A DNA stretch of 64,000 nucleotides, from positions 310,001 through 374,000 of the forward strand of contig NZ_CP080530.1 in NCBI RefSeq assembly GCF_024746835.1. The letters run 5' to 3'. Below, in pieces: positions 1 to 64,000 of the stretch (position 1 is its first letter; every line of letters starts with the position of its first letter). The translations under genes and the position numbers were made by a program. This DNA comes from Mesorhizobium sp. AR02 (GTDB lineage: Bacteria > Pseudomonadota > Alphaproteobacteria > Rhizobiales > Rhizobiaceae). Below the pieces are notes generated by a model. It was not told where the DNA came from, made no database searches, and saw only the letters and a list, made by a program, of their open reading frames with translations.

Positions 1-640
1 CGATTTCCGAGCGCCGCAGCCCGCCGGCGAAGCCCAGAAGCAGCATGGCGCGGTCGCGCAGGCCGCGCAGCGCGCCGCGGTCAAGGGTCTCGAGCATGGC
101 GATCAGGTCTTCCGGCAGAATGGCTTCTTTCTGCCGGGGCGGGGAGGCGTGGCTGTTGCGAATGCCGGCCAGCACGGTGGCGATATGCCGGTCCTTTCTG
201 TCCAGCGGCTGGCCACGCTGAGAAAAATTCCAGGTCAGCGAAGAGAGACGTCGCTCGATTGTCGAAACGGCGTTCGGCTTCTTATCGCCCGTTACCTTAC
301 CGGACGCGCAGGCCGTAATGGAAAGGCCGACGAGCTGCGGATCGGGCGGCAACACATCGAGATGCTGGCGGCGCGCCCAGGCGCAAAAATGCTTCCAGTC
401 GGCGGCGTAGGCGCGCCGGGTGTTGGCTGAGCTTGCCGCCTCGACGTAATCGCGAGCGCGCTCGGCGAGCGCGTCGAGATGTGCCGGCAGGCGGGGATTG
501 GCGACGGCCGGAAGGGGTGGGGAGGGGGCTTCGGTTGACGGTTCCTCCGGTGCGCGTCCCATCTCCATGACCACATCGATGATGTCGGGAAGATCGCTCT
601 CTTCGGAAGTAGCTGCTGAAACTTGACCTTCGTCAGCCAT
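1..640 (-). CDS. Tyrosine site-specific recombinase, N-terminal part (runs off window)
   Basis: Reading from an ATG at 640 down to base 1 gives an open frame of about 213 codons with no stop. After an acidic, proline-rich leader of about 45 residues comes a SAM-like core-binding domain with the typical NTRRAYAADWKHFCAW segment. The frame ends at GGLRRSEI, the box I motif that carries the first catalytic arginine of tyrosine recombinases. The C-terminal catalytic tyrosine lies outside the window. It starts 2 bases after the vapC stop, so it is probably translated from the same mRNA as vapBC. It could be the integrase of a mobile element that carries part of this region; this is inference. Confidence 0.85.
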   Translation of the reverse strand, partial: MADEGQVSAATSEESDLPDIIDVVMEMGRAPEEPSTEAPSPPLPAVANPRLPAHLDALAERARDYVEAASSANTRRAYAADWKHFCAWARRQHLDVLPPDPQLVGLSITACASGKVTGDKKPNAVSTIERRLSSLTWNFSQRGQPLDRKDRHIATVLAGIRNSHASPPRQKEAILPEDLIAMLETLDRGALRGLRDRAMLLLGFAGGLRRSEI

Positions 641-642
641 CC

Positions 643-1029
643 TTATGCCGCCTCGATATCCGTCTGGGAGAAGTCCTTGCCGATGAAAAGCAGCGGCTCA
701 TCGGCACGCTTTGCCAAAGCGTAGGAGAAGCAATCGGCAAAGTTCAAGGCGGCAGGATGACGGCCCTTGCCGTAGGAGAGCCAAGCTTGGGTGGCCAGAT
801 CAACCAATTCGGAATCAACGGGAATGATGTTGGCCCCGATCTTGTGAAGCCAGAGATCGATCTCCGCCAATGCGTGTTCGCCGCGCCTGCTGACCAGCAC
901 CATGCGTGCTTCGAGCACACAAGTCGCCGGAACCAGACGGATTGGATCGGAGACAAGGGCTTGTTCAAGCCTTGCTGCCTCGGGTTCGCTACGCAGGATC
1001 GCCACAATGGCTGAAGTGTCGATCACCAT
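643..1029 (-). CDS. vapC: VapC-type PIN-domain ribonuclease toxin
   Basis: A 128-residue protein of normal VapC length. It opens with MVIDTSAIVAIL, which holds the first PIN acidic residue, has ATCVLEARMVL with the second acidic residue, and ends with LNFADCFSYALAK and FIGKDFSQTDI, which hold the remaining Mg-binding aspartates. PIN toxins of this family cleave RNA, commonly initiator tRNA or rRNA, when free of antitoxin. The start codon overlaps the stop of the upstream antitoxin gene by one base (TGATG), indicating translational coupling. All acidic PIN residues are present, so the toxin looks intact. Confidence 0.9.
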   Translation of the reverse strand: MVIDTSAIVAILRSEPEAARLEQALVSDPIRLVPATCVLEARMVLVSRRGEHALAEIDLWLHKIGANIIPVDSELVDLATQAWLSYGKGRHPAALNFADCFSYALAKRADEPLLFIGKDFSQTDIEAA

Positions 1030-1298
1030 CAGTTGGGAATTCCGTGTTCGTCGTAGCCGATGATCTCCTCGTCAGTGCGATTATCCCGTTCAGGCAACCG
1101 CGCCAGTCTCTCCCGGATTGAGCGCAGCTCCGCGAGCAGGCGCTCCTGCGCAGTGTCACCGAAACCCATGCGATGCAGGCGCTCGCTCAAGGCCTGATGA
1201 ATAGCCGCCGTCTTGCTGATACCCTGGCGGCGCGCGAGCTCGTCGGCCAGCGCGACGGTTGCCGGATTTTTGATATTGAGGGACACGACAGGCTCCAA
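1029..1298 (-). CDS. vapB: VapB-type antitoxin (PSK/Rv0623-like)
   Basis: An 89-residue protein beginning MEPVVSLNIKNPATVALADEL, matching the short ribbon-helix-helix antitoxins of the VapB/PSK group. The segment RRQGISKTAAIHQALSERL is the usual helix pair. The acidic C-terminus (ERDNRTDEEIIGYDEHGIPN) is the likely toxin-neutralising tail. It is the first gene of a minus-strand unit vapB-vapC-recombinase. A perfect inverted repeat 53-77 bases upstream of the start is a candidate autoregulatory operator. Confidence 0.85.
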   Translation of the reverse strand: MEPVVSLNIKNPATVALADELARRQGISKTAAIHQALSERLHRMGFGDTAQERLLAELRSIRERLARLPERDNRTDEEIIGYDEHGIPN

Positions 1299-1350
1299 AA
1301 GTCTACCTTTGCGTCAGTTTCTACCTGTGGTCGGCAGAGATGTCAATAAT

Positions 1351-1375
1351 GAACGATAATGCAACATTATCGTTC
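1351..1375. promoter_or_regulatory. Perfect 11-bp inverted repeat between divergent vapB and the DUF1403 gene
   Basis: GAACGATAATG at 1351-1361 and CATTATCGTTC at 1365-1375 form a perfect 11-bp palindrome with a 3-base spacer. It sits in the divergent intergenic region between vapB (minus) and the DUF1403 gene (plus). VapB antitoxins normally repress their own promoter from such palindromes, so an operator is the preferred reading. A run of T follows on the plus strand, so a hairpin terminator is possible, but no plus-strand gene ends just upstream. Confidence 0.55.
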
Positions 1376-1445
1376 GTTTTTATTGTGCGACAGGCACAGC
1401 GCTTTTTGTCCATTTCTGTTGCCAAAAGCGCCGCCATGATTCATC

Positions 1446-2477
1446 GTGCTTTCGATGATTCTGCGTCCCAAACCCTCTCCTCGCCACCACGCCACGCTTG
1501 CCGGCGCCCCTTCGACCGCGCCGATGGCAACGGTGCCGGCCTGGCTGCGCCGGGCCATCCCGGATGCGCAACGCCTTGCGGGAAAAGATGTTGAGGACGT
1601 GGCGCTCGTCGCCGGCGCCGCCATCGGCACGCTCGATGCTATAGTCCGCCGGCAAGAGCGGTGGGCCGGCGCCTGGCGGCAGCGCCTGGCGCTTTCGGCC
1701 GCCGCGGCAACGGCGAAGCAGGCCGGCCGTGTCGAGGATGAAGGCGCGCTGCGCGACGCCGTGCTGCTCACGCGACCGGGCGATTTTTTGTCCGTCGGTC
1801 CCGCCGGGCTTTTGCTGCTCGGCTGGCGCCGGCTGGCAGCCCGGCCGGCGGAAAACCTGCTGAAGGAGAAGAGCCTTGTCGCGGTGCTGGAGGAGTTCGG
1901 CTACGCCGGCGACGACGAGGTGGTCAGCAACCTGACGGACGATCTTCGCCAACTCGCCGCCAGTGACGCGACGGTGGGAATGATGACCGGCGCCATAGCG
2001 ACCGCCGAACGCCACGGCTTTGGGCGCACTCTTGGAGCCTGGCTCGCCGACGCCCTGCTTGCGCAGCGGCTGGGTTGGGTACACGCGGTGCCGCTGCTGG
2101 GCGCCGAGGCAGCCTTGGGCACAAGCGCTCGCCCGCGTCGATCGGCAGCCAGCTCTGTAGCGACAGGCATTGATACAGATCCTGAGCGTGCCAAAAGTCT
2201 GCTTGCCGCGCAGGCGCGGGCTGCGCTGCGCGCCATTGATCTTTCCGCCGAGCTCGAGCGTCGCGCGGCAAAACTGCTTGCCGTTGCCCCGAAACTCAGG
2301 GCCAAGGCGGCGGACGCTGTTGTCGAAAAGCTCTTGTCCGACGACGCGATCGTCGCATCCGAAAAGATCGCTGGCATGAGCGATCGCGGATTGCGCCGCC
2401 TGTTCGACCGGCTGGTTGAGCTCGGCGCCGTGCGCGAGCTGTCCGGCCGGCCAACCTTCCGCATCTACGGACTCTGA
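1446..2477 (+). CDS. DUF1403 family protein
   Basis: A 343-residue alanine- and leucine-rich protein recognisable as DUF1403, a family of unknown function common on rhizobial accessory replicons and islands. The body is mostly helical. The last 60 residues (KLLSDDAIVASEKIAGMSD onward) resemble a small winged-helix-like tail ending in SGRPTFRIYGL. The first codon is GTG at 1446; an ATG three codons later (1455) is an equally good start. The gene lies 5 bases before scpB, so the pair is probably co-transcribed. The partner suggests a role linked to DNA or chromosome organisation, but no function is established. Confidence 0.75.
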   Translation: MLSMILRPKPSPRHHATLAGAPSTAPMATVPAWLRRAIPDAQRLAGKDVEDVALVAGAAIGTLDAIVRRQERWAGAWRQRLALSAAAATAKQAGRVEDEGALRDAVLLTRPGDFLSVGPAGLLLLGWRRLAARPAENLLKEKSLVAVLEEFGYAGDDEVVSNLTDDLRQLAASDATVGMMTGAIATAERHGFGRTLGAWLADALLAQRLGWVHAVPLLGAEAALGTSARPRRSAASSVATGIDTDPERAKSLLAAQARAALRAIDLSAELERRAAKLLAVAPKLRAKAADAVVEKLLSDDAIVASEKIAGMSDRGLRRLFDRLVELGAVRELSGRPTFRIYGL

Positions 2478-2482
2478 CGACG

Positions 2483-3205
2483 ATGGCGGAGGCAGCGCGC
2501 AGACGAGGAGGGAGCCGGTCAGATGACCGTCGATCAGGCGAACGGCGATCAGCTGACCAGCTGTTTGACCGGGAGCTGGATCACCTGCCGCCGGAGGCGC
2601 GCTGGCGCGAATGGATGCATCGGGTCGAGGCGACGATTTTTGCCGCCAGCGAGCCGGTCGGCCGCGAGACACTGGCGCGGATCGTCGGGAAAAGCTGCAG
2701 CGTTGACCTTTTGATCGATGACATTCGCGAGGAGCTGCGTGGCCGCCCTTACGACGTGGTCGCCGTTGCCGGTGGCTGGAAGCACCTGACTCGGCCGGCC
2801 TATGCCGATGCCATCCGCGCCGCGGTCGGCGGTAACGAGCGCGCGGCAGAGCTGACGCAGTCGGACGTGCTGGTGCTGATGTGCATCGGCTACTTCCAAC
2901 CGATCACCCGCGGAGAACTGTCGTCGTTCTTCGGCAAGGAGATTTCGCGCGACCTGATCGGCCATCTTCGCGGCGCGAAGCTGATCGCTTCGGGCCCGCG
3001 CAGCCCAACACCGGGCGCGCCCTACACCTACGTTACGACAAAAGAATTCCTGCTGGAGTTCGGGCTCGACACGCTGCGCGACCTCCCGGATTTCGAAGCG
3101 CTCGAGGATGCCGGACTGCTGTCGAAGGAGAAGCTGTTGGCGGGCGATATCATGCCGGACTTTGCCGGCCTCCAGGAGGCCGTTGAAGTCGAGACCGACG
3201 AATAG
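2483..3205 (+). CDS. scpB: ScpB-like segregation and condensation protein
   Basis: A 240-residue protein with two winged-helix domains, as in ScpB. The first runs from about residue 40 (WMHRVEATIFAASEPVGRET). The second contains QSDVLVLMCIGYFQPITRGEL, the region that usually reads like AL.TLAIIAYRQPITR in ScpB, and ends with TYVTTKEFLLEFGLDTLRDLP. Family members bind ScpA and SMC in the condensin-like complex. The basic, arginine-rich first 30 residues are specific to this subgroup. No scpA or smc gene is nearby, so this accessory paralogue either works with chromosomal partners or has been adapted to the DUF1403 protein. Confidence 0.85.
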   Translation: MAEAARRRGGSRSDDRRSGERRSADQLFDRELDHLPPEARWREWMHRVEATIFAASEPVGRETLARIVGKSCSVDLLIDDIREELRGRPYDVVAVAGGWKHLTRPAYADAIRAAVGGNERAAELTQSDVLVLMCIGYFQPITRGELSSFFGKEISRDLIGHLRGAKLIASGPRSPTPGAPYTYVTTKEFLLEFGLDTLRDLPDFEALEDAGLLSKEKLLAGDIMPDFAGLQEAVEVETDE

Positions 3206-3579
3206 CTGGACACAGACGACGGAACGACCGCTACGTCTGCTTGTACCTGATCAAGAGATTGATCGGGGATAAGCAGTGGGCAGCCCGACAGGTGGCGCAT
3301 TGTCCGAAATTTGCGGCATATTTCGGACATGGGTCGAAATTCAGGCCGGCCTCGTTTGGGCCTCCCTTAGGGCCCATCGTTGTCATCGCAGATCGGCTAT
3401 TGTGAATGGAGATCCTGTCCGTGCTGAACGAGGACGAGTTCGAGGGGGAAGAGTGCAATCAAAGGAGATCGGCAGTTTCTGCTGTTGAACGTCCCCTCAT
3501 TCAGAGGAAATGTGTTAGCGCGAGTTCTCAAAAGAACTCATCCCAGCTATGCTTAAACTGGGACGGCGGGGCAAAAGGG
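3206..3579 (+). other. Non-coding gap before the TerB-type gene
   Basis: 374 bases separate scpB from the preferred start of the next gene. The frame of that gene is open from 3406, but the first 58 residues look unlike protein sequence and precede a signal peptide, so I treat them as untranslated. The gap probably holds the promoter of the three-gene TerB operon; no clear operator could be picked out by eye. Confidence 0.4.
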
Positions 3580-6500
3580 ATGAGGTTGCCATTTTCTTGG
3601 ACTGTGATGGTCGCCTTGGCGACAGCATTGAGCGTCACAGACCCCGCAACTTCACAGGAATCTCAACATTCCGCTCGGCAGATTCAACAAGCGCTTGCCG
3701 ACCATGGGTACGATCTCGGGACCGCGGATGGAATTTGGGGACGTCGGTCCATCAGTGCGCTCAAGGCTTTCCAGAAAGCGAACAATCTTCCTCAGACCGG
3801 TACTTTGGACGAAGCGACGTCAGCCGCACTTTTTCCGCAACCCCAGGTGACGCGTGGCCCGTTGACGCCCATAGCCACGCACTCGCCCCCGTCGCTCTTA
3901 AAGAAGCCTGGTGTTCCAACGAAGACAACTCCACAGACAGGTCACGGTGAAGCCCGGCAAGCTGATGGCGATGTCCACCAGGCGCCGCCTTTGGCGGCGC
4001 ACACTGAGGGGGCGTCAGCCAAATCCGATCGTTTGGAGCCCGAGCCCAATAAGGTCGGCGAGGCGCCAACCACCCCCACACCGCGTTTGATCTATTTGGG
4101 CCTGCTAGCGGTCGCAACCGCGTTCTTCTTCTTGCGGAGACGGCGAAGAAAACCGGGCGCGGACCCGGTTCCAGCACGGTCCGGAAGTAAGAGCAGCGAA
4201 CCTGATCACGGTCTCGACCGGTCGATCAGAAGTAGCAGGCACCGCCTGCGTATTCCGAACGATCGCGTGGTGCCAGCCAGCATTGCTGATAGAAGGCAGC
4301 CAGTCGAACAAACGCCGATCCTGTCGCCGAACATTGCGGCTTCAATCGCAGCACACAACGCCGCTGTCCACGATTTCATCCGTCAGAGAGGAGCAATCAG
4401 ACGGCCAAAATCGGGGGCCAATCCTTCAGCCAGGCTGCCGGCACCTCCTGCAAAACCGAGTTGGGAAAGCTTAGAGGCTACCAAGGTCACCCCGGTAACG
4501 ACAACAAGCGACGGATCGCTCGCATCGCATATTGCTCAGATAGCGGAATCCATTCGAAGCCGCGATCCTGTTCTCATTCTACCTACGGCCGCAACGGATC
4601 AGACGCAGCCGTCGGGTTCCGAAAGCAAGGGCAGCCAACTTGATAGCAGTCTCGACCAATCGGCCAGAAGCAACAGGCACCTCTTGGTTCGGAACGATGT
4701 GATCGTTCCAGCCAATATTGCAGTTAGAAAACAACCGGTCGAACAGAAACAAACCTTACCATCAGATATTGCGACTTCTGTTGCGGCACATAATAAAGCT
4801 GTCCACGACTTCATCAGACAACGCGGAGCCTTTAGACCGCCCGAACCAGCGCCTAATCCTTCAGCCGCTCCCGCAGCAGCGGGTTGGCAAAGCATTGAGG
4901 ACACCAAGGTCGCCCCCGCAGCGCCAACAATCGAAGGATCGCTCGCATCGCATAATGCTCAGGTTTCGGATTTCATTCCGCAGCGCGGCCCTATTCTTGT
5001 TCCTAACACGGCCGTGTCGGACCAGCCGCGCTGGTTCGACCGGCTACCCCCAGTGCGAGCGAGCCCCGCCGCGAGCCAGGCGCAATGGATTCCGGCTAAT
5101 TCCGAAACGACGGTCGGAAGCCATAACATTCGCGGGGGCATGATTTATGTAGGTGAGCATCTGCCGAGACAGGGAAGTTCAGTCGACGCGGAGAACTGTC
5201 TGATCGATCCGAGGTTGACCGTGGCCGCTCGCGGCGATCCGCTGGGTCAAACGATGGGCTACTGGCCGTCTTACTCCCGCATTTCGCCCGGGGCGCGAAA
5301 ATCCTATCTGGACTGGCTTGCTGGATCGCGCTCCGATCCCGACGCCTATATCGGATACGTGTTCCTCAATTTCTACGGTCTCGAACGACGCCTCATGTTG
5401 GAGGAAAGCCCAGCCGACGCCGATGGTGTCGTTGCCGAGGTTCGTAGGCTGTTGCAGGTGTACGGAGGGAATGGTTCGTTCAAGCGCTATGCCGGTGAGC
5501 TGCTTTCGGCTTACCAGCTCAAATCGGCTCAGTTGCCGGAAAAGCTTCATCTGGAGGTCGAGGAAAATAGCTACGACATCCCGATAATGCTGAAGGTTGC
5601 CCTCGGGATGCGGGTGCGCAGCGGAGACGCGATAGAGCCAGATCTTTTGCTGGCTTACGTCATCGCCGATCCTGAGACGCGGGTGCGAACGCCGGCGCGA
5701 CGGGCACAGACTGTATTGCGAGAACTGTTCGCAGAAGCGGTGGAGAAGAAATATCCCAATGGCGTGCGCGTTGCGGCAGCCGGAGTGCGAAAACTGAGGG
5801 TCAACTACCGTGCGTGCAGCGGGACGTTCGATCTTGAACTTCGCCCCTTTGGCGGCGACCTGCCGGACATCACCAATCGCAGCGAACCGATAGGCGCCGC
5901 ACGCCGCATCTTTGATGACTGCACCGATCGGCTGGACGACTACAGCCGCATGCTCGGCCGTTCGGTAGGACTGAGGCCTACCCTTGCCGCCGTGGCTCAG
6001 CTGCCTTTGGGTTTGCGCGTGAAGAATGCGGAAGAGCTTCCTGGTCAGCCGTTGAGCCGGCTCCGGGAACTGGTGAGCAATGGTGCCCTGGTATCCATTC
6101 AGCAACTCGCCCAACTGGCCGGGATGGAGCCTGGCAAAATTGCCACGCGGGCCAAGCAGAAGGAACTGTCGGGAATTCTGGCCGCCCTCGGCTATGGCAA
6201 CACCGCCGACCCTTGCTTTTCTCTGAAGTCCGCAAAGCCAGACGCACTGGCAATGGTCTTTGCCCTGGAGCGCGAAGCTGAAGCCGATCCCGAACTGGGC
6301 CAGCACTACCGCCCCATGCAACTGTCAATCATGCTCGGCATGGTGATTGCGTTCGCCGACGGTCTCCTCCACCCCCTGGAGGAACGCAGGCTTTTCGAGA
6401 AGATAGACAAGGCGCCCGGTCTGTCTAGGGACGAACGTGTCCGCCTCAAAGCCGAGCTCAAGGTCTGCGCGGCCGATGCCGGCCGCGTTGTGGACTGGAC

Positions 6501-7209
6501 CAAACGCATAGGGGACGTGCCAGCGGACCGCCGCGAAGATCTCGCCGATGAATTGGTGGCTGTAGCAGCCGCAGACGGAACCCTTCACGCGCGAGAAGTG
6601 TCGCAGCTCGAGAAGCTGTTCCGGCAGATGGGTCTGGACGAAAACTCGCTGTATTCGCGACTGCATGGCAGTGTCGCGCCGCAGAACAGGCCGCGCGACG
6701 GAAATGACGATCTTCCCCTGGTTATCCCCGCCGGGATTCAACCGCCCGGCATTCCGGTGTCGCCGGCGTCCGCTGGCGCGCCTGCGACGCGCGTCGACAT
6801 CTCGCGTCTCGAAGCGATCCGACGCGAAACCCGCAGCACCTTCAGCGTCCTTGCCGATATCTTCGTGGACGAAGCAGAGCCGCCGATCGAGCTTCAGCCC
6901 GCGATCGAAGAAATCGAGACGTCCAATGGGGATGCGCGCTTCGATGGACTGGAGCGACGCTATGCGTGGCTTCTGTCGCAACTGATCGAGCAGGAAACCT
7001 GGACGGCTTCGGATTTTGAGCGTTTGGTGCGCAATGCCGACCTGATGCCGGGCGCGGCGAAGCAAGCACTAAACGATTGGTCGCTCGACCGCTTTGACGA
7101 ACTCGTCCTGGATGGCGAGGACCCTGTCATCGTCAACCCCAGCCTGTTTTCCGAAGCTACTCCCCAACCTCCGTCGCTTACCGTATCCGTCGAAGGAATG
7201 TCAGCATGA
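3580..7209 (+). CDS. Membrane-anchored TerB protein with periplasmic peptidoglycan-binding domain
   Basis: About 1209 residues from the ATG at 3580, preceded by a GGGG/AAAAGGG ribosome site and followed at once by a signal peptide (MRLPFSWTVMVALATALS). Residues about 28-85 form a PG_binding_1 domain (YDLGTADGIWGRRSISALKAF). A single membrane helix at about 170-187 is followed by RRRRRK, so the N-terminus should be periplasmic and the rest cytoplasmic. Two copies of a 146-residue repeat come next. They are followed by a TerB_N domain (about 500-670), a central TerB domain with acidic metal-binding loops (ADGLLHPLEERRL, AADGTLHAREVSQ), and a TerB_C domain at about 1073-1190. The stop overlaps the start of the BrxD-like ATPase gene by 4 bases. 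TerB_N/TerB_C proteins are known from predicted stress and conflict operons; the envelope-sensing arrangement here is read from topology. Confidence 0.85.
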   Translation: MRLPFSWTVMVALATALSVTDPATSQESQHSARQIQQALADHGYDLGTADGIWGRRSISALKAFQKANNLPQTGTLDEATSAALFPQPQVTRGPLTPIATHSPPSLLKKPGVPTKTTPQTGHGEARQADGDVHQAPPLAAHTEGASAKSDRLEPEPNKVGEAPTTPTPRLIYLGLLAVATAFFFLRRRRRKPGADPVPARSGSKSSEPDHGLDRSIRSSRHRLRIPNDRVVPASIADRRQPVEQTPILSPNIAASIAAHNAAVHDFIRQRGAIRRPKSGANPSARLPAPPAKPSWESLEATKVTPVTTTSDGSLASHIAQIAESIRSRDPVLILPTAATDQTQPSGSESKGSQLDSSLDQSARSNRHLLVRNDVIVPANIAVRKQPVEQKQTLPSDIATSVAAHNKAVHDFIRQRGAFRPPEPAPNPSAAPAAAGWQSIEDTKVAPAAPTIEGSLASHNAQVSDFIPQRGPILVPNTAVSDQPRWFDRLPPVRASPAASQAQWIPANSETTVGSHNIRGGMIYVGEHLPRQGSSVDAENCLIDPRLTVAARGDPLGQTMGYWPSYSRISPGARKSYLDWLAGSRSDPDAYIGYVFLNFYGLERRLMLEESPADADGVVAEVRRLLQVYGGNGSFKRYAGELLSAYQLKSAQLPEKLHLEVEENSYDIPIMLKVALGMRVRSGDAIEPDLLLAYVIADPETRVRTPARRAQTVLRELFAEAVEKKYPNGVRVAAAGVRKLRVNYRACSGTFDLELRPFGGDLPDITNRSEPIGAARRIFDDCTDRLDDYSRMLGRSVGLRPTLAAVAQLPLGLRVKNAEELPGQPLSRLRELVSNGALVSIQQLAQLAGMEPGKIATRAKQKELSGILAALGYGNTADPCFSLKSAKPDALAMVFALEREAEADPELGQHYRPMQLSIMLGMVIAFADGLLHPLEERRLFEKIDKAPGLSRDERVRLKAELKVCAADAGRVVDWTKRIGDVPADRREDLADELVAVAAADGTLHAREVSQLEKLFRQMGLDENSLYSRLHGSVAPQNRPRDGNDDLPLVIPAGIQPPGIPVSPASAGAPATRVDISRLEAIRRETRSTFSVLADIFVDEAEPPIELQPAIEEIETSNGDARFDGLERRYAWLLSQLIEQETWTASDFERLVRNADLMPGAAKQALNDWSLDRFDELVLDGEDPVIVNPSLFSEATPQPPSLTVSVEGMSA
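4211..4990 (+). repeat. Two-copy 146-residue internal repeat in the TerB protein
   Basis: Unit 1 begins at GTCTCGACC (4211) and unit 2 at the same string at 4649, exactly 438 bases (146 codons) apart. Shared peptide stretches include AAHN.AVHDFIRQRGA, RQPVEQ and EGSLASHNAQ-like segments; unit 2 ends around 4990 with a decayed third IPQRGPI motif. The repeats lie just after the membrane helix and so form a cytoplasmic linker. The copies are clearly diverged at the DNA level, so this is an old duplication. Confidence 0.7.
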
Positions 7210-8528
7210 CGACAAAACCCCCGCCGATCAAACCGAGAGATCGAGACACCATTATTAGCGCCTTGCGCGCCGGTGTCGTGCCGCGCATCGGTCTCCAGCA
7301 TATTCAGGTGGGGCGCCAGCGCGAGATCGAAGCGCTGATCCAGGACATCGAGCGGATCAGCAACGGCGGGTCGAGTATCCGTCTCGTCATCGGCGCCTAT
7401 GGTGCCGGCAAGACCTTTTTCCTGTTTCTCATCAGGCAAATTGCACTTCAGCGCAAGCTTGCCGTCTGCCAGGCCGACCTTTCTCCGGATCGCCGCATCC
7501 ACGCCACCGGCGGGCAGGCGCGTACGCTCTATGCCGAGCTCGCCACCAGTCTTGCGACCCGTACCTCTCCAGACGGAGGGGCGCTTAGAAATATCCTGGA
7601 AAGCTACATACAAAAGGCGTCGGAACGCGCGTCCTCAAGCGGGACGACTATTGAAAACGCCATCAAGGAAGGCCTTGTCGATCTTCGCGAGATGGTCGGT
7701 GGCTATGATTTCGCAACTGTCATCGTTGCCTATGCGCGGGGTTACGAGGAAGGAAACAGCAATTTGCAGGACGCCGCGCTGCGTTGGTTGCGCGGCGAAT
7801 ATACGACCAAGACAGAGGCGCGAGGCGATCTGGGCGTGCGTACCATCATCGACGACGCGTCCTTCTACGATGGCCTGAGATTGCTCGCTCGCTTCACAAG
7901 ACTGGCTGGCTTCGGCGGCCTGTTGGTCTGCCTCGACGAACTCGTCAATCTCTACAAGCTGCAGAGTGCCCAGGCCCGCAAACAGAACTACGAGCAGATC
8001 CTGCGCGTCTTCAACGATGTCCTGCAGGGCACGACGCAGGGCATCGGCTTCATTCTGGGCGGCACACCAGAATTTCTGCTCGACACGCGGCGCGGCCTTT
8101 ACTCCTACGAGGCCTTGCAATCCCGCCTTGCAGGGAACAGTTTTGCCGGCAATGGCCTGGCCGACTATTCCGGACCGGTGGTCAATCTGCCGAACTTGAC
8201 GCCGGAGGAACTCTACCATCTCCTGGAGCGGCTACGCGACGTCTTCGCCGCCGGCGATCAGGAGAAATGGCTCGTGCCAGACGCCGCACTCCACGCCTTC
8301 ATGGACCATTGCGCCAACCGGATCGGCGAGGCCTATTTTCGGACCCCGCGCAACACGGTGAAAGCCTTCGTCGATCTGCTCGCGATCCTCCAGCAAAACC
8401 CCGGCACAGATTGGAAAGACATGCTCGGCGCAGTGGACGTCGCGGAAGATCGAGGCGGTGCAGGCGACCTGCCCATCGACGACGTCGAAGGGGGAGCGGA
8501 CGACGAGCTTGCAACCCTCCGCATTTGA
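7206..8528 (+). CDS. BrxC/BrxD-type P-loop ATPase (DUF2791)
   Basis: A 440-residue protein with a clear Walker A motif (VIGAYGAGKTFFLFLIRQIA, about residues 60-79) and Walker B (LLVCLDELVNLYK, about 239-251). Later segments FILGGTPEFLLDTRRGLYSYEAL and NLTPEELYHLLERLRDVF fit the ATP-binding proteins of BREX systems (BrxD class, DUF2791). The gene starts inside the stop of the TerB gene (ATGA) and overlaps the following helicase gene, so the three are translationally coupled. In BREX type 2 loci, BrxD pairs with a BrxHI helicase; here PglX, PglZ and PglW are absent, so this is not a BREX locus. Confidence 0.8.
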   Translation: MTTKPPPIKPRDRDTIISALRAGVVPRIGLQHIQVGRQREIEALIQDIERISNGGSSIRLVIGAYGAGKTFFLFLIRQIALQRKLAVCQADLSPDRRIHATGGQARTLYAELATSLATRTSPDGGALRNILESYIQKASERASSSGTTIENAIKEGLVDLREMVGGYDFATVIVAYARGYEEGNSNLQDAALRWLRGEYTTKTEARGDLGVRTIIDDASFYDGLRLLARFTRLAGFGGLLVCLDELVNLYKLQSAQARKQNYEQILRVFNDVLQGTTQGIGFILGGTPEFLLDTRRGLYSYEALQSRLAGNSFAGNGLADYSGPVVNLPNLTPEELYHLLERLRDVFAAGDQEKWLVPDAALHAFMDHCANRIGEAYFRTPRNTVKAFVDLLAILQQNPGTDWKDMLGAVDVAEDRGGAGDLPIDDVEGGADDELATLRI

Positions 8529-10767
8529 CACGCTTTCCGAGCCGGTCAGGCGCTGGATATGGCAGCGGAAATGGCCGTCGCTACGGGATGTCCAGGAAAA
8601 AGCTATCCCGGTCATCCTCGCGGGCGGCGATGTCGTAATCTCCGCACGCACTGCCGCCGGCAAGACCGAAGCCGCCTTCCTGCCGTTGTTGACCCGGTAT
8701 GCCGAGCACGCAGGCAGCGCCGATGGCTTCGCCATCCTCTATGTGAGCCCGTTGAAGGCGTTGATCAACGATCAGCACCGGCGGCTGGAAAGCCTGTGCG
8801 AAGGCAGCGGCGTGCTCCTGCACAAGTGGCATGGCGACGTGTCGGCGGACGCCAAAACGCGAGCACGAAAACGACCGTCCGGTGTCGTGCTGATCACTCC
8901 GGAATCACTTGAGGCGTTGCTCGTCCGTAGGGGCGGGGAGGTTGCGCAGATGTTTTCGCGCCTCGATGCGGTGGTCATCGATGAGTTGCATGCCTTCATC
9001 GGTACAGAGCGTGGCATGCAGCTGCAGTCGATCCTCAACAGAATCGAGGTGGCGACCGCGCGAGACAGCATCGATCGAATTGGGCTTTCAGCAACACTTG
9101 GCGACATGAGCCTCGCTGCCGAGGCACTGCGGCCCGGCAAGGGCGCCAGTGTCACGATTGTGGAAGGCAGGGACGAGGGAAACGGGGTCCGTTTGCAGAT
9201 CCGGGGTTATCTACTGGACGGCACCGCTCCTGGCGATCTCACGGTTACCACAGACGATAGCGATCCGGTGGGAAAGCCGACCGAACCATTCGAACAATCG
9301 ACTGTCCCCGCAGCGCTGGCGTCCGACTTGTTTCGTCTGCTGCGCGGCCAGAGCAATCTGCTGTTTGCCGGATCTCGCGCCAATGTCGAGGTCTATGCTG
9401 ACATGCTGCGTTCGATGTGCGACGAAGCGAGCTTTCCAAATGAGTTCTTCCCGCATCATGGCAATCTCGCTAGGGCGATGCGCGAGGAGGTCGAAGCGCG
9501 GCTTCGGGACGATCCGCGGCCGACCACGGCGGTCGCGACCACCACCCTGGAACTCGGAATCGACATTGGCGAGGTTGAGACAATCGCGCAGATCGGGCCG
9601 GGTTTTTCGGTCGCGTCACTTCGCCAGCGCCTCGGCCGATCCGGCCGCAGGGCCGGAAAGCCCGCAACGCTGCGTATGTTCGTCATCGAGGCTCCCATTG
9701 GCAAGGGACGACACCCAATCGACCGGCTTCGTCTGGATCTGGTTCAGTCGATCGCGATGGTCGAGTGCCTGCGAGCGGGATGGTGTGAGCCGCCAATGCC
9801 AGCTGGGCTGCATCTCTCAACGCTGCTCCATCAAGTGATGGCGCTGATCGTGCAGACCGGCGGCGTAAGTCCGACGGTCGCCTGGAAGCTGTTGTGCGAG
9901 CGCGGCCCCTTCCGAGCTGTTGACAGGACGCTGTTCGCCGAATTGCTTCGGTGCATGGCCACACCTGAAAACCAGTTGATAGAGCAGTCCCCGGAAGGCT
10001 TGCTCATGGTCGCCGAGACCGGGGAAAAGATCACGGAATCGCACGAATTCTACGCCGTCTTCGCCACTGAACGGGAGTATCGGATCATTCACGATGCACG
10101 CACGCTCGGCACCTATCCGCTGAGCTCTCCGGTGGCACGTGGCGAAACCATCATTTTTGCCGGGCGCCGTTGGCGAGTCATCGAAATCGACGATCGCGCC
10201 CGTATCATCATGGTCAAGTCGACACGGGCTGGAAAGCCACCGCACTTTAGTGGCAAGGGGGCGGCCATCCACGATCACGTGGTGGCAACGATGCGCGCGG
10301 TTCTCGCATCCGATGAGGCCTACCCCTATCTCGATCCTGCCGCCAACCGCCTGCTGGATGAGGCGCGCGGTTCTTTCCTGGACCTGCAGCTGGATCGCCG
10401 TTCAATCGTAGCGCACGGGGAAGGGGTCCTGATTTTCCCTTGGGTCGGAACCAGGAAACTGCAGACCCTAACCCTTGCGCTGCTGTCCCGCGAGTTCAAA
10501 GCATCGCATTTCGGTCATGCCATTGAGCTTCAGGAATGCCAGGCCGAGAAAGCCATAGAGACTCTGCAGGACATAGCTGGTTCGCCGGCGCCAGACGGAG
10601 AAGAACTTGCTGCTCGACTGGCGCAACCGGCATTGGCAAAGTTCGACACGTTCCTGAGCGATCACTTGATGACATTGGTCACAATGGTGGAGAGAATCAG
10701 CGCCAAGGACTTGCCCCCGATCGCCACCAACGCACTGGGAAATCATACGAAGTATGAAGTTGCATAA
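8509..10767 (+). CDS. BrxHI/Lhr-like superfamily 2 DNA helicase
   Basis: About 752 residues from a TTG at 8509, chosen because AAGGGGGAG lies 12 bases upstream; the frame is also open from a GTG at 8458. SF2 motifs are complete: SARTAAGKTEAAF (I), SPLKALINDQHRR (Ia), ITPESLEALL, VVIDELHAFIGTERG (II, DELH), GLSATLGD (III), TTTLELGIDIGEV (V) and QRLGRSGRR (VI). The DELH box and long C-terminal half (to DLPPIATNALGNHTKYEVA) match Lhr-like helicases such as BrxHI. It overlaps the ATPase gene by 20 bases and ends the operon. The likely role is ATP-driven DNA translocation or unwinding, guided by the ATPase and TerB partners. Confidence 0.85.
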   Translation: MQPSAFDTLSEPVRRWIWQRKWPSLRDVQEKAIPVILAGGDVVISARTAAGKTEAAFLPLLTRYAEHAGSADGFAILYVSPLKALINDQHRRLESLCEGSGVLLHKWHGDVSADAKTRARKRPSGVVLITPESLEALLVRRGGEVAQMFSRLDAVVIDELHAFIGTERGMQLQSILNRIEVATARDSIDRIGLSATLGDMSLAAEALRPGKGASVTIVEGRDEGNGVRLQIRGYLLDGTAPGDLTVTTDDSDPVGKPTEPFEQSTVPAALASDLFRLLRGQSNLLFAGSRANVEVYADMLRSMCDEASFPNEFFPHHGNLARAMREEVEARLRDDPRPTTAVATTTLELGIDIGEVETIAQIGPGFSVASLRQRLGRSGRRAGKPATLRMFVIEAPIGKGRHPIDRLRLDLVQSIAMVECLRAGWCEPPMPAGLHLSTLLHQVMALIVQTGGVSPTVAWKLLCERGPFRAVDRTLFAELLRCMATPENQLIEQSPEGLLMVAETGEKITESHEFYAVFATEREYRIIHDARTLGTYPLSSPVARGETIIFAGRRWRVIEIDDRARIIMVKSTRAGKPPHFSGKGAAIHDHVVATMRAVLASDEAYPYLDPAANRLLDEARGSFLDLQLDRRSIVAHGEGVLIFPWVGTRKLQTLTLALLSREFKASHFGHAIELQECQAEKAIETLQDIAGSPAPDGEELAARLAQPALAKFDTFLSDHLMTLVTMVERISAKDLPPIATNALGNHTKYEVA

Positions 10768-11119
10768 CCTGCGCTCAGCATCGATCATTTGCCGGAGCAC
10801 AGGAGGAGAAACTAACCCGTGTGGTCGAAATCCTGTACCCCGATTCGAGGGCGCGCTGACGGAAGCTGCTGGCCCGTAAACGACACCTCGCAGATTTACG
10901 GCTGGGAGCCAACTGGCGACGCTGGGCTCCAGACAATGGGCGTCTTGTTTGGCCGGAAAGCAGCCTGGCAGCATCTGCACAAGTGCGCGAATTCCGGACG
11001 TTCAATTCGATGTACATGGGGCTTGGATTGGCCCAAAGCGGACGACGGACCTCGCCCGCTTATGTCAGAGCCGGGCACCAGACGGCGATCTTCAGAGGAT
11101 CAATAGTTCAGGCAGAGCA
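10768..11119. other. Intergenic gap between convergent helicase and exonuclease genes
   Basis: 352 bases with no convincing gene. One plus-strand frame around 10880-11130 reads like decayed coding sequence (HLADLRLGANWRRWAPDNGR, then a methionine-rich stretch), but it has an early stop and no recognisable domain. I treat it as a remnant or spacer. Confidence 0.35.
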
Positions 11120-12526
11120 TCACGCTGGTACAGAAGCTAGGCGATCGTGCCAAGTTACAAGATGTGCCCTATGCATCTGTAGATGCGCCTGATCGGCTGT
11201 GCTTGCCAGGGCAAGCATGGACTCGGCTAACTCTACTGCTGCTGGGATCGTCAGCCAAGGCTCCATCCCGTCCAACCCGAGAACACGCCGCCGATGCTTC
11301 TCCGCGTGATGGGCGCGTTGGTCGTTGGTGAGCACGCCGGGACTTTCCAGATAGACCAGTTCTTCGCCTAAAACGCGCAGGCGCCCATCCCGGATGCTCG
11401 AAAGAATGGCCTGCCGCTGGCCCCACGGCGCCGCGTGAAACTGTTCGAGCACTGCGAGGTCGTTGTCGCCGGTGAATGTATCAAAAATCTGCTGCTCGAC
11501 ATGGGCCGAAGGCGGGTAGACCGGCAGCGACGCTTCGCGCGCGGCGACCAGCCGGCCCGTGAGCACCGGATCATCCCGCAATCGTCGTACGCGGCGTTCA
11601 AGTTCTGCGTCGTCCAGAAAACGCGCTTCGGTTCCAGATGGGGCATCCTCGACCCCGAAGATCACGGGGCACCCGTTGACTTTTAGCTTCTTGATCGGAC
11701 GGGGCATGTTGGCCAGTCGGTCAGTCAGTTCATCATCGTCGAGGGCGGCCAAGTAGTCAGGATCGAACTGAAGATCGTAGGCGTAGTGAACATTTTTGTC
11801 GGTAGTCGAAACGCCAATCCGCGTGACAAGCCAACTATATGCCCTGCCCTTGTAGAACTCAGCCATGCCGAAGATGGGCTCATCGAGGACATATTGTAGG
11901 ACGGTTGATTTCTGAGCGAAACGCATGAAGTTGTTCCAGACGTCAGGCGCCTCGTTCATCAGGATGCGTGCGAGGTGAAGGGTCGCGTCGATGTCGGCCC
12001 TGGCATCATGGGCATTTGGGTGATTGAAGCCATTGGCGCGTGCAAGCTCACCTAGGTTGAACAATGGCGTGTCGTAATCGCTGTAGGTGACGCGCAAGGC
12101 CCCAGGCGAAATCAGGTGAGCGGCGCGTGCAACCTTGAGGATGTCGGAGCGGGAATTTCCGTCCATGACGGTGAGATATGGTCGATGCAGCGTTTTATAG
12201 AATGCCGCGCGCAGGAAATTCTCGTCGAAGCCTATATTGTTGAAGCCCATGAACATCGATGGGCCCCATGTGCGCATGGTCGCCTGGATGGCGCGGACCA
12301 TCTCGTAGTGCGAAGGCAGCGCCGGGTTGACCAGTTGCGCCGGCGTCAGCCCGTTTACCTTCATGGCCTCCGGGCTGGGTACGACGTGGGGCAGCATGCG
12401 ACTCTGGAATTGGGCTTCCTGAAGCGGCTGCAGATCGGCATCGGTCCTGACGGCAGCAAACTGTAGAATCTGATCGTAAGGCCAGTTCGTGCCGGTCGTC
12501 TCGGTGTCGTAGAACACGAATGCCAT
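11120..12526 (-). CDS. sbcB: Exodeoxyribonuclease I (SbcB-like 3'-5' ssDNA exonuclease)
   Basis: 468 residues from the ATG at 12526, which has GAGGG just upstream; an upstream ATG at 12553 would overlap the preceding gene. The DEDD exonuclease signature is intact: FYDTETTGT (motif I, Asp/Glu), MGFNNIGFDENFLRAAFY (motif II) and NAHDARADIDAT (motif III, HDxxxD). The C-terminal region fits the SH3-like and helical extension of exonuclease I. The enzyme should degrade single-stranded DNA from 3' ends. It is the last gene of an XRE-ImmA-exonuclease unit with gaps of 7 bases or overlaps. Here it is probably an accessory or defence copy rather than the chromosomal repair gene. Confidence 0.85.
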   Translation of the reverse strand: MAFVFYDTETTGTNWPYDQILQFAAVRTDADLQPLQEAQFQSRMLPHVVPSPEAMKVNGLTPAQLVNPALPSHYEMVRAIQATMRTWGPSMFMGFNNIGFDENFLRAAFYKTLHRPYLTVMDGNSRSDILKVARAAHLISPGALRVTYSDYDTPLFNLGELARANGFNHPNAHDARADIDATLHLARILMNEAPDVWNNFMRFAQKSTVLQYVLDEPIFGMAEFYKGRAYSWLVTRIGVSTTDKNVHYAYDLQFDPDYLAALDDDELTDRLANMPRPIKKLKVNGCPVIFGVEDAPSGTEARFLDDAELERRVRRLRDDPVLTGRLVAAREASLPVYPPSAHVEQQIFDTFTGDNDLAVLEQFHAAPWGQRQAILSSIRDGRLRVLGEELVYLESPGVLTNDQRAHHAEKHRRRVLGLDGMEPWLTIPAAVELAESMLALASTADQAHLQMHRAHLVTWHDRLASVPA

Positions 12527-12533
12527 GCCGCCC

Positions 12534-13088
12534 TCACTTCGTTGCGGATACACTCTTCAGTCGGTACTCCATCATCGATTTACTGACGCGGAATTTTCGT
12601 GCCAGCTCATCCAGCGGGCTTTCGTCATCGATATCGGCAGACGCCAGCCGACCATGAAGAATCTTCTGGAGAAGTGGCAGAGGAACAAGCAGCGCCGCCG
12701 CGAAGCGGTTCGCTTGAACTTCAATGGGCTCTGTACCGAGCGATGATTGGTTGTCGCGGTTGAGCAGCACCGGCACGGAAAAATCCTTGTCCACGTGCAC
12801 CTCGTTGGAAAGCAGGTCGCGATGCAGCTCCAAGTGGCCGCATTCGTGAGCGATGGTGAAGCGCTGACGGTTGATATGATGCAGGGCATTGACGCCGATG
12901 ATCGGCGTGCCGTCCTTAATGAAGATCATGCCCGACAGCTCATTATCGAGCGCAGAGTAGCGCACGACGGCGCCGAGGCCCTTGGCAATTCTGTCGACGG
13001 GTATGGGCGCAGTTTCTCCTAACTTGAAACGCTGCAGTACGGATGCGGCCATCTTCTCTGGTTGGTCAGCGCTTAGCCTGCTTGGCAA
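12534..13088 (-). CDS. ImmA/IrrE family metallopeptidase
   Basis: A 184-residue protein with the HExxH zinc motif in RFTIAHECGHLELHRD, followed by EVQANRFAAALLVP, which supplies the third metal ligand region, and a C-terminal winged-helix-like segment (LDELARKFRVSKSMMEYRL). The start is TTG at 13088, supported by AAGGGGGAG 6-8 bases upstream; it overlaps the XRE gene by 23 bases. ImmA/IrrE peptidases cleave a partner XRE-family repressor to switch on mobile-element or defence genes. The partner here is the upstream XRE gene, and the probable regulated unit is the divergent ubiquitin-like operon (inference). Confidence 0.9.
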   Translation of the reverse strand: MPSRLSADQPEKMAASVLQRFKLGETAPIPVDRIAKGLGAVVRYSALDNELSGMIFIKDGTPIIGVNALHHINRQRFTIAHECGHLELHRDLLSNEVHVDKDFSVPVLLNRDNQSSLGTEPIEVQANRFAAALLVPLPLLQKILHGRLASADIDDESPLDELARKFRVSKSMMEYRLKSVSATK

Positions 13089-13425
13089 CGGTCTCTCCCC
13101 CTTTTGCAGTTGTTGGTTCGTCCATTAGCAATTGCGCGAGTTGAGCGCGCTGATGCGCCGGAAGCTTCGTCGAGAATTTGACCTCGTCGGCGGCGGCGAC
13201 ATGACGGGCAGGTCTCGGCAGCAGGTCTGCCGGTTCGATGCCAAGCGCGGATGCGAAAGCGAAAAGCTGATGGACCAGCACCTTCTGCTTGCCGCCCTCG
13301 ATGTTGGCAAGCGACGTTCTGGAAAGTCCGACCTGCGGCGCAAGCTGTTCCTGCGTGAGCTTCAGTTGTTTGCGCCGCTGGCGAATCAATCCGCCGATTT
13401 CTGGATAGACCCAGTCATGGTTCAT
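13066..13425 (-). CDS. XRE-family helix-turn-helix repressor
   Basis: 119 residues from the ATG at 13425 (MNHDWVYPEIG), with GAGAGG about 10 bases upstream; the frame is open further up to 13584, but that extension runs through the divergent promoter region. The HTH_3 domain is clear: GGLIRQRRKQLKLTQEQLA, then VGLSRTSLANIEGGKQKV, with ASALGIEPADLLPRPARH closing it. A 40-residue tail follows and may be the segment contacted or cut by the ImmA peptidase. It is paired by overlap with the ImmA gene and transcribed away from bilA across a 152-base region with inverted repeats. Confidence 0.9.
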   Translation of the reverse strand: MNHDWVYPEIGGLIRQRRKQLKLTQEQLAPQVGLSRTSLANIEGGKQKVLVHQLFAFASALGIEPADLLPRPARHVAAADEVKFSTKLPAHQRAQLAQLLMDEPTTAKGGETVAKQAKR

Positions 13426-13464
13426 GTCTTGTTCTACCTCTCGGGCGGCGAGATTGTCAATGTC

Positions 13465-13503
13465 GCAAACAAGGTTTGTAAAACGGACATTAAAAATGTT
13501 TGC
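13465..13503. promoter_or_regulatory. Candidate XRE operator between the XRE gene and the ubiquitin-like operon
   Basis: The divergent intergenic region carries related half-sites: GCAAAC at 13465-13470, GTTTG at 13474-13478 (together a 13-base palindrome CAAACAAGGTTTG) and TGTTTGC at 13497-13503, the exact reverse complement of GCAAACA at 13465-13471. Such nested half-sites are typical of XRE repressor binding. They lie upstream of both start codons, so one repressor could control both units. Confidence 0.5.
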
Positions 13504-13577
13504 TATTGACGAATTATGGTATCGGCCGTAGTTCTGGCGATGTCGACGTGATCCGCGGCTGACTTCAGGAGACCAAA

Positions 13578-14105
13578 ATGGCATCTGAGATTTTCGTACA
13601 TGCGAACGGGCGCAATCCCGTCGTGGCCTCGGTCGAGGACACAGACAAGCTGACCGATGTGCTGGACCGCCTGGGGCTTGGCGATAAGGACTTTGCCGAC
13701 GGCCTCGTTTTCGTCGGCGAGAGCGAGGACGTCTTGGAGGACTTCGAGTCCGAGGACGGCGAGGACAAGGCCGAGCCCGTCGACCGCAAGAAGTCCGTGG
13801 CGGATCTCGAACTCGGGAAACGCCGTCACGTCCACGTCACTCGCTGCAAGCGCGTGAAGATCGAGGTGCACTATGGCGCCAAGACCAAACACCGCAAGGT
13901 CGCGCCGTCGACGACGGTGGCGACGTTGACGAAATGGGTGCGTAAGGCGTTCAAGCTCGATCCCGCCTCAGCTGCCGAGTACGTCCTCCAGATTACCGGG
14001 ACGACGACTCAGCCGCGCGGCGACACCCATATCGGCGAACTGACCAGCGCGCCGGTTTGCGCTGTGGCGTTCGACCTCATCAAAGAAGTAACGCCTCAGG
14101 GGTGA
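13578..14105 (+). CDS. bilA: Tandem ubiquitin-like modifier (BilA-like)
   Basis: A 175-residue acidic protein made of two beta-grasp domains: residues 1-90 ([26 protein letters not shown]) and about 91-175 ([31 protein letters not shown]). The two-domain layout resembles ISG15 and the bacterial multi-ubiquitin family. The chain ends in PQG followed directly by TGA, so the C-terminal glycine needed for adenylation by an E1 is already exposed. AGGAG lies 8 bases before the start. It heads a four-gene operon with E2-, JAMM- and E1-like genes in the order described for BIL systems, which conjugate the modifier to phage structural protein in experimentally studied cases. Confidence 0.8.
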
Positions 14106-14112
14106 GATTGAG

Positions 14113-14610
14113 ATGACGCCGGATCAGAAGCTATTTCTCATGGACCTTGAGGACGCCGGGTTTCGCACCGGCGTCCTAGCAGGTCGTTGGGGCGTTGGGG
14201 AAGCTGACGTGCTGCCCGAGGGCATGTCGTGGCCGCATATGTGCTTCTGGCTGCAGGCGGCCGAACGGCCGGGTGCGCCGGATCGCTATTACATCATGAT
14301 CGATGTCGACGGATATCGCTCGGTTTCTCCCACCGGGTCCTTCTGGGACCCGGTCGGAAAGACCATGCTGGGTGCCTCGAAATACCCAAAGGGAAAACCG
14401 GGATCGCGCTTTGCGAAGGTCTTTCGGACGGACTGGCAGCCCGGTTTGTCCAAGGCCTTTTACCATCCATATGACCGCTTCACCTTGAGTTCGCACACCG
14501 ATTGGACCAGCACGATGGCGCATCTTGCCTGGACAGAGCGAAAAACGATCACCGACTACCTCGATGAGTTTCAACTGCTGCTGACGGGGGACGACTATGC
14601 CGGCCAGTGA
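14113..14610 (+). CDS. bilB: E2/UBC-fold protein (BilB-like), canonical cysteine not evident
   Basis: 165 residues with an E2-like order of elements: a first strand around [14 protein letters not shown], a second around [17 protein letters not shown], a long loop, then [11 protein letters not shown], reminiscent of the HPN region of E2 enzymes, and a C-terminal helix ending YAGQ. The only cysteine in the protein is Cys44, on the predicted first strand, far from where the catalytic cysteine normally follows the HP motif. Assignment rests partly on its position between the modifier and the JAMM gene. It starts 7 bases after bilA with AGGGGTGAG upstream, and overlaps bilC by 14 bases. It may be inactive, use Cys44, or belong to a divergent prokaryotic E2 class. 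Confidence 0.65.
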
Positions 14611-15097
14611 ACAGATCGAAAAACACATCCGGGTCAGCGTGTGGATCTGGGCGTGGCTCGTCCTCGGGCTACGCTTCCGCGGCAAAGGGCGCCGTGAGAG
14701 CGGCGCGTTTCTGCTGGGCCGGTGGACTGGCCAGTTGGGAACCGTGGGGCGCGTCGTTTTCTACGACCAACTGGACCCGCACGCTTATCAGAATGGGATC
14801 ATCATGTTCCACGGCGACGGTCTTGCGGCGCTCTGGAAGATTTGCCGGGAGAGCGGCCTTGAAGTGCTCGCCGACTCCCACACCCACGGCAATGCGAATA
14901 CAGGCCAGAGTGTGACGGATCAGCGCAATCCCATGATTCCGGAAGTCGGCCATACGGCCCTGATCTTCCCATACTTCGCGCGCATGGCACCGTGGTCAAA
15001 GCGTGGCGTCGGGATACATGAATATTTGGGCAGCTACAGGTGGCGGCGGCATGACCGAGGCGGTCAATCAGATCGCTTGCGCCTGATCTTTTGGTAG
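14597..15097 (+). CDS. bilC: JAMM/MPN+ deconjugating peptidase (BilC-like)
   Basis: A 166-residue protein with a complete JAMM zinc-protease signature: the upstream glutamate in [10 protein letters not shown] (Glu34) and HxHx7SxxD in [16 protein letters not shown] (His95, His97, Ser105, Asp108). JAMM enzymes hydrolyse isopeptide bonds at the C-terminal glycine of ubiquitin-like proteins, so this one should remove or process the BilA-like modifier. It overlaps the E2-like gene and is followed within 8 bases by the E1-like gene. All catalytic residues are present. Confidence 0.88.
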
Positions 15098-15105
15098 GGG
15101 CGCAC

Positions 15106-16479
15106 ATGGCAAGCATTTCGCGAATCTCTAAGCTGCTCGTAGATCGTAACGGCGATGATCCCGGGAAGGTGCTCGCACGGCGGCGAGGATTCACGGTGAC
15201 AATGAAGCTGGGCGACGATGTCGCCGCGTCGAGGTCGCTTCAACTGGCTGCCTTGACCGCGGTACGTCTGGCAACCCGGTGCTTTCCGGGCGCTGTCCGC
15301 GTGGACGCGCCGGACTCCGTCCTGAGCGCGCCGGCCCTGGTTGGAGCGCCAGGGAGAGCCACGCTTGGGTTCGCCCTAGCTACGGAGGTTGGAAAGCGCA
15401 ACATGACGCCGACCGACGGTGGTCGGCTTGTTCTTTTCGGCAATGCTGCCCACGACGGAGCGGCCACACGCGTGACGTTCGACGGTTGGGCGGCTGTAAC
15501 GGGTCCGCAGCACGTTCTGAGTCGCTATGCGGAACGCGAACATTGCTCGCTTGCGCCGATTCTCGCTGCCGCCCTAGCCATCTCGGAGACCTTCCTAGGT
15601 TTCGCGGGCATCGACCTTTTGGCTGGAAGACGCGTCGTGGGTCTTTCGCTGTGGCGCCCCGACCTCGACCACGCAAATCCCGAAGCCGTCGGGCCAGTCG
15701 TGACCGCGCTGCCAAAGCAGGCGTGGTTGCTAGGTTTGGGGCACCTCGGCAACGCTTATCTGTGGGCGCTCGCGACTCTTCCCTTCGCCGATCCTACCGA
15801 TGTACTTCTGTATCTGCTGGACTTCGACAAGGTAGAAAAGGCCAATACCGAAACCGGTGTGCTGTTCCGGAGCCGCGACATCGGCGAGCTTAAGACTCGG
15901 GTGTGCTCGAACTGGCTGGAGCGGTTCGGCATCAAGAGCCGCCTTGTCGAACGGCGCTTCAACGAGCACACGCGCAGGCTCGATGGCGAACCAGCACTTG
16001 CGCTCAGTGGCTTCGACAACAATGAGGCGCGCCAGCTTATCGTCGGCGCCAGTTTTGGGCGTGTCGTTGATAGCGGGCTCGGCGGCACCGCGACTAACTT
16101 CGATTCGATTAGCTTCCGGACATGGCCGAATGCGCGCGCGGCGGGCGAAATCTGGCCGGTGCTTTCGGCCGCCGAGAAAGCAGATGCTGAAGAAGCGATC
16201 TTGAAAGCGGTTGAAGAAAACCCTGCCTATCGACGCCTGAAGCGCGACCGTTGTGGCATTATCGGATATGCTGGGAAGTCAGTCGCTGTGCCTTTCGTGG
16301 GTATGTTGGCCGCGACACTGGTTATGGCCGACACCCTGCGAGTACTCAATGAGGGCGAATGCTTGCAAAACCTGAAGGTCCGGCTGGGCGAGCTTTCGGG
16401 CGGACTTGCGGTGACCTGGTCGAAATATACGAAGGATGATTTGGCGGCGGTGGCCTATGCGCCCGCGCAGAAATATTGA
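15106..16479 (+). CDS. bilD: E1-like ThiF-fold adenylyltransferase (BilD-like)
   Basis: 457 residues from the ATG at 15106 (TAGGGG upstream); the frame is open a few codons earlier. The first 200 residues are a poorly conserved accessory domain. A ThiF/E1 Rossmann domain then starts with LLGLGHLGN (residues 208-216, nucleotide loop), LLDFDKVEKAN (ATP-binding aspartate), RSRDIGELKT and SGFDNNEARQL. Cys383 in KRDRCGIIGYAG, just before AVPFVGMLAATL, sits where bacterial E1 enzymes carry the thioester cysteine. The enzyme should adenylate the BilA C-terminal glycine and take it as a thioester. It is the last gene of the operon and converges on the TIM-barrel gene. Confidence 0.85.
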   Translation: MASISRISKLLVDRNGDDPGKVLARRRGFTVTMKLGDDVAASRSLQLAALTAVRLATRCFPGAVRVDAPDSVLSAPALVGAPGRATLGFALATEVGKRNMTPTDGGRLVLFGNAAHDGAATRVTFDGWAAVTGPQHVLSRYAEREHCSLAPILAAALAISETFLGFAGIDLLAGRRVVGLSLWRPDLDHANPEAVGPVVTALPKQAWLLGLGHLGNAYLWALATLPFADPTDVLLYLLDFDKVEKANTETGVLFRSRDIGELKTRVCSNWLERFGIKSRLVERRFNEHTRRLDGEPALALSGFDNNEARQLIVGASFGRVVDSGLGGTATNFDSISFRTWPNARAAGEIWPVLSAAEKADAEEAILKAVEENPAYRRLKRDRCGIIGYAGKSVAVPFVGMLAATLVMADTLRVLNEGECLQNLKVRLGELSGGLAVTWSKYTKDDLAAVAYAPAQKY

Positions 16480-16608
16480 GCACGTCCCGCCTTAACCGTG
16501 ATTCGCTTGATGCCAGTGTCGAGGGTCCGCAGAGCGGCCATTTCGGAAGTAAATCGGCACCACGTTTCGTACGATCAGGTTTATCCCAACGCGCCCGCCA
16601 ATATTTGC

Positions 16609-17358
16609 TCACTCGGCGGGCTGAATTGGGCTGATCCGGCCATCGGCCGTGTGGGCGGCGGCATACCGATGGTTGGTCAGTAGCTTCTCCGTCTCGGCTA
16701 TCTCGCGCACGATCGCATCCCGCGTCACCATGGACTCAATGATAACTGGAGTACGGGACAAGACCATTGCGAAGGGTTCGTACGCGCGCTTGGCGGCGAA
16801 GGACATCGCAAAATGTGTACCTTTGCTGTTGATTTCACTGACATGGAATTGAGCAAGCCGGCCGCCGAACCGTCGCAGAATACGCACCGCTTCGGTCATG
16901 GAGGAGTCGACTTGGCGGGCGTGAGCAATGTCCAGGCACAATTTAGCATCTGGGAGCATGTCGAAGAATGGCTGTAGTTCTTCTGCTGTGCGGCCGACTG
17001 GTTTGCGAGAATCCATGTTTTCCAGACAGAGACGCGACCCTAGCGCCCGCCATATAGGGATGTCGCCGATCGTATCGGGATGGACAACTACATTCAGTCC
17101 CATATCCGCGATAGTCTTCAGTTGCTGAACCATCGGACGTTCGTCGTCGAAATTGGTGGGAGCGTGGAAACTCACGTAGCGATATCGTTTATTCAACCCG
17201 GGTAACAACCCCGGCAACGCGGCCAACAACGGCTGCAGTTCTGCGGTTCGCAACGCGGAGAGTTCTACGGCGGAGGCGCGCGTGGGTGCCAGCAGATCAA
17301 GTGCCGTCGCGAAATCGTCACGGGCGATTGCTCCCGTGGAGAAGCCGATCGTCGGCAT
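16609..17358 (-). CDS. Xylose-isomerase-like / AP-endonuclease-2-like TIM-barrel protein
   Basis: A 249-residue TIM barrel. The start MPTIGFSTGAIARDDF, the FHAPTNFDD and VVHPD strands, LENMDSRK, CLDIAHARQVD, QFHVSEIN and the C-terminal VIIESM follow the pattern of metal ligands (Glu, Asp, His, Glu) in sugar-phosphate isomerases/epimerases and endonuclease IV. Metal binding therefore looks preserved. It overlaps the upstream nucleotidyltransferase gene by one base (17358), so the two are translationally coupled. The reaction cannot be read from the sequence: isomerase, epimerase and phosphodiesterase/nuclease activities are all possible in this fold. Confidence 0.75.
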   Translation of the reverse strand: MPTIGFSTGAIARDDFATALDLLAPTRASAVELSALRTAELQPLLAALPGLLPGLNKRYRYVSFHAPTNFDDERPMVQQLKTIADMGLNVVVHPDTIGDIPIWRALGSRLCLENMDSRKPVGRTAEELQPFFDMLPDAKLCLDIAHARQVDSSMTEAVRILRRFGGRLAQFHVSEINSKGTHFAMSFAAKRAYEPFAMVLSRTPVIIESMVTRDAIVREIAETEKLLTNHRYAAAHTADGRISPIQPAE

Positions 17359-18449
17359 CAGAACACCCCATACTTTTTTACCAGCTTGGCAACGCCGGCG
17401 TCCGCTTCGAACAACAACTTGGTCAGTGCGTCATCGAACTTCGTCGCCACGCCCCTCGCTTCCAAGAATACCTCATCTTCGTACGCTTCGTCCGGAGACA
17501 AATTCTCAAGCCTCGTCCGACGGGCCTCATCGTCGAGAACAGCAAGAAAGGAATCGTAACTATCGAAGATGTCGGACGCCAATTCCGGCGCATATCGCTC
17601 TACCACGCCGGCCAGAGAGACCAATGGAGAGCGTTGGGTCCAAGCCAGTAGATGATCTACGAGATCTTGGATCTCGAAATCGTCGCTTTTTTGGGCGTGG
17701 TCCTCAAGTGCCCAAGATAGGCACATGAAGAAGCCGGAGACGAAGAGCAACTTCCTCGACATCCGTAGCTTTATATTTCGCAGCGCCCACTTTTGACCGC
17801 CTCGGGCCCGGTACTTGTTCGCGTAATCGACTGCCATAGTGCGCCAGAAACGCACCACGTCGTTCAAGAGGAAACGCGGAATCCTGTCAGCACGCTTGTT
17901 GCTACCAATGAAGCTAGCGTCCTCCTGGACGTAGCGATTAAGGATAGCCTGCACGATGCGGGCATGGGTCTCGACGCTTCCCGCAGCATGGACGGGGGCC
18001 GACTCCAACAGCAATAGTAAACGCCGGGTCATGTTCTTGTTAGTATCTTCGTCTCCGCCGACGGCGTGGACCAGGTCATGGCTGAAGATTAGACCGCCGA
18101 ACACCTCAGTTGGTCCCGGAACCTTGAAGCCAGCTTTTTCGAGTTCGGTCTTAAGCTTGTGTATGATCTGCAAATGCAAGGAGTCGGCGCGCCCGTCGAT
18201 CAGGACAGTCCAGTCGAGATCGCTACCTGCGGTATATTCACCGCGCGCTAGAGAGCCGAACACAACGAAGCTGCCTTCGTCGGTAGGTAGCAGGTCGTTT
18301 GCGATACGGGCCAAGACCTCCAAGCGCTCTCCGCTACGGCGTTCGGCGGCGGCGATATGACTCCACCGGGAGGCGTCGTTTCCCCTGAGTCGATCTAGCG
18401 CGGTGATAGGCATATGCGGGTTGCTCGTTTTGAATCGGCATTCGCTCAC
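17358..18449 (-). CDS. Pol-beta-fold nucleotidyltransferase
   Basis: A 363-residue protein with the nucleotidyltransferase signature VVFGSLARGEYTAGSDLDW at about residues 62-80: GS, then SDxD, which supplies two metal aspartates. A helical middle region and a mainly helical C-terminal half with no recognised domain follow. The family transfers NMP groups to proteins, RNA, small molecules or other nucleotides; the target here is unknown. It is the first gene of a two-gene unit with the TIM-barrel protein, and both lie between two defence operons. Candidate functions are a toxin or signal synthetase with the barrel protein as processing or antidote enzyme, but this is speculation. Confidence 0.75.
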   Translation of the reverse strand: MSECRFKTSNPHMPITALDRLRGNDASRWSHIAAAERRSGERLEVLARIANDLLPTDEGSFVVFGSLARGEYTAGSDLDWTVLIDGRADSLHLQIIHKLKTELEKAGFKVPGPTEVFGGLIFSHDLVHAVGGDEDTNKNMTRRLLLLLESAPVHAAGSVETHARIVQAILNRYVQEDASFIGSNKRADRIPRFLLNDVVRFWRTMAVDYANKYRARGGQKWALRNIKLRMSRKLLFVSGFFMCLSWALEDHAQKSDDFEIQDLVDHLLAWTQRSPLVSLAGVVERYAPELASDIFDSYDSFLAVLDDEARRTRLENLSPDEAYEDEVFLEARGVATKFDDALTKLLFEADAGVAKLVKKYGVF

Positions 18450-18878
18450 CTGTAACTCTTCCCAGCAACTTTGTCTCTCGTATGTCCCCGGCGATTTTGG
18501 GTTAGATCGGTAGGAGCATCGCGTACCGCGCGAGAAGGCCTAGGCCCAAGTTGAGAACATTGGCGAGAAACGAGAATCATGGTCCTTTTTTGGGAACGTA
18601 TGAGCGGAGCGGCTCTACGAGACAATCGCCAGAGGATCGCGCGACGGGGAGCTGCTTCGCGCAGTCAGGCGGCAGAGAGTTTATCCCGTGTCGGCGACCT
18701 ATGCGCAATCGAGAGGCTGCGAGTGTTCGCCGCAATGTCGGCTTTTGGCCATCGGCAGCGGTGACCGAAACGACGGACCATGAGGCGAAAACCGCCATTC
18801 CGCCCGACACAAGCCCAGATCGCCTGCTGTCGGAGTCGTTCGCTCACCAACTCGCGACGCGATCTCGTTCCCATAGGG
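18450..18878. other. Intergenic gap with a possible dispersed rhizobial repeat
   Basis: 429 bases without a convincing gene. Around 18715-18800 the text CGCAATGTCGGCTTTTGGCC and its surroundings resemble the short intergenic repeats of rhizobial genomes that give spurious peptides such as NV.FWP or CRWPKAD. No second copy is in this window, so the repeat assignment rests on general familiarity. Confidence 0.3.
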
Positions 18879-19645
18879 TCAACCGGCCGGGATTACCGGC
18901 GTAGCGGGATCATGTGGTCCGGGAACATGGCCGGAAGGGACCACTGCCGCCGCGCTGAGGACGTGCTTCTCTTGGTCGTCAAAGAAAATATGAGCACCGA
19001 GTGCCTTCAGGATGGGTGCCTTGTCGCGGCTGCCAACGAAGTGTGCCTCGTCAGCTGGGGTCCCCCATGCTCTCAGCGTGCGAATGACGCGTTCGTGGGC
19101 GGGGGCGTTCCGAGCTGTGACAAGTGCGATGCGGACCTTACTCACATTGCCCTCACTAAGAAAAACCCGGCGCAATGCGGATAGCTTATGAAGAAAATTG
19201 CCAAACGGGCCGCGGGCCATTGGATTGCTCGCATTCGCGGTCTCATGAGCTAGGAAGGCGTCCAGCCCCTGTTCCTTGTAGATTGGCGTCAGACTCGGGG
19301 CCAAACACGACAGCATCGCCGTCGAACGCGACCCGGACCTCGCCCTGAGGCGTTTCGGCACGGTCCTTGGGCGCCAAGCCGAGCCGTGCAGCTGCTGCTC
19401 CGCCGTCCACCGCTCCTTTTACGTCCGCGTCCGCATTTGAGAGAAATAGGTCGATGCCCCAAGCCGGGACAAAGGGCGCAAGCGATCGCCCGCTGGTAAA
19501 ACTGCCCGTCTTGACGACAAGCTCGTAATGATCGATCGATTTGAAGGCCCTGAGGGAGAGGTCGGGCGAGTTCTGCGACAAGAGGATCACTTCAACGTAC
19601 GGAACTGCGTCAGGATCGTTCAGCGCTAGTGTCGCGTCGCGGTGA

Positions 19646-20776
19646 TTATGACTCTTTGAGAGATGGCGTGGGATAGGATTTTGCCATCTTCGCTCGGGCC
19701 TGCTGTGTGGAGAACATCCAGCGGATGCGGGCGCCACTTTCGGTGCGGCGGCGTTCCCAGGTCCGGATCTCTGTTTCAAGGAGGTCGCGGCTAGCGATGC
19801 GGCGATCAAGACATTGGCGGCGCATAACGCCGATTTCGATCTCGACGATGTTGAGCCAACTGGCGTGCCTGGGTGTGTAGTGGAACTCCAGGCGTCGCAA
19901 GATCCGACGCGCCTCGACTGCTGGAAAGGTCTGATAGACAGCGGAGGCCGTGTGGGTTGATAGGTTATCCATCACGACGCGGACCTTGTCGGCGCCGGGA
20001 TAGTCCACGTCGACCAGGTCGCGCATGCAGACGGCGAAGTCCTCGTTTGCGCGCCGGTCGGTGACCTTGACCCTGCGCCACGACCGGTTGGCGTCGACCA
20101 TGACAAAGAGGTTGGCCGTGCCGTTACGCTTGTACTCGGAGTCGTAGCGGTATCGCTTTCCGGGTTTCGGCACGATGGGCACGCGCACCTCGCCGATGAG
20201 CTGGATCGGACTTTCATCGAAGCAGACCACCGGTCGCTTGGGATCATGCGGCTCGGCATAGAGATCGAGGAGATCCTCCATGCGGGCGATGTACTCCCCA
20301 TCGATATTGGCGATGCACCACATCTTCTGTTGCCAGGGCTTCAGATCGTTGTCGTTCAACCGCCGGCGGACGGTGTCGCGTGAGACGCTCGGGTGTTCCA
20401 TCACTTCGACCAGGGCGTTGGCCAGAAGCTTCAAAGTCCACCGGGCGCATCCCTGCGGCGGATCAGAACAGGCCAGCGCCACCAGTTGCACCTCCTGCTT
20501 GCCGCTTAGTTTGCGAGCCGCCCCCGGACGCGGCCCTTCACTGAGGGCGGCCTCCAGGCTGATCTCCACAAAGCGCTTCTTGGTGCGGTAGATGGTCGAG
20601 TCGCTGGTCTGCACCGAGATGGCGATGGCCTCGTCGGCGACCCCGGCGTCGGCGGCCAGCAGGATCTGCATCCGCTTGAGCCGCCGCACCGGCAGTTTAC
20701 CCCCGCTCACCAAAGCACGCAGCTCGTCTCGTTCGGATTGGCTGAGTTCGACCCGATATCGTATGTTCATTCCCAA
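19646..20776 (-). CDS. IS630-family DDE transposase
   Basis: A 376-residue transposase. The N-terminal half contains helix-turn-helix domains (SGGKLPVRRLKRMQILLAAD, AVADEAIAISVQTS-like region, SVSRDTVRRRLND). The catalytic core has VVCFDESPIQL (first Asp), VRVVMDNLSTHTASAV (second Asp) and LNIVEIEIGVM (Glu), so the DDE triad is complete. Length and motifs are normal for the family and the frame is uninterrupted, so the element may still be mobile. An alternative start two codons inside (20770) is possible. Confidence 0.93.
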   Translation of the reverse strand: MGMNIRYRVELSQSERDELRALVSGGKLPVRRLKRMQILLAADAGVADEAIAISVQTSDSTIYRTKKRFVEISLEAALSEGPRPGAARKLSGKQEVQLVALACSDPPQGCARWTLKLLANALVEVMEHPSVSRDTVRRRLNDNDLKPWQQKMWCIANIDGEYIARMEDLLDLYAEPHDPKRPVVCFDESPIQLIGEVRVPIVPKPGKRYRYDSEYKRNGTANLFVMVDANRSWRRVKVTDRRANEDFAVCMRDLVDVDYPGADKVRVVMDNLSTHTASAVYQTFPAVEARRILRRLEFHYTPRHASWLNIVEIEIGVMRRQCLDRRIASRDLLETEIRTWERRRTESGARIRWMFSTQQARAKMAKSYPTPSLKES

Positions 20777-20812
20777 AGCCCTTCTTGGTGGAAGAGCCTA
20801 GGTGAATCTACA

Positions 20813-21091
20813 ATGAATCAATTGCTTGACCGAAAGACGCCGGCGCCGACAGTACGGTTCACCGCCAAACAAGGCCAGTACCTCGCCTTCATCTGGGCCT
20901 ATTCGCAGATCAATCGCCGCGCTCCGGCGGAGGCGGACTTCCAGCGCTACTTCAGGGTCACCGCACCGTCAGTCCATCAGATGCTCAAGACCCTCAACCA
21001 ACTCGGCTTGATCGACAAGCAGCCCGGTGTCGCTCGCAGCATCCAGTTGCTCGTCCCGCCACAGGACCTGCCCATTCTCGGCGTAGACTAA
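20813..21091 (+). CDS. LexA/MarR-like winged-helix DNA-binding protein (IS630 passenger)
   Basis: 92 residues beginning MNQLLDRKTPAPTVRFT. The segment GQYLAFIWAYSQINRRAPAE followed by VTAPSVHQMLKTLNQLGLI is the winged helix seen in the N-terminal domain of LexA; the LexA protease domain is absent. The gene lies divergent from the transposase and wholly inside the IS630 inverted repeats. Similar small regulators often accompany IS630 elements, so it may control transposition. The frame is open further upstream, but that part overlaps the transposase start. Confidence 0.75.
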   Translation: MNQLLDRKTPAPTVRFTAKQGQYLAFIWAYSQINRRAPAEADFQRYFRVTAPSVHQMLKTLNQLGLIDKQPGVARSIQLLVPPQDLPILGVD

Positions 21092-21355
21092 CCCGTCACA
21101 ATCACTGCGACGGTACACTAGTAGCCGCTCGACTACTTCAAAGCCCGCACCCCTGCCGAGGATCACGTCCTCCCGTTGGAGTTGCATAGCCGCATAAGCC
21201 TTGACGCCATGCTCCTCGAATACGCGATGCTCCTCCTCCAGGTCAAAAAGGGCGCGCGTAGAGATTCCGATGCGAAGCGGGTTAGCCCTTAGCGCAGCAC
21301 CTGGATCGCCACTCTTGCCGTCCTCGGTCATAGGTGAGACTTGCCCAGTTTCCAT

Positions 21356-21840
21356 ACTCCTTCCACCAGTACTGGGCTCGCCTTGGCGGTGCCCCCATTC
21401 ATATTTGAGCGATCTGGAGCGAACTCGAGAGGGTTCATTCATGTCACCTACGTTTCCAGACAACCTACGCTATTTGACCGTGACGGCATCGAAGTTTGGC
21501 CGTTGGAATTCTGATCGAACCCGACTGTGCCGTCTTAGGATTCGACCACGCGACGGGCGACAAACACCAGCGGCTCCAGATCGAACGCTTTCTCGAACCC
21601 CCTCTTTGGGGCCGTTTGCTGCCTAGCTACAGAAATCTTGCGGAAAGTTCGTGCGTTTCGCTATGGCCTATGGCTGCTAACTCATCGTCGACTATCGACT
21701 TCGATTGCATATGACCATAGGTGCCAAACAATAAAATTGGTGACGTGTCGGAACAATAGCGATGCTGGATCGAGTCACCGCAATATGCACTGCGTCATCT
21801 GTGAGACAAATTACTGTAAAAATAAGTCCGCCATGGAGGG
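21356..21840 (+). other. Region upstream of SIR2 with one unassigned short frame
   Basis: About 485 bases between the nucleotidase remnant and the SIR2 gene. A plus-strand frame from a TTG at 21496 to 21714 (LAVGILIEPDCAVLGFDHAT, then FLEPPLWGRLLPSYR) reads somewhat like protein but has no recognised domain; an overlapping frame from 21441 looks random. The AT-rich stretch 21715-21835 probably contains the promoter of the SIR2-HerA operon. Confidence 0.35.
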
Positions 21841-23097
21841 ATGACCCGCGGTCCGTCAGGATATAATGGACTGAGTCTGGAACAATTCCGCCATCATGGA
21901 TCGAGGAATAATTTGTCAGTTAGCGTGCACAATCCCGACCAGTATATGGCCGCGCTTCGAACGATTATAGCCCAAGGACGCAAGCGCATTGGTTTGCTCG
22001 TTGGCGCAGGAGCTTCAGCCGGGATGGCAAAGGCGGACGGCTCGTACCCACTGATCCCTGCCGTGGCAGGGCTCACTGACAAGGTGCTGGGCATTCTCGA
22101 ACCTATCTACAAGGCGCAGATTGATGGCCTGAAGGCCGAGCTCTCGCAGCACGATATCGAGACGATTTTGTCGCGCATCAGGTCGTTGAGCAAAGTCATT
22201 GGGGCCACAAAGGTTCACGGCCTTGATGGCCCCGGATTCGCGACCTTTGGCGAAGCCATCTGCGCCGAGATCGGCAAGATCGTCGATGTGCGCCTGCCCA
22301 TGCCCGGATCTGCGTATGCTAATCTGGTGAATTGGATCACAGGGACGAGTAGAGATTATCCGATCGAAATTTTTACAACCAACTACGATCTCCTGTTCGA
22401 GGAAGCGTTCGAATCGGTCCGAGCACCATATTTCGATGGTTTCACGGGTGGCCGCGAGCCGTTCTTCGACCCCGTTTCGGTGTCACGTAGCGACTTGCCG
22501 ACGCGCTGGACCCGGTTGTGGAAACTGCATGGATCACTGGGTTGGAGAGCAAGCGACAAAGGCGAGGTCATTCGAACCGGCCAAAGTTCAGCCAGCCATC
22601 TCGTTTTCCCCGAGCATCTGAAGTACGACCAGACGCAGAAGGCGCCGTATGCCGCACTGCTTGACCGGCTTCGCGCTTTCCTGCTGACTCCAGACACGCT
22701 TCTGATCTCGATTGGCTTTTCTTTCGCTGATGCGCATATCGCAGCGCGTTTGGATGAGGCGTTGGCCGCCAATCCATCCGCAAGCATCTTCGCATTTCAA
22801 TATAAGTATCTCGGAGAAGAGCATTCGGCATGTGACCTCGCGCGGCGGTTGCCAAATTTCAGTGTATACGCACGAGATCAGGCAAAAGTGAACGGGATGC
22901 GAGGCCCTTGGAAGGCCCCATCGGAACTCCCAAGCAAGGACTGGGGGCCGATACGCTCAACCTATCTCGACACCGACGGCAACTTCACGCTCGGTGGCAT
23001 TGAGCCATTCGCTCGCTTTTTCGCGGCGTCAAAATCCATACAAGCTTTCTCAACGTCTCCCACAACGCCACCTGTCCACGTGCCACCAGCAGCATGA
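21841..23097 (+). CDS. SIR2-family NAD-hydrolase-type defence effector
   Basis: A 418-residue SIR2_2 protein. NAD-site motifs are clear: IGLLVGAGASAGM (about residues 50-62), IEIFTTNYDLLFE (about 177-189) and RLWKLHGSLGW with the catalytic histidine (about 226-236), plus TLLISIGFSFADAHI near the end of the domain. Proteins of this type deplete NAD when triggered by phage. The ATG at 21841 has GGAGG too close to be ideal; a TTG at 21913 with GAGGA 5 bases upstream is an alternative start just before the domain. The stop overlaps the herA start by 4 bases (ATGA). Confidence 0.9.
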   Translation: MTRGPSGYNGLSLEQFRHHGSRNNLSVSVHNPDQYMAALRTIIAQGRKRIGLLVGAGASAGMAKADGSYPLIPAVAGLTDKVLGILEPIYKAQIDGLKAELSQHDIETILSRIRSLSKVIGATKVHGLDGPGFATFGEAICAEIGKIVDVRLPMPGSAYANLVNWITGTSRDYPIEIFTTNYDLLFEEAFESVRAPYFDGFTGGREPFFDPVSVSRSDLPTRWTRLWKLHGSLGWRASDKGEVIRTGQSSASHLVFPEHLKYDQTQKAPYAALLDRLRAFLLTPDTLLISIGFSFADAHIAARLDEALAANPSASIFAFQYKYLGEEHSACDLARRLPNFSVYARDQAKVNGMRGPWKAPSELPSKDWGPIRSTYLDTDGNFTLGGIEPFARFFAASKSIQAFSTSPTTPPVHVPPAA

Positions 23098-24902
23098 GTA
23101 TCTCCACACTCCTCGGTCACGTTGGCTCGGTCGCGGGAGCTACAGTCAGCGTACGTCAATTCGAAGGCGTTGCATCCGGCATCGCGATTATCGGCGGACG
23201 AAGCTATCGGGTGGGTCAGGTCGGCAGTTTCGTCCGCATCCCTCAGGGCTATCACGACCTCTATGCGATCATTTCCGAGGTTGGCGTGAGTGCGACCCCG
23301 CCCGTTCTTGCCGACGCGCATGATCGGGGTGAGCGCTGGCTCACCGTGCAACTGGTCGGCGAGATCGTAGAGGCATCGTTCGAACGCGGCATCAGCCAGT
23401 ACCCTAACGTGAATGATGAGGTTCACCTTGTCACGGAGGAAGATCTTTCCAAAATCTATGGCGCTGAGTTTGCTGGACAAGTCGTAGTCGGCCGGTTAGC
23501 CAACGCTGAGAGCATCCCTGTCCGTTTAGACCTCGACAAGTTGGTGACACGACACAGTGCGGTGCTGGGATCGACAGGGTCCGGAAAATCCACCACCGTC
23601 GCAAGCCTCTTGCGGTCAATCTCGATGCCGGGCGGTGAGGGCTTTCCAAGCGCACGGATTCTCCTGCTAGATATTCACGGTGAGTATGCGCGAGCCCTTG
23701 GAGACAATGCTGAGGTATTTCGCATAGCGCCTGCAGAGGGCGAAAAGCCCCTTGTGATTCCGTTCTGGGCTTTGCGTCCGGCAGACATGATCGACTTCCT
23801 ATGCGGGAAACTGGATGACCGCTCGACAACCGCGATCCTCGACAAAATCTTCGCTGCGAAAAGCGCAATTGCACAAACGGATGGCCTCGCCGGCGTCGAT
23901 CTTAATTCGATGACCGTCGACAGCCCCATTCCTTACAGCCTCCGGCAGCTCTGGCATGAACTGATCGATCCCGAAGTGAAGACGTGGCTTGATCAGACAA
24001 AGACACAGCCGGCGCTGGTGACTCCTGGCGATGCGGCATCGCTTCGACTTCCCTTATACCAGCCGCACACGACAACGAACACTGCACCCTACCTCAACAA
24101 CATTGGTGTCCTTGGAATTCGGAAGCAGCTCGACCGCATGCGTTCACGACTGTTGGACAGGCAATTCGAATTTCTGCTTAAGCCAGGACAATGGGAGCCG
24201 GGGTTAAACGGACACACTGAAAACGACCTTCCCGAACTTGTGGAAAGTTGGATCGGACACGAGAAGGCGATCACCGTGCTCGACTTGTCGGGCATCCCCA
24301 GCTCTGTCCTCCTTGAACTCATCGGTGCCATCCTCTCAATCATTTACGAGGCACTTTTTTGGGGGCGACACCGTGCGGAGGGCGGCCGCAAACGCCCGCA
24401 GCTCATCGTCATGGAGGAGGCGCATCGCTATCTGGGCCGAGAGACGAACAACCCCGCACGCGAGATGGTGCAGCGTATTGCCAAAGAGGGACGAAAATTT
24501 GGAATTGGCGCGATGATCGTTAGTCAACGGCCCTCCGAAATCGACGATACCATACTCTCACAGTGCGGCACCTTCGTCGCCCTCAGGCTTACCAATTCGA
24601 CTGACCGCAGCAAAGTACAGGCTGCGCTTCCGGACAATCTTAGCGGGATCGCGGACAGCCTGTCCGTTCTTCGAACGGGGGAGGCAATCATCACGGGTGA
24701 AGCCGCACGATTGCCAGTTCGGTGCCGCGTGACGCTGCCACCCATGCATCGCAGACCTGACAGTGAGGATCCTCTCGTAGCCGAGAGTTGGAAGAAACTG
24801 CGGGGCGAGGAGAACTATGACGATCTCGTTGCATGCTGGCGAGCGCAAGATCCGAGGTGGGCACCGCTGCCAAATGTCGTCGACGATGAGGGAGAAAATT
24901 AA
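23094..24902 (+). CDS. herA: HerA-type hexameric DNA translocase ATPase
   Basis: A 602-residue HerA protein. An N-terminal HAS-barrel domain (VGSVAGATVSVRQFEG, VGQVGSFVRIP) precedes a RecA-like ATPase with Walker A LGSTGSGKSTTVASLL (about residues 160-175), LLLDIHGEYARALGD, Walker B QLIVMEEAHRYLG and the arginine-containing REMVQRIAKEGRKFGIGAMIVSQ motif, all conserved. SIR2 and HerA form a large complex in known antiphage systems, in which HerA assembly controls SIR2 activity. The gene overlaps the SIR2 gene by 4 bases and abuts the KTSC gene. Confidence 0.93.
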   Translation: MSISTLLGHVGSVAGATVSVRQFEGVASGIAIIGGRSYRVGQVGSFVRIPQGYHDLYAIISEVGVSATPPVLADAHDRGERWLTVQLVGEIVEASFERGISQYPNVNDEVHLVTEEDLSKIYGAEFAGQVVVGRLANAESIPVRLDLDKLVTRHSAVLGSTGSGKSTTVASLLRSISMPGGEGFPSARILLLDIHGEYARALGDNAEVFRIAPAEGEKPLVIPFWALRPADMIDFLCGKLDDRSTTAILDKIFAAKSAIAQTDGLAGVDLNSMTVDSPIPYSLRQLWHELIDPEVKTWLDQTKTQPALVTPGDAASLRLPLYQPHTTTNTAPYLNNIGVLGIRKQLDRMRSRLLDRQFEFLLKPGQWEPGLNGHTENDLPELVESWIGHEKAITVLDLSGIPSSVLLELIGAILSIIYEALFWGRHRAEGGRKRPQLIVMEEAHRYLGRETNNPAREMVQRIAKEGRKFGIGAMIVSQRPSEIDDTILSQCGTFVALRLTNSTDRSKVQAALPDNLSGIADSLSVLRTGEAIITGEAARLPVRCRVTLPPMHRRPDSEDPLVAESWKKLRGEENYDDLVACWRAQDPRWAPLPNVVDDEGEN

Positions 24903-25112
24903 ATGGAACGGCAATCGGTAACGTCGGGGAATTTGGCCGAGGTTGGCTACGATCCAGATCTCGAAACACTCGAAGTCCAGTTCCGACACGGCGGCGTGTA
25001 CCAATATTACAACGTCCCCCCTTTCATGAACGAGCGCCTGATGACGGCGGAGTCTCTTGGTCGTTTCTTCAATGCAGAAATCAAGGGACAATACCCCGAA
25101 GCCAAAATGTAA
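24903..25112 (+). CDS. KTSC-domain small protein
   Basis: A 69-residue protein starting immediately after the herA stop (TAA then ATG). It matches the KTSC domain: an S-rich start (MERQSVTSGNLAEVGYDP), LEVQFRHGGVYQYYNVPP, and SLGRFFNAEIKGQYPEAKM at the end. KTSC domains occur next to lysyl-tRNA synthetase-like and nuclease contexts and are thought to bind nucleic acid or peptides; the biochemical role is not established. Its fixed position as third gene suggests a modulator or sensor for SIR2-HerA. Confidence 0.85.
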   Translation: MERQSVTSGNLAEVGYDPDLETLEVQFRHGGVYQYYNVPPFMNERLMTAESLGRFFNAEIKGQYPEAKM

Positions 25113-25450
25113 TTGAGCAGCCCTTGTTATCGGGCTACGCTTTCTATCGAGATCAGCTACGACTGTCGGTTGCTCGATCGCACCCGGCGGTGATGTCGCC
25201 GTCGCTCGCCGAGTATCCGCACCAAGCATCGCCCAGCGCACGCAGGCGCAGCACGCTGCGAGACCCAGCCCGGTGACCATGGATTCTGGGACGGTTCAGG
25301 GTCGCGCTCCGCTTCATCCCTTTCAGACGCACCGACAGTTTCTATCTGGCCAGACGTTGTTTCGGTGGGTGGGATACTGGGACACGAGCGGCTCAGCTGT
25401 CCGCCTTTCTCGGTGAAACAGGCCGGACATTGCCGCGGAGCTGCGAGGAC
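25113..25450. other. Intergenic gap between convergent KTSC and nuclease-helicase genes
   Basis: 338 bases. A short hairpin (AGCCC-8 bases-GGGCT near 25122-25140) just after the KTSC stop may act as a weak terminator, although no strong T run follows. No gene is supported on either strand. Confidence 0.35.
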
Positions 25451-28400
25451 CTACGGATCGACCGTAACGGCCATCTCCAGATAGCGGCAGAAGCCGTTGG
25501 CTAGCTGCATCTGGCGTGGCGTCCGACATTCCGGCTCGAACACGTCCGGATTGGCCACGAGAATGCACAGTGCCTTTGCGCGGGAAGTGGCCACATTGAG
25601 GCGGTTCGCGCTGTAGAGGAACTCCATTCCACGCGGGGCGTCGGCATGGCTGGACGTCGTGACGGAATATATCACCATGGGCGCCTCCTGCCCCTGGAAC
25701 TTGTCTACCGTTCCTACCCTCGCGCCGGGGAGGCGCGCCTGGATTTCGAAGACCTGCGCGTTGTAGGGCGCGATAATCAGAATGTCGTTCAGGGTAAGCG
25801 TCGCCTCATTGCCCTCGCGGTCGCGCCAACCTGCACCTGACGCAAGTATCCCCAGCACAATATTGCGGATACGGTCGGCCTCCTCAGGGCTGGAATTCTG
25901 GTTGCCGCTGTGCTGCACCGCGATATAGCGAAGGCCGCTCCCGCCAAGCGGGCCGTCCATCAGGATGGTCTGGTTCTCGAGACCGGGACGGGGAAGGAGG
26001 CGGCTTTCGTAAAACAGTTCGGAGGTGAAACGGCAGATGTCGGGGTGGAGGCGCCAGGTCTGGTCGAGGAACAGGCCCTCGTCCTCTGCGATGGTCTGCC
26101 GCCCGCCGAGAAGGTGGTCGAGGGCCGAGACCTCAGTACCCTCGGGGTGCGAGCCCTGCATCGGCTGCTCAAGCTGCTGCGGATCGCCAAGCAGGACAAG
26201 GCTGGCTGCGGCCGGCGATATGGCAAGCACGTTGGCGAGCGACATCTGCGCGGCCTCATCCACGAACAGCACGTCGACGAGGCCAGCCGCATCGGGCCGG
26301 GCCCACAGGAACCCCGTGCCGCCGACGACGTGGTAGCCGCTTGCAAAGGCGCCGATGGCCTCGGGGTTCTTGGTGGTGAAGGTGAGGTGCGGGACATTGT
26401 CTTCCGCATCCGTGACCTTGTGCAGGCACTGCAGGTCGAAGTCTTCCTTCGCTGCTTCCTCGGCGGCCTTCGCGAGCAGGTTGCGAATGACCTTGTGGCT
26501 GTTGGCGGTCACCCCGACGCGAAGGTCGGCCCTGACGAGCGCAAGGATCGAGTACGCGCCAGTATGGGTCTTGCCCGCGCCAGGCGGTCCCTGGATGGCG
26601 AGCACGCCCTGCAAGGCGGGGACGAGGCGGCAGGCCGCATCGACCGGGCTCTCGCCCGGCTGGCGAAGCGCCGCGCCACCGGCATCGGGCGGCCGGCGCA
26701 GCAGCAAATCGCGCGCCGCCTTGTAGGTACCGGAATCGCCGATGCCATGGCCGGCCGCGTACTCGCCGATTTGCACCAGGGACTCGGCCAGGACGGCCGT
26801 GTCGATGTAGGTATGGGCGAAGATCGCTTCAGGGTGAAAGCCGGCGGTGTCGCCCCGCTTCTTGATATCGATGAAGCGATGTTCCAGGTTGACGGCCTCG
26901 ACTTTGCCGAACCGCTCGCCGCCGACGCTGCGCAAATCCTCGCCGCCGCGAAACTCCGCGTCCTGCGGGGGAAATCGATAGCGGTGGATAGGAGCCTTGG
27001 CGGTTCCGCCCACGATATCCACGAACTCGAGGCCGGCGATGCCTGCCCGCTCGTCCTCCAGCTCGTCTGCTGACAGCGCCGCCAGCCGGAAATATTCCCA
27101 CCAGGTCGCCTTCTCTTCCCGGCGATGCCAGTCGAGCACGTTCGCCAGCACATAGAGCGCCTGCTGCTCGGCGCTGCGCTCCGCGGAGTCCACCGGAATG
27201 CCATCGGTCAGCACGGCCACGACTGCATCGATCCGCGCCTGCCAGGCTGTAATATCAGGGGGAGCGTCCTCTCCAGGCGGAGCAGGCCGGGGAATCTCCA
27301 CGCCTGAGGCGACCGCGCCAGTCCGCAGGCCCTCGAGCCAGTGCCGAAGCCGCTCCGTCGAGACACAATCATCTTGGTTGTAGCCCGCCACGACGGCCCG
27401 ATCATCCGCATTGATGCCGCCTGCATCCCCGAGCTCCAGGCGGGCCTGGACCCTGCTCAAGGAGTAGTTGGCATCGGGCAGCGACACCGCGCGCATGAAT
27501 TCGTAGAGCGGCTCCAGCTTCTTGATGGAATAGCTCTCGACGCTGGCGCGGATGGCGTGGCGGACCACCGCGTAGAGATCCACCAGGACCTGCCCGCGCA
27601 GCAGCGTGTCGATCTCTTCCTCGCGAGTGGCGTAGCGCCCCATCAGGCGTTTGAGCGCGCCCACCTCATAGGCCGCGTAATGATAAACGTGCATGCCGGG
27701 ATGGTGCGCTCGCCGCTCGATCACGAAATCGACAAAGCGCTCAAAGGCCGCCTTTTCATCGGCCTGCGTGAGACACCAGTCGGCGACGTAGGTGAGCGCG
27801 CCCCCTGCGTTCTTGAAGGCATAGCCGAAGAGATATTCGAGGCCGCCTTCGCCGACGAAGGGGTCGCCTTCGAGATCGAAGAAAATGTCCCCGTCATCCG
27901 GCACCGGCAGGCGGCACAGGCCAAAGCCCGGGTCTATCGGCAGCGCTTCATGGAGCACCTGCCCGGCCGCGCGCCCGGCGACCTGGATCCGGGCCTGCTC
28001 CCGGATGCGATTGTAGGACGAGGCGGCGCCGCGCTCCGGCTTCCACGGCAGCGGAAGGGGGAGCTCGGCCAGCGCAGCCATGGTGGCCACGTCGTGGCCG
28101 GCGAGCTCGCTGCGCTGCACGGCCGTGATCCCGGCCACAAGGGAGAGGTGGTCGTCCTGGTGGCGCTGGTCGTCGCATCGGCCGCGCCAGCGGCAGATAT
28201 CGCAATGAGCGACCGGCTCCGGATAGGTGCCGCCGTTTCCGTTCAAGGACGCGGCGAAGCGTTCCCGGACATTGCGGTAGTAGGCGGCATAGTCGCTGAC
28301 CCGAAAGACCTCTGGCTCGAAGCCTGTCAGGGGCGCGACAACGTAGGCGTATTCTGGCACGAGGCCCTGCACTTGTCCGACGAGGTCAGAATAGAGGCAG

Positions 28401-28849
28401 AGCTGCAGTACCGTCCCGCCCTTGGTCTCGCGGGCGAGCTTGGTGTCGACGACTTCATAGGACCAGGCGCCGAGATCGCTTGGCGTCTCGACGCGCCGGA
28501 GGATGTCGGCCCGACCCGTGAAGGGCGGTGCGCGCAGAGCGGCTTGCACGATGATCTGCGCGCCGGCGCGCATCGCCTCGATCGTGGCGGCCACTGAGCC
28601 GTCATCATTGCCCTTGCCCTGAATGACCGCGACCGTTAGGCCGGCCGCCCGCAGATGATCGACATAGGCCGTCTCGTGCGCCGCGCCGCGCTGCTGCAGG
28701 ATCTCGAGCAGCGGGTCCCAGATCTTCGGCTTCTCAACCGCGCCGTCCGCCACCTGAAGGTCAAGCGCAGTTAGGTGGCCGCAGTTCAAGTAGCCGACGA
28801 AGTCGGAGGCGCTCAACTGTAATTCGGAGCCGATTCTCAGCATCAGCAA
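25451..28849 (-). CDS. TM0106-type RecB nuclease fused to RNase H-like exonuclease and SF1 helicase
   Basis: 1132 residues with three parts. (1) A RecB/Cas4-like nuclease: GRADILRR, EVVDTKLARETKGG and LQLCLYSDL, with a cysteine cluster CDICRWRGRC likely to bind iron-sulfur. (2) A DEDD-type exonuclease-like domain: DIFFDLEGDPF, YHYAAYEVGALKRL and GYNQDDCVST. (3) An SF1 helicase: Walker A IQGPPGAGKTHTG (about residue 750), VLFVDEAAQMS, LLGDPQQLEQPMQG, DKFQGQEAPMVIYSVT and NVATSRAKALCILV. All catalytic motifs appear intact. The architecture implies coupled unwinding and degradation of DNA or RNA. It stands alone on the minus strand at the edge of the defence cluster; an accessory anti-element role is inferred. 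Confidence 0.88.
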   Translation of the reverse strand: MLMLRIGSELQLSASDFVGYLNCGHLTALDLQVADGAVEKPKIWDPLLEILQQRGAAHETAYVDHLRAAGLTVAVIQGKGNDDGSVAATIEAMRAGAQIIVQAALRAPPFTGRADILRRVETPSDLGAWSYEVVDTKLARETKGGTVLQLCLYSDLVGQVQGLVPEYAYVVAPLTGFEPEVFRVSDYAAYYRNVRERFAASLNGNGGTYPEPVAHCDICRWRGRCDDQRHQDDHLSLVAGITAVQRSELAGHDVATMAALAELPLPLPWKPERGAASSYNRIREQARIQVAGRAAGQVLHEALPIDPGFGLCRLPVPDDGDIFFDLEGDPFVGEGGLEYLFGYAFKNAGGALTYVADWCLTQADEKAAFERFVDFVIERRAHHPGMHVYHYAAYEVGALKRLMGRYATREEEIDTLLRGQVLVDLYAVVRHAIRASVESYSIKKLEPLYEFMRAVSLPDANYSLSRVQARLELGDAGGINADDRAVVAGYNQDDCVSTERLRHWLEGLRTGAVASGVEIPRPAPPGEDAPPDITAWQARIDAVVAVLTDGIPVDSAERSAEQQALYVLANVLDWHRREEKATWWEYFRLAALSADELEDERAGIAGLEFVDIVGGTAKAPIHRYRFPPQDAEFRGGEDLRSVGGERFGKVEAVNLEHRFIDIKKRGDTAGFHPEAIFAHTYIDTAVLAESLVQIGEYAAGHGIGDSGTYKAARDLLLRRPPDAGGAALRQPGESPVDAACRLVPALQGVLAIQGPPGAGKTHTGAYSILALVRADLRVGVTANSHKVIRNLLAKAAEEAAKEDFDLQCLHKVTDAEDNVPHLTFTTKNPEAIGAFASGYHVVGGTGFLWARPDAAGLVDVLFVDEAAQMSLANVLAISPAAASLVLLGDPQQLEQPMQGSHPEGTEVSALDHLLGGRQTIAEDEGLFLDQTWRLHPDICRFTSELFYESRLLPRPGLENQTILMDGPLGGSGLRYIAVQHSGNQNSSPEEADRIRNIVLGILASGAGWRDREGNEATLTLNDILIIAPYNAQVFEIQARLPGARVGTVDKFQGQEAPMVIYSVTTSSHADAPRGMEFLYSANRLNVATSRAKALCILVANPDVFEPECRTPRQMQLANGFCRYLEMAVTVDP

Positions 28850-29561
28850 AGTCTACGCAGATTGGTGGCAGCTCGGCAATTCGGCAGATATCGCCACCTA
28901 CATCGCCCGGTTTCGGTATTCTCTGCCGTTGTTGGCCGCGCCAGGCCGTTGCACAACTTCGGACGCCAACTTCCCGGATCTTGCATGCCGCGGGCTTGGC
29001 GGAGGTCTTTTCTGACGTTGCTTTCCGTTACGAGTGGCGAACGGCACGGTATCGGTCGAGCCGATGGTATAGGCCTACGCGTTCTTGCGCTGCATATTCG
29101 CCATTTGTGCTCCGAAAGTCGCATAAATGGCAGTGTGGTGTGACGTCCGGAATTATTTGGCATTTCACGGGGTTTACCAGTCCGGAATTACGGGTCGCTT
29201 GTGGGTGGCCTATGCGATTGAAAACAGGAGTGTTTTCGGCTGAGGGTAGGGGTTTCCGATCCAAAGATCGGGTTTACCAATGGCCTCAATGACAGTTAAT
29301 TCTGGATCGGCATTAAGTGATTGGATTTGCGTAGAATATAGCCGCCCTTATTGGTAAACCCGCTGACGGTCGACAACGGATTGGTCAACCTCAAGACGAC
29401 AGGATTGGTAAACCGGAGCAGCCCTTTCGACCAAGGTCCAGCAGTGCGCCTTCAGGCGCGCCTTCGCAGGCTGCGTGGCGATGCAAGGCGTGATTGTCAC
29501 GACAGATATAACTCCAGCTGTTACTCGGTGGTCCTGTTCTGCCGCTAGGAAATAGCGCACG
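28850..29561. other. Gap holding the left end of a Mu-like transposon
   Basis: 712 bases between the nuclease-helicase and the Mu-like transposase fragment, with no supported gene. It carries several copies of a TTGGTAAACC motif (listed separately) and an 11-base direct repeat GTCCGGAATTA at 29145-29155 and 29180-29190. These fit transposase-binding sites at a Mu/Tn552-type transposon end rather than coding sequence. Confidence 0.5.
29171..29414. repeat. TTGGTAAACC repeats, candidate transposase binding sites
   Basis: Copies are GGTTTACCAG (29171-29180) and GGTTTACCAA (29271-29280), both on the minus strand, and TTGGTAAACC (29351-29360), TTGGTCAACC (29381-29390, one change) and TTGGTAAACC (29405-29414) on the plus strand. 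They end about 150 bases before the Mu-like transposase start. Mu-type transposases bind several short repeats at each end, which this arrangement resembles. Confidence 0.6.
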
Positions 29562-30420
29562 ATGTCGAGGAAAGAGTTCGTGCCACTCAACCTGCTCGCC
29601 AAGTTGGCAGGAATCTCTCGGCAGGCAATTTGGAAGGCCTGCCTGCGTGGCAACTGGCGAGGGCACTCCCTAGAGGTGCGCGTCATTCAGGGTAAGGGCG
29701 GCAACGCGGGCAACCAGTATCTTGTCAGTTTGACTTCCCTCCCACCGGAGTTGCGACTCCGGTTAAGGCCCATTCAAACGCAGGTCCAAAACCCTTCGAA
29801 GCAGATCGCAACCCGAGGCCGACACGGCCGAGCGGACAAAGGCAAGAAACGTGTTGTCATCAGTCGGCAGTGGGATGCTCTGGTACCGTTCGACGTTCTC
29901 ACCAAGACAAAGATTGCAGAGGATCTAAAACAGGAAATCCGAGGCCTTCTTGCGGCCGGCGCAGCTTGGGGACACGTCAAGGTCTTGGCCCGCAACTTCT
30001 TGGTAGAGACCTTCAGGTCGTGGGGATTCTGCCCCAGCGATGCAGCGAGTTTTGAGCAAGCCTGTTCGATCCCGTGGACGCTCGTTTCGGAGGAGCTTCA
30101 TTATCGGAAGGTCCACCAGTTTCGAGCGAACCGCAAAGCCTACGAGGACAGCCGCCCCCGGGGGAGGCGCTCCATCGAAGGCATGCGCCCGATGGAATTG
30201 GTCGTCGGAGATGTGCACCATCGATATCCACCTGACGCGGGCGGACGGCTCTATTTGTACTGCGAAGCTGATCGGGTTCCTTGATTGGGCGACTGGTCGC
30301 GTCTGGTGTGACTTGATCGCATTCGATACGCGGGGCGGCGTCAACAACCGCGATGTCATCGAAGTATTTGCGGCCATGGTGGAGCACCCCGCCTTTGGCC
30401 TGCCTGAAGCCCTCTACATG
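29562..30420 (+). pseudogene. Mu-like transposase, frameshifted and truncated by IS5
   Basis: The N-terminal 210 residues include a Mu-type DNA-binding domain (LLAKLAGISRQAIWKACLRG, then a GNAGNQYLVSLTSLPPEL motif). The rve integrase core begins at MELVVGDVHH, where one missing base near 30222 shifts the frame; the continuation IDIHLTRADGSICTAKLIGF and DWATGRVWCDLIAF is in another frame. The sequence stops at FGLPEALYM, where the IS5 inverted repeat begins, just before the expected DNG motif that carries the second catalytic Asp. The gene cannot make an active transposase. Confidence 0.8.
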
Positions 30421-31532
30421 GCGTTGGTGCGCGGATATGAAATCGAACGCATTTCGATCTTTAATGTAGTTGGTTATGCCTGCGTGACTTGACGCCGGAT
30501 AGACTCCGGGCGTGCCCATGCCAGCATGCGGTTGAGAACGATGCAACCGATGGCAACCTCGGTTTGTTGAGCCGGAAGAGAGCGTGCTCGCAGGCGCCGT
30601 CCGATCAGCCCCTTGTATCGTCCGATGGCTGTTTCGCTCAGCGCCCGCTTGCCGTAGCCGGTGGCTGCCTGCCATTTCAGCCGACCGTCGCTTGCGATTG
30701 CGGCAATGTGCTTGTCCCTTTGACCAGGCGGTCCGGTATCACCGCTTTCCACCGCCGTGGAACGCGGTGGAATGACGATGTTCGCGGTTGCGCTGTGCTG
30801 CAGGATAGACCGATAGGTTGGCTTGCCGCCATAGGCTCCGTCGGCTGTGAACTGGTCGATCTCGCCGTCGATCTGATCGAGCAGCGGTGCCACCTGGGAA
30901 GGATCATCCGTGTCCTGATCTGTCAGCCTTTGGGCAATGATCGCGCCACTTTTGGCATCCACTGCCAGATGCAGCTTGCGCCAGTTGCGACGTGATCTGG
31001 CGCCATGTTTCTGCTCCAGCCATTGCCCGGCGCCGTAGACTTTCAATCCCGTGCTATCGACAAGCACATGCAGCGGGCCGTCCGGCAGCGGCGGGTTTCG
31101 TCGGGCTGATGGCTCCCACTTCTGTGCCCGACGGCTCAGCGTCGTATGATCTGGAACTGGGACTTTCAGCCCCATGAGATCCAGCAGCGAGTGGAGCAAT
31201 CCCTCGGTCTGGCGCAGCCGCATTGCCAAGACGCAACCCAGCGTCAGCGCTGTCTCAATGGCGAGATCGGAATACCGGGCTTGGCCGCCGCGGGTCTTGC
31301 GTCGCGGAGCGCGCCATCCCGCAAGTGCCTCCGGCGTTACCCATAAGGTCAGGCTACCACGCCGGCGCAGACCTGCTTCGTAGTCACGCCAATTCGTCAC
31401 CCTGAATTTCATCTTTCCGACGTGATGACGACGATCTGCGTTGTGTTTGTACGGCATGGCACTCGCATCAAGCTGATTTCGATCCTGCCTGCCTATCGCC
31501 AAACCGTTGACAAAGGATCCATGCACCAACGC
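30421..31532. mobile_element. IS5-family insertion sequence without matching target duplication
   Basis: Terminal repeats GCGTTGGTGC (30421-30430) and GCACCAACGC (31523-31532) are perfect over 10 bases and continue imperfectly (GGAT at positions 13-16 of both ends). The element is 1112 bases and holds one minus-strand transposase. The flanks differ in kind: Mu-like transposase on the left and Tn3 transposase on the right, with no short direct duplication. The present junctions therefore likely arose by recombination or adjacent deletion, not by one simple insertion. Confidence 0.75.
30474..31454 (-). CDS. IS5-family DDE transposase
   Basis: About 326 residues from the ATG at 31454 (MPYKHNADRRHHVGKMKFRV); the frame is open to 31529, but that part crosses the inverted repeat. 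The first domain reads WRDYEAGLRRRGSLTLW and LAIETALTLGCVLAMRLRQ. Catalytic segments are PLHVLVDSTGLKVYGAG (Asp), FTADGAYGGKPTYRSI (Asp) and RALSETAIGRYKGLIGRRL (Glu), all in place. The enzyme looks intact and may still act on its own ends. The element also blocks readthrough between the two remnants on either side. Confidence 0.9.
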   Translation of the reverse strand, partial: PYKHNADRRHHVGKMKFRVTNWRDYEAGLRRRGSLTLWVTPEALAGWRAPRRKTRGGQARYSDLAIETALTLGCVLAMRLRQTEGLLHSLLDLMGLKVPVPDHTTLSRRAQKWEPSARRNPPLPDGPLHVLVDSTGLKVYGAGQWLEQKHGARSRRNWRKLHLAVDAKSGAIIAQRLTDQDTDDPSQVAPLLDQIDGEIDQFTADGAYGGKPTYRSILQHSATANIVIPPRSTAVESGDTGPPGQRDKHIAAIASDGRLKWQAATGYGKRALSETAIGRYKGLIGRRLRARSLPAQQTEVAIGCIVLNRMLAWARPESIRRQVTQA

Positions 31533-31552
31533 TGTGCCGAGGGAGAAGGCGA

Positions 31553-31820
31553 GTGGGTAGAAGACGGCTTGTCAGTTCAAAGGAAGCGGCGATACTGCTG
31601 GGCATAGCGACGGACGAGGATAGTCTGATCCGTCACTTTACACTGGACCCGGCAGATAGATTGGAATGCGAACTCCGCCGGCGACCGCAGAACAAGCTGG
31701 GCTTCGCCGTTCAACTCTGCACGATGCGACAAACGGGGCGGCTCTTGTGGGACAACGAGCAGCCACCTGCGGCTGTGATCAACTATCTTGCGGATCAGCT
31801 CGGTATCGACGCGCGCCATC
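31553..31820 (+). pseudogene. Tn3-family transposase, N-terminal fragment (DUF4158)
   Basis: From a GTG at 31553 with GGGAGAAGG upstream, about 88 residues match the Tn3 transposase N-terminus: RRRLVSSKEAAILLGIATDE, DSLIRHFTLDPADRLECELR and LGFAVQLCTMRQTGRLLWD, ending in NYLADQLGID. Beyond about 31820 the plus-strand frame no longer resembles a transposase because it enters an inverted resolvase remnant. The start is right next to the IS5 end. About nine tenths of the normal gene is missing. Confidence 0.8.
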
Positions 31821-32020
31821 AGCAGGATGTCACAGGGCTGGCAGTCACCCAGCAGGCGGAACAGCTCGGGGCGGGCGAGGCGGGTGCCGCTTTTGTTCTC
31901 CATGTAGGTCGCGGCGATCCGCAGGCCGTGCTGGTTGGCGAACGCCTCAAGGTCGGCACGAGGCGGCCGGCATCCGGTTCCTTGGTCGAGGCGCGCAAGT
32001 ATGCCCGGACAAAGGTGGCG
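31820..32020 (-). pseudogene. Serine resolvase (Tn3-type), N-terminal fragment
   Basis: On the minus strand FVRAYLRASTKE (start of a resolvase catalytic domain with its serine) is followed, after one missing base, by ADLEAFANQHGLRIAATYME, NKSGTRLARPELFRLLGDCQ and DILL. The similarity ends at the junction with the Tn3 transposase fragment near 31820. Both pieces point towards each other, so they result from rearrangement of a Tn3-like transposon. Confidence 0.7.
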
Positions 32021-32483
32021 TGGGCTTGCGGTTCGTTTTGCAGGGTTCGATCGTCAGCGGTTCGTTTTAGACTGTCAATGACTATTTATCGAACCACACG
32101 ACGGGCAGTTCGCCAGAGGTATGCCCAAAACATACTGCCTGAATTTGCGGATTTCTTGATTTATGTGCAACAGAAAGCCCCCGGCGTGAACCGAGGGATT
32201 ATCGTAATCAGTCGCTTCCACAGGTCGCCGGAACGCTGTGGTAAAATCGCGTTCGAGGTCGCGTTTTATAATCAGGGGATAACAAATCCTTCAAGTTATT
32301 TCACAGAATCTTTGCACCGAAAATTTGCCGAGAGCGGTAGGATCACCCCTATAGAGGTCAGGCACCTGGCGCCTTAGGTACCTGAAAGTATCCGAACTGA
32401 GATGCGGGCCTGGTTGCTGCGATGTTCTAAGTCTCGCCCCGTAGCAGCAATCACTCTTCAATGTACTTGACGAGGGAAGTGAT
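32021..32483 (+). other. Gap before the amino-acid metabolite operon
   Basis: 463 bases, noticeably richer in A and T around 32080-32300. A frame reading VRQRYAQNILPEFADFLIYV continues the Tn3-side open frame but shows no known domain. The stretch probably holds the promoter of the GHMP kinase operon; no nod box, and no sigma-54 element with correct 10-base spacing, was found by eye. Confidence 0.4.
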
Positions 32484-33539
32484 ATGGCGATCCAAAACTC
32501 TACGCATCCTATCGACCCTCCAGGAAGCGCGGCGTCCATGTCGACTAGAGAACTTCTGGAAGCGGCCGCCGATGAAGTTTGGAGGCCATACATGAATCAC
32601 CAGACGTTCGAGGATGCTGATGCGGCCCAGATTATCGCCGGGGACGGGCAGCAGCCAAGGGTTCATTCTAGCGACGCCCTTTGTTGCGGCACATTCGGCG
32701 AGTTGCTGCAAGGCCAGTTGCCGGTCGGCTCCGTTCCCTGGGACCCTCACTTCTTGGTCACGATGCCCATCGCGCTCTTTGCGCGAGCTCACTTCATGCC
32801 GATTGCAGGCAAACGAACCGTAACCGTTTATCCGTCACATAAAGTCAAAGCAAAACGATTGGCTGAGAATCTCGTGGTTGCGATCGGCGCCTCAGGAGGA
32901 ATCCTCCTTTTGCAATCCGAGCTCCCCGAAGGCAAAGGGCTGGCGAGTTCGTCGGCGGATCTTGTTGCGGCTGCTCGGTCAATCGCCTGCTGCTTCAAGT
33001 GCAGAGTCCAGACATCATTGATCGAGAAGCTAATGGCGGAGATCGAGCCATCCGACGGGGTGATGTACCCAGGAGTGGTCGCATATCAGCAGCGAGCATG
33101 TCGCCTTCTCTCCTTCCTTGGGCAAATGCCGCCGCTCGCAATCGTTGGTATCGATGAAGGAGGGACGGTCGAAACCGTCGACTATGATCAACGGCGAGGT
33201 GAAATCTCCGCCAGTCACAGAGCAGAGTATCAGGAACTACTCCACCGGGCCTGTTCAGCAATTCCGCGCGGTGACACGGCCACGATAGGCAAAATAGCTA
33301 CGGCCAGCGCGCTCCTGCATCAGGATCGGGCTCCAAAGGGGCATCTGAACTCAATGCTGAAAGCTTCCGAGGCCAACGACGCTCTCGGGGTCATCGTCGC
33401 GCACAGCGGCACAATGATTGGAATCCTGCTTGATCGAATGGCGGCTGACTTTCCCGGGAAGCTTCGGTCCGTGCTCGCCCATGTGTCGCCGCTCGACAAC
33501 TCGCCAAAAATATATCTGACCATGACTGGCTGCCGGTGA
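32484..33539 (+). CDS. GHMP kinase, L-threonine kinase (PduX)-like
   Basis: 351 residues. A leader of about 60 residues precedes CCGTFGELLQGQLPVGS, which resembles the PduX-type start (C..CGELIQG). The GHMP ATP-binding loop is LPEGKGLASSSADLVAAARS (about residues 149-168), and the third GHMP motif is VIVAHSGTMIGILLD. These features favour an amino-acid hydroxyl kinase of the L-threonine/homoserine type. It is the first gene of a tight operon with a PLP enzyme 10 bases downstream and an ATP-grasp-lyase fusion. The likely product, an O-phospho-amino acid, would be a good substrate for the PLP enzyme. Confidence 0.8.
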   Translation: MAIQNSTHPIDPPGSAASMSTRELLEAAADEVWRPYMNHQTFEDADAAQIIAGDGQQPRVHSSDALCCGTFGELLQGQLPVGSVPWDPHFLVTMPIALFARAHFMPIAGKRTVTVYPSHKVKAKRLAENLVVAIGASGGILLLQSELPEGKGLASSSADLVAAARSIACCFKCRVQTSLIEKLMAEIEPSDGVMYPGVVAYQQRACRLLSFLGQMPPLAIVGIDEGGTVETVDYDQRRGEISASHRAEYQELLHRACSAIPRGDTATIGKIATASALLHQDRAPKGHLNSMLKASEANDALGVIVAHSGTMIGILLDRMAADFPGKLRSVLAHVSPLDNSPKIYLTMTGCR

Positions 33540-33549
33540 GGTAAGCAAA

Positions 33550-34605
33550 ATGGACGCCATCCGCAAACGCCCGCCATTCGCCGGATATTCCGATGCCTAT
33601 GCTCTCCCCAGCATTATTAGGTGTGAGGCAAATCTCTATCTTGCGCAGTTCGCGTTCATGAAGTTGCTCCCTGCCAAGTACATCATTGACCAGGCGCTGG
33701 CTCGAGGGACTTTGACGCACGGCATGAAAGTCCTCGAGACCTCGAGCGGAACCTTCGCACTGGGTTTGGCAGTAGTTTGCCGGGAACGTGGATTCCAGCT
33801 TGAAATCTTCACCGACCCAGTGATGGACAAAGGCCTTGAAAACAGGTTGCGCTCCTTGGGAGCCGACGTCTGCATCATAACTGAAAAGGCGAGGGAGGGT
33901 GGTTATCAAAGAAGCCGCCTAGATGCATTACATGCCAGGATGAAACAGTTGGGCCACTCCTGTTTCTGGCCCCGGCAATACGAAACAACGGATAACCCCG
34001 CAGCCTATAAGCTCTTCGCTGATCAAATATCGGGGATGTTGGGCGCCGACGTAACTTTGGTCGGTTCTGTGGGGTCCGGCGGCTCTACTTGCGGAACGAT
34101 AGAGCGCCTCCGCCAAAAAGCCGCTGGCGCGCGCCTGATTGGAGTGGACACCTTTAACAGCGTCATCTTTGGCCAACAGGATGGCGAACGGAAACTGCGG
34201 GGGCTGGGGAACAGTCTTGTCCCCGAGAACGTGAAGCATGTACTCTACGATGAGGTGCATCTCCTCTCGGCTCCGCTCGCATTTGCTGCAACGCGAACCC
34301 TCCACGAGCGGCACGCCGTATTCGCCGGTCCGACCTCGGGAGCGAGCTACATCGTGGGGCGTTGGCGCGCCCGGCAGTATCCAGGAGAAACCGTAGTCGT
34401 CATATGCCCCGATGAAGGCCACCGCTACGTTGAAGCCGTTTACGACCACGAGTGGCTGAAGCAGCACGGATGTCTACATGAAGGTGTTCTGCTGGACGCT
34501 CCGGCAACCGAAAATCACCCTGCGACCGCTCTCCCGCCATGGAATCGATATCATTGGAAGCGGAAAAGCCGGGAAGCTGTCCTGAGCCTTTTGGAGGAAG
34601 TTTGA
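33550..34605 (+). CDS. PLP-dependent cysteine synthase/beta-replacement-like enzyme
   Basis: 351 residues of fold-type II PLP enzyme. [19 protein letters not shown] contains the probable PLP lysine, [19 protein letters not shown] is the substrate/asparagine-loop equivalent (normally PTSGNTGIALA), and [19 protein letters not shown] is the phosphate-binding GxGGT loop. Related enzymes (cysteine synthase, SbnA, VioB) replace a beta leaving group on O-activated serine or threonine. The C-terminal extension of about 40 residues ([14 protein letters not shown] onward) is unusual. It shares one base with the next gene (TGATG), indicating coupling. Confidence 0.8.
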
Positions 34606-37301
34606 TGAACAGAGGTAGCTTCCTTTTCGTGGAAAGCAACACGACTGGCACCGGCGAATTATTGATGAAGAGGGCCAGCCTCCTAGGCTTTGAAACCTAC
34701 CTCGTTACCCGCAATCCTGCGCGCTATCCGTTTCTTAAGGACTCGGTCGTGCAAGTGATCGAAGCCGAAACGCGCAGTCCGGACGAACTCGTCGGGGTCG
34801 CTACCAAATTAAGCGGTCTGGCAGGAATATACTCGTCATCGGATTATTTTGTGGAAGCAGCGTCTAGTGCCGCGATGGCGATGGGGCTACCAGCGGCGAA
34901 TCCGGAGGCTATAGCCACGTGCCGGAACAAATGGAAGCAAGCGGCCGAGTTGCAGCGGCAATCAATCGCGATCCCTGAAACACGACTGGCCACTTCCGTC
35001 AGAGACGTCGAGAAAATTCTTGCCCAAGCCACTCTACCGGTGGTCGTCAAGCCGGTGTCCGGAAGCGGCAGTAGCGGCGTGAGGTTGTGCGATAGTGCCA
35101 CAGCCGCCATCAAGGCGTTTGAGAGCGCAAGGGGCGCACTGCTCGATCAAGTGGATCTGCCCAGTCCCGACATCCTCATCCAGCAATATGTCGAGGGTAA
35201 GGAATATTCTGCAGAGATAATTGCGTGCGATGGGACGCTGCATTGCCTTGGAATTCTTGCCAAGCACAAGGGGCCGGCTCCCTGCTTTGTCGAAGTAGGG
35301 CACGACTTTCCGGCCCCGCTACCGGAGCCATCTCACCGGGAATTGGCCTCTTTTGCCGCGGGCGCGGTGTCGGCTCTGGGTCTGAATTTCGGACCGGCTC
35401 ATGTGGAGTTCGTGATAGCGGAGTCGGGCCCCGTCATCATCGAGGTTAACCCCAGGCTGGCTGGAGGGATGATTCCAGTCATGCTCTCCCACGCCCTGGG
35501 GACGTCAATCCTTGACATGGTGATTGGACTCTACGCGGGAGAAGGGTTCACGCCTCCACGCGCGAGCGAAAGGGCGGGAGCCATTCGCTTCCGACTTGCT
35601 CAGACGTCCGGAAAGCTCAAACGCTTGGGCTTTTCTGGAAACCCAGAGCCTACAGTGCCTGAAGCAGGTCTTCTGAAATCTGAGGGGGAGGAAGTTCAAA
35701 TCAATGGCGACTTCAGAGACCGGGTAGCCTACGCCATAGGCGTCGCTGATGAACTCAATGCCGCCGCCACGGGCGCTGAACGGGTGATCGATTCCATTGT
35801 GATCGATATCGAGACGGCTGCTGCCGAATCGGACAAGCAAGACCCCGGGTCAAGCGAGGGCAGGTGGCACCTACATCCTGAAGCGATGAAGTTGCTCGCT
35901 CCGCCGATCGAAATCTCCCGTGACGGTCGCCTTCTGCAGTACCAAGCGACCATAGATGAGGCACATCTGGTGATGCTCGCCGACCAGGGCTTGATCAGCC
36001 AGGCTGCCGCTGCCGATCTCCTTACCCACATCTTGGACCTCCAGGACGAGGGCTTTCAGTCTTTGGAGGGCCGCGATGCGCCGCGTGGCCTCTACCTTGC
36101 CTATGAGGCCGAACTTGCCGCCAGAGCTGGCCCGGAAAAGGCCGGCTGGCTGCATCTTGCGAGATCCCGCAACGACTTGAACGCGACCATTTCTCTCCTG
36201 GCTCTCCGGGAGGCCGCGTGTTCCATCTCCCAACAGATTGGAATTGCACAAGATACCCTGCTTCAGCGAGCGGAAGAGGCATCGAGCCTTGTGGCTCCGT
36301 TGTACAGTCAGTACCAGATCGCACTCCCTGGGTCGCCAGGGCACTACTTGCTTGGCGTCTTCTTCGCTCTGGGACGCGAGCGCGAGCGCCTCCATAGTCT
36401 GCTGGAAAACATCAGGAACTGCCCTATGGGAGCTGGTGCCGGCGGAGGCACCAGTATGCCGATTGATCCTTTGAAAACCGCAAGTCTTCTAGGATTTGAA
36501 GAGCCGTCGTTCAACTCACTTGATGCGGTCGCGAGCCGAGACCATCACCTGCACGGGCTTTCTATCTTTGCTAGCACCTCAACCTTGCTCAGTCGTGTGG
36601 CCCAGGATCTGCAGGTTTGGACGACGCGTGAGTTCGCCCTCATCGACATTCCCCGAAATCTTGCCGGCGGCTCGTCCATGCTGCCGCAAAAGAAGAACCC
36701 GTTCCTGCTTGAACACATCAAGGGGTCGGCTAGCACCGTAATTGGCGCATACGTTTCTGCGGCAACGGCTACCTGCAAAGCACCCTTCAGCAACTCGATT
36801 GAAGCAAGCAACTACGGCTGCTCACCTCTCAGGCTTTCAGAGGAGGCCCTGAAGAGGGCCATCATCCTTACATCGCTCATCGTGAAGTACATGTCGTTCA
36901 ACCTCAGGTCGATGCGCGAACATCTGGAAGACGGGTCATCAATGACGGCCATCGCCGCCGAACGGATGGCGTCGCGAGGCATCCCTTTCAGGGAGGCCCA
37001 CACTCAAATTGGCGAGATCGCGCAGCGACTGTCTCAGGTTAGCTGCGCCACACAACGCCGAAGCGAGCTCGCCAGCCAACTCGCTGGCGTGTTCCCGGCG
37101 AGTCTTGAAGACTGCAGGGATGCTCTGCAGTTCGGAGGAGGACCCGGAAAACGATCAACCGACGACCAGCTTTCCGTTGCAAAGACGCTTTATCGGGACA
37201 TGCAGCTGAAATGCGCCGCTATATCGAAACGCCGGGCGCACGCTGAGGTGCACTGCAAAGGGAGGGTGAAAGAGCTCATCGATAAACACCGTTCCACTTG
37301 A
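34605..37301 (+). CDS. ATP-grasp ligase fused to argininosuccinate-lyase-like domain
   Basis: 898 residues from the ATG at 34605; the frame is open earlier but only inside the preceding gene. The N-terminal half (1-430) is an ATP-grasp carboxylate-amine ligase: [18 protein letters not shown], then [17 protein letters not shown]. The C-terminal half (about 455-890) belongs to the argininosuccinate lyase/fumarase superfamily: [12 protein letters not shown] and the signature [13 protein letters not shown], both intact. Lyases of this type release fumarate from N-substituted aspartate. The fusion therefore suggests an ATP-dependent coupling step and a fumarate elimination step in one pathway. It ends the three-gene operon. 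Confidence 0.85.
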
Positions 37302-37715
37302 GGGAGTGGAGTATGTGGACAAAGTCTCGCGGGTTTCTGGGGGGCGGGACAGGGATTGCGGTGCGGAGCGCGAACCGACCTGATCGTATGGGGATTGAAC
37401 GACGCCGCTGACCTGGCGTGAAGAGAGGGTAGCGTATCCGTTGTCGGTCCGTAGACAGGTTTGTGGGGTCCAGGTCCCCTCCCGTGTTTCAAGTCAGCGG
37501 TTCTCGGGGGCTGTCAGCAATTCTGTGCGCGAGCCGGTTTCGTCATAGCTGACGACGAAAGCGACGGCGATCTGGATCCCGGCCTCGAACCATCCACGCG
37601 GTGGTCGTTTCCACTCTCCGGCCCGTGGTTCAGAACCAGATATAGCAGCCTCCGACGTGACTACCATCATGGCGCAGAATTTGCGCTGAGCCACGTATAT
37701 CAGGAGAGTGCCTAG
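37302..37715 (+). other. Gap between the metabolite operon and the Lrp-domain gene
   Basis: 414 bases. Short frames exist on both strands but none resembles a known protein. AGGAGAG at about 37700 is the ribosome site of the next gene. Confidence 0.35.
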
Positions 37716-38054
37716 ATGTTGCATGCTGGCAAAACGCGGCTTGACGATTTCATGACCATCTCAAACGAGAGAGCGGTTGGGCGTCCTCAGACAGTCATCG
37801 TCGAGGTGACGGCTAAAAACGGAAAACTGGATTTGCTCGACGGGATGAAAAGAAGGTTCCTGAACAGCCCTCAGGTGCAGCAATGCTACCACGTTACCGG
37901 AGAGGCAGATTTCATCCTCATCATTAATACCAGAGACATGGACGAGTATACGTCTCTTACACGCCAATTATTTTTTAAGGAAGGAAACGTGAGGAGCTTC
38001 CGAACTTGCGTCATGATGGAAGAGGTTAAGTCCGCAGGTCCAATCCCGCTTTAG
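37716..38054 (+). CDS. Stand-alone Lrp/AsnC ligand-binding (RAM) domain protein
   Basis: 112 residues. After about 28 leader residues the protein is a full RAM/AsnC C-terminal domain: QTVIVEVTAKNGKLDLLDGM, RRFLNSPQVQQCYHVTGEAD, FILIINTRDMDEYTSLTRQL and NVRSFRTCVMMEEVKSAG. No helix-turn-helix precedes it, and a good ribosome site (AGGAGAG) fits this start, so it is probably a genuine single-domain protein rather than a truncation. Such domains bind amino acids and form rings. Its position after an amino-acid-type pathway suggests it senses the product or modulates another Lrp protein. Confidence 0.75.
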   Translation: MLHAGKTRLDDFMTISNERAVGRPQTVIVEVTAKNGKLDLLDGMKRRFLNSPQVQQCYHVTGEADFILIINTRDMDEYTSLTRQLFFKEGNVRSFRTCVMMEEVKSAGPIPL

Positions 38055-38204
38055 TCGTCGCTATTCCGCGGCCTCGACTGCAGCTTCGCGCTTCACGCTC
38101 GGGGTACTGGTCAGTCGGAGAGTGTGAACGGGTATAGCATGAACGATTTGACCGCTGCGATGATCGGGCAACGGCCGACGTAGGAAGTCACAATAGTCAC
38201 AACG

Positions 38205-38693
38205 TCAGACCGAATCTATCTCGCGTTCGAGGACATTTTGCAGTCCAAACTTGTCGTAGTAAGTAGCGCCAGTGTCAGAAAACCGAGACGTCATATAAAA
38301 ATGTCTAGCCCTTAAGTTATTTTCTTCAACGGTAAGCATGAGGCGCCTAACAGATGGGCGGTTTGTCGAAATCCATCGAGAGACAAGTCCAATAGTCGCT
38401 TTTCCATATCCGTGACCTTGGTATCCTCGGCCCACACGAAAGCTGTGCAAGGTAATCACGCCTGGCGGGGCCCATTCAGGCAAGGCCGCTTTTTCACGCA
38501 GGACAAAGAAGCCAACGATCTGATGCCTCACGACGACTGAAAATGGGTGCTCCAGGTCGGGGCGAGCGTTACCTTGAAGCTCGGAGAACACAAAATCCAA
38601 TGGGTCGACAAACTGTTCTTGCTCGGGCTCGAGCTCTAAGTGGGCGACGCGAGCTCGATCAAAATGAGATAAAGTCTTCAGCGCCGCATGCAT
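38205..38693 (-). CDS. GNAT-family N-acetyltransferase
   Basis: 162 residues with GNAT motifs: HPFSVVVRHQIVGFFVLRE (strands 3-4), VITLHSFRVGRGYQGHGYGK (motif A with the acetyl-CoA loop GYQGHGYG) and VEENNLRARHFYMTSRFSDT (motif B). The substrate is unknown. It converges on the Lrp-domain gene across a 150-base gap. It could tailor the product of the neighbouring pathway or act in self-protection, but the opposite strand argues against a shared transcript. Confidence 0.85.
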   Translation of the reverse strand: MHAALKTLSHFDRARVAHLELEPEQEQFVDPLDFVFSELQGNARPDLEHPFSVVVRHQIVGFFVLREKAALPEWAPPGVITLHSFRVGRGYQGHGYGKATIGLVSRWISTNRPSVRRLMLTVEENNLRARHFYMTSRFSDTGATYYDKFGLQNVLEREIDSV

Positions 38694-39158
38694 GCGAGCT
38701 AGATCTCCCTATCGGCGGCAGTTGTAGCCTCTGATGTAGCAAGCACGAATGGATTAACTCTACCGCCACCTGAATGTCGGTGGGCAGCTCCAACTCCAAA
38801 GGGACGGAAGCAAAAGTCGTGCCACCTGAGCAGAATAACCTCGTGCGATATTTACGGGCCAAAGTTGGAGGACGTATATCGAACACCGTGTCGCGGACGC
38901 GACAAACGTCAGGCTTCCCTCTTTGTATGTACTGGACGTGTTGCGCATTGGTGAGATTGGCCAGCCGACCTGGACCTCGCCCAACTGGTTTTTCCGGCAG
39001 CAGCGTCACCAATACACCCTTTCCGGATGGATCCTGATCCAGCCGGCGCCATCACCGTGGTCATTCGCGCACGACGTCGAGGCCGATGAATTCGGAGCGG
39101 CGCAGACCGATGGCAGGCCCGCGTTTGGGATACACCGGCAGCGCAGGCACCGGCCTAG
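38694..39158. other. Gap upstream of the IS5-family element
   Basis: 465 bases with no assignable gene. A plus-strand frame near 38923-39060 (VLRIGEIGQPTWTSPNWFFR) looks partly protein-like and may be the end of a gene cut by the IS element at 39155, but it was not recognised. Confidence 0.3.
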
Positions 39159-40674
39159 CAGGCTGTTGAAAAAGGGCTCGCGACAGTCTCAGGTTCGTGA
39201 TTCACTCTGACCACGAAGAGGTGGGAGTGAATCGTGCGGGGCGGTGACGGACAGACGGGCGAACTGTTCAGCTATGTGGACCTCGAGGCTCGGGTGCGGC
39301 GCGATCATCCGTTGCGCCGTATTCGGGCGATTGTGAATGAGGCGCTTTCGGCGTTGGAGCGGGAGTTTGCGGCGCTGTACTCGCCGATTGGGCGGCCGTC
39401 GATCCCACCGGAGAAGCTGCTGCGTGCGATGCTGCTGCAGGCGTTCTACTCGATCCGCTCGGAGCGGCTGTTGATGGAGCGGCTGGAATACGACCTTCTG
39501 TTCCGCTGGTTCGTCGGGATTGGCGTCGACGATGCGGCCTGGGATCATTCGGTGTTCTCCAAGAACCGTGACCGGCTGCTGGAGGGCGACATCGCTGCAA
39601 AGTTCCTGGCGGCGGTGCTGGCGCAACCCAAGGTGAAGAAGCTTCTGTCGACGGATCACTTCTCGGTCGACGGCACACTGATCGAGGCGTGGGCATCGAT
39701 GAAGAGCGTCAAACCGAAGGACGGCCCAAGCGGTGGTCATGGCGAGCCGCCGGCTGAAGGGGGCGGGCGAAACGCGGAAGCGGACTTCCATGGCCACAAG
39801 CGATCCAACGACACACATGCCTCGACCACCGATCCGGATGCCCGGCTCTATCGCAAAGGGCGGGGCAAGGAGGCGAAGCTCTGCTTCATGGGGCATGGGC
39901 TGATGGAGAACCGCCATGGCCTTCTGGTCGACGCCTGCCTGACGTTTGCCGACGGGCATGCTGAGCGGGTGGCCGCACTGCACATGATCGAACCGCGAGC
40001 GGAGCGGCCACAGGCGATCACACTCGGTGCCGACAAGGCCTATGACGCGCAAGACTTCATCAATGAGCTGCGTTCGATGAAGGTGACGCCGCATGTGGCG
40101 CAGAACACCAGCGGCCGGAGTTCGGCGATCGACGGGCGCACGACGCGGCATGGCGGCTATGCTGTCAGTCAGCGTATTCGCAAGCGCATTGAAGAGGCGT
40201 TCGGGTGGATCAAGACGGTCGCCGGACAGGCGAAGACGAAGTTGCGTGGCCGCGACCGCGTCGGATGGGCCTTCACCTTCAACGCCGCCGCCTACAATCT
40301 CGTGCGGTTGCCGAAGCTGCTGGCGGTGCCGACATGACCGCGCCCGCGGGCTGTCAACTGATCGGCCGCTGGCGGATCATCGAAGCTGACCTGTGGGATC
40401 GCGGCTATCTCGACCTCGGCGGACCCGCCACGGTCACCATTGGGGCCGACAACCACGGTGAGATCGCCTTTGGCGCCCTGCTAGCCGGCCTCGATCTCGG
40501 GTACGGGCCGTCAATGGTCTTCTTCACATGGGCCGGCTTCGATGAGATGGACGAAGTTACCGGCGACGGCTCCGCAGAATTGCTCGACGACGGCTCGATC
40601 GACATCACCTTCGCCTATCAGAACGGCGACGAGGCTATCCTCAAGGCCAAACGTGATCCTTCTTCAACAGCCTG
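39159..40674. mobile_element. IS5-family element with passenger gene, flanked by CTAG
   Basis: Ends are CAGGCTGTTGAAAAAGGG (from 39159) and, reverse-complemented, CAGGCTGTTGAAGAAGGATC (from 40674): near-perfect inverted repeats. CTAG flanks both ends (39155-39158 and 40675-40678), consistent with a 4-base target duplication. The element is 1516 bases and carries a transposase and a second gene overlapping its stop, both on the plus strand. Both ends and the transposase appear intact, so it may be active. Confidence 0.9.
39234..40337 (+). CDS. IS5/IS1182-type DDE transposase
   Basis: 367 residues. The N-terminal region LFSYVDLEARVRRDHPLRRI and IGRPSIPPEKLLRAMLLQAF is typical of this IS5 branch. 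The catalytic core has TDHFSVDGTLIEAWASMKS (Asp), ITLGADKAYDAQDFINELR (Asp) and RKRIEEAFGWIKTVAGQAK (Glu). The first codon is GTG at 39234. The frame is intact, and its stop overlaps the passenger start (ATGA-type). Confidence 0.92.
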   Translation: MRGGDGQTGELFSYVDLEARVRRDHPLRRIRAIVNEALSALEREFAALYSPIGRPSIPPEKLLRAMLLQAFYSIRSERLLMERLEYDLLFRWFVGIGVDDAAWDHSVFSKNRDRLLEGDIAAKFLAAVLAQPKVKKLLSTDHFSVDGTLIEAWASMKSVKPKDGPSGGHGEPPAEGGGRNAEADFHGHKRSNDTHASTTDPDARLYRKGRGKEAKLCFMGHGLMENRHGLLVDACLTFADGHAERVAALHMIEPRAERPQAITLGADKAYDAQDFINELRSMKVTPHVAQNTSGRSSAIDGRTTRHGGYAVSQRIRKRIEEAFGWIKTVAGQAKTKLRGRDRVGWAFTFNAAAYNLVRLPKLLAVPT

Positions 40675-40678
40675 CTAG
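40334..40678 (+). CDS. Small acidic passenger protein of the IS element
   Basis: 114 residues starting at the ATG that overlaps the transposase stop. It is rich in Asp, Gly and Glu (LIGRWRIIEADLWDRGYLDL, SAELLDDGSIDITFAYQNGD) and appears to be one compact beta-rich domain. The last codons run into the inverted repeat and flanking CTAG, so the stop (TAG at 40676-40678) is supplied by the target site. Its function is unknown; a role in regulating transposition is possible. Such small second genes accompany several related rhizobial IS elements. Confidence 0.65.
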   Translation: MTAPAGCQLIGRWRIIEADLWDRGYLDLGGPATVTIGADNHGEIAFGALLAGLDLGYGPSMVFFTWAGFDEMDEVTGDGSAELLDDGSIDITFAYQNGDEAILKAKRDPSSTAC

Positions 40679-41338
40679 AGGCCGACGACCTGGCTCGGCG
40701 GCGGCAGCGGATCGTACTATTCACGGCGGCTTTAGAGGCAAAATGCCAATCCTTGGCGTAGGCACTTAGTGTGTTTTCGAAACTCGTGGCCTTGGCGTAG
40801 GCCGCGACGAGGGCTTCCAGGCGCGCCGGCGGTCATCAGCGCACCTGTTCCACGAAGTGCTAAGGGAGAACGACGAAGGTCGCTATTGCCGAAACAGCCC
40901 ACGTGCGGTTGGTGCGAAGATCAATATTTTAAAAAAATATCATAGGCACTTCATGAAAATCAACACTATGACGTCGATCATACCAGTGGCCATAAAAATT
41001 TAATAATCAATACGAATTGTTGAACAAACTGTAAAATAACTTTCGCAAATATTTTCTTCACGAGATCGTCCATAATTGCTATGCACGGCGTTGACAAAAA
41101 TGGACTTAGTTGTTGAAAGGGCCGCCGCCTACACGTGGGATGCGGCGCTAGTTCTGGTCGAGAGTTGGATGTTTGTTTCTGCTGGATCCGTCCTCCGCTA
41201 ACCGACTTCCACTGGAGCCCTTTTCGGGCGCTCCCACTCAAGGTCAGCCACCTGATCTTCGACGATCCATACGAATTCGGGCGAGTCATGCGGGAGACGT
41301 TGTATTTCAAGGTTAATCGAAGTGGAGCGGTTTGAGCA
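40679..41338 (+). promoter_or_regulatory. AT-rich leader upstream of the NRPS-PKS gene
   Basis: 660 bases, clearly AT-rich from about 40920 to 41110, unlike the surrounding GC-rich genes. TTGACA at 41091-41096 is a possible -35 element, but no good -10 follows at 17 bases. A 66-codon frame (41135-41335, ending YEFGRVMRETLYFKVNRSGA) finishes just before the NRPS-PKS start; it is unrecognised and may be a leader peptide or chance frame. The low GC content fits a silenced, horizontally acquired promoter region. Confidence 0.4.
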
Positions 41339-44300
41339 ATGGAACGAGTTCGCGAGCAATCCATAGCATTGCTGAGTGTCGTAAAGAGTTCACTTGACCC
41401 ATCGTATCGGATATTTTGCTTCCCGCACGGGGGTGGCGGCGTCCACTCGTTCCGTGATTGGTCTGAGTATCTCCCCGAGGACATCGAGCTCATTTGCCTC
41501 GATCTGCCAGGGCGCGGCAAACGGTCAGCTGAGGCTGCCATTCGCAGCATGGACGTACTGGTATCCATGGTCACTGAGGCGCTCCAAGCGTACAGCGACA
41601 GACCTTTTATTTTCTTCGGCCACAGCATGGGAGCCCTTGTGGCTTATGAGGTCGCTCGCTCCCTGGAGGTCGCCGATAGGCCCTCTCCCTTCCACGTTGT
41701 CGTATCCGCTCACAAGTCGGCGGACGTTCCGGCGGATGAGCCGCCCATGTATGGATACACGGATGACAAATTAACCGATGTGATTCGTATCCTTGGCATG
41801 GTCCCCAAGGACGCGCTGGCAAATGAGGTACTCCTACAAGACTTCATTTTGCCGCCGCTGCGGGCCGATTTCGAACTTGCGGAGACTTACGACCGAAACC
41901 GGCCAACGCCTCTCAAGGTGGCAATCACCGCAATGGGGGGAGTTAAGGACGTAGTGGTCAATGCCAATGATCTAGACGAATGGCGTCGGCTTACGACGTC
42001 GCGCTTCGCCCGGATTATGTTTGATGGTGATCACTTTTATACCCATTCCATGACGGCGGAAGTGGTGTCCACCGTCCTGCGTGAAGTAGGGGAGGTAAAG
42101 GCACAACTCCCAGCTTCCATTGGAATTGCCGAGGCGCGACCATATCCCGAACTACCACTGCATGACCAATTCCGTAAACAAGCGGCCCTCAGTCCGGACG
42201 CCCCTGCCGTCATCTCAGAGAATGGGATTTTGACGTACCTTGAACTCGACGAGCTGAGCGAGACTCTATCCGGACACCTCCTCGGACATGGTCAAAGCCG
42301 AGGTTCGCGTATCGGTATCCTGATGGATACCTCACCTGAATATGCCGTTGGGCTGTTCGGTATTCTTAAGACAGGGGCGGCCTACGTCCTGCTTGACAAA
42401 GCCCAACCCGTTGCGGCGCTCAAGCGGATACTCGAGAAGGCAGCGGTCGAGATCGTTGTCACCAACACCCGCTTCGCGGCTAATCTTCCGCCTGATTGGT
42501 CGGGCCTTGTGCTGTCGCTCGACGAGGGTTGGCAAGCGCAACTCGGCAAGGCCAGCCCGGCCAATCCCCAAGCGGTAGATCTTGATTCCCCGGCCCAGAT
42601 TGTATTTTCGTCTGGGACGACTGGTGAACCAAAAGGGGTCGTTGGCCCCCACCGAAGTTCTGTAAGCGCTTACCAGTTGCGCTATCACGCGCTGCCATAT
42701 GCGCCTGATGAGCGCGAGGCCGTCAATCTCTTCTTGGTCGGGGAGATAATGCGGCCGATCCTAGCCGGGGTTCCAGCCTATCTGATTCCCGACGACGTTA
42801 TCTACGATCCGCCCCAGCTGGTCGACTATCTGGAACGAAATCGAATTTCGAGAATATTGCTAACCCCTTCACTGTTGGATGTGCTTCTTAGCAGCGGCTT
42901 GCTCGACGTCCCCTCCCGCCTTACCGATCTCCGATTGATCATCCTATCAGGCGAGGTGTTAACAGCAGCGCTGTTTGCGCGAGTGAGGGATGCGCTGCCG
43001 CACGTCAAAATTATCAATCACTACGGCGCAGCGGAGGCACATGATATCTCGTATATTGATTTGAGCGAGATTGATCCTGCGACAACACAAAAGGTCGTCC
43101 CGGTCGGTCCGCCTCAGCACAATGTCAGTGTCTATATCCTCGGGCAGCAACGCGAACCCGTACCGCTGGGCTTCCTGGGCGAGGTCTTTGTCGGCGGCGA
43201 TGTCTTGGCTCATGGATATCTCGACAGCCCGGAGATGACGCGGGAAAGGTTCTTTACCGACCCGTTCCGCGCTGATGGCAAGATGTTCCGCACTGGCGAT
43301 CTCGGCCGCATGCTGCATGGAGGCCAGTTGGAGATTATCGGGCGCTGCGCTTTCATGGTGAAGATCCGAGGATATAGCGTCGTCCCCGCGTCTGTAGAAG
43401 CTGCTTTGCTTCGGTACTCCGGCGTCTGCTCCGCAGCCGTTGTGCCCGAGCTCGATGCGACGACCGGCCAGCCTGATCGACTGATCGCTTATGTAGTCTT
43501 ACGGAATAGGGGCAAGGGCTGGCAGGCGGCTTTGCGGTCGCATTTGAAGTCTGAGGTGCCGCACTACGCGATGCCGTCAGAGTTCGTCGCTCTGACGGAA
43601 TTGCCCATTGCGGCCAATGGGAAACTTGACAGGTCGCGGCTGCGCGGGCTCGCGGCAGAGGCGTGCGCTCCAGTGACAGGTGGCAATCCAGTGACAGATG
43701 CTGAGGAGGTCGACGCGGCACTGGGAGCCGCCTGGCGCGACCTTCTGCAAGCTGAAGCGGCCGATCCGGATGACAACTTTTTCGATTGCGGCGGACACTC
43801 GCTTCTGGCTGCCCGTCTCTGCACGCAGCTTCGTGAGAGTCTGAAGGTGGCCCTCCGCGTCGTGGAGGTGTTCCTCAACCCGACTTTCAAAGAGCTTGCC
43901 GCCCTTCTTCGCAAGCGCCGCGGCGAGCAAGGAGTCCATCGATACGGGACGCACCGCAAAACACTGTCAGTGTTGGCAGGGAAGGCGCCGACTAAGGTCG
44001 TCGACCGTCGGAACGGCACCGGTATGGACATTGCGGTGATCGGTATGTCCGGGCGGTTTCCCGGCGCGGAGACGGTGGACGCGCTCTGGGAGAACCTCTG
44101 CCAAGGGGTGTGCTCGATCACCCCGCTCTCTGTGCAAGAACTCAAGGCCCAAGGCATTCCGGAGGACGTCCTGAAACGCTCCGATTATATGCGCGTGGGC
44201 GCCCATCTCGACGATGTGGACGTCTTCGATCCGGGTTTCTGGGGCCTATCGATGCGTGAGGCGACGCTAATGGACCCGCAGCATCGTCTGTTCCTGGAAT

Positions 44301-47300
44301 GCTGCTGGAAGGCACTCGAGTCGGCCGGATACATGCCAACCCAACAGGAGGGCCGGACCGGGGTCTTCGCCGGTTCATTCCTACCACTCTATCTGCTGCA
44401 CCATTTGAGAGGGGGTGGTCTCATCGATCCCACAGACGCCCCGCTCGCCTGGCTGACTGAACTTGGCAACGACAAGGACTATCTCGCGACACGCGTGTCC
44501 TACATGCTGAACCTCACCGGCCCAAGCATTGCGGTGCAAACCGCATGCTCAACAGGGCTGGTGGCGATCGCCATGGCCGCTCAGTCGCTCTCGGCAGGCC
44601 ATTGCGATATGGCGCTGGCAGGAGGGGCCAGCATCATCTTTCCCCAAGCGGGTTATCAATATGTCGAGGGCTTCATCAATTCCTCGGATGGCGTGTGCCG
44701 CGCTTTTGATGCCGACGGCAGCGGCACGGTGCTCGGAGATGGGGTAGGAGTCGTCGTTCTCAAGCGTCTAGAAGATGCGCTTGCGGCGGGCGACCCGATC
44801 CATGCAGTGGTGAAAGGATGTGCCATCAACAATGATGGCCACACCAAATCGTCCTTCTCAGCACCGAGCGCGCAAGGACAGACCGCTGTTGTGCGCCAAG
44901 CACTTGAGTCCGCTACCCTCAACCCTGCCGACGTGGAATACATCGAAACTCATGGGACTGGCACCAAGGTAGGCGACCCGATCGAGGTCCGCGCTCTGGC
45001 GGAGGCTTTCGCGGGCCAAGCGGAGATGGGCAAAACCTGTGCGCTCGGGTCAATCAAACCGAATATCGGCCATTCCAGCGTCGCCGCCGGCGTCGCGAGC
45101 TTTATCAAGACAGTTCTCTGCCTTCAGCACGGAGCAATCCCCCCGACCATCAACATCAACCGGCTGAACGAGGACCTCGGTCTGGAGAACACGCCCTTCT
45201 TCGTCAACGAGCAGCTTAGACCATGGCCCCGTCCGCAGGGACGTCCGCGAACTGCCGGCGTCACTGGCCTCGGTATCGGCGGAACCAACTGCCATGTCGT
45301 GTTGCAGGAATGGATGGACGAGAAGGTAAGGGCCTGGCCCGGCTCGGTCGAGCGGGGATCCCACGCCCTGTGCCTATCCGCAAAGACGCCATCGGCGCTA
45401 AGCCGGGCCCGTCAGGATTTAGCGGCGTTTCTGCGGCGCAACAGGGACATCAATCTCGGTGATGTCGCTCATACGCTACGGGTGGGCAGATGTCATTTCG
45501 ATCATCGGATGGTTGTTGTGGCAAGCAACGTAGACATGGCCATCAAGAGATTGGAAGAGGCCGATCGTGCGGCTGATCGAATACTTTCTTCGCCTTCGAT
45601 TGCGTTCATGCTGCCAGGTGGTGGAGTGCAGCACGCAGGAATGTTCAAGGACCTGTTTGATCACGTGACGGATTTTCGCGAGGCGTTCTTGACTTGTGCA
45701 GCCACCAGTCGTCTGGTCCTCGATCGTGATCTGGAGTCCCTCGTGTTTGGGGAAAACGACGGCCACGCGGCCGCATCCTTCGAAGAAATCAACGTCATGA
45801 TCTTCTCCGTGCAGTACGCTATGGCGAGTTTGCTGGAAGCGTGTGGCGTGCATCCCGATTACCTTGTCGGACACAGCATGAGCGAATACGTCGTGGCCAC
45901 CCTGGCGGGTATTCTGAAACTGGACGACGCAGTGGCCCTGATGGTCGCTCGTGGTCGCGCGATGGCGAATCTTGGCGTCGACGGTGCCATGCTTGCGGTC
46001 AAATGTAGCCCAGAGCAGGCTGAACGCATCCTCACGGAGGAAGCTTGGCATGACAGAGCTGAAGCTGGCGAAATCAGTGTCGGCGTCGTGAATTCCAAAA
46101 CGAGCGTTGTGTTCACAGGGAAACGGGAATTGATTGAAAGGCTGCAGGAGGGGCTCGCAAAAGCAGAAATCCCCAACCAGATTCTCAACACAGCGGGCGT
46201 CCCCAGCCATTCTCCGCTGATGAAACCGGCAGCTGATGCTATCGACGCACATGTCCGCACGCTCGAGCGGCGAGTACCGGATTTGGCCATCGCTCTGAAT
46301 TCAGGAGGATATCTGCACCCGGCGAAAGTCCCGCTACCTGAGACCTACTGGAGCCGGCAAGCAAGCGGAATGATCCGATTCGACCAGTCTCTCGCGGCCA
46401 TCGTCGCGGCCGGCGCAACTGCGCTCATTGACCTTGGCCCCTCTTGCAATCTGGCGCGTTTCGCCCGTGAAGCAATCAGTTCAGAGGATCGCAAGACCAG
46501 AGTCCCAGCGATCGTCTCAGCCGCGCACGGGAAGGATGACCAGGAGTTCACCGACCGTCATGTTCTTCTGGAATGTCTTGGGAACCTCTGGTCCTTGGGT
46601 GTTTCGGTGGATTGGCAACGGGCCAGTGATCTATTGGAACCGTTCGGTTCTCGCCGCAGGATCTCGCTTCCGACATACTCATTTGATGGTCACCGTTGCT
46701 GGCCGCAGCGTCAGCCTGCAGGCTTGACGGCTCCGCCGCAGACCGAGGAGCGAGAGCGGCGCAGGGGAGAGGTGTTCACCTATGCCCAGAGTTGGACAGA
46801 GAAAGTACTTCCCCTTATGGCTTCTGGCGACGGAGGCACAAAGGCGCTTCGTTGGCTGGTGCTTGCCGACCGGCCGTTTAGTGAGGCGGAGCGCGCGGGA
46901 GACGCGTTGGCAAACAGCATCACGCGGCAGCTGGCGGATGCGGGTCACGAGGTTGTTCGGGTTTGCCGACGAGCCAAGCCCTCGAACTCGCCCCTGAAAG
47001 TCAAAGGGTCTATCATCACGATCGACCCCACCCGAGAGGGCCTGAAGGCGCTCTTCGACGCCGAGATCGCCTCGGACCGTCCCGCTGATCGGATTCTGTG
47101 CCTCTGGCACGTGAGCGGCTGCGCCGACGCGTCCGGGGATCCGGGCACGGTGAAGACCGATCTTTTGCGGAACTATGACGCCATACTCGATTTGGCGCGA
47201 GTTCTCGCTACGCTGACATTCCAGACTCCGGTCGACGTCTGGATTGTTGGTGACCGAATGGTCCAGGTCGGTGACGAACCTGTTGATCCCGAAAAGGCGT

Positions 47301-48616
47301 GCATCTTCGGTCCCGCCATCGTGTTGCCCCAGGAGAACCCGACCGTCGATTGTCGTGTTGTTGACCTGAACATCGACGACCCGGGTATCAGTGATCGGCT
47401 GGTCGCTGAAATCGAGCGGGACGTGCCTGGTCCCGAAGCGGTGGTTGCGCTCCGCGGGACCCGGCGGTGGGTGCCGCATTATCCCGAGGTAACCCTCGCC
47501 ACACGAGTTCCCGGTGAGGAGATCCTCAGACCCGAAGGTGTCTATCTGATCACAGGAGCTCTCGGGCGCATCGGTCTTTCCTTGACCGAACACCTCGTAA
47601 CCCTTGGGGCGACGGTCGTCGCGGTAACCCGCCGCGCAGTACCCACCTCTTTGAGTTCAGGTCGTGTGGATCTCCATGAGGATGGCTGGATGCGCCGACT
47701 GGCCGCGCTTGAGGATGCGAAGGGCCGGGTGATCCTTCGCCAGGCTGACGTATCCGATTTCGACAGCCTGTCGGCGGCGCTCGACACAACGGTCCGGGAA
47801 TTCGGGCGGATCGACGGTATCTTCCATGCGGCTGCGTTATCTGATCTGAAGTTCCTTTCTGAGATGGAAGACACGACCTCCGCCAATGAGTTCGCCTCCA
47901 AAGTGATGGGGACGCGCAATCTCTATAATGCGCTGAAAAGAATTCACTCTGCCCACACCCAAGTACCGGAATTCGTGTTCCTTTTCTCCTCGCTTGCATC
48001 CATCCTCGGCGGACCGGCAATGGCCGCTTATGCAGCGGCGAACAGGTTCATGGACGAGTTTGCACGCCAAGTGCCATGCAAACTCAACATCCGGTGGATC
48101 AATTCCAACTGGGATGACTGGGATTACTCGTACGAGGGGCAGGTCACTGCAGCCTACGCTACATCTCACGCGAAGGAGGTGGCACTCAGTCCCGACGAGG
48201 GGATCGACACTATTGAGCGCATACTGGCAACCGTCGGCAATGGTCAGGTCATCGTCGCGACACGCCCCTTGCCTCCGCGCATAAGGCAATGGGTAGACCA
48301 GAGCTGGACAATCACGTCCGACGAGGGGCCGGACGTAGCGAAAATATCTCCGCCCGAAGAAGTCCGAAAAAATATGGAGAGCGTGCAACGCGACGGTCAT
48401 CTAAGGTATGTCTTCCTTGATGAAGTGAAGTCTCTCCTGAACGTCGCGGAGATAAGATTGGAAGACAACTTCTTCGACATAGGCGGAGACAGCCTTCTCG
48501 CTGCCGCGCTTCATCTTCGTTTGAAGAATAGCGATCACTGGAGGCCGCCTCGATTGGATGAGATATTCAAGGCAGCAACGTTCGGCGATCTCTACGAGCG
48601 GATCTGCCAGACGTAA
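41339..48616 (+). CDS. Hybrid NRPS-PKS, TE-A-PCP-KS-AT-KR-ACP
   Basis: 2425 residues. Domains in order: a type II-like thioesterase (1-255; FFGHSMGALVAYE, Ser96); an adenylation domain (about 275-765; VFSSGTTGEPKGVVG at 422, FRTGDLGR, and ANGKLDR with the catalytic Lys at about 760); a carrier domain (FFDCGGHSLLAARL, about Ser820); a ketosynthase (about 895-1330; TACSTG Cys about 1070, ETHGTGT, KPNIGHSS); an acyltransferase (about 1420-1730; GHSMSEYV, VPSHSPLM); a ketoreductase (about 2065-2250; LITGALGRIGLSL, with Ser-Tyr-Asn in FSSLAS and AAYAAANRF); and a carrier domain (FFDIGGDSLLAAAL). No condensation domain or C-terminal release domain is present. The expected chemistry is loading one acid, one two-carbon extension and beta-keto reduction, with release by the N-terminal TE in cis or trans. 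Confidence 0.93.
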   Translation: MERVREQSIALLSVVKSSLDPSYRIFCFPHGGGGVHSFRDWSEYLPEDIELICLDLPGRGKRSAEAAIRSMDVLVSMVTEALQAYSDRPFIFFGHSMGALVAYEVARSLEVADRPSPFHVVVSAHKSADVPADEPPMYGYTDDKLTDVIRILGMVPKDALANEVLLQDFILPPLRADFELAETYDRNRPTPLKVAITAMGGVKDVVVNANDLDEWRRLTTSRFARIMFDGDHFYTHSMTAEVVSTVLREVGEVKAQLPASIGIAEARPYPELPLHDQFRKQAALSPDAPAVISENGILTYLELDELSETLSGHLLGHGQSRGSRIGILMDTSPEYAVGLFGILKTGAAYVLLDKAQPVAALKRILEKAAVEIVVTNTRFAANLPPDWSGLVLSLDEGWQAQLGKASPANPQAVDLDSPAQIVFSSGTTGEPKGVVGPHRSSVSAYQLRYHALPYAPDEREAVNLFLVGEIMRPILAGVPAYLIPDDVIYDPPQLVDYLERNRISRILLTPSLLDVLLSSGLLDVPSRLTDLRLIILSGEVLTAALFARVRDALPHVKIINHYGAAEAHDISYIDLSEIDPATTQKVVPVGPPQHNVSVYILGQQREPVPLGFLGEVFVGGDVLAHGYLDSPEMTRERFFTDPFRADGKMFRTGDLGRMLHGGQLEIIGRCAFMVKIRGYSVVPASVEAALLRYSGVCSAAVVPELDATTGQPDRLIAYVVLRNRGKGWQAALRSHLKSEVPHYAMPSEFVALTELPIAANGKLDRSRLRGLAAEACAPVTGGNPVTDAEEVDAALGAAWRDLLQAEAADPDDNFFDCGGHSLLAARLCTQLRESLKVALRVVEVFLNPTFKELAALLRKRRGEQGVHRYGTHRKTLSVLAGKAPTKVVDRRNGTGMDIAVIGMSGRFPGAETVDALWENLCQGVCSITPLSVQELKAQGIPEDVLKRSDYMRVGAHLDDVDVFDPGFWGLSMREATLMDPQHRLFLECCWKALESAGYMPTQQEGRTGVFAGSFLPLYLLHHLRGGGLIDPTDAPLAWLTELGNDKDYLATRVSYMLNLTGPSIAVQTACSTGLVAIAMAAQSLSAGHCDMALAGGASIIFPQAGYQYVEGFINSSDGVCRAFDADGSGTVLGDGVGVVVLKRLEDALAAGDPIHAVVKGCAINNDGHTKSSFSAPSAQGQTAVVRQALESATLNPADVEYIETHGTGTKVGDPIEVRALAEAFAGQAEMGKTCALGSIKPNIGHSSVAAGVASFIKTVLCLQHGAIPPTININRLNEDLGLENTPFFVNEQLRPWPRPQGRPRTAGVTGLGIGGTNCHVVLQEWMDEKVRAWPGSVERGSHALCLSAKTPSALSRARQDLAAFLRRNRDINLGDVAHTLRVGRCHFDHRMVVVASNVDMAIKRLEEADRAADRILSSPSIAFMLPGGGVQHAGMFKDLFDHVTDFREAFLTCAATSRLVLDRDLESLVFGENDGHAAASFEEINVMIFSVQYAMASLLEACGVHPDYLVGHSMSEYVVATLAGILKLDDAVALMVARGRAMANLGVDGAMLAVKCSPEQAERILTEEAWHDRAEAGEISVGVVNSKTSVVFTGKRELIERLQEGLAKAEIPNQILNTAGVPSHSPLMKPAADAIDAHVRTLERRVPDLAIALNSGGYLHPAKVPLPETYWSRQASGMIRFDQSLAAIVAAGATALIDLGPSCNLARFAREAISSEDRKTRVPAIVSAAHGKDDQEFTDRHVLLECLGNLWSLGVSVDWQRASDLLEPFGSRRRISLPTYSFDGHRCWPQRQPAGLTAPPQTEERERRRGEVFTYAQSWTEKVLPLMASGDGGTKALRWLVLADRPFSEAERAGDALANSITRQLADAGHEVVRVCRRAKPSNSPLKVKGSIITIDPTREGLKALFDAEIASDRPADRILCLWHVSGCADASGDPGTVKTDLLRNYDAILDLARVLATLTFQTPVDVWIVGDRMVQVGDEPVDPEKACIFGPAIVLPQENPTVDCRVVDLNIDDPGISDRLVAEIERDVPGPEAVVALRGTRRWVPHYPEVTLATRVPGEEILRPEGVYLITGALGRIGLSLTEHLVTLGATVVAVTRRAVPTSLSSGRVDLHEDGWMRRLAALEDAKGRVILRQADVSDFDSLSAALDTTVREFGRIDGIFHAAALSDLKFLSEMEDTTSANEFASKVMGTRNLYNALKRIHSAHTQVPEFVFLFSSLASILGGPAMAAYAAANRFMDEFARQVPCKLNIRWINSNWDDWDYSYEGQVTAAYATSHAKEVALSPDEGIDTIERILATVGNGQVIVATRPLPPRIRQWVDQSWTITSDEGPDVAKISPPEEVRKNMESVQRDGHLRYVFLDEVKSLLNVAEIRLEDNFFDIGGDSLLAAALHLRLKNSDHWRPPRLDEIFKAATFGDLYERICQT

Positions 48617-48985
48617 TCCTCAGGTTTCGCCATGGTCGTAGCAAAAAAGACGGAGTATGGCCGCAACCCTGCAACTCTATTCCGTAATACATTGCCGCCA
48701 GCGGCGCACGGACGGTCGTCGCGCGTATAGTCCATATGCGCCCAGTCGCGCACTTGTCCTTCGCCTGGATACGAATGGTGGTGTCGTCCACATGAAGGCG
48801 CTCGGCCGCGAGCACATGGCGCGCGATCAGCTGGAAGAGCGGCATGACGGCGAAGGTTCCGTGGCCGACCTGATCGGCCAGCGTCGACTCCGGCGCAAGT
48901 CAACGCGCCGAGTGAACCAAAATCCGGTTCCAAAGGCGAGGTATTTCGAACTGTCCACCAAATTGGCGAAATGCGGGGCACCGGG
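48617..48985 (-). pseudogene. IS66-type TnpC fragment
   Basis: On the minus strand the stretch LFQLIARHVLAAERLHVDDT, TIRIQAKDKCATGRIWT and, in a shifted frame, YTRDDRPCAAGG matches the middle of IS66 TnpC (the DDT segment holds the first catalytic Asp). Frameshifts interrupt it and both ends are missing. This is a different, older IS66 copy from the intact one at 57-64 kb. It lies directly behind the NRPS-PKS stop. Confidence 0.7.
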
Positions 48986-49079
48986 TGGACTCCTGTCCAG
49001 CACTACGTATTCGATGAGGAGGTACAAGCCTTTCCTGCGCGGAGGACTTACGATTACGGCGCTGCCATGGTTGGTCCGG

Positions 49080-49913
49080 CTATAAGGTGTTCTGAATTCC
49101 GCGTAGGCGCTCAGAGCGCCTTCGCAAGAGCTCAACCGTGGTCAACATTGCGATGGCGAACAAAACCAATACGGTGGCCGTCGCAAGGATTGTTGGGCTG
49201 ATCTGCTCCTTGATGCCGGTAAACATGACTAACGGCATGGTCCGTTGCTGCGGGCCGGCGACAAAAAGCGCAATTACAACCTCGTCGAAGGAGGTCGCGA
49301 ATGCAAAGAGAGCGCCGGCAATCATGCCCGGAAATATGAGTGGCAGGATGATCTTGAAGAAAACGGTGATCGGTGGCGCACCAAGACCAGCGGCGGCACG
49401 CACAAGCGAGTTGTCGAAGCCGACAAGGGTGGCGCTCACCGTAATAACTACAAACGGCGTAGCGACCGTCGTGTGTGCCAAAATCAGTCCGGTATAGGAA
49501 TTCACAAGGCCGACATAAGCGTAGAGAAAATACACGGCTACGCCCGTGATGATGGTTGGCACAATCATGGGCGAGATGAGTATGCTTAAAACAGCCGCAC
49601 GCCATGGAAAATTGGGACGACTGAGTCCGAGTGCAGCCAGGGTGCCAAGGACTGTCGACAATAGCGTCGCAATGACAGCTATAAAGACTGAGTTTTGCAG
49701 ACCGTTCTGCCACCGGGCCGACAAGAAAAACTCTTCATACCAGCGGAATGAAAAACCGGACATAGGATAGGTAAAGAACGGTACCGAATTGAAGGAGAGA
49801 GGAATTATCACGAGGATTGGCGCCACGAGAAATAGCAGCACAGCACCGCAAATCACACGATGCAGGTAATACCACATTTTCTCTAGGGGGGAGGCATAGG
49901 CCAAGGCAGCCAT
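49080..49913 (-). CDS. ABC transporter permease (PotC/PotI-like)
   Basis: 277 residues with about six membrane helices, starting with VICGAVLLFLVAPILVIIPL. FSFRWYEEFFLSARWQNGL is typical of the spermidine/putrescine-type inner membrane protein. The EAA loop that contacts the ATPase is RAAAGLGAPPITVFFKIILP. It is the last gene of the importer operon, 4 bases after the other permease gene. Together they would form the channel of a polyamine- or quaternary-amine-type importer. Confidence 0.88.
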   Translation of the reverse strand: MAALAYASPLEKMWYYLHRVICGAVLLFLVAPILVIIPLSFNSVPFFTYPMSGFSFRWYEEFFLSARWQNGLQNSVFIAVIATLLSTVLGTLAALGLSRPNFPWRAAVLSILISPMIVPTIITGVAVYFLYAYVGLVNSYTGLILAHTTVATPFVVITVSATLVGFDNSLVRAAAGLGAPPITVFFKIILPLIFPGMIAGALFAFATSFDEVVIALFVAGPQQRTMPLVMFTGIKEQISPTILATATVLVLFAIAMLTTVELLRRRSERLRGIQNTL

Positions 49914-49917
49914 GATT

Positions 49918-51180
49918 TCACCTAACCTTCAATCGGTCGACACCAACCAACCTATTAAAAACATAAAAGAGGAGGAGCGTCGCAACTAGAAGGATGGCGC
50001 CGAGGGCCGACGCCAAGCCCCAATTAAGCTGTTTATTTGTGTAGTTGGCGATATAATATCCCGCCATCTGATCGCTGGGGCCACCCACCAAGGCTGGAGT
50101 GATGTAGTACCCAAGGCAGAGAATGAATGTCAGCAGGCAGCCCGCGGAGATTCCCGGCAATGTTTGCGGGAAATAGACTTTCCAGAAAGCGTAGAACGAA
50201 CCCGCGCCGAGCGATCGTGCGGCACGCATGTGACTGGGCGGGATCGTTTTCATCACGCTGTAGATTGGCAGCAGTGTGAATGGCAGCTGGATCTGCGTCA
50301 TCGCGATGATCGTGGCGAACCGGTTGAAAATAAGGTCGGCAGGTTCTGAAATAATATGCAGCCCGACCAGTGTTTGGTTGACGATACCGTTATGTTGTAG
50401 AAGGACAACCCAGGCGACAGTCCTCACGAGCATAGATGTCCAAAACGGCAGTACAACCATGATCATCAGCAGGTTGCTTGATCGAGACGGTAATGTCGCT
50501 AACAGATAGGCTACCGGAAAGCCTAGCAATAGCGTAGCCGCGGTTACGACAATGCTTATGCCAAGCGTTCGCAGGAAAGCGTCGCGGAAGATGGATGTTT
50601 CCGGTGGCACGGACACGATCTTGCTGTTAGCATCGTATTGCAGGTCCATTGAACGTAGCAGGTAAGATGCCGTGAAGGGTGAACGGCCCCGGTCGATAAG
50701 GCTCCAAACGTCCTTTCGCTCCCAAAGCGGATCTAATAAAATCAAAGCATTCTTGTAGGGGCCAGAGGCAAGGCTGCTCGCCTTCCGGGCGCTGGATGTG
50801 ACCGAGCTGCCAGTACCTGGAAGCTCGAGGTTCATCCGTACGGCGATTTGGCCCATTGTCCTATTCTCCCACGCTTTTTTAAGATCAGCCGCGAGAGCCG
50901 CATAGGCTTGTTCGTCAGGAAGGTCCTTCCCGTCCCAGGTTGCGAGCGCGGCCGTGGTTGCTGGCATAAGCGTGAGCAGTGTCGCGTCGTGAAATGCGTT
51001 GAACATCATCCGGGCGATCGGAAATACGAAGGTCACCATCAGAAACAGCAAGAGCGGCAGCACCAGGGCAAGCGCCTTGAGCTTGCGCCGACGCTCTGAC
51101 CGCTGGAGATTCCCACGCAGGGCCGTCCCTTCAAAGGCGGTGTGAGCCGTTGCAGTCGGCATCGGTTTCCCTCTCATCAC
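49918..51180 (-). CDS. ABC transporter permease (PotB/PotH-like)
   Basis: 420 residues, longer than most PotB proteins because of a periplasmic insertion of about 130 residues after the first membrane helix (LKALALVLPLLLFLMVTFVF). Further helices include LMIMVVLPFWTSMLVRTVAW, and the EAA loop is AARSLGAGSFYAFWKVYFPQ. The large loop is typical of a subgroup of opine/polyamine transporter permeases in rhizobia. It lies between the binding-protein gene and the second permease gene in one transcription unit. Confidence 0.88.
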   Translation of the reverse strand: MMRGKPMPTATAHTAFEGTALRGNLQRSERRRKLKALALVLPLLLFLMVTFVFPIARMMFNAFHDATLLTLMPATTAALATWDGKDLPDEQAYAALAADLKKAWENRTMGQIAVRMNLELPGTGSSVTSSARKASSLASGPYKNALILLDPLWERKDVWSLIDRGRSPFTASYLLRSMDLQYDANSKIVSVPPETSIFRDAFLRTLGISIVVTAATLLLGFPVAYLLATLPSRSSNLLMIMVVLPFWTSMLVRTVAWVVLLQHNGIVNQTLVGLHIISEPADLIFNRFATIIAMTQIQLPFTLLPIYSVMKTIPPSHMRAARSLGAGSFYAFWKVYFPQTLPGISAGCLLTFILCLGYYITPALVGGPSDQMAGYYIANYTNKQLNWGLASALGAILLVATLLLFYVFNRLVGVDRLKVR

Positions 51181-51226
51181 GGGCCAAGTGCCGGGAGGAA
51201 CGGGCGCCCCTCCCGGCGACGATGTG

Positions 51227-52294
51227 TTATTGGGCGAGCCATGCAGTAAAGCGCTGGTTCAAGTCGACGCCCTTGTCATTCCAAAAGGATGGATTGTACT
51301 GCAGCGAACCTGCCAGATTCTCCGGCGCGTTCGATACCCACGGCATGACATCGGCGCTCACAGAACCCAGCGCATCCTTGTTGGCAGGGCCGTAGGGGAT
51401 GTACTTGGACAACGTCCCTTGCCTTTCAGGCGACGCCGCGAAAGCTATGAACTTGTAGGCGTCGTCCAGCTTGGCGCTGCCTTTCGGAATAACCCAAACG
51501 TTCCAAGCTCCCCAGACCTGGGCATCCCACATGATCTTGAAATGCTTGCCGGAATTCTTATTCGCGTCGTAAATGCGCCCGTTATATGCCGAGGTCATCA
51601 CGACCTGACCGTCTGCTAGAAGTTGGGGCGGTTGCGCGCCAGCTTCCCACCAGACGATGTCAGCCTTGATCGTATCGAGCTTCTTGAAAGCCCTATCTAC
51701 GCCCTCAGGGGTGGCGAGAACTTTGTACACGTCAGCTGCGGGCACGCCGTCGGCGATAAGCGCCCACTCGAGATTGCTCTCGGCACCCTTTCGAAGTCCG
51801 CGCTTCCCGGGAAACTTCTGCAGATTGAACAGGTCGGCAATAGTCTTGGGGCCGTCTGCCAGCTTGTCGGTGTCATATGCGATAACGTCACTCGAAATGA
51901 TCGAGGGTACACCGCATTCGTACATATCTCCGTCCACAAACTTGGACCGGTCGAGGCCAAGCTTTGCCCAGTCTAACCTTTCAAGCAGCCCCTCGTCACA
52001 AAGTTGATTGACCCAGGTTGAGGTCGCATTCACGACGTCCCATGTCACATTTTTGGAATCGACCATGGCTCGGATTTTTGCGGCATCGCCGCTGTACTCA
52101 TCTTCAGTGATCTCGATACCGGTCTCTTTGGAGAAGGGTTCGAACCAGGCTTGACGTTCAGCCGCCTGTGTTGCACCTCCCCAAGAGGTGATCGTGATCT
52201 GATCTGCGGCCAAGCTCGGCTTCGTGAATGCAAACGAACCTGTCGTCAGCACAATGGCTGCCAGAGCGCTTATACCTATACGTGGACTTTTCAT
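51227..52294 (-). CDS. Periplasmic solute-binding protein (PotD/PotF-like)
   Basis: 355 residues with a signal peptide (ALAAIVLTTGSFAFTKPSLA, cut before ADQITITSWGG). The mature part has the two-lobe layout of class II binding proteins; TITSWGGATQAAERQAWFEP and CGVPSIISSDVIAYDTDKL are typical of polyamine- or opine-type binders. It precedes the two permease genes and follows the ATPase gene, giving a complete importer. The ligand cannot be read directly; polyamines, opines or a betaine-like compound are plausible. Confidence 0.88.
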   Translation of the reverse strand: MKSPRIGISALAAIVLTTGSFAFTKPSLAADQITITSWGGATQAAERQAWFEPFSKETGIEITEDEYSGDAAKIRAMVDSKNVTWDVVNATSTWVNQLCDEGLLERLDWAKLGLDRSKFVDGDMYECGVPSIISSDVIAYDTDKLADGPKTIADLFNLQKFPGKRGLRKGAESNLEWALIADGVPAADVYKVLATPEGVDRAFKKLDTIKADIVWWEAGAQPPQLLADGQVVMTSAYNGRIYDANKNSGKHFKIMWDAQVWGAWNVWVIPKGSAKLDDAYKFIAFAASPERQGTLSKYIPYGPANKDALGSVSADVMPWVSNAPENLAGSLQYNPSFWNDKGVDLNQRFTAWLAQ

Positions 52295-52352
52295 TGACTT
52301 TCCCCTTTGATTGGCCTTTTCCGAGGCTTGCTAAGATTCGACTGATAGTTCG

Positions 52353-53435
52353 CTATCGGGTGTCTAGTGCCCGACAGTCTTCTGTCCTCCAGCCAACAGT
52401 GACCTGGTGTCCTGGCTGAAGCTGCACACCGCTGCCCGAATTGGGCAGTTTGATCTCGAGGGTGTGCACACCCACGGCGACACGGATTCTAAGGTGGTCG
52501 CCGAGGTAGATGAGTTCCTCAACCCGAGCACTGAAGATGTTGGGCAGCGAGCCGGGCGATGGATCTAGGTGTATGCGCTCAGGACGCAATGCGATCATTG
52601 CGGGTCGACCGGCAGACTTCGCATTGATTGCAAGAGCTTGTACGTTTCCAGTTCCCACAATCTCCACGGTACAGTTTGCACCGTCAGTCGCGGCGACTGT
52701 GCCCCTCAGGAGGTTGTTGTCTCCAACGAACTGGGCAACGAACGCGTTCTGCGGAAGCTCGTATAGGTCTGCTGGCGAGCCAAGTTGCTGCACGATGCCA
52801 TCGTTGAACACCGCCACGCGGTCAGACATTGTCAAGGCCTCGCCCTGGTCATGCGTGACATAGACGATGGTGACGCCTAGCGCCTTATGGAGATGTCGTA
52901 TTTCGTGCTGCATCTGGTCGCGCAGCTGCTTATCCAAAGCGCCCAGCGGCTCGTCCATTAGCACCAATTTCGGGTCGAAACAGAGCGCCCGGGCAAGTGC
53001 GACGCGTTGCTGCTGACCGCCCGAAAGCTGTCCCGGCAGGCGCTTTCCATAGGCGCCGAGTTGCACCATTTCGAGTGTCCGCTTAACCTTCGCTTCGGTC
53101 TGCGCTTTGCCAAGTTTCCGCACCTTGAGGGGGAAAGCGAGGTTCTCTTCCACGGTCATATGCGGAAAGAGCGCGTAATTCTGGAACACCATTCCGATGT
53201 CGCGCTTGTGGGGGGGTAGATTGTCGATCGGACGCCCATCGAGCAGGATCCGGCCCCGCGTAGGCACCTCAAAGCCGGCCAACATCATCAGCGTAGTGGT
53301 CTTGCCTGAGCCTGATGGACCCAACATCGTCAAAAACTCGCCTCGGGCGATGTCGAGGTTGAGATTTTTGACGACCAGCGTCTTGCCGTCGTACGTTTTC
53401 TGAACATCAGAAAACTTCAAAAAGGTATCGTCCAT
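52353..53435 (-). CDS. ABC transporter ATPase (PotA-like)
   Basis: 360 residues from the ATG at 53435 (MDDTFLKFSDVQKTYDGK), chosen because GGGAGGG lies just upstream and the ABC fold starts at once; the open frame extends to 53648. Walker A is MLGPSGSGKTTTLMML, the signature is QLSGGQQQRVALARALC, Walker B is PKLVLMDEPLGALD, and the H-loop is VTHDQGEAL. A C-terminal TOBE domain (VALRPERIHLDPSP-like region) follows. It powers the importer encoded by the next three genes. Confidence 0.93.
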   Translation of the reverse strand: MDDTFLKFSDVQKTYDGKTLVVKNLNLDIARGEFLTMLGPSGSGKTTTLMMLAGFEVPTRGRILLDGRPIDNLPPHKRDIGMVFQNYALFPHMTVEENLAFPLKVRKLGKAQTEAKVKRTLEMVQLGAYGKRLPGQLSGGQQQRVALARALCFDPKLVLMDEPLGALDKQLRDQMQHEIRHLHKALGVTIVYVTHDQGEALTMSDRVAVFNDGIVQQLGSPADLYELPQNAFVAQFVGDNNLLRGTVAATDGANCTVEIVGTGNVQALAINAKSAGRPAMIALRPERIHLDPSPGSLPNIFSARVEELIYLGDHLRIRVAVGVHTLEIKLPNSGSGVQLQPGHQVTVGWRTEDCRALDTR

Positions 53436-53687
53436 GCCTAGCAGCCCTCCCATCCTCGACCTTGGCGCTTGTTCCGCTGCCACGACACCTGTTCCCTGAT
53501 TTTTGTGTTTGTTTTCGACCGGCGGGATGGCCGCAGACGTCCCGTTGGCCCTCCGGAAGTAGGAATCCGACGTAAGCTGGCTGTCAGAAGTAAGCGTCAT
53601 TGCAGGAAACCCACCTGTAGATCGACTGATGCGAGCTATTTGTGCCACTGGTGTTCACGTCCGCACTAACTCCGACCCCTTCGCCGC

Positions 53688-54683
53688 TTACCAAACCTCT
53701 TGGCAGACCCTCATGAAGTTTCCGGAGACGATCTTTTTGATCGCATCTTCAGGATAGCCGTGGTCAAACATGAGCTGGACCAGATCGATTACATCCTTGG
53801 GCCGCTGGAAGCGGAATCCTTTCCAATTCGGGTCTTGGAAGTCCGGCCACTCGGTCACCATTTCACGGGCCCACTGGTCAAGCAGGTCGGTCTCGAACAC
53901 GAAGTCGAACCCAAAGCCGACATGATCAGGTCCGACGAGTTGGACCACATGATCGAGGTGCCGGAATATCGCTGACATGGCGCCATGCTCGTCGCCGATG
54001 TAAGCATTGTTGCCTGAGAGACCGATTACGCCCCTATTTTTGGCCAAGGCCATTATCTGGTCGTCGCGAAGGTTTCTGTAGTGTTGGTGGAGTGCCATGA
54101 TCCCGACATGCGAGAACATGACGGGCTTTGTAGCGATTTCCAGCGTGTCAAGCGTAGTGCGATAACCGGTGTGGGCCAGGTCAACGACCATCTTTAGCCG
54201 TTCAATCTCGCGGACAACCTGGGTGCCATAAGTGGTCAGGCCGCCGTCAGCTTTGTCAGAGCAACCGCCTCCGACAAAATTCGAGGCATTGAAAACGAGC
54301 TGCACAGCCCGAAGGCCCAGCTCACGGAATACCTCCAGAACGCCCAGGTTTTTTCCGAACCAAGCCGTGCCGTGACTCTGCATTCCGACAGCCAATTTGC
54401 CTTCAGCCTTAGCCCGTAACACATCATCCATGGTGAGAGCGTGGATATAAAGGTCAGGCCTCGAGTGAATAAGCTTTCTCTGCGAAGCGATGCCTTTAAC
54501 AGCATAGTCAAGGTCGCTAGCGTCTTCGGCAAACGAGATCGACGTAAACGTTACGCCGGCGTCGACATAATGTTCAAGGTATTTTGGAGGACAGCCATAC
54601 GATTGATTAGGCAGGTCAAGGGGGAACAACATATCCCAGACGATATTCTTGTTCCAAAAGCGTTGCGTTGTTTCGGAGATCAT
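53688..54683 (-). CDS. Membrane dipeptidase (peptidase M19)-like protein with altered zinc ligands
   Basis: 331 residues of M19 TIM-barrel type: VVDLAHTGYRTTLD and PVMFSHVGIMALHQHYRN carry the two later histidines, and VGFGFDFVFE the late aspartate. The first ligand pair, normally HxD near the N-terminus, reads VWDML (His replaced), and the bridging glutamate region reads AVGMQSHG with Gln in place of Glu. Zinc binding and peptidase activity may therefore be changed. It sits between the dehydrogenase and importer genes on the same strand, so it probably acts on the imported compound. Confidence 0.8.
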   Translation of the reverse strand: MISETTQRFWNKNIVWDMLFPLDLPNQSYGCPPKYLEHYVDAGVTFTSISFAEDASDLDYAVKGIASQRKLIHSRPDLYIHALTMDDVLRAKAEGKLAVGMQSHGTAWFGKNLGVLEVFRELGLRAVQLVFNASNFVGGGCSDKADGGLTTYGTQVVREIERLKMVVDLAHTGYRTTLDTLEIATKPVMFSHVGIMALHQHYRNLRDDQIMALAKNRGVIGLSGNNAYIGDEHGAMSAIFRHLDHVVQLVGPDHVGFGFDFVFETDLLDQWAREMVTEWPDFQDPNWKGFRFQRPKDVIDLVQLMFDHGYPEDAIKKIVSGNFMRVCQEVW

Positions 54684-54843
54684 GTCTCAATCGTTCCTTG
54701 AAATAGGTCCACCGTCGGCTCTATTGACAACGTGGTCGTTTACAAGATGCGCTCGCAACTGTGCCATCGGCTTGTTGCTATACACCCCCAAGACAAAGTC
54801 GGTCCTTCACGACCGTGCAGTGGAGGCGATACGGAGATTAATT

Positions 54844-55836
54844 CTATGCGGCGTGTGCTGCTCCTAGGTGTTTTTTCGCTGCATTCGCGCGGCTAGCTTC
54901 GCGCAACTTAAGCAGCCCTATGACTGTGTCGTTTCGTTCTTCGATCATTTGAGGGATCGTTCTCCCATCGATGACTTCCTCCGCCTGCTGAAGAATGCGC
55001 GCGCGCAGCTCGGGCGTCCAATCTGGAAGTGGCGTTTCCGTAACATAAGGTGCCCGCCACTCGACACTTCCATGAAGATCCATGAATGATCCCAGGCCGC
55101 GGTCACCCGCTGCTAAATGGAACGTCGCAAACGGGCCCATGCTTGCCCACCGCAATCCGAGCCCGTGAGTTAGGCAATCATCGATTTGGGCGACGGTCGC
55201 TTGTTCCGCGGCGATCATCTGGAGCGCTTCACGAAACAGGGCAATTTGAAGCCTGTTGATCATGAACCCATAGATCTCTTTCTCCATACGGAGAACTCGC
55301 TTTCCAACCGCTTCATAGAACGAGACAGCCCAGTCCAAGACTGCGGGATCCGTTTTTTCGCCCCCTACAATCTCGATAAGCGGAATGAGATAAGGGGGAT
55401 TGACAGGATGCGCCACAACGGTGCGTTCTGGATATTTGCATCTCCGTTGAATTTCAGTCATTGGAAACCCGGAAGTGCTTGAGCCGATGACGATTTCTGG
55501 AGGAACCAGCTCATCCAGCCGTTCATAGATCCGCACCTTCAGTTCCAGATCTTCAGGTACGCTCTCCTGCACAAAGTCGGCACCGGCAACCGCCTCCTCG
55601 ATATCTGTAGTGAAGCGAAGCCGTTCCCGAGAAGCGCTAGCTGTCAGCCCAATCTGCTCAAGTATCGGCCAAGCTTGATCGAGCAGTCGCTCAAGAGAAG
55701 CGAGGGCATCTTTACCCGGATCTTGCGCTGTCACGCTGTATCCTCTGGCCAGGAACTCGGCAATCATTCCACCACCGATGGTGCCTGCGCCGATACACGC
55801 GATCTGTTTCACGTTTTTGGGATCCGGGCGGTTCAT
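54844..55836 (-). CDS. 3-hydroxyacyl-CoA / L-carnitine dehydrogenase family protein
   Basis: 330 residues. The NAD-binding Rossmann motif is CIGAGTIGGGMIAEFLARGY, with the acidic residue of strand 2 in VTAQDPG. The active-site region VVAHPVNPPYLIPLIEIVGG and the C-terminal helical domain (GFMINRLQIALFREALQMI) match L-carnitine dehydrogenase and lambda-crystallin/L-gulonate dehydrogenase. It oxidises a 3-hydroxy acid with NAD. As first gene of the minus-strand unit, with a dipeptidase-like protein and an amine-type importer behind it, a role in catabolism of carnitine or a related compound is likely but not proven. Confidence 0.85.
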   Translation of the reverse strand: MNRPDPKNVKQIACIGAGTIGGGMIAEFLARGYSVTAQDPGKDALASLERLLDQAWPILEQIGLTASASRERLRFTTDIEEAVAGADFVQESVPEDLELKVRIYERLDELVPPEIVIGSSTSGFPMTEIQRRCKYPERTVVAHPVNPPYLIPLIEIVGGEKTDPAVLDWAVSFYEAVGKRVLRMEKEIYGFMINRLQIALFREALQMIAAEQATVAQIDDCLTHGLGLRWASMGPFATFHLAAGDRGLGSFMDLHGSVEWRAPYVTETPLPDWTPELRARILQQAEEVIDGRTIPQMIEERNDTVIGLLKLREASRANAAKKHLGAAHAA

Positions 55837-56397
55837 GGCGCTATGTATTTCCCTGAGTTACGAGAGGCCTATTAGAACTGCGTCTCGAGTTAGTAACAAA
55901 TTGAAATTTATTCCGTGCCGACGCTATTTTGAGCCGTCGGTATTCCCCATTTTTTTGTTTCGCGATTATTTGACCCGCTTGCCAGATGTCTGACCGAAGC
56001 ATTAGCCATATAGGACCAATCGCGGTCGCTAATTTAGCGCATCCGTGCTCACATTGTGATCAAAATGGGCTGTAACTCGCAACGCACAGATCAAAAAGGA
56101 GATGAGAGTGGCGGAAATGTTCATGTGCTTAACGTGCCTTGACGCCGACGGGGTAGGAGGGGCCCTCAGCGTCAGTGGAAGCAAATGCTCCGAAGTCCAT
56201 TTCGATCAACTCGGTTGATCGCGCCAGGAACTCTGAAGTGCCAGAGCTACTCCGCAATGGCCGCAGGCCTTGGAACCCGTCTCATAGTACGGCATGCAAT
56301 ATCGGTTGCCGATGGGGGGCATAGCGCTGGTTTCCCGCTAAACAACGGGGCCGTTATCAACCAAAGACAGCAATAGGCTTGTGATTAGGGCATTCCC
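55837..56397. other. Gap between the catabolic operon and the IS1595 transposase
   Basis: 561 bases. The part next to 55836 is AT-rich (55880-55975) and probably holds the promoter of the minus-strand dehydrogenase-transporter unit. The left end of the IS1595 element must lie in 56100-56390 but cannot be fixed because the matching right end is outside the window. No gene is supported. Confidence 0.4.
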
Positions 56398-57378
56398 ATG
56401 CGATTCTTGGAACGTGATCTGGCGGAGGTGAGAATGCCTGAAACGATGCTCGCAGCGCTTTCCAACATTCGGACCGTTGAAGAAATGATCGTGGCCTTCC
56501 GGGATGAAGAGCACTGCCGGCGCTTGCTGGAAACCATGGTGTGGCCAGAAGGCAGAATCTGTCCAGCCTGCGGGTATAAACGCTCGATCGCGCTTGCCGG
56601 CCGCGATACAGGCAAGCGCCATGCGCGACCAGGCCTTTATCAATGTTCCAATGGCGATTGCCGGTTCCAGTTCACGGTGACGACCCATACCCCTCTGCAC
56701 TCTACAAAGCTGCCCTTGCGTATTTGGCTGAAGGCCATGTGGCTGATGCTCCAGTCGGACAAGGGCTTGTCCTCGGTCCGGCTCGCCGAGATCCTTGGAG
56801 TGAGCCAACCGACGGCCTGGCGGATGGGTCACGCACTGCGGCTGATGGTGGCGCGGGAAAACATGCTCGACGGCACGGTTGAGATCGACCATTTCCATCT
56901 TGGGGGAAGTCCCCGAAAGCGGCCGGATGACCCACCTCGGGGACGGGGCCGAAAAGGTCAGGCGAATACGGAGAAAGCGCCGGTCATGGCGATGGTGCAG
57001 CGGCCGACCGACGTCACGCCCGGGGCTCCGGCCGGTGACGCACGTGCCGCGGTCGTGACCGGTCTTTCATTGCGTGCGGCCGAACGTGCGATTGAAACAC
57101 AGATCGAAACCCACGCGCATTTGATGAGTGATGAGGCGAAGGCATTCATGGCCATAGGCGAGAGTTTTGCCAAGCATGAGACCGTGAAGCATTCCAGCCA
57201 CGAATATGTTCGCAACACCGTTCACGTCAATTCAGTGGAGGGTTTCAATTCCCGGGTCCGGCGAACGATCGCGGGCGTCTTTCACCATATCAGCCCGCAA
57301 CATGCCGACCTGTATTTCCATGAAATCGGCTTCCGCTGGGTAAGCGATGCGCCAAGGCACCTTGCAAGAGGTCGATGA
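56398..57378 (+). pseudogene. IS1595-family transposase, 5' part (interrupted by IS66)
   Basis: Up to 57339 the frame encodes a nearly complete IS1595 transposase: an N-terminal zinc ribbon (GRICPACGYKRS, LYQCSNGDCRFQFTVTTHTP), a helix-turn-helix (LSSVRLAEILGVSQPTAWRM), and the ISXO2-like core (VEIDHFHLGGSPRK, MSDEAKAFMAIGESF, HVNSVEGFNSRVRRTIAGVF, DLYFHEIGFRW). After FRW the frame enters the IS66 end and stops at 57378 with foreign residues (VSDAPRHLARGR). The true C-terminus continues at 63917. A GTG at 56398 or an in-frame start further on is possible. Confidence 0.88.
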
Positions 57379-57396
57379 ACATGGAGGTTTCGGGCC

Positions 57397-57837
57397 ATGA
57401 CATTGGAACATGCGAGGGGCGATATGGTCGCCGAGATCAGCGGCGCCGCGGCGGCGGCCGAAGATCTTGCAACCGTGCCCGGGCGCGTGCGGCAACGAAG
57501 GCTGTGGAGTTGCACTGAGAAGCGCGCGTTGGTCGACCTGGCGAGCGCGGCGGGGTCGTCGGTGACCGAGGTCGCGGAAGCGTTCGGCGTAGCTCCGTCA
57601 CAGCTCTATGCGTGGCGCAAGCAGATGGCCGGCGGCGAACTCGATGCCGATCAGGCGATGGCGACCTTCGCGCGCATCGACGTGAGCGATCTGCCGGGTG
57701 TCGAATGCCCCGTCCCCGATTGCCCGGACCCGGCCGGCAGGATCGTCGTGGCCTTTCCGAGTGGCACGCGATTGCGTATCGACGGGATCGTCGATCCGAC
57801 AGCACTGCGCATCGTCCTGGCGGAGTTGACCAGGTGA
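57397..57837 (+). CDS. tnpA: IS66 TnpA (OrfA) accessory protein
   Basis: 146 residues with a helix-turn-helix of the IS66 TnpA/IS3 OrfA type: KRALVDLASAAGSSVTEVAE, AFGVAPSQLYAWRKQM. The C-terminal part ends FPSGTRLRIDGIVDPTALRI, a familiar TnpA tail. It starts 57 bases inside the left inverted repeat. The stop overlaps the tnpB GTG start (GTGA), the usual IS66 coupling. It is intact. Confidence 0.9.
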   Translation: MTLEHARGDMVAEISGAAAAAEDLATVPGRVRQRRLWSCTEKRALVDLASAAGSSVTEVAEAFGVAPSQLYAWRKQMAGGELDADQAMATFARIDVSDLPGVECPVPDCPDPAGRIVVAFPSGTRLRIDGIVDPTALRIVLAELTR

Positions 57838-58043
57838 TCACGGTGGTGCCGACCGACCGGATTTACTTGTGCTGCGGCGCGACCGATATGCGTCGCGGGA
57901 TCAACAGCCTGGCGCGGATGGTGCAGCAGGTGCTCGCGCTCGACCCGCATTCCGGCGCGATCTTCTGCTTCCGTGGACGCAAGGGTCATATCATCAAGGT
58001 TTTGGCGCATGACGACCAGGGGTTCTGCCTTTTTACAAACTAA
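57834..58043 (+). pseudogene. tnpB: IS66 TnpB, 5' part
   Basis: 69 codons from the GTG at 57834: VPTDRIYLCCGATDMRRGIN, SLARMVQQVLALDPHSGAIF and FRGRKGHIIKVLAHDDQGFC, the well-conserved N-terminal two thirds of TnpB. The frame then reaches LFTN and a stop in the inserted cassette. The remaining third is at 61442-61584. IS66 elements need TnpB, so this copy should not transpose unless helped in trans. Confidence 0.9.
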
Positions 58044-58049
58044 CTGGCT

Positions 58050-60167
58050 TCATACTACAGCCCTTTCCTTGAGATCGGAGCATTTTGAGGAGTTGAGTTG
58101 GCGGATGGCCTCTGCCCGATGGGCAAGCTGGTTCCATCGGCTGCACTGTTTGGCTGGGACGTGCGGTCCGGGCAGTTCATAGAGGCCGATATAGCCGTTG
58201 TAGGCATGTCTTTTCACGATGCCGTATTTCGCCCATCTGACCAGGGTGCATTCGGTGATTCCAAGTTTTGCGCAGGCTTCTGCTTTTGTCAGCATTCCCC
58301 GCTCGCGCAGCCGGTCGTAGCGCGAGCGCAGACCATATTGCTTGACGAGATAGATGACGCGCAAGTCGCTGAACTGGGTGTCAGCCTTACCGCGCCGCGC
58401 TGAGCCGCCGGGACGGATTCCCCTTGCATTCAGGATGTCAGCGATTTCAGCGCAGATATGCTCGTCGAGAAGCTTGTCGACCAATTCGACCACCTCGGGC
58501 CGGGTCTTTACCTGCTGTGCGGAGGTTTTCGGGTTCTGAGTGATCAATGTTTCGGTCTTTCCGCCTCTGAAGCGGATGTGTATCCGTGTCTCTCCCTCGG
58601 CCTGGAACTTGAGCAATGTGATGTCTTCGACGAGATAGGCAAGGAGCCGCTTGCGTTCTCGGTTCGGCAAGGCGGGGTCGCGCCAGACCGTTTTGAAGTC
58701 GGCCGTCATGGCGATCAATCGATCGCGGATTGCATCGTCGAGTGTCGCTCGGTCTGCGCGCAGAGCACTCTCTCTTTCTTCTCGTAGATCAGACAGCATG
58801 CGCAGTTTGTCGTTCCATTCGCGTTCAAGGGTGTCGGCGACCAGGCGGTTGTTCGGATCGACCAGCATAAACCGCCGCTGTGCAAGATCGGCATCGATTT
58901 GGGCGCGTTCGACGGCACGGAGCCGGAGTTTGTCCGCTTCGTCATAGCGCGCTTCGATCTCTTTTCGGATCTCCAGAGCTAACTCCACGGCGGCGGGCGT
59001 CATTTCCGCAGCGATCAGTTCACCGATCGCCGCGTCGACGGGCCAGCCTGCGATCGACTGGCAGTGAGGCTCACCCCGAGAGACGTAGGCGCGGCTGCAG
59101 ACGTACCAAGTGTCCACCTGACCGCGCCGGGTGACGTAACGGGCCCTCATGTGACAGCCACACCGCCCGCATATGACGCGCCCCTGCAACAAAGCCGCGC
59201 CTTCGCGCGGTGGCGAGATGCGCGCGGTCTGGTAGCCTTGGCCATTGGCCTCGAGCGCCTTGAGGTTGTGCTGGAACTGCTCCCAGCTGATATAGCCGGG
59301 ATGTGCGTCCGGGATGCATGCGAGCCATTCATTGGGCTCACGTTTGCGGAACTGTTTCTTTCCGTCGACGGTTCTGCGGTAAAGACGCTGACCATAGGCA
59401 TAGACGCCCGCGTAGCGAGGATTGTGCAGCGTGCGTAAGGCCGCCGATGTGGTCAGCGGTTGGAAGACCACCCGCTTGCTGTTGCGGAACCGGGATGGGA
59501 AGAGCAGACCTTCCCTGGCAAACGCCTTGACGGTCTGCGTGGCCGACCCGACCCGCGAGAACGTCTCGAAGAAGTGGGTGATCATCTCCCGGATCTGAGC
59601 GTCTGGATCAAGGACCACATCGCCAACCTCGTTGTAGATGAAGCCGGTCGGAAGGGGACAGCGATATTCGCCGCGGCGTGCTTTGTTGAGAATGCCACCG
59701 CGCAACCGGGCTTTGATAACGTGCAACTCGGCCTCGCTCATCGTGCCCTTGAGGCCCAGCAGAAGCCGGTCATTGAAGTTAGCCGGATCGTAGACGCCAT
59801 CTTCGTCGAGAATGAGCGTGTCGGCCAAAGCGCAGATCTCCAGCAGCCGATGCCAGTCCGCGTTGTTTCTGGCGAGGCGAGAGACTTCCAGGCCCATGAC
59901 GATCCCCGCGCGCCCCATGCCGACATCGGACACCAAGCGCTGGAAGCCTTCGCGCCACGACGCTGAAGCGCCGGATTCGCCCTGGTCGCTGTCGATGACG
60001 GTGATCTGGTCGTCGTGCCATCCAAGCCCGATCGCGCGACCACGAAGATCGTATTGACGCTTGGTGCTTTCGACATTCTCCATGACCTGGCGCATCGATG
60101 ACTGTCGGATGTAGAGGTAAGCGCTCCGCTCGAGATGATGCGATTGGACCTTGAGCTTTTCGTTCAT
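58050..60167 (-). CDS. Large serine recombinase
   Basis: 705 residues. The N-terminal resolvase domain has AYLYIRQSSMRQVMENVEST with the nucleophilic serine, IVMGLEVSRLARNNADWHRL and MSEAELHVIKARLRGG. A recombinase domain follows (TLHNPRYAGVYAYGQRLYRR), then a zinc ribbon (VICGRCGCHMRARYV and YVCSRAYVSRGEPHC), a coiled-coil region (about 395-475), and a C-terminal helix-turn-helix segment (LTKAEACAKLGITECTLVRW). It is complete and lies at the end of the cassette whose boundary is 10 bases beyond its stop. It should catalyse excision and integration of the cassette. Confidence 0.93.
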   Translation of the reverse strand: MNEKLKVQSHHLERSAYLYIRQSSMRQVMENVESTKRQYDLRGRAIGLGWHDDQITVIDSDQGESGASASWREGFQRLVSDVGMGRAGIVMGLEVSRLARNNADWHRLLEICALADTLILDEDGVYDPANFNDRLLLGLKGTMSEAELHVIKARLRGGILNKARRGEYRCPLPTGFIYNEVGDVVLDPDAQIREMITHFFETFSRVGSATQTVKAFAREGLLFPSRFRNSKRVVFQPLTTSAALRTLHNPRYAGVYAYGQRLYRRTVDGKKQFRKREPNEWLACIPDAHPGYISWEQFQHNLKALEANGQGYQTARISPPREGAALLQGRVICGRCGCHMRARYVTRRGQVDTWYVCSRAYVSRGEPHCQSIAGWPVDAAIGELIAAEMTPAAVELALEIRKEIEARYDEADKLRLRAVERAQIDADLAQRRFMLVDPNNRLVADTLEREWNDKLRMLSDLREERESALRADRATLDDAIRDRLIAMTADFKTVWRDPALPNRERKRLLAYLVEDITLLKFQAEGETRIHIRFRGGKTETLITQNPKTSAQQVKTRPEVVELVDKLLDEHICAEIADILNARGIRPGGSARRGKADTQFSDLRVIYLVKQYGLRSRYDRLRERGMLTKAEACAKLGITECTLVRWAKYGIVKRHAYNGYIGLYELPGPHVPAKQCSRWNQLAHRAEAIRQLNSSKCSDLKERAVV

Positions 60168-60439
60168 GCTGTTCTCCGTTCAGGGGCCGCCATCACGATG
60201 GCGGCGAGCAAGTGGATGATTGTGCGTCGCTCGGACGTTTCGTCCGCGATCGGCAGCCTGGCTACAGGCGGCGAAGCCGCGGGTGGGGACCAGCCCGGCG
60301 CACGCAAGATCGCGCTAACCCAGGCCCACATGCCGCGATGCAGAAGGATGCTAAGACCACTGCGTGCCTCCACAGGGAGCGCGGCACCAAGCGCGGCGGC
60401 GCGCAGTATTTCGTATCGCTCCGTGGCGCGGGACTGCAT
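60164..60439 (-). CDS. Small hypothetical protein coupled to the recombinase gene
   Basis: 91 residues from the ATG at 60439 (MQSRATERYEILRAAALGAA) ending in IVMAAPERRTA, with its stop overlapping the recombinase start by 4 bases. The overlap and the absence of a separate ribosome site for the recombinase suggest translational coupling. The middle part (GLSILLHRGMWAWVSAIL) is hydrophobic. The family was not recognised. Other frames over the same bases are less protein-like. It may be a recombination directionality or regulatory factor. Confidence 0.6.
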   Translation of the reverse strand: MQSRATERYEILRAAALGAALPVEARSGLSILLHRGMWAWVSAILRAPGWSPPAASPPVARLPIADETSERRTIIHLLAAIVMAAPERRTA

Positions 60440-60471
60440 CGCGCAATGCAATTGCGCACCACCACTGATGG

Positions 60472-60963
60472 TTACGCCGTTTTTTTTACGCCGAGCGCAC
60501 GCTCGATTGTTCTGGGGTGGACATCGAGGCCGAACTCTGTCCAGAGCCGGTTCGTCAGTTCGCGTGCCCGAATGGGCTCGCCTGGAACCACTTGGGCCCT
60601 GAGAAAGGCCAGCACTTCGCTCTGGATCTTGTGCGGGCCGTGCGGGCCGCGCTTCCTCGGTACTAGGCCGGCCAGACCCGCGTCCTCGAAGTCCGCTTTG
60701 GCCTGGTAGAAGGTCGGGCGGGAGACGCCATATTCGTCGGACACCTCCGTTACCGACATTTTGTCGACGGATACGCGCCGCAGCATCTCGTACTTCACCT
60801 GCACGATGTCGCGCGGATCGAAGAAGCCGTCCTCCCGGAACTTCTGATCGCCGATTTTTTCCGGGGCTGGATTGAGCGTGCCATCCTCGGCCAAAGCGCT
60901 GGCTTTCGATTGCCTGTGTTTGACGCTGTCCGACACCTGCGCTGCCCCCCGATGTCGACTCAA
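60472..60963 (-). CDS. Helix-turn-helix protein of the recombinase cassette
   Basis: 163 residues. The central part VKYEMLRRVSVDKMSVTEVS and DEYGVSRPTFYQAKADFEDA is a helix-turn-helix of transposase-OrfA or regulator type, followed by the linker GLVPRKRGPHGPHK, as seen before DDE domains. A second helical domain (FLRAQVVPGEPIRARELTN, HPRTIERAL) completes it. No catalytic domain is present. It probably regulates the cassette or assists the recombinase, being the second gene of its operon. Confidence 0.75.
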   Translation of the reverse strand: MSRHRGAAQVSDSVKHRQSKASALAEDGTLNPAPEKIGDQKFREDGFFDPRDIVQVKYEMLRRVSVDKMSVTEVSDEYGVSRPTFYQAKADFEDAGLAGLVPRKRGPHGPHKIQSEVLAFLRAQVVPGEPIRARELTNRLWTEFGLDVHPRTIERALGVKKTA

Positions 60964-61054
60964 TTATCGTAATTATAAATATGCCGCGTATGATTAAACT
61001 GTCAAGCGTGTATCTGCCAACCAATCGCATATAATCTCTACTAATACAGCACAT

Positions 61055-61399
61055 TCAGCGAAGCCCCCATGGATTTTGCGGCGTTATTTTCCTTACAACA
61101 TCGGCGAAATTTCCTTTACAATCTTGCGGCGTTGCGCATCTCCCTTGCGATATGAGGCGCTCTACGAGACTGCTGAGTTCCAGTAGGTCGGTGAGGCTGC
61201 ACAGTGCGCGCCCGTTTCCCGCGACAACCTCAAGGCTGGGCACGGCTGCATCGGTCCATTGCGGCGGAACAGAGCAAATCCGGCCATCGTCAAAGCGCAG
61301 CAGCAACAGCTTGCCCGCTCGGTTACCGCGCTTCCCAACGCAGGCACCGTGCTGCCCGGAATACGGATGAAAGGGGTGAGTCACCATCACAAACTGCAA
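61055..61399 (-). CDS. DUF5372 family protein
   Basis: 114 residues beginning MQFVMVTHPFHPYSGQHGAC; the internal ATG (MVTHPFHP) is an equally good start. The THPFHP start, the strand-rich LLLLRFDDGRICSVPPQWTD and the C-terminal SLTDLLELSSLVERL match DUF5372, a small protein repeatedly found as first gene of recombinase cassettes in alphaproteobacteria. Its function is unknown. It is transcribed away from the right boundary of the cassette. Confidence 0.75.
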   Translation of the reverse strand: MQFVMVTHPFHPYSGQHGACVGKRGNRAGKLLLLRFDDGRICSVPPQWTDAAVPSLEVVAGNGRALCSLTDLLELSSLVERLISQGRCATPQDCKGNFADVVRKITPQNPWGLR

Positions 61400-61441
61400 C
61401 GGGGACGATGAACCGCCTGCATTTCCAAGTGAGTTACAAAC

Positions 61442-61584
61442 GGCTTTCCGATGGTTGTTTCGCCTGGCCGACCACCAAGGATCAGGTGACCGTGTCGCTC
61501 ACCAAGGCACAGCTTTCGCTGCTTTTGGACGGGATCGATTGGCGCCGGCCGAACAAGATTTATCGACCACGTCTGGCCGGCTAA
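61442..61584 (+). pseudogene. tnpB: IS66 TnpB, 3' part
   Basis: Continuing from the shared octamer the frame reads KRLSDGCFAWPTTKDQVTV, then SLTKAQLSLLLDGIDWRRPN and a stop, the normal C-terminal third of TnpB (…KRL..G.F.WP…LLEGIDWR). It carries no start of its own. Confidence 0.9.
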
Positions 61585-61655
61585 ATTCGGCCGTTCTCAT
61601 TGATTTTGTGTCGATTTTGCTTCCGTAGACGAGGTCTTTCGGGTATGTAATTTGG

Positions 61656-63239
61656 GTGTCGGAACAAGCTCCCTCCATCGCTGATTTCCTCGCCCGGATC
61701 GCCACTCTGGAGGCGGCGGTTTGTGCCCGTGACATCGCCATTGCCGAACGGGATGAGCAGCTGCGAAGAGAGCGCGCCGAGGCCGCGCTTCGCATCCAGC
61801 GCCTGCAGCTGCAGATCGATCGCTTCAACCGCAAGGCCTTCGGCCGCTCCTCCGAGAAGCTCGGCCAGATGCAGCTCGAACTCGAAGATCTCGAGACCGA
61901 TTTCGCCGCCAGCGTGCCCGATCTCGAACTGCCTATCGTCGCGGACAGCGACAAGGTGCGGGTGTTGCCGGTGCGTAAGCTCAATCCCAACCTGCCGCGC
62001 AAGCGGGCCGTTCGCGAGCCGTCTTGCGCATGTTGCCCGGGCTGCGGCGGCGATCTGCGCGCCATGGGCGAAGATGGCGACGAGATGCTCGATCTGGTCG
62101 CCCAGGCCTGGCAGGTGATGGAGACCATTCGACCCAAGTACAGCTGCCGGACCTGCGATAAAATCATCCAGGCGCCGGCGCCAGCCAAGGCCATTGCACG
62201 CGGTAAGCTCAGCTATGCCGCGCTCGCCCATATCATGATGGCGAAGTGGGGTTATCATCTGCCCTTCTACCGTCTGGCCCAGATGATGGCCGCCAAGGGC
62301 GTCGATATCGAGCGTTCCACGCTTGCGCGCAGCGCCGGCTACGCCGCCGCCTTGCTCGATCCGATCTGCAACCGCATCCGCGAGATCGGCCGTACCCGCA
62401 CCAAGATTCATACCGACGACACGCGGCTTCCGATCCTGGCGCCCGGCAACGGCAAGACACACAAGGGCGCGCTCTGGGTTTATGTCGCCGACGACCGCAA
62501 CTCGGGTTCGAAGGAGCCGCCGATCGCCTGGTATCGCGCCACCATGGGCCGCGCCGGCGAGAGCGTGATGAGCGAACTCGCCGGATTTGCCGGCACGCTC
62601 CAGGCCGACGGATTCAGCGGCTATAACCAGCTCTACAAGGGCGGCGCCATTCGAGAAGCAGCCTGCCTGGCCCATCTGCGTCGCAAGATATTCGACGTTC
62701 ACGACAGCCAGCCGACCGCGCTCAGCACGACGGCGATGGCCGGTATCCAGGCGATCTACCGGATCGAGGAAGAGATACGGGGACTCCCGCCCGCCGAGCG
62801 ATTGGCCGCACGACGAAGGCGGACCCGACCACTGGTCCGGGCGCTGCGACGACAGCTCATGCGCCAGGGCAACGGTTTGTCGCGCCATGCCGATATCGCG
62901 AAGGCCTTCGCCTATGGCACCAGACGATGGCGCGCGTTCAATCGCTTCCTCTACGATGGCCAGCTCGAGCCCGACAACCTGATCGCGGAGCGGGCGATTC
63001 GTGGATTTACAGTCGGCAGGCGCAATTGGCTTTTCTCGGGCAGCTTCGCCGCGGCAGAGCGGTCAGCGGTCGTGCTCAGCATCATTGAGACGTGCAAGCT
63101 TTGCGGCGTCGATGCCGAAGCCTACATGGCCGACGTCACCGAGCGCATCCAGAATGATTGGCCAGCCTCGCGCTGGGACGAACTGATGCCGTGGAATTGG
63201 GTGCGCCGCGAAGAGATGCAGCTCTCCTTGGCGGCATGA
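61656..63239 (+). CDS. tnpC: IS66 TnpC DDE transposase
   Basis: 527 residues from a GTG at 61656. A coiled-coil N-terminus (LRIQRLQLQIDRFNRKAFGR) leads to a zinc-finger-like region (CACCPGCGGDLR, YSCRTCDKII) and the catalytic core: TKIHTDDTRLPILAPG (Asp), LQADGFSGYNQLYKGG (Asp) and EPDNLIAERAIRGFTVGR (Glu), followed by the typical end DWPASRWDELMPWNW. It is intact. The stop overlaps the passenger gene start (ATGA). Confidence 0.95.
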   Translation: MSEQAPSIADFLARIATLEAAVCARDIAIAERDEQLRRERAEAALRIQRLQLQIDRFNRKAFGRSSEKLGQMQLELEDLETDFAASVPDLELPIVADSDKVRVLPVRKLNPNLPRKRAVREPSCACCPGCGGDLRAMGEDGDEMLDLVAQAWQVMETIRPKYSCRTCDKIIQAPAPAKAIARGKLSYAALAHIMMAKWGYHLPFYRLAQMMAAKGVDIERSTLARSAGYAAALLDPICNRIREIGRTRTKIHTDDTRLPILAPGNGKTHKGALWVYVADDRNSGSKEPPIAWYRATMGRAGESVMSELAGFAGTLQADGFSGYNQLYKGGAIREAACLAHLRRKIFDVHDSQPTALSTTAMAGIQAIYRIEEEIRGLPPAERLAARRRRTRPLVRALRRQLMRQGNGLSRHADIAKAFAYGTRRWRAFNRFLYDGQLEPDNLIAERAIRGFTVGRRNWLFSGSFAAAERSAVVLSIIETCKLCGVDAEAYMADVTERIQNDWPASRWDELMPWNWVRREEMQLSLAA

Positions 63240-63838
63240 GCGCGCTCGATGACATGGCGCTGTCGGACGAGGCGCTCGAGGCCTGGATGGCCGCCAAGAC
63301 CAACCGCCGCCCGCTGGTGCAGACCATGTCGGCGCTGGATGGCTTCGTAACGGCGGCGGTCATCGGGCCGCGGTTCCCGGACCCGCAAGACTGGATGTGC
63401 CCGCTCATGGGGTTGCCGCGCGACGTCTTGGCCAAAGGGTCTGCAACCGATCACGCCGTGTTTGCCAGCGTCGCCAGGATCCACAACCGGATCAACGAGA
63501 CGCTCTTCGACAGACCACAGGATTATGCGCCCCGATTCGCAACCAAGCCCAGCGGCGGCATCGACCCCCGGCCGTGGTGCCAGGGGTTCTACGCGGCCAT
63601 GAATCTCAACATCAAAAGCTGGAGACGGCTACTCGACCTCGACAACCCCAACCACGGCCTGCTGCTGCCGATCCTGATCTACTGTGTCGACAAAAAGGGG
63701 AAACCCGTCCTCGGCAAGCCCAGGCCGGGGCCCGAGACCGCGCACTTCATCGAGCACGAGGCGTACAAAGACATCGCCCTCGTCATCCCCGCCCTGCGCG
63801 AACTCCATTACGTCACCCGCTATGACGATCCGAAGTGA
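63236..63838 (+). CDS. UPF0149/YecA-type passenger protein of IS66
   Basis: 200 residues from the ATG at 63236 (MSALDDMALSDEALEAWMAA), which overlaps the tnpC stop; the frame is open earlier inside tnpC. The N-terminal half is UPF0149-like (MSALDGFVTAAVIGPRFPDP, QDWMCPLMGLP, then PWCQGFYAAMNL). UPF0149 proteins are found beside tnpC in many rhizobial IS66 elements, and the role in transposition is unknown. It lies wholly inside the IS66 boundaries. Confidence 0.85.
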   Translation: MSALDDMALSDEALEAWMAAKTNRRPLVQTMSALDGFVTAAVIGPRFPDPQDWMCPLMGLPRDVLAKGSATDHAVFASVARIHNRINETLFDRPQDYAPRFATKPSGGIDPRPWCQGFYAAMNLNIKSWRRLLDLDNPNHGLLLPILIYCVDKKGKPVLGKPRPGPETAHFIEHEAYKDIALVIPALRELHYVTRYDDPK

Positions 63839-63916
63839 TCGGCGCCGGCGCGCCGACCAACGAGGATCTAACCATCAAGACCGATTTCAGGAAAGGTGCC
63901 TTGGCGCATCGCTTAC

Positions 63917-64000
63917 TCCGCTGGTCTCAGCGCGTCGTGTCTGGAAGCGCCGTTCGGAAAACTCGGCACGGCCGGGAAATCATGCGAACGCTCTGGTCAC
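63917..64000 (+). pseudogene. IS1595 transposase, 3' part (runs off window)
   Basis: Right after the IS66 element the octamer TCCGCTGG repeats and the IS1595 frame resumes: RWSQRVVSGSAVRKTRHGRE and then IMRTLWS, the usual C-terminus of IS1595 transposases. This proves that the 56.4-57.3 kb piece and this piece were one gene before the IS66 insertion. The end of the gene and the element lie beyond 64000. Confidence 0.88.

Follow-up and report, generated by a model that had tools for sequence, protein, structure and literature searches.

What is a gene trio that appears to join the cell wall to a DNA helicase, and is it a new system? The window (64,000 nucleotides of Mesorhizobium sp. AR02, contig NZ_CP080530.1, positions 310,001 to 374,000) holds three adjacent genes that the earlier note read as an envelope-facing TerB protein, a BrxD-like ATPase and a BrxHI-like helicase. 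All three open reading frames are present and overlap, as it had stated, and its description of the three proteins holds. Judged by the PADLOC models, the trio at 3580-10767 is the anti-phage system Shango (SngA, SngB, SngC), which has already been named. Its features, in window coordinates, are:

3580..7209, + strand: SngA, 1209 aa, the predicted envelope-tethered TerB protein of Shango (PADLOC 8.1e-77; start set by signal peptide and comparison)
3580..3660, + strand: signal peptide, likely cut near ATS/QES (by eye; relatives have ATA/QES or similar)
3676..3831, + strand: PG_binding_1 domain, expected to be periplasmic (Pfam 1e-13; score 51.7 bits, cut-off 23; dN/dS 0.12-0.20)
3832..4086, + strand: predicted periplasmic linker, fast-changing (dN/dS 0.69-1.03)
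4087..4134, + strand: predicted single membrane helix, LIYLGLLAVATAFFFL (hydropathy rule; dN/dS 0.18-0.22)
4135..4152, + strand: RRRRRK, putative inner-side charge cluster (sequence)
4153..5019, + strand: predicted cytoplasmic linker, partly duplicated and bearing repeats of the short motif SLxxHNxxVxxFI (direct repeats, motif)
5101..5697, + strand: TerB_N domain (Pfam 5.8e-43)
6328..6645, + strand: TerB domain with two ADG...E signatures (Pfam 9.9e-11; conservation)
6781..7155, + strand: TerB_C domain (Pfam 7.4e-22)
7206..8528, + strand: SngB, BrxC/D-family AAA+ ATPase (PADLOC SngB 8.8e-176, BrxD 6.8e-52; Pfam BrxC_BrxD 3.7e-152)
8458..10767, + strand: SngC, SF2 helicase, Lhr/BrxHI-like, putative start GTG 8458 (PADLOC SngC 5.8e-259, BrxHI/BrxHII 2.4e-121)

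Several lines of evidence identify the trio as Shango. For all three genes the Shango models of PADLOC score far above the BREX models; SngB scores 583.3 bits against its own model and 175.1 against BrxD, and SngC 859.7 against 404.3 for BrxHI. Pfam places in SngA the TerB_N, TerB and TerB_C domains by which Shango is recognized. The genes of SngA and SngB share an ATGA at 7206-7209. Conservation of the trio as neighbors was borne out in other genomes, where 76 of 80 named Shango loci carry all three genes in the A, B, C order of the window, which indicates that the trio occurs together beyond chance; the remaining four are contigs of 3.0-5.4 kb. Johnson et al. 2023 (PMC10250203) report that Shango (the P. 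aeruginosa PA14 system) blocks phages in Pseudomonas, not all of the phages tried. The window shares with Shango the three protein families and their order, and all three PADLOC models match. The idea of a new combination was rejected because the trio is a named system whose phage-blocking activity has already been reported. The earlier note, which gave the TerB domains and the BrxD-BrxHI pair as known separately, had missed this. A further source on Shango (SngABC) is Millman et al. 2022.

The alternative that the trio is a degenerate BREX locus was rejected because the genome lacks PglZ: PF08665 has no match in the whole genome, in agreement with the absence of a phosphatase noted earlier. 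SngB is the sole BrxC_BrxD match in the genome, a BrxC beside BrxD was not found, and SngB reaches 172.6 bits against the NCBIfam BrxD model, below its cut-off of 350. The BrxD-BrxHI pair of type 2 BREX is nonetheless a related, tightly linked ATPase and helicase, as SngB and SngC are, and sections of PMC12839542 propose BrxD as the loader of the BREX helicase. SngB carries the motifs GAYGAGKT and LVCLDE, and SngC the motifs ARTAAGKT, DELH and QRLGRSGR. A search of solved structures returned no relative of SngB and, for SngA, TerB entries only (2h5n, E 0.0019; 2jxu, E 0.036). No nuclease was recognized within the trio.

What appears to be new is the anchoring of SngA. The longest frame runs from 3406 to 7209 (1267 aa), but we place the start at 3580 because the signal peptide begins there, relatives (P0002, P0018 and P0019) share that start, and conservation is poor over the 58 residues upstream, with stop codons in that stretch of L032; the longer form from the ATG at 3406 was rejected. 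We called the signal peptide by eye and the membrane helix by a hydropathy rule that finds one segment in the first 480 residues and none in the SngA core, SngB or SngC of the window. The order that had been described from the letters, signal peptide, PG-binding domain, one helix and then RRRRRK, was recovered in full; the helix had been put at 4084-4140 and is predicted here at 4087-4134. Net charge is +5 within the 12 residues after it. From these features we infer that the N-terminal part of SngA lies outside and the TerB domains inside, and that the PG domain binds peptidoglycan. SngA thus has the look of a protein that crosses the inner membrane and extends to the cell wall. A small PG domain and a short helix count against this. 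The linker that follows is long, with direct repeats at 4445-4606/4868-5029 and 4180-4248/4618-4686. The whole protein, at 1209 aa, differs from the 528 positions of the PADLOC SngA model and from the E. coli copies (776 residues with stop), and the window's single helix, signal peptide and PG_binding_1 domain set it apart from the two-helix hairpin of Pseudomonas relatives other than the PA14 protein.

SngA often carries a membrane segment, and does so across phyla. Among the 73 SngA proteins with an evaluable start, 52 have a helix-like segment ahead of TerB_N by the hydropathy rule, which in controls called 5 of 73 TerB cores, 2 of 72 SngC proteins and 98 of 1460 shuffles. The charges fit TerB domains inside the cell: in 10 of 12 one-helix loci the stretch after the helix is the more positive one, and in 32 of 36 hairpin loci both flanks are more positive than the loop. 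Two E. coli copies begin with a helix and KKKK. The other 21 of 73 have no segment by this rule, and in a Paraburkholderia group and several Actinobacteria there is seemingly none, so a membrane helix is probably dispensable for Shango. An amphipathic helix in its place, in Actinobacteria and others, was considered and dropped, as just two of seven tested starts beat shuffles at 5%. The N-terminal modules swap between lineages (hairpin, one helix, DUF805, DUF2510, PG domain). We favor the reading in which Shango is as a rule tethered to the membrane and the window variant holds on to the wall as well.

Most of the Shango loci examined have no recognized wall domain. The window SngA belongs to a rhizobial clade with an added PG_binding_1 domain, and a Bosea group, on a separate branch of the SngB tree, has one as well. 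That tree was at first read as two independent gains, a reading dropped once the SngA-core tree gathered every PG-bearing row into one half, interspersed with non-PG rows and forcing at least 6 changes; this layout is compatible with several gains or with one old gain followed by losses. Some non-PG rows in that tree may merely have a shortened start.

The PG domain and helix of SngA are under purifying selection. Their dN/dS (0.12-0.22) is like that of the TerB core, while the linkers range from 0.48 to 1.03, and the 16 invariant columns in the first 300 residues all lie within the PG domain or no more than two residues from it. Several Mesorhizobium copies are broken, implying frequent loss of the system. 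In the window's own clade, the N-terminal part of SngA has been lost or split in some copies.

The apparent build of SngA suggests that the system acts near the site of viral DNA entry. In the mechanism we propose, SngA would be exported by its signal peptide, with PG_binding_1 in the periplasm; the protein would cross the inner membrane once, carry the TerB domains on the inner side at the end of a long, flexible linker, and may recruit SngB and SngC, keeping both close to the membrane. Entry of phage DNA, with local opening of wall or membrane, would change the state of SngA. SngB, an ORC/Cdc6-type AAA+ protein, would then load SngC onto incoming or membrane-near DNA, which might be unwound or blocked. 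We hold this whole, a Shango operon with an envelope-tethered SngA that includes loading on entering DNA, as the best explanation, with confidence evenly divided for and against; wall sensing as the trigger is a tentative part of it that we think less likely than not, and the triggering by wall damage or phage attachment and the DNA translocation that the earlier note suggested would be tentative as well. A broader version is speculative and rather doubtful: Shango would be an inner-membrane defense against DNA entry, with SngA an exchangeable envelope sensor tuned through the exchange of modules at its N-terminus (helix hairpin, DUF805, DUF2510, cell-wall domain, possibly an LprI-like domain), and the rhizobial and Bosea forms would read the local opening of peptidoglycan by the phage injection machinery and license the loading of an Lhr-type helicase onto the incoming genome by a BrxD-type loader.

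The strongest rival, possible though we lean against it, is that the PG domain and helix merely hold the complex at the periphery, where it meets entering or replicating phage DNA that SngB and SngC themselves recognize. The free exchange of the SngA N-terminal part between lineages is what a tether would predict, and sections of PMC12278908 describe the Hachiman helicase as a sensor. Yet a simple hairpin would anchor equally well, and the PG domain is kept by selection and present on more than one branch. Hachiman resembles Shango as a helicase-centered defense, and its authors group SngC, BrxHI, DruE and DpdJ as a potentially distinct SF2 clade; by the same sections it is a helicase with a nuclease, and they name no TerB protein.

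That the main target is plasmids or other conjugating DNA, or that the trio serves an envelope-stress response, rather than acting on phages, we consider improbable. TerB proteins belong to stress systems, and copies lie on plasmids typed as conjugative in Mesorhizobium sp. L-2-11 and Bradyrhizobium elkanii. Against this stand the blocking of phages in Pseudomonas (PMC10250203) and a window rich in anti-phage genes. Beside six PG-type loci, each of 20 PADLOC families found a match at 1e-10 in one of the 55 ORFs of the flanks; enrichment is not claimed because there was no control set. Many of these flank matches are to related methylase models. A promoter scan gave 4 sites against 2.1 expected, none near the SngA start on the SngA strand.

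A chance fusion that gave SngA an N-terminal part without a role, the protein acting as in helix-less lineages, is very improbable: some SngA proteins do lack a helix and some copies in the clade have lost this part, but the low dN/dS and the invariant columns at the PG domain argue against it.

The mechanism of Shango is unknown according to a 2026 review (PMC12926258). Should SngA sit in the inner membrane in most lineages and contact the wall in some, the site of Shango and the cue it senses become directly testable. A parallel is Zorya, which, as sections of PMC11890865 describe it, has an envelope protein with a periplasmic peptidoglycan-binding part, tied in type I to a helicase protein, and requires peptidoglycan binding by ZorB. 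The Zorya motor is MotAB-like and driven by ions, and its wall domain is Pal-like, whereas the window has one helix, PG_binding_1 and TerB domains, and no MotA- or OmpA-type match was found within the trio. If the reading proposed here is true, Shango would be a second, unrelated case of the Zorya theme, in which contact with the envelope is coupled to a DNA-acting helicase.

The three overlapping open reading frames that the earlier note had claimed at 3580-10767 are present, their overlap is confirmed, and they constitute a Shango system, not BREX. Pfam places PG_binding_1, TerB_N, TerB and TerB_C in SngA, BrxC_BrxD in SngB, and DEAD and Helicase_C in SngC. The PADLOC Shango models match SngA at 8.1e-77, SngB at 8.8e-176 (583.3 bits, vs 175.1 for the BREX model) and SngC at 5.8e-259 (859.7 bits vs 404.3), and NCBIfam BrxD scores SngB at 172.6, below its cut-off of 350. 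The naming of a BrxD-like ATPase and a BrxHI-like helicase stands as family kinship; the trio itself scores as Shango, well above the BREX models. Across the 8.9-Mb genome there is a single SngA; SngB, likewise single, is its only BrxC/D-family protein, and PglZ is absent, in agreement with the claim that the phosphatase is missing. Johnson et al. 2023 cloned the Shango genes of P. aeruginosa PA14 (TerB, ATPase and helicase) and found plating reduced 10-100-fold for many phages, not all (PMC10250203).

Species genomes were scanned with eight SngB sequences. Among the matches listed, the best 80 named loci were retained, and these had an SngA homologue upstream in 79, an SngC homologue downstream in 77, and both in 76. 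The trio recurs as conserved neighbours, which the earlier note had set as a check. SngA could be evaluated in 73 (one locus lacked it, and six were cut at a contig end). SngB is carried by 14 of 146 Mesorhizobium genomes: six fall in the clade whose SngA bears the PG domain, PG_binding_1, and eight elsewhere (seven in the SngB tree; L039 is not in it). Of these eight, all six SngA inspected at the start begin with one helix (L036 by eye only). SngA is split or 5'-truncated in four Mesorhizobium copies (L027, L028, L034 and L038), SngC is also split in L027, and a Tn3 element lies near L028. The system seems to be lost frequently.

Membrane segments were sought in the stretch before TerB_N with a rule fixed after an earlier, looser pass: 17 residues of mean hydropathy at least 1.8, the middle 13 uncharged. 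A segment was found in 52 of the 73 evaluable SngA, and at least two in 40, against 5/73 TerB cores, 2/72 SngC and 98/1460 shuffled N-terminal stretches; the rule misses helices judged real in L052, L082 and L103, misses L076 and L087 (hairpin upstream in another frame), and counts one doubtful helix, L080. A tight two-helix hairpin characterizes Pseudomonas and many beta- and gammaproteobacteria, other lineages have a single helix, and a Paraburkholderia group and several Actinobacteria seem to have none. Two E. coli SngA inspected begin with a helix and KKKK; a third E. coli match is a truncated ATPase gene without SngA. Flanking charges agree with TerB inside the cell in 10 of 12 one-helix and 32 of 36 hairpin loci, a count that omits the 4 of 52 loci whose two segments stand far apart. 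The text of PMC10250203 lacks "transmembrane" and uses "membrane" solely in an unrelated context; passages of that paper and of PMC12926258, PMC10952713, PMC12278908 and PMC13286925 do not mention a membrane-bound SngA. Their silence, in a collection short of most subscription journals and of all bioRxiv preprints, does not prove that it is unpublished.

Seventeen of the 73 loci, picked for a long N-terminal part, were searched with Pfam. PG_binding_1 occurs in L047-L052 and L082, DUF2510 in L083, DUF805 in L106 and two HTH_3 stretches in L115; no extra N-terminal domain was detected in L054, L061, L079, L105, L116, L119 or L120. In the Aureimonas SngA (L115:4609-7989) a membrane segment and the HTH_3 stretches precede TerB_N, a possible DNA-binding link. 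Three protein sequence searches listed PG_binding_1 for 16/22, 10/17 and 7/10 matches (one match common), fractions that say nothing on prevalence because the searches retain only proteins of similar length. One match, P0037, combines an LprI-like stretch (21 bits, just below the cut-off of 22), PG_binding_1 and a helix. The cytoplasmic linker of PG-type SngA contains one to four copies of SLxxHNxxVxxFI(R/K); a pattern search located it in the window (4153-5029), L047, L048, L050-L052, P0001-P0017, P0020 and P0021, with no match in L049, L054, L082, P0018 or P0019. Might it be a docking motif?

In the SngB tree (92 rows) the window falls among rhizobia, in a clade of 12 rows with support 100/95, every row labelled PG; the L028 label, its SngA having lost the 5' end, comes from the clade only, and L027 and L034 are broken copies with the PG part on a separate fragment. 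Labels were assigned by hand for the PG rows, L027-L045, L076, L080, L087, L091, L103 and L115, that of L038 from its clade only. Bosea L082 is on a different branch, and the starred branches force two changes. A quick-method SngA-core tree of 86 rows (the window, 60 of 73 loci and 25 of the 31 proteins P0018-P0048) places P0037 in one half together with the groups of the window and of Bosea, and forces at least six label changes. From these trees, gains and losses of the PG domain cannot be told apart.

Nei-Gojobori dN/dS for the three pairs among the window, L031 and L032 (Mesorhizobium, SngA open throughout) was 0.12-0.20 in the PG domain (counts are small: 4-7.5 replacement changes), 0.18-0.22 in the helix and arginines, 0.16-0.17 in the TerB core and 0.22-0.35 in the signal peptide, vs 0.69-1.03 in the periplasmic and 0.48-0.53 in the cytoplasmic linker; L031 lacks part of the latter, which shifts segment limits beyond the helix in the L031-L032 pair. 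Two pairs with the window gave 0.03-0.05 for SngB and 0.10-0.11 for SngC. Across the first 300 SngA residues of nine relatives, all 16 invariant columns lie within the PG domain or at most two residues away, although columns ahead of it could not score, the L049 row beginning inside it. Invariant positions in 61 aligned cores (numbered from nucleotide 5047) include E113, R115, R219, R301, R466, H540 and N676. Two ADG...E signatures in the TerB domain are near-invariant (D438 60/61, E445 58/61, D510 56/61, E517 59/61). A metal site has been proposed for TerB, and this conservation would fit it. At the extreme end of SngB, past a variable stretch, 7 of 8 aligned sequences have a DDELASFRL-like tail (window about 8499-8525).

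The region downstream of the trio holds genes for an SbcB-like exonuclease and a CapP-like peptidase and an HTH gene, as well as BilABCD, PDC-M70 and SIR2-HerA.

Features of the window beyond the trio (coordinates, strand where noted, description)
11120-13584, -, SbcB-like exonuclease (PADLOC RTasSbcB 2.4e-95), then upstream a CapP-like M78 peptidase (5.1e-29) and HTH gene
13578-16479, +, complete BilABCD, ISG15-like conjugation defence (four PADLOC models, each 4e-42 or better)
16609-18449, -, PDC-M70A/B, candidate defence pair (PADLOC)
19646-20776, IS630-like transposase, between PDC-M70A/B and SIR2-HerA
21841-24902, +, SIR2-HerA pair (1.6e-179 and 9.4e-160)
25451-28849, -, 1132-aa protein matching AAA_11/AAA_12 helicase and RNase_H_2, and PD-(D/E)XK weakly
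32484-37301, +, consecutive GHMP kinase, PLP enzyme and ATP-grasp + lyase fusion

The first cluster resembles a regulatory pair of CapH/CapP type accompanied by an exonuclease, and it stands back to back with the Bil operon; the last is a small biosynthetic operon within or adjoining the defence island.

The mechanism of Shango is given as unknown in a 2026 review (PMC12926258). In BREX, a 2026 paper that does not name Shango proposes a possible role for BrxD in loading BrxHI onto DNA or activating it there (PMC12839542), and in Zorya defence can depend on a peptidoglycan-binding domain in the periplasm (PMC11890865). The Shango of the window may sense when the wall is opened; about equally likely, its wall domain serves only as an anchor. 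SngA probably tethers SngB and SngC to the envelope, and SngB, following the BrxD/BrxHI suggestion, would load or activate SngC on DNA, such a division of labour being, by analogy, the simplest reading of the pair.
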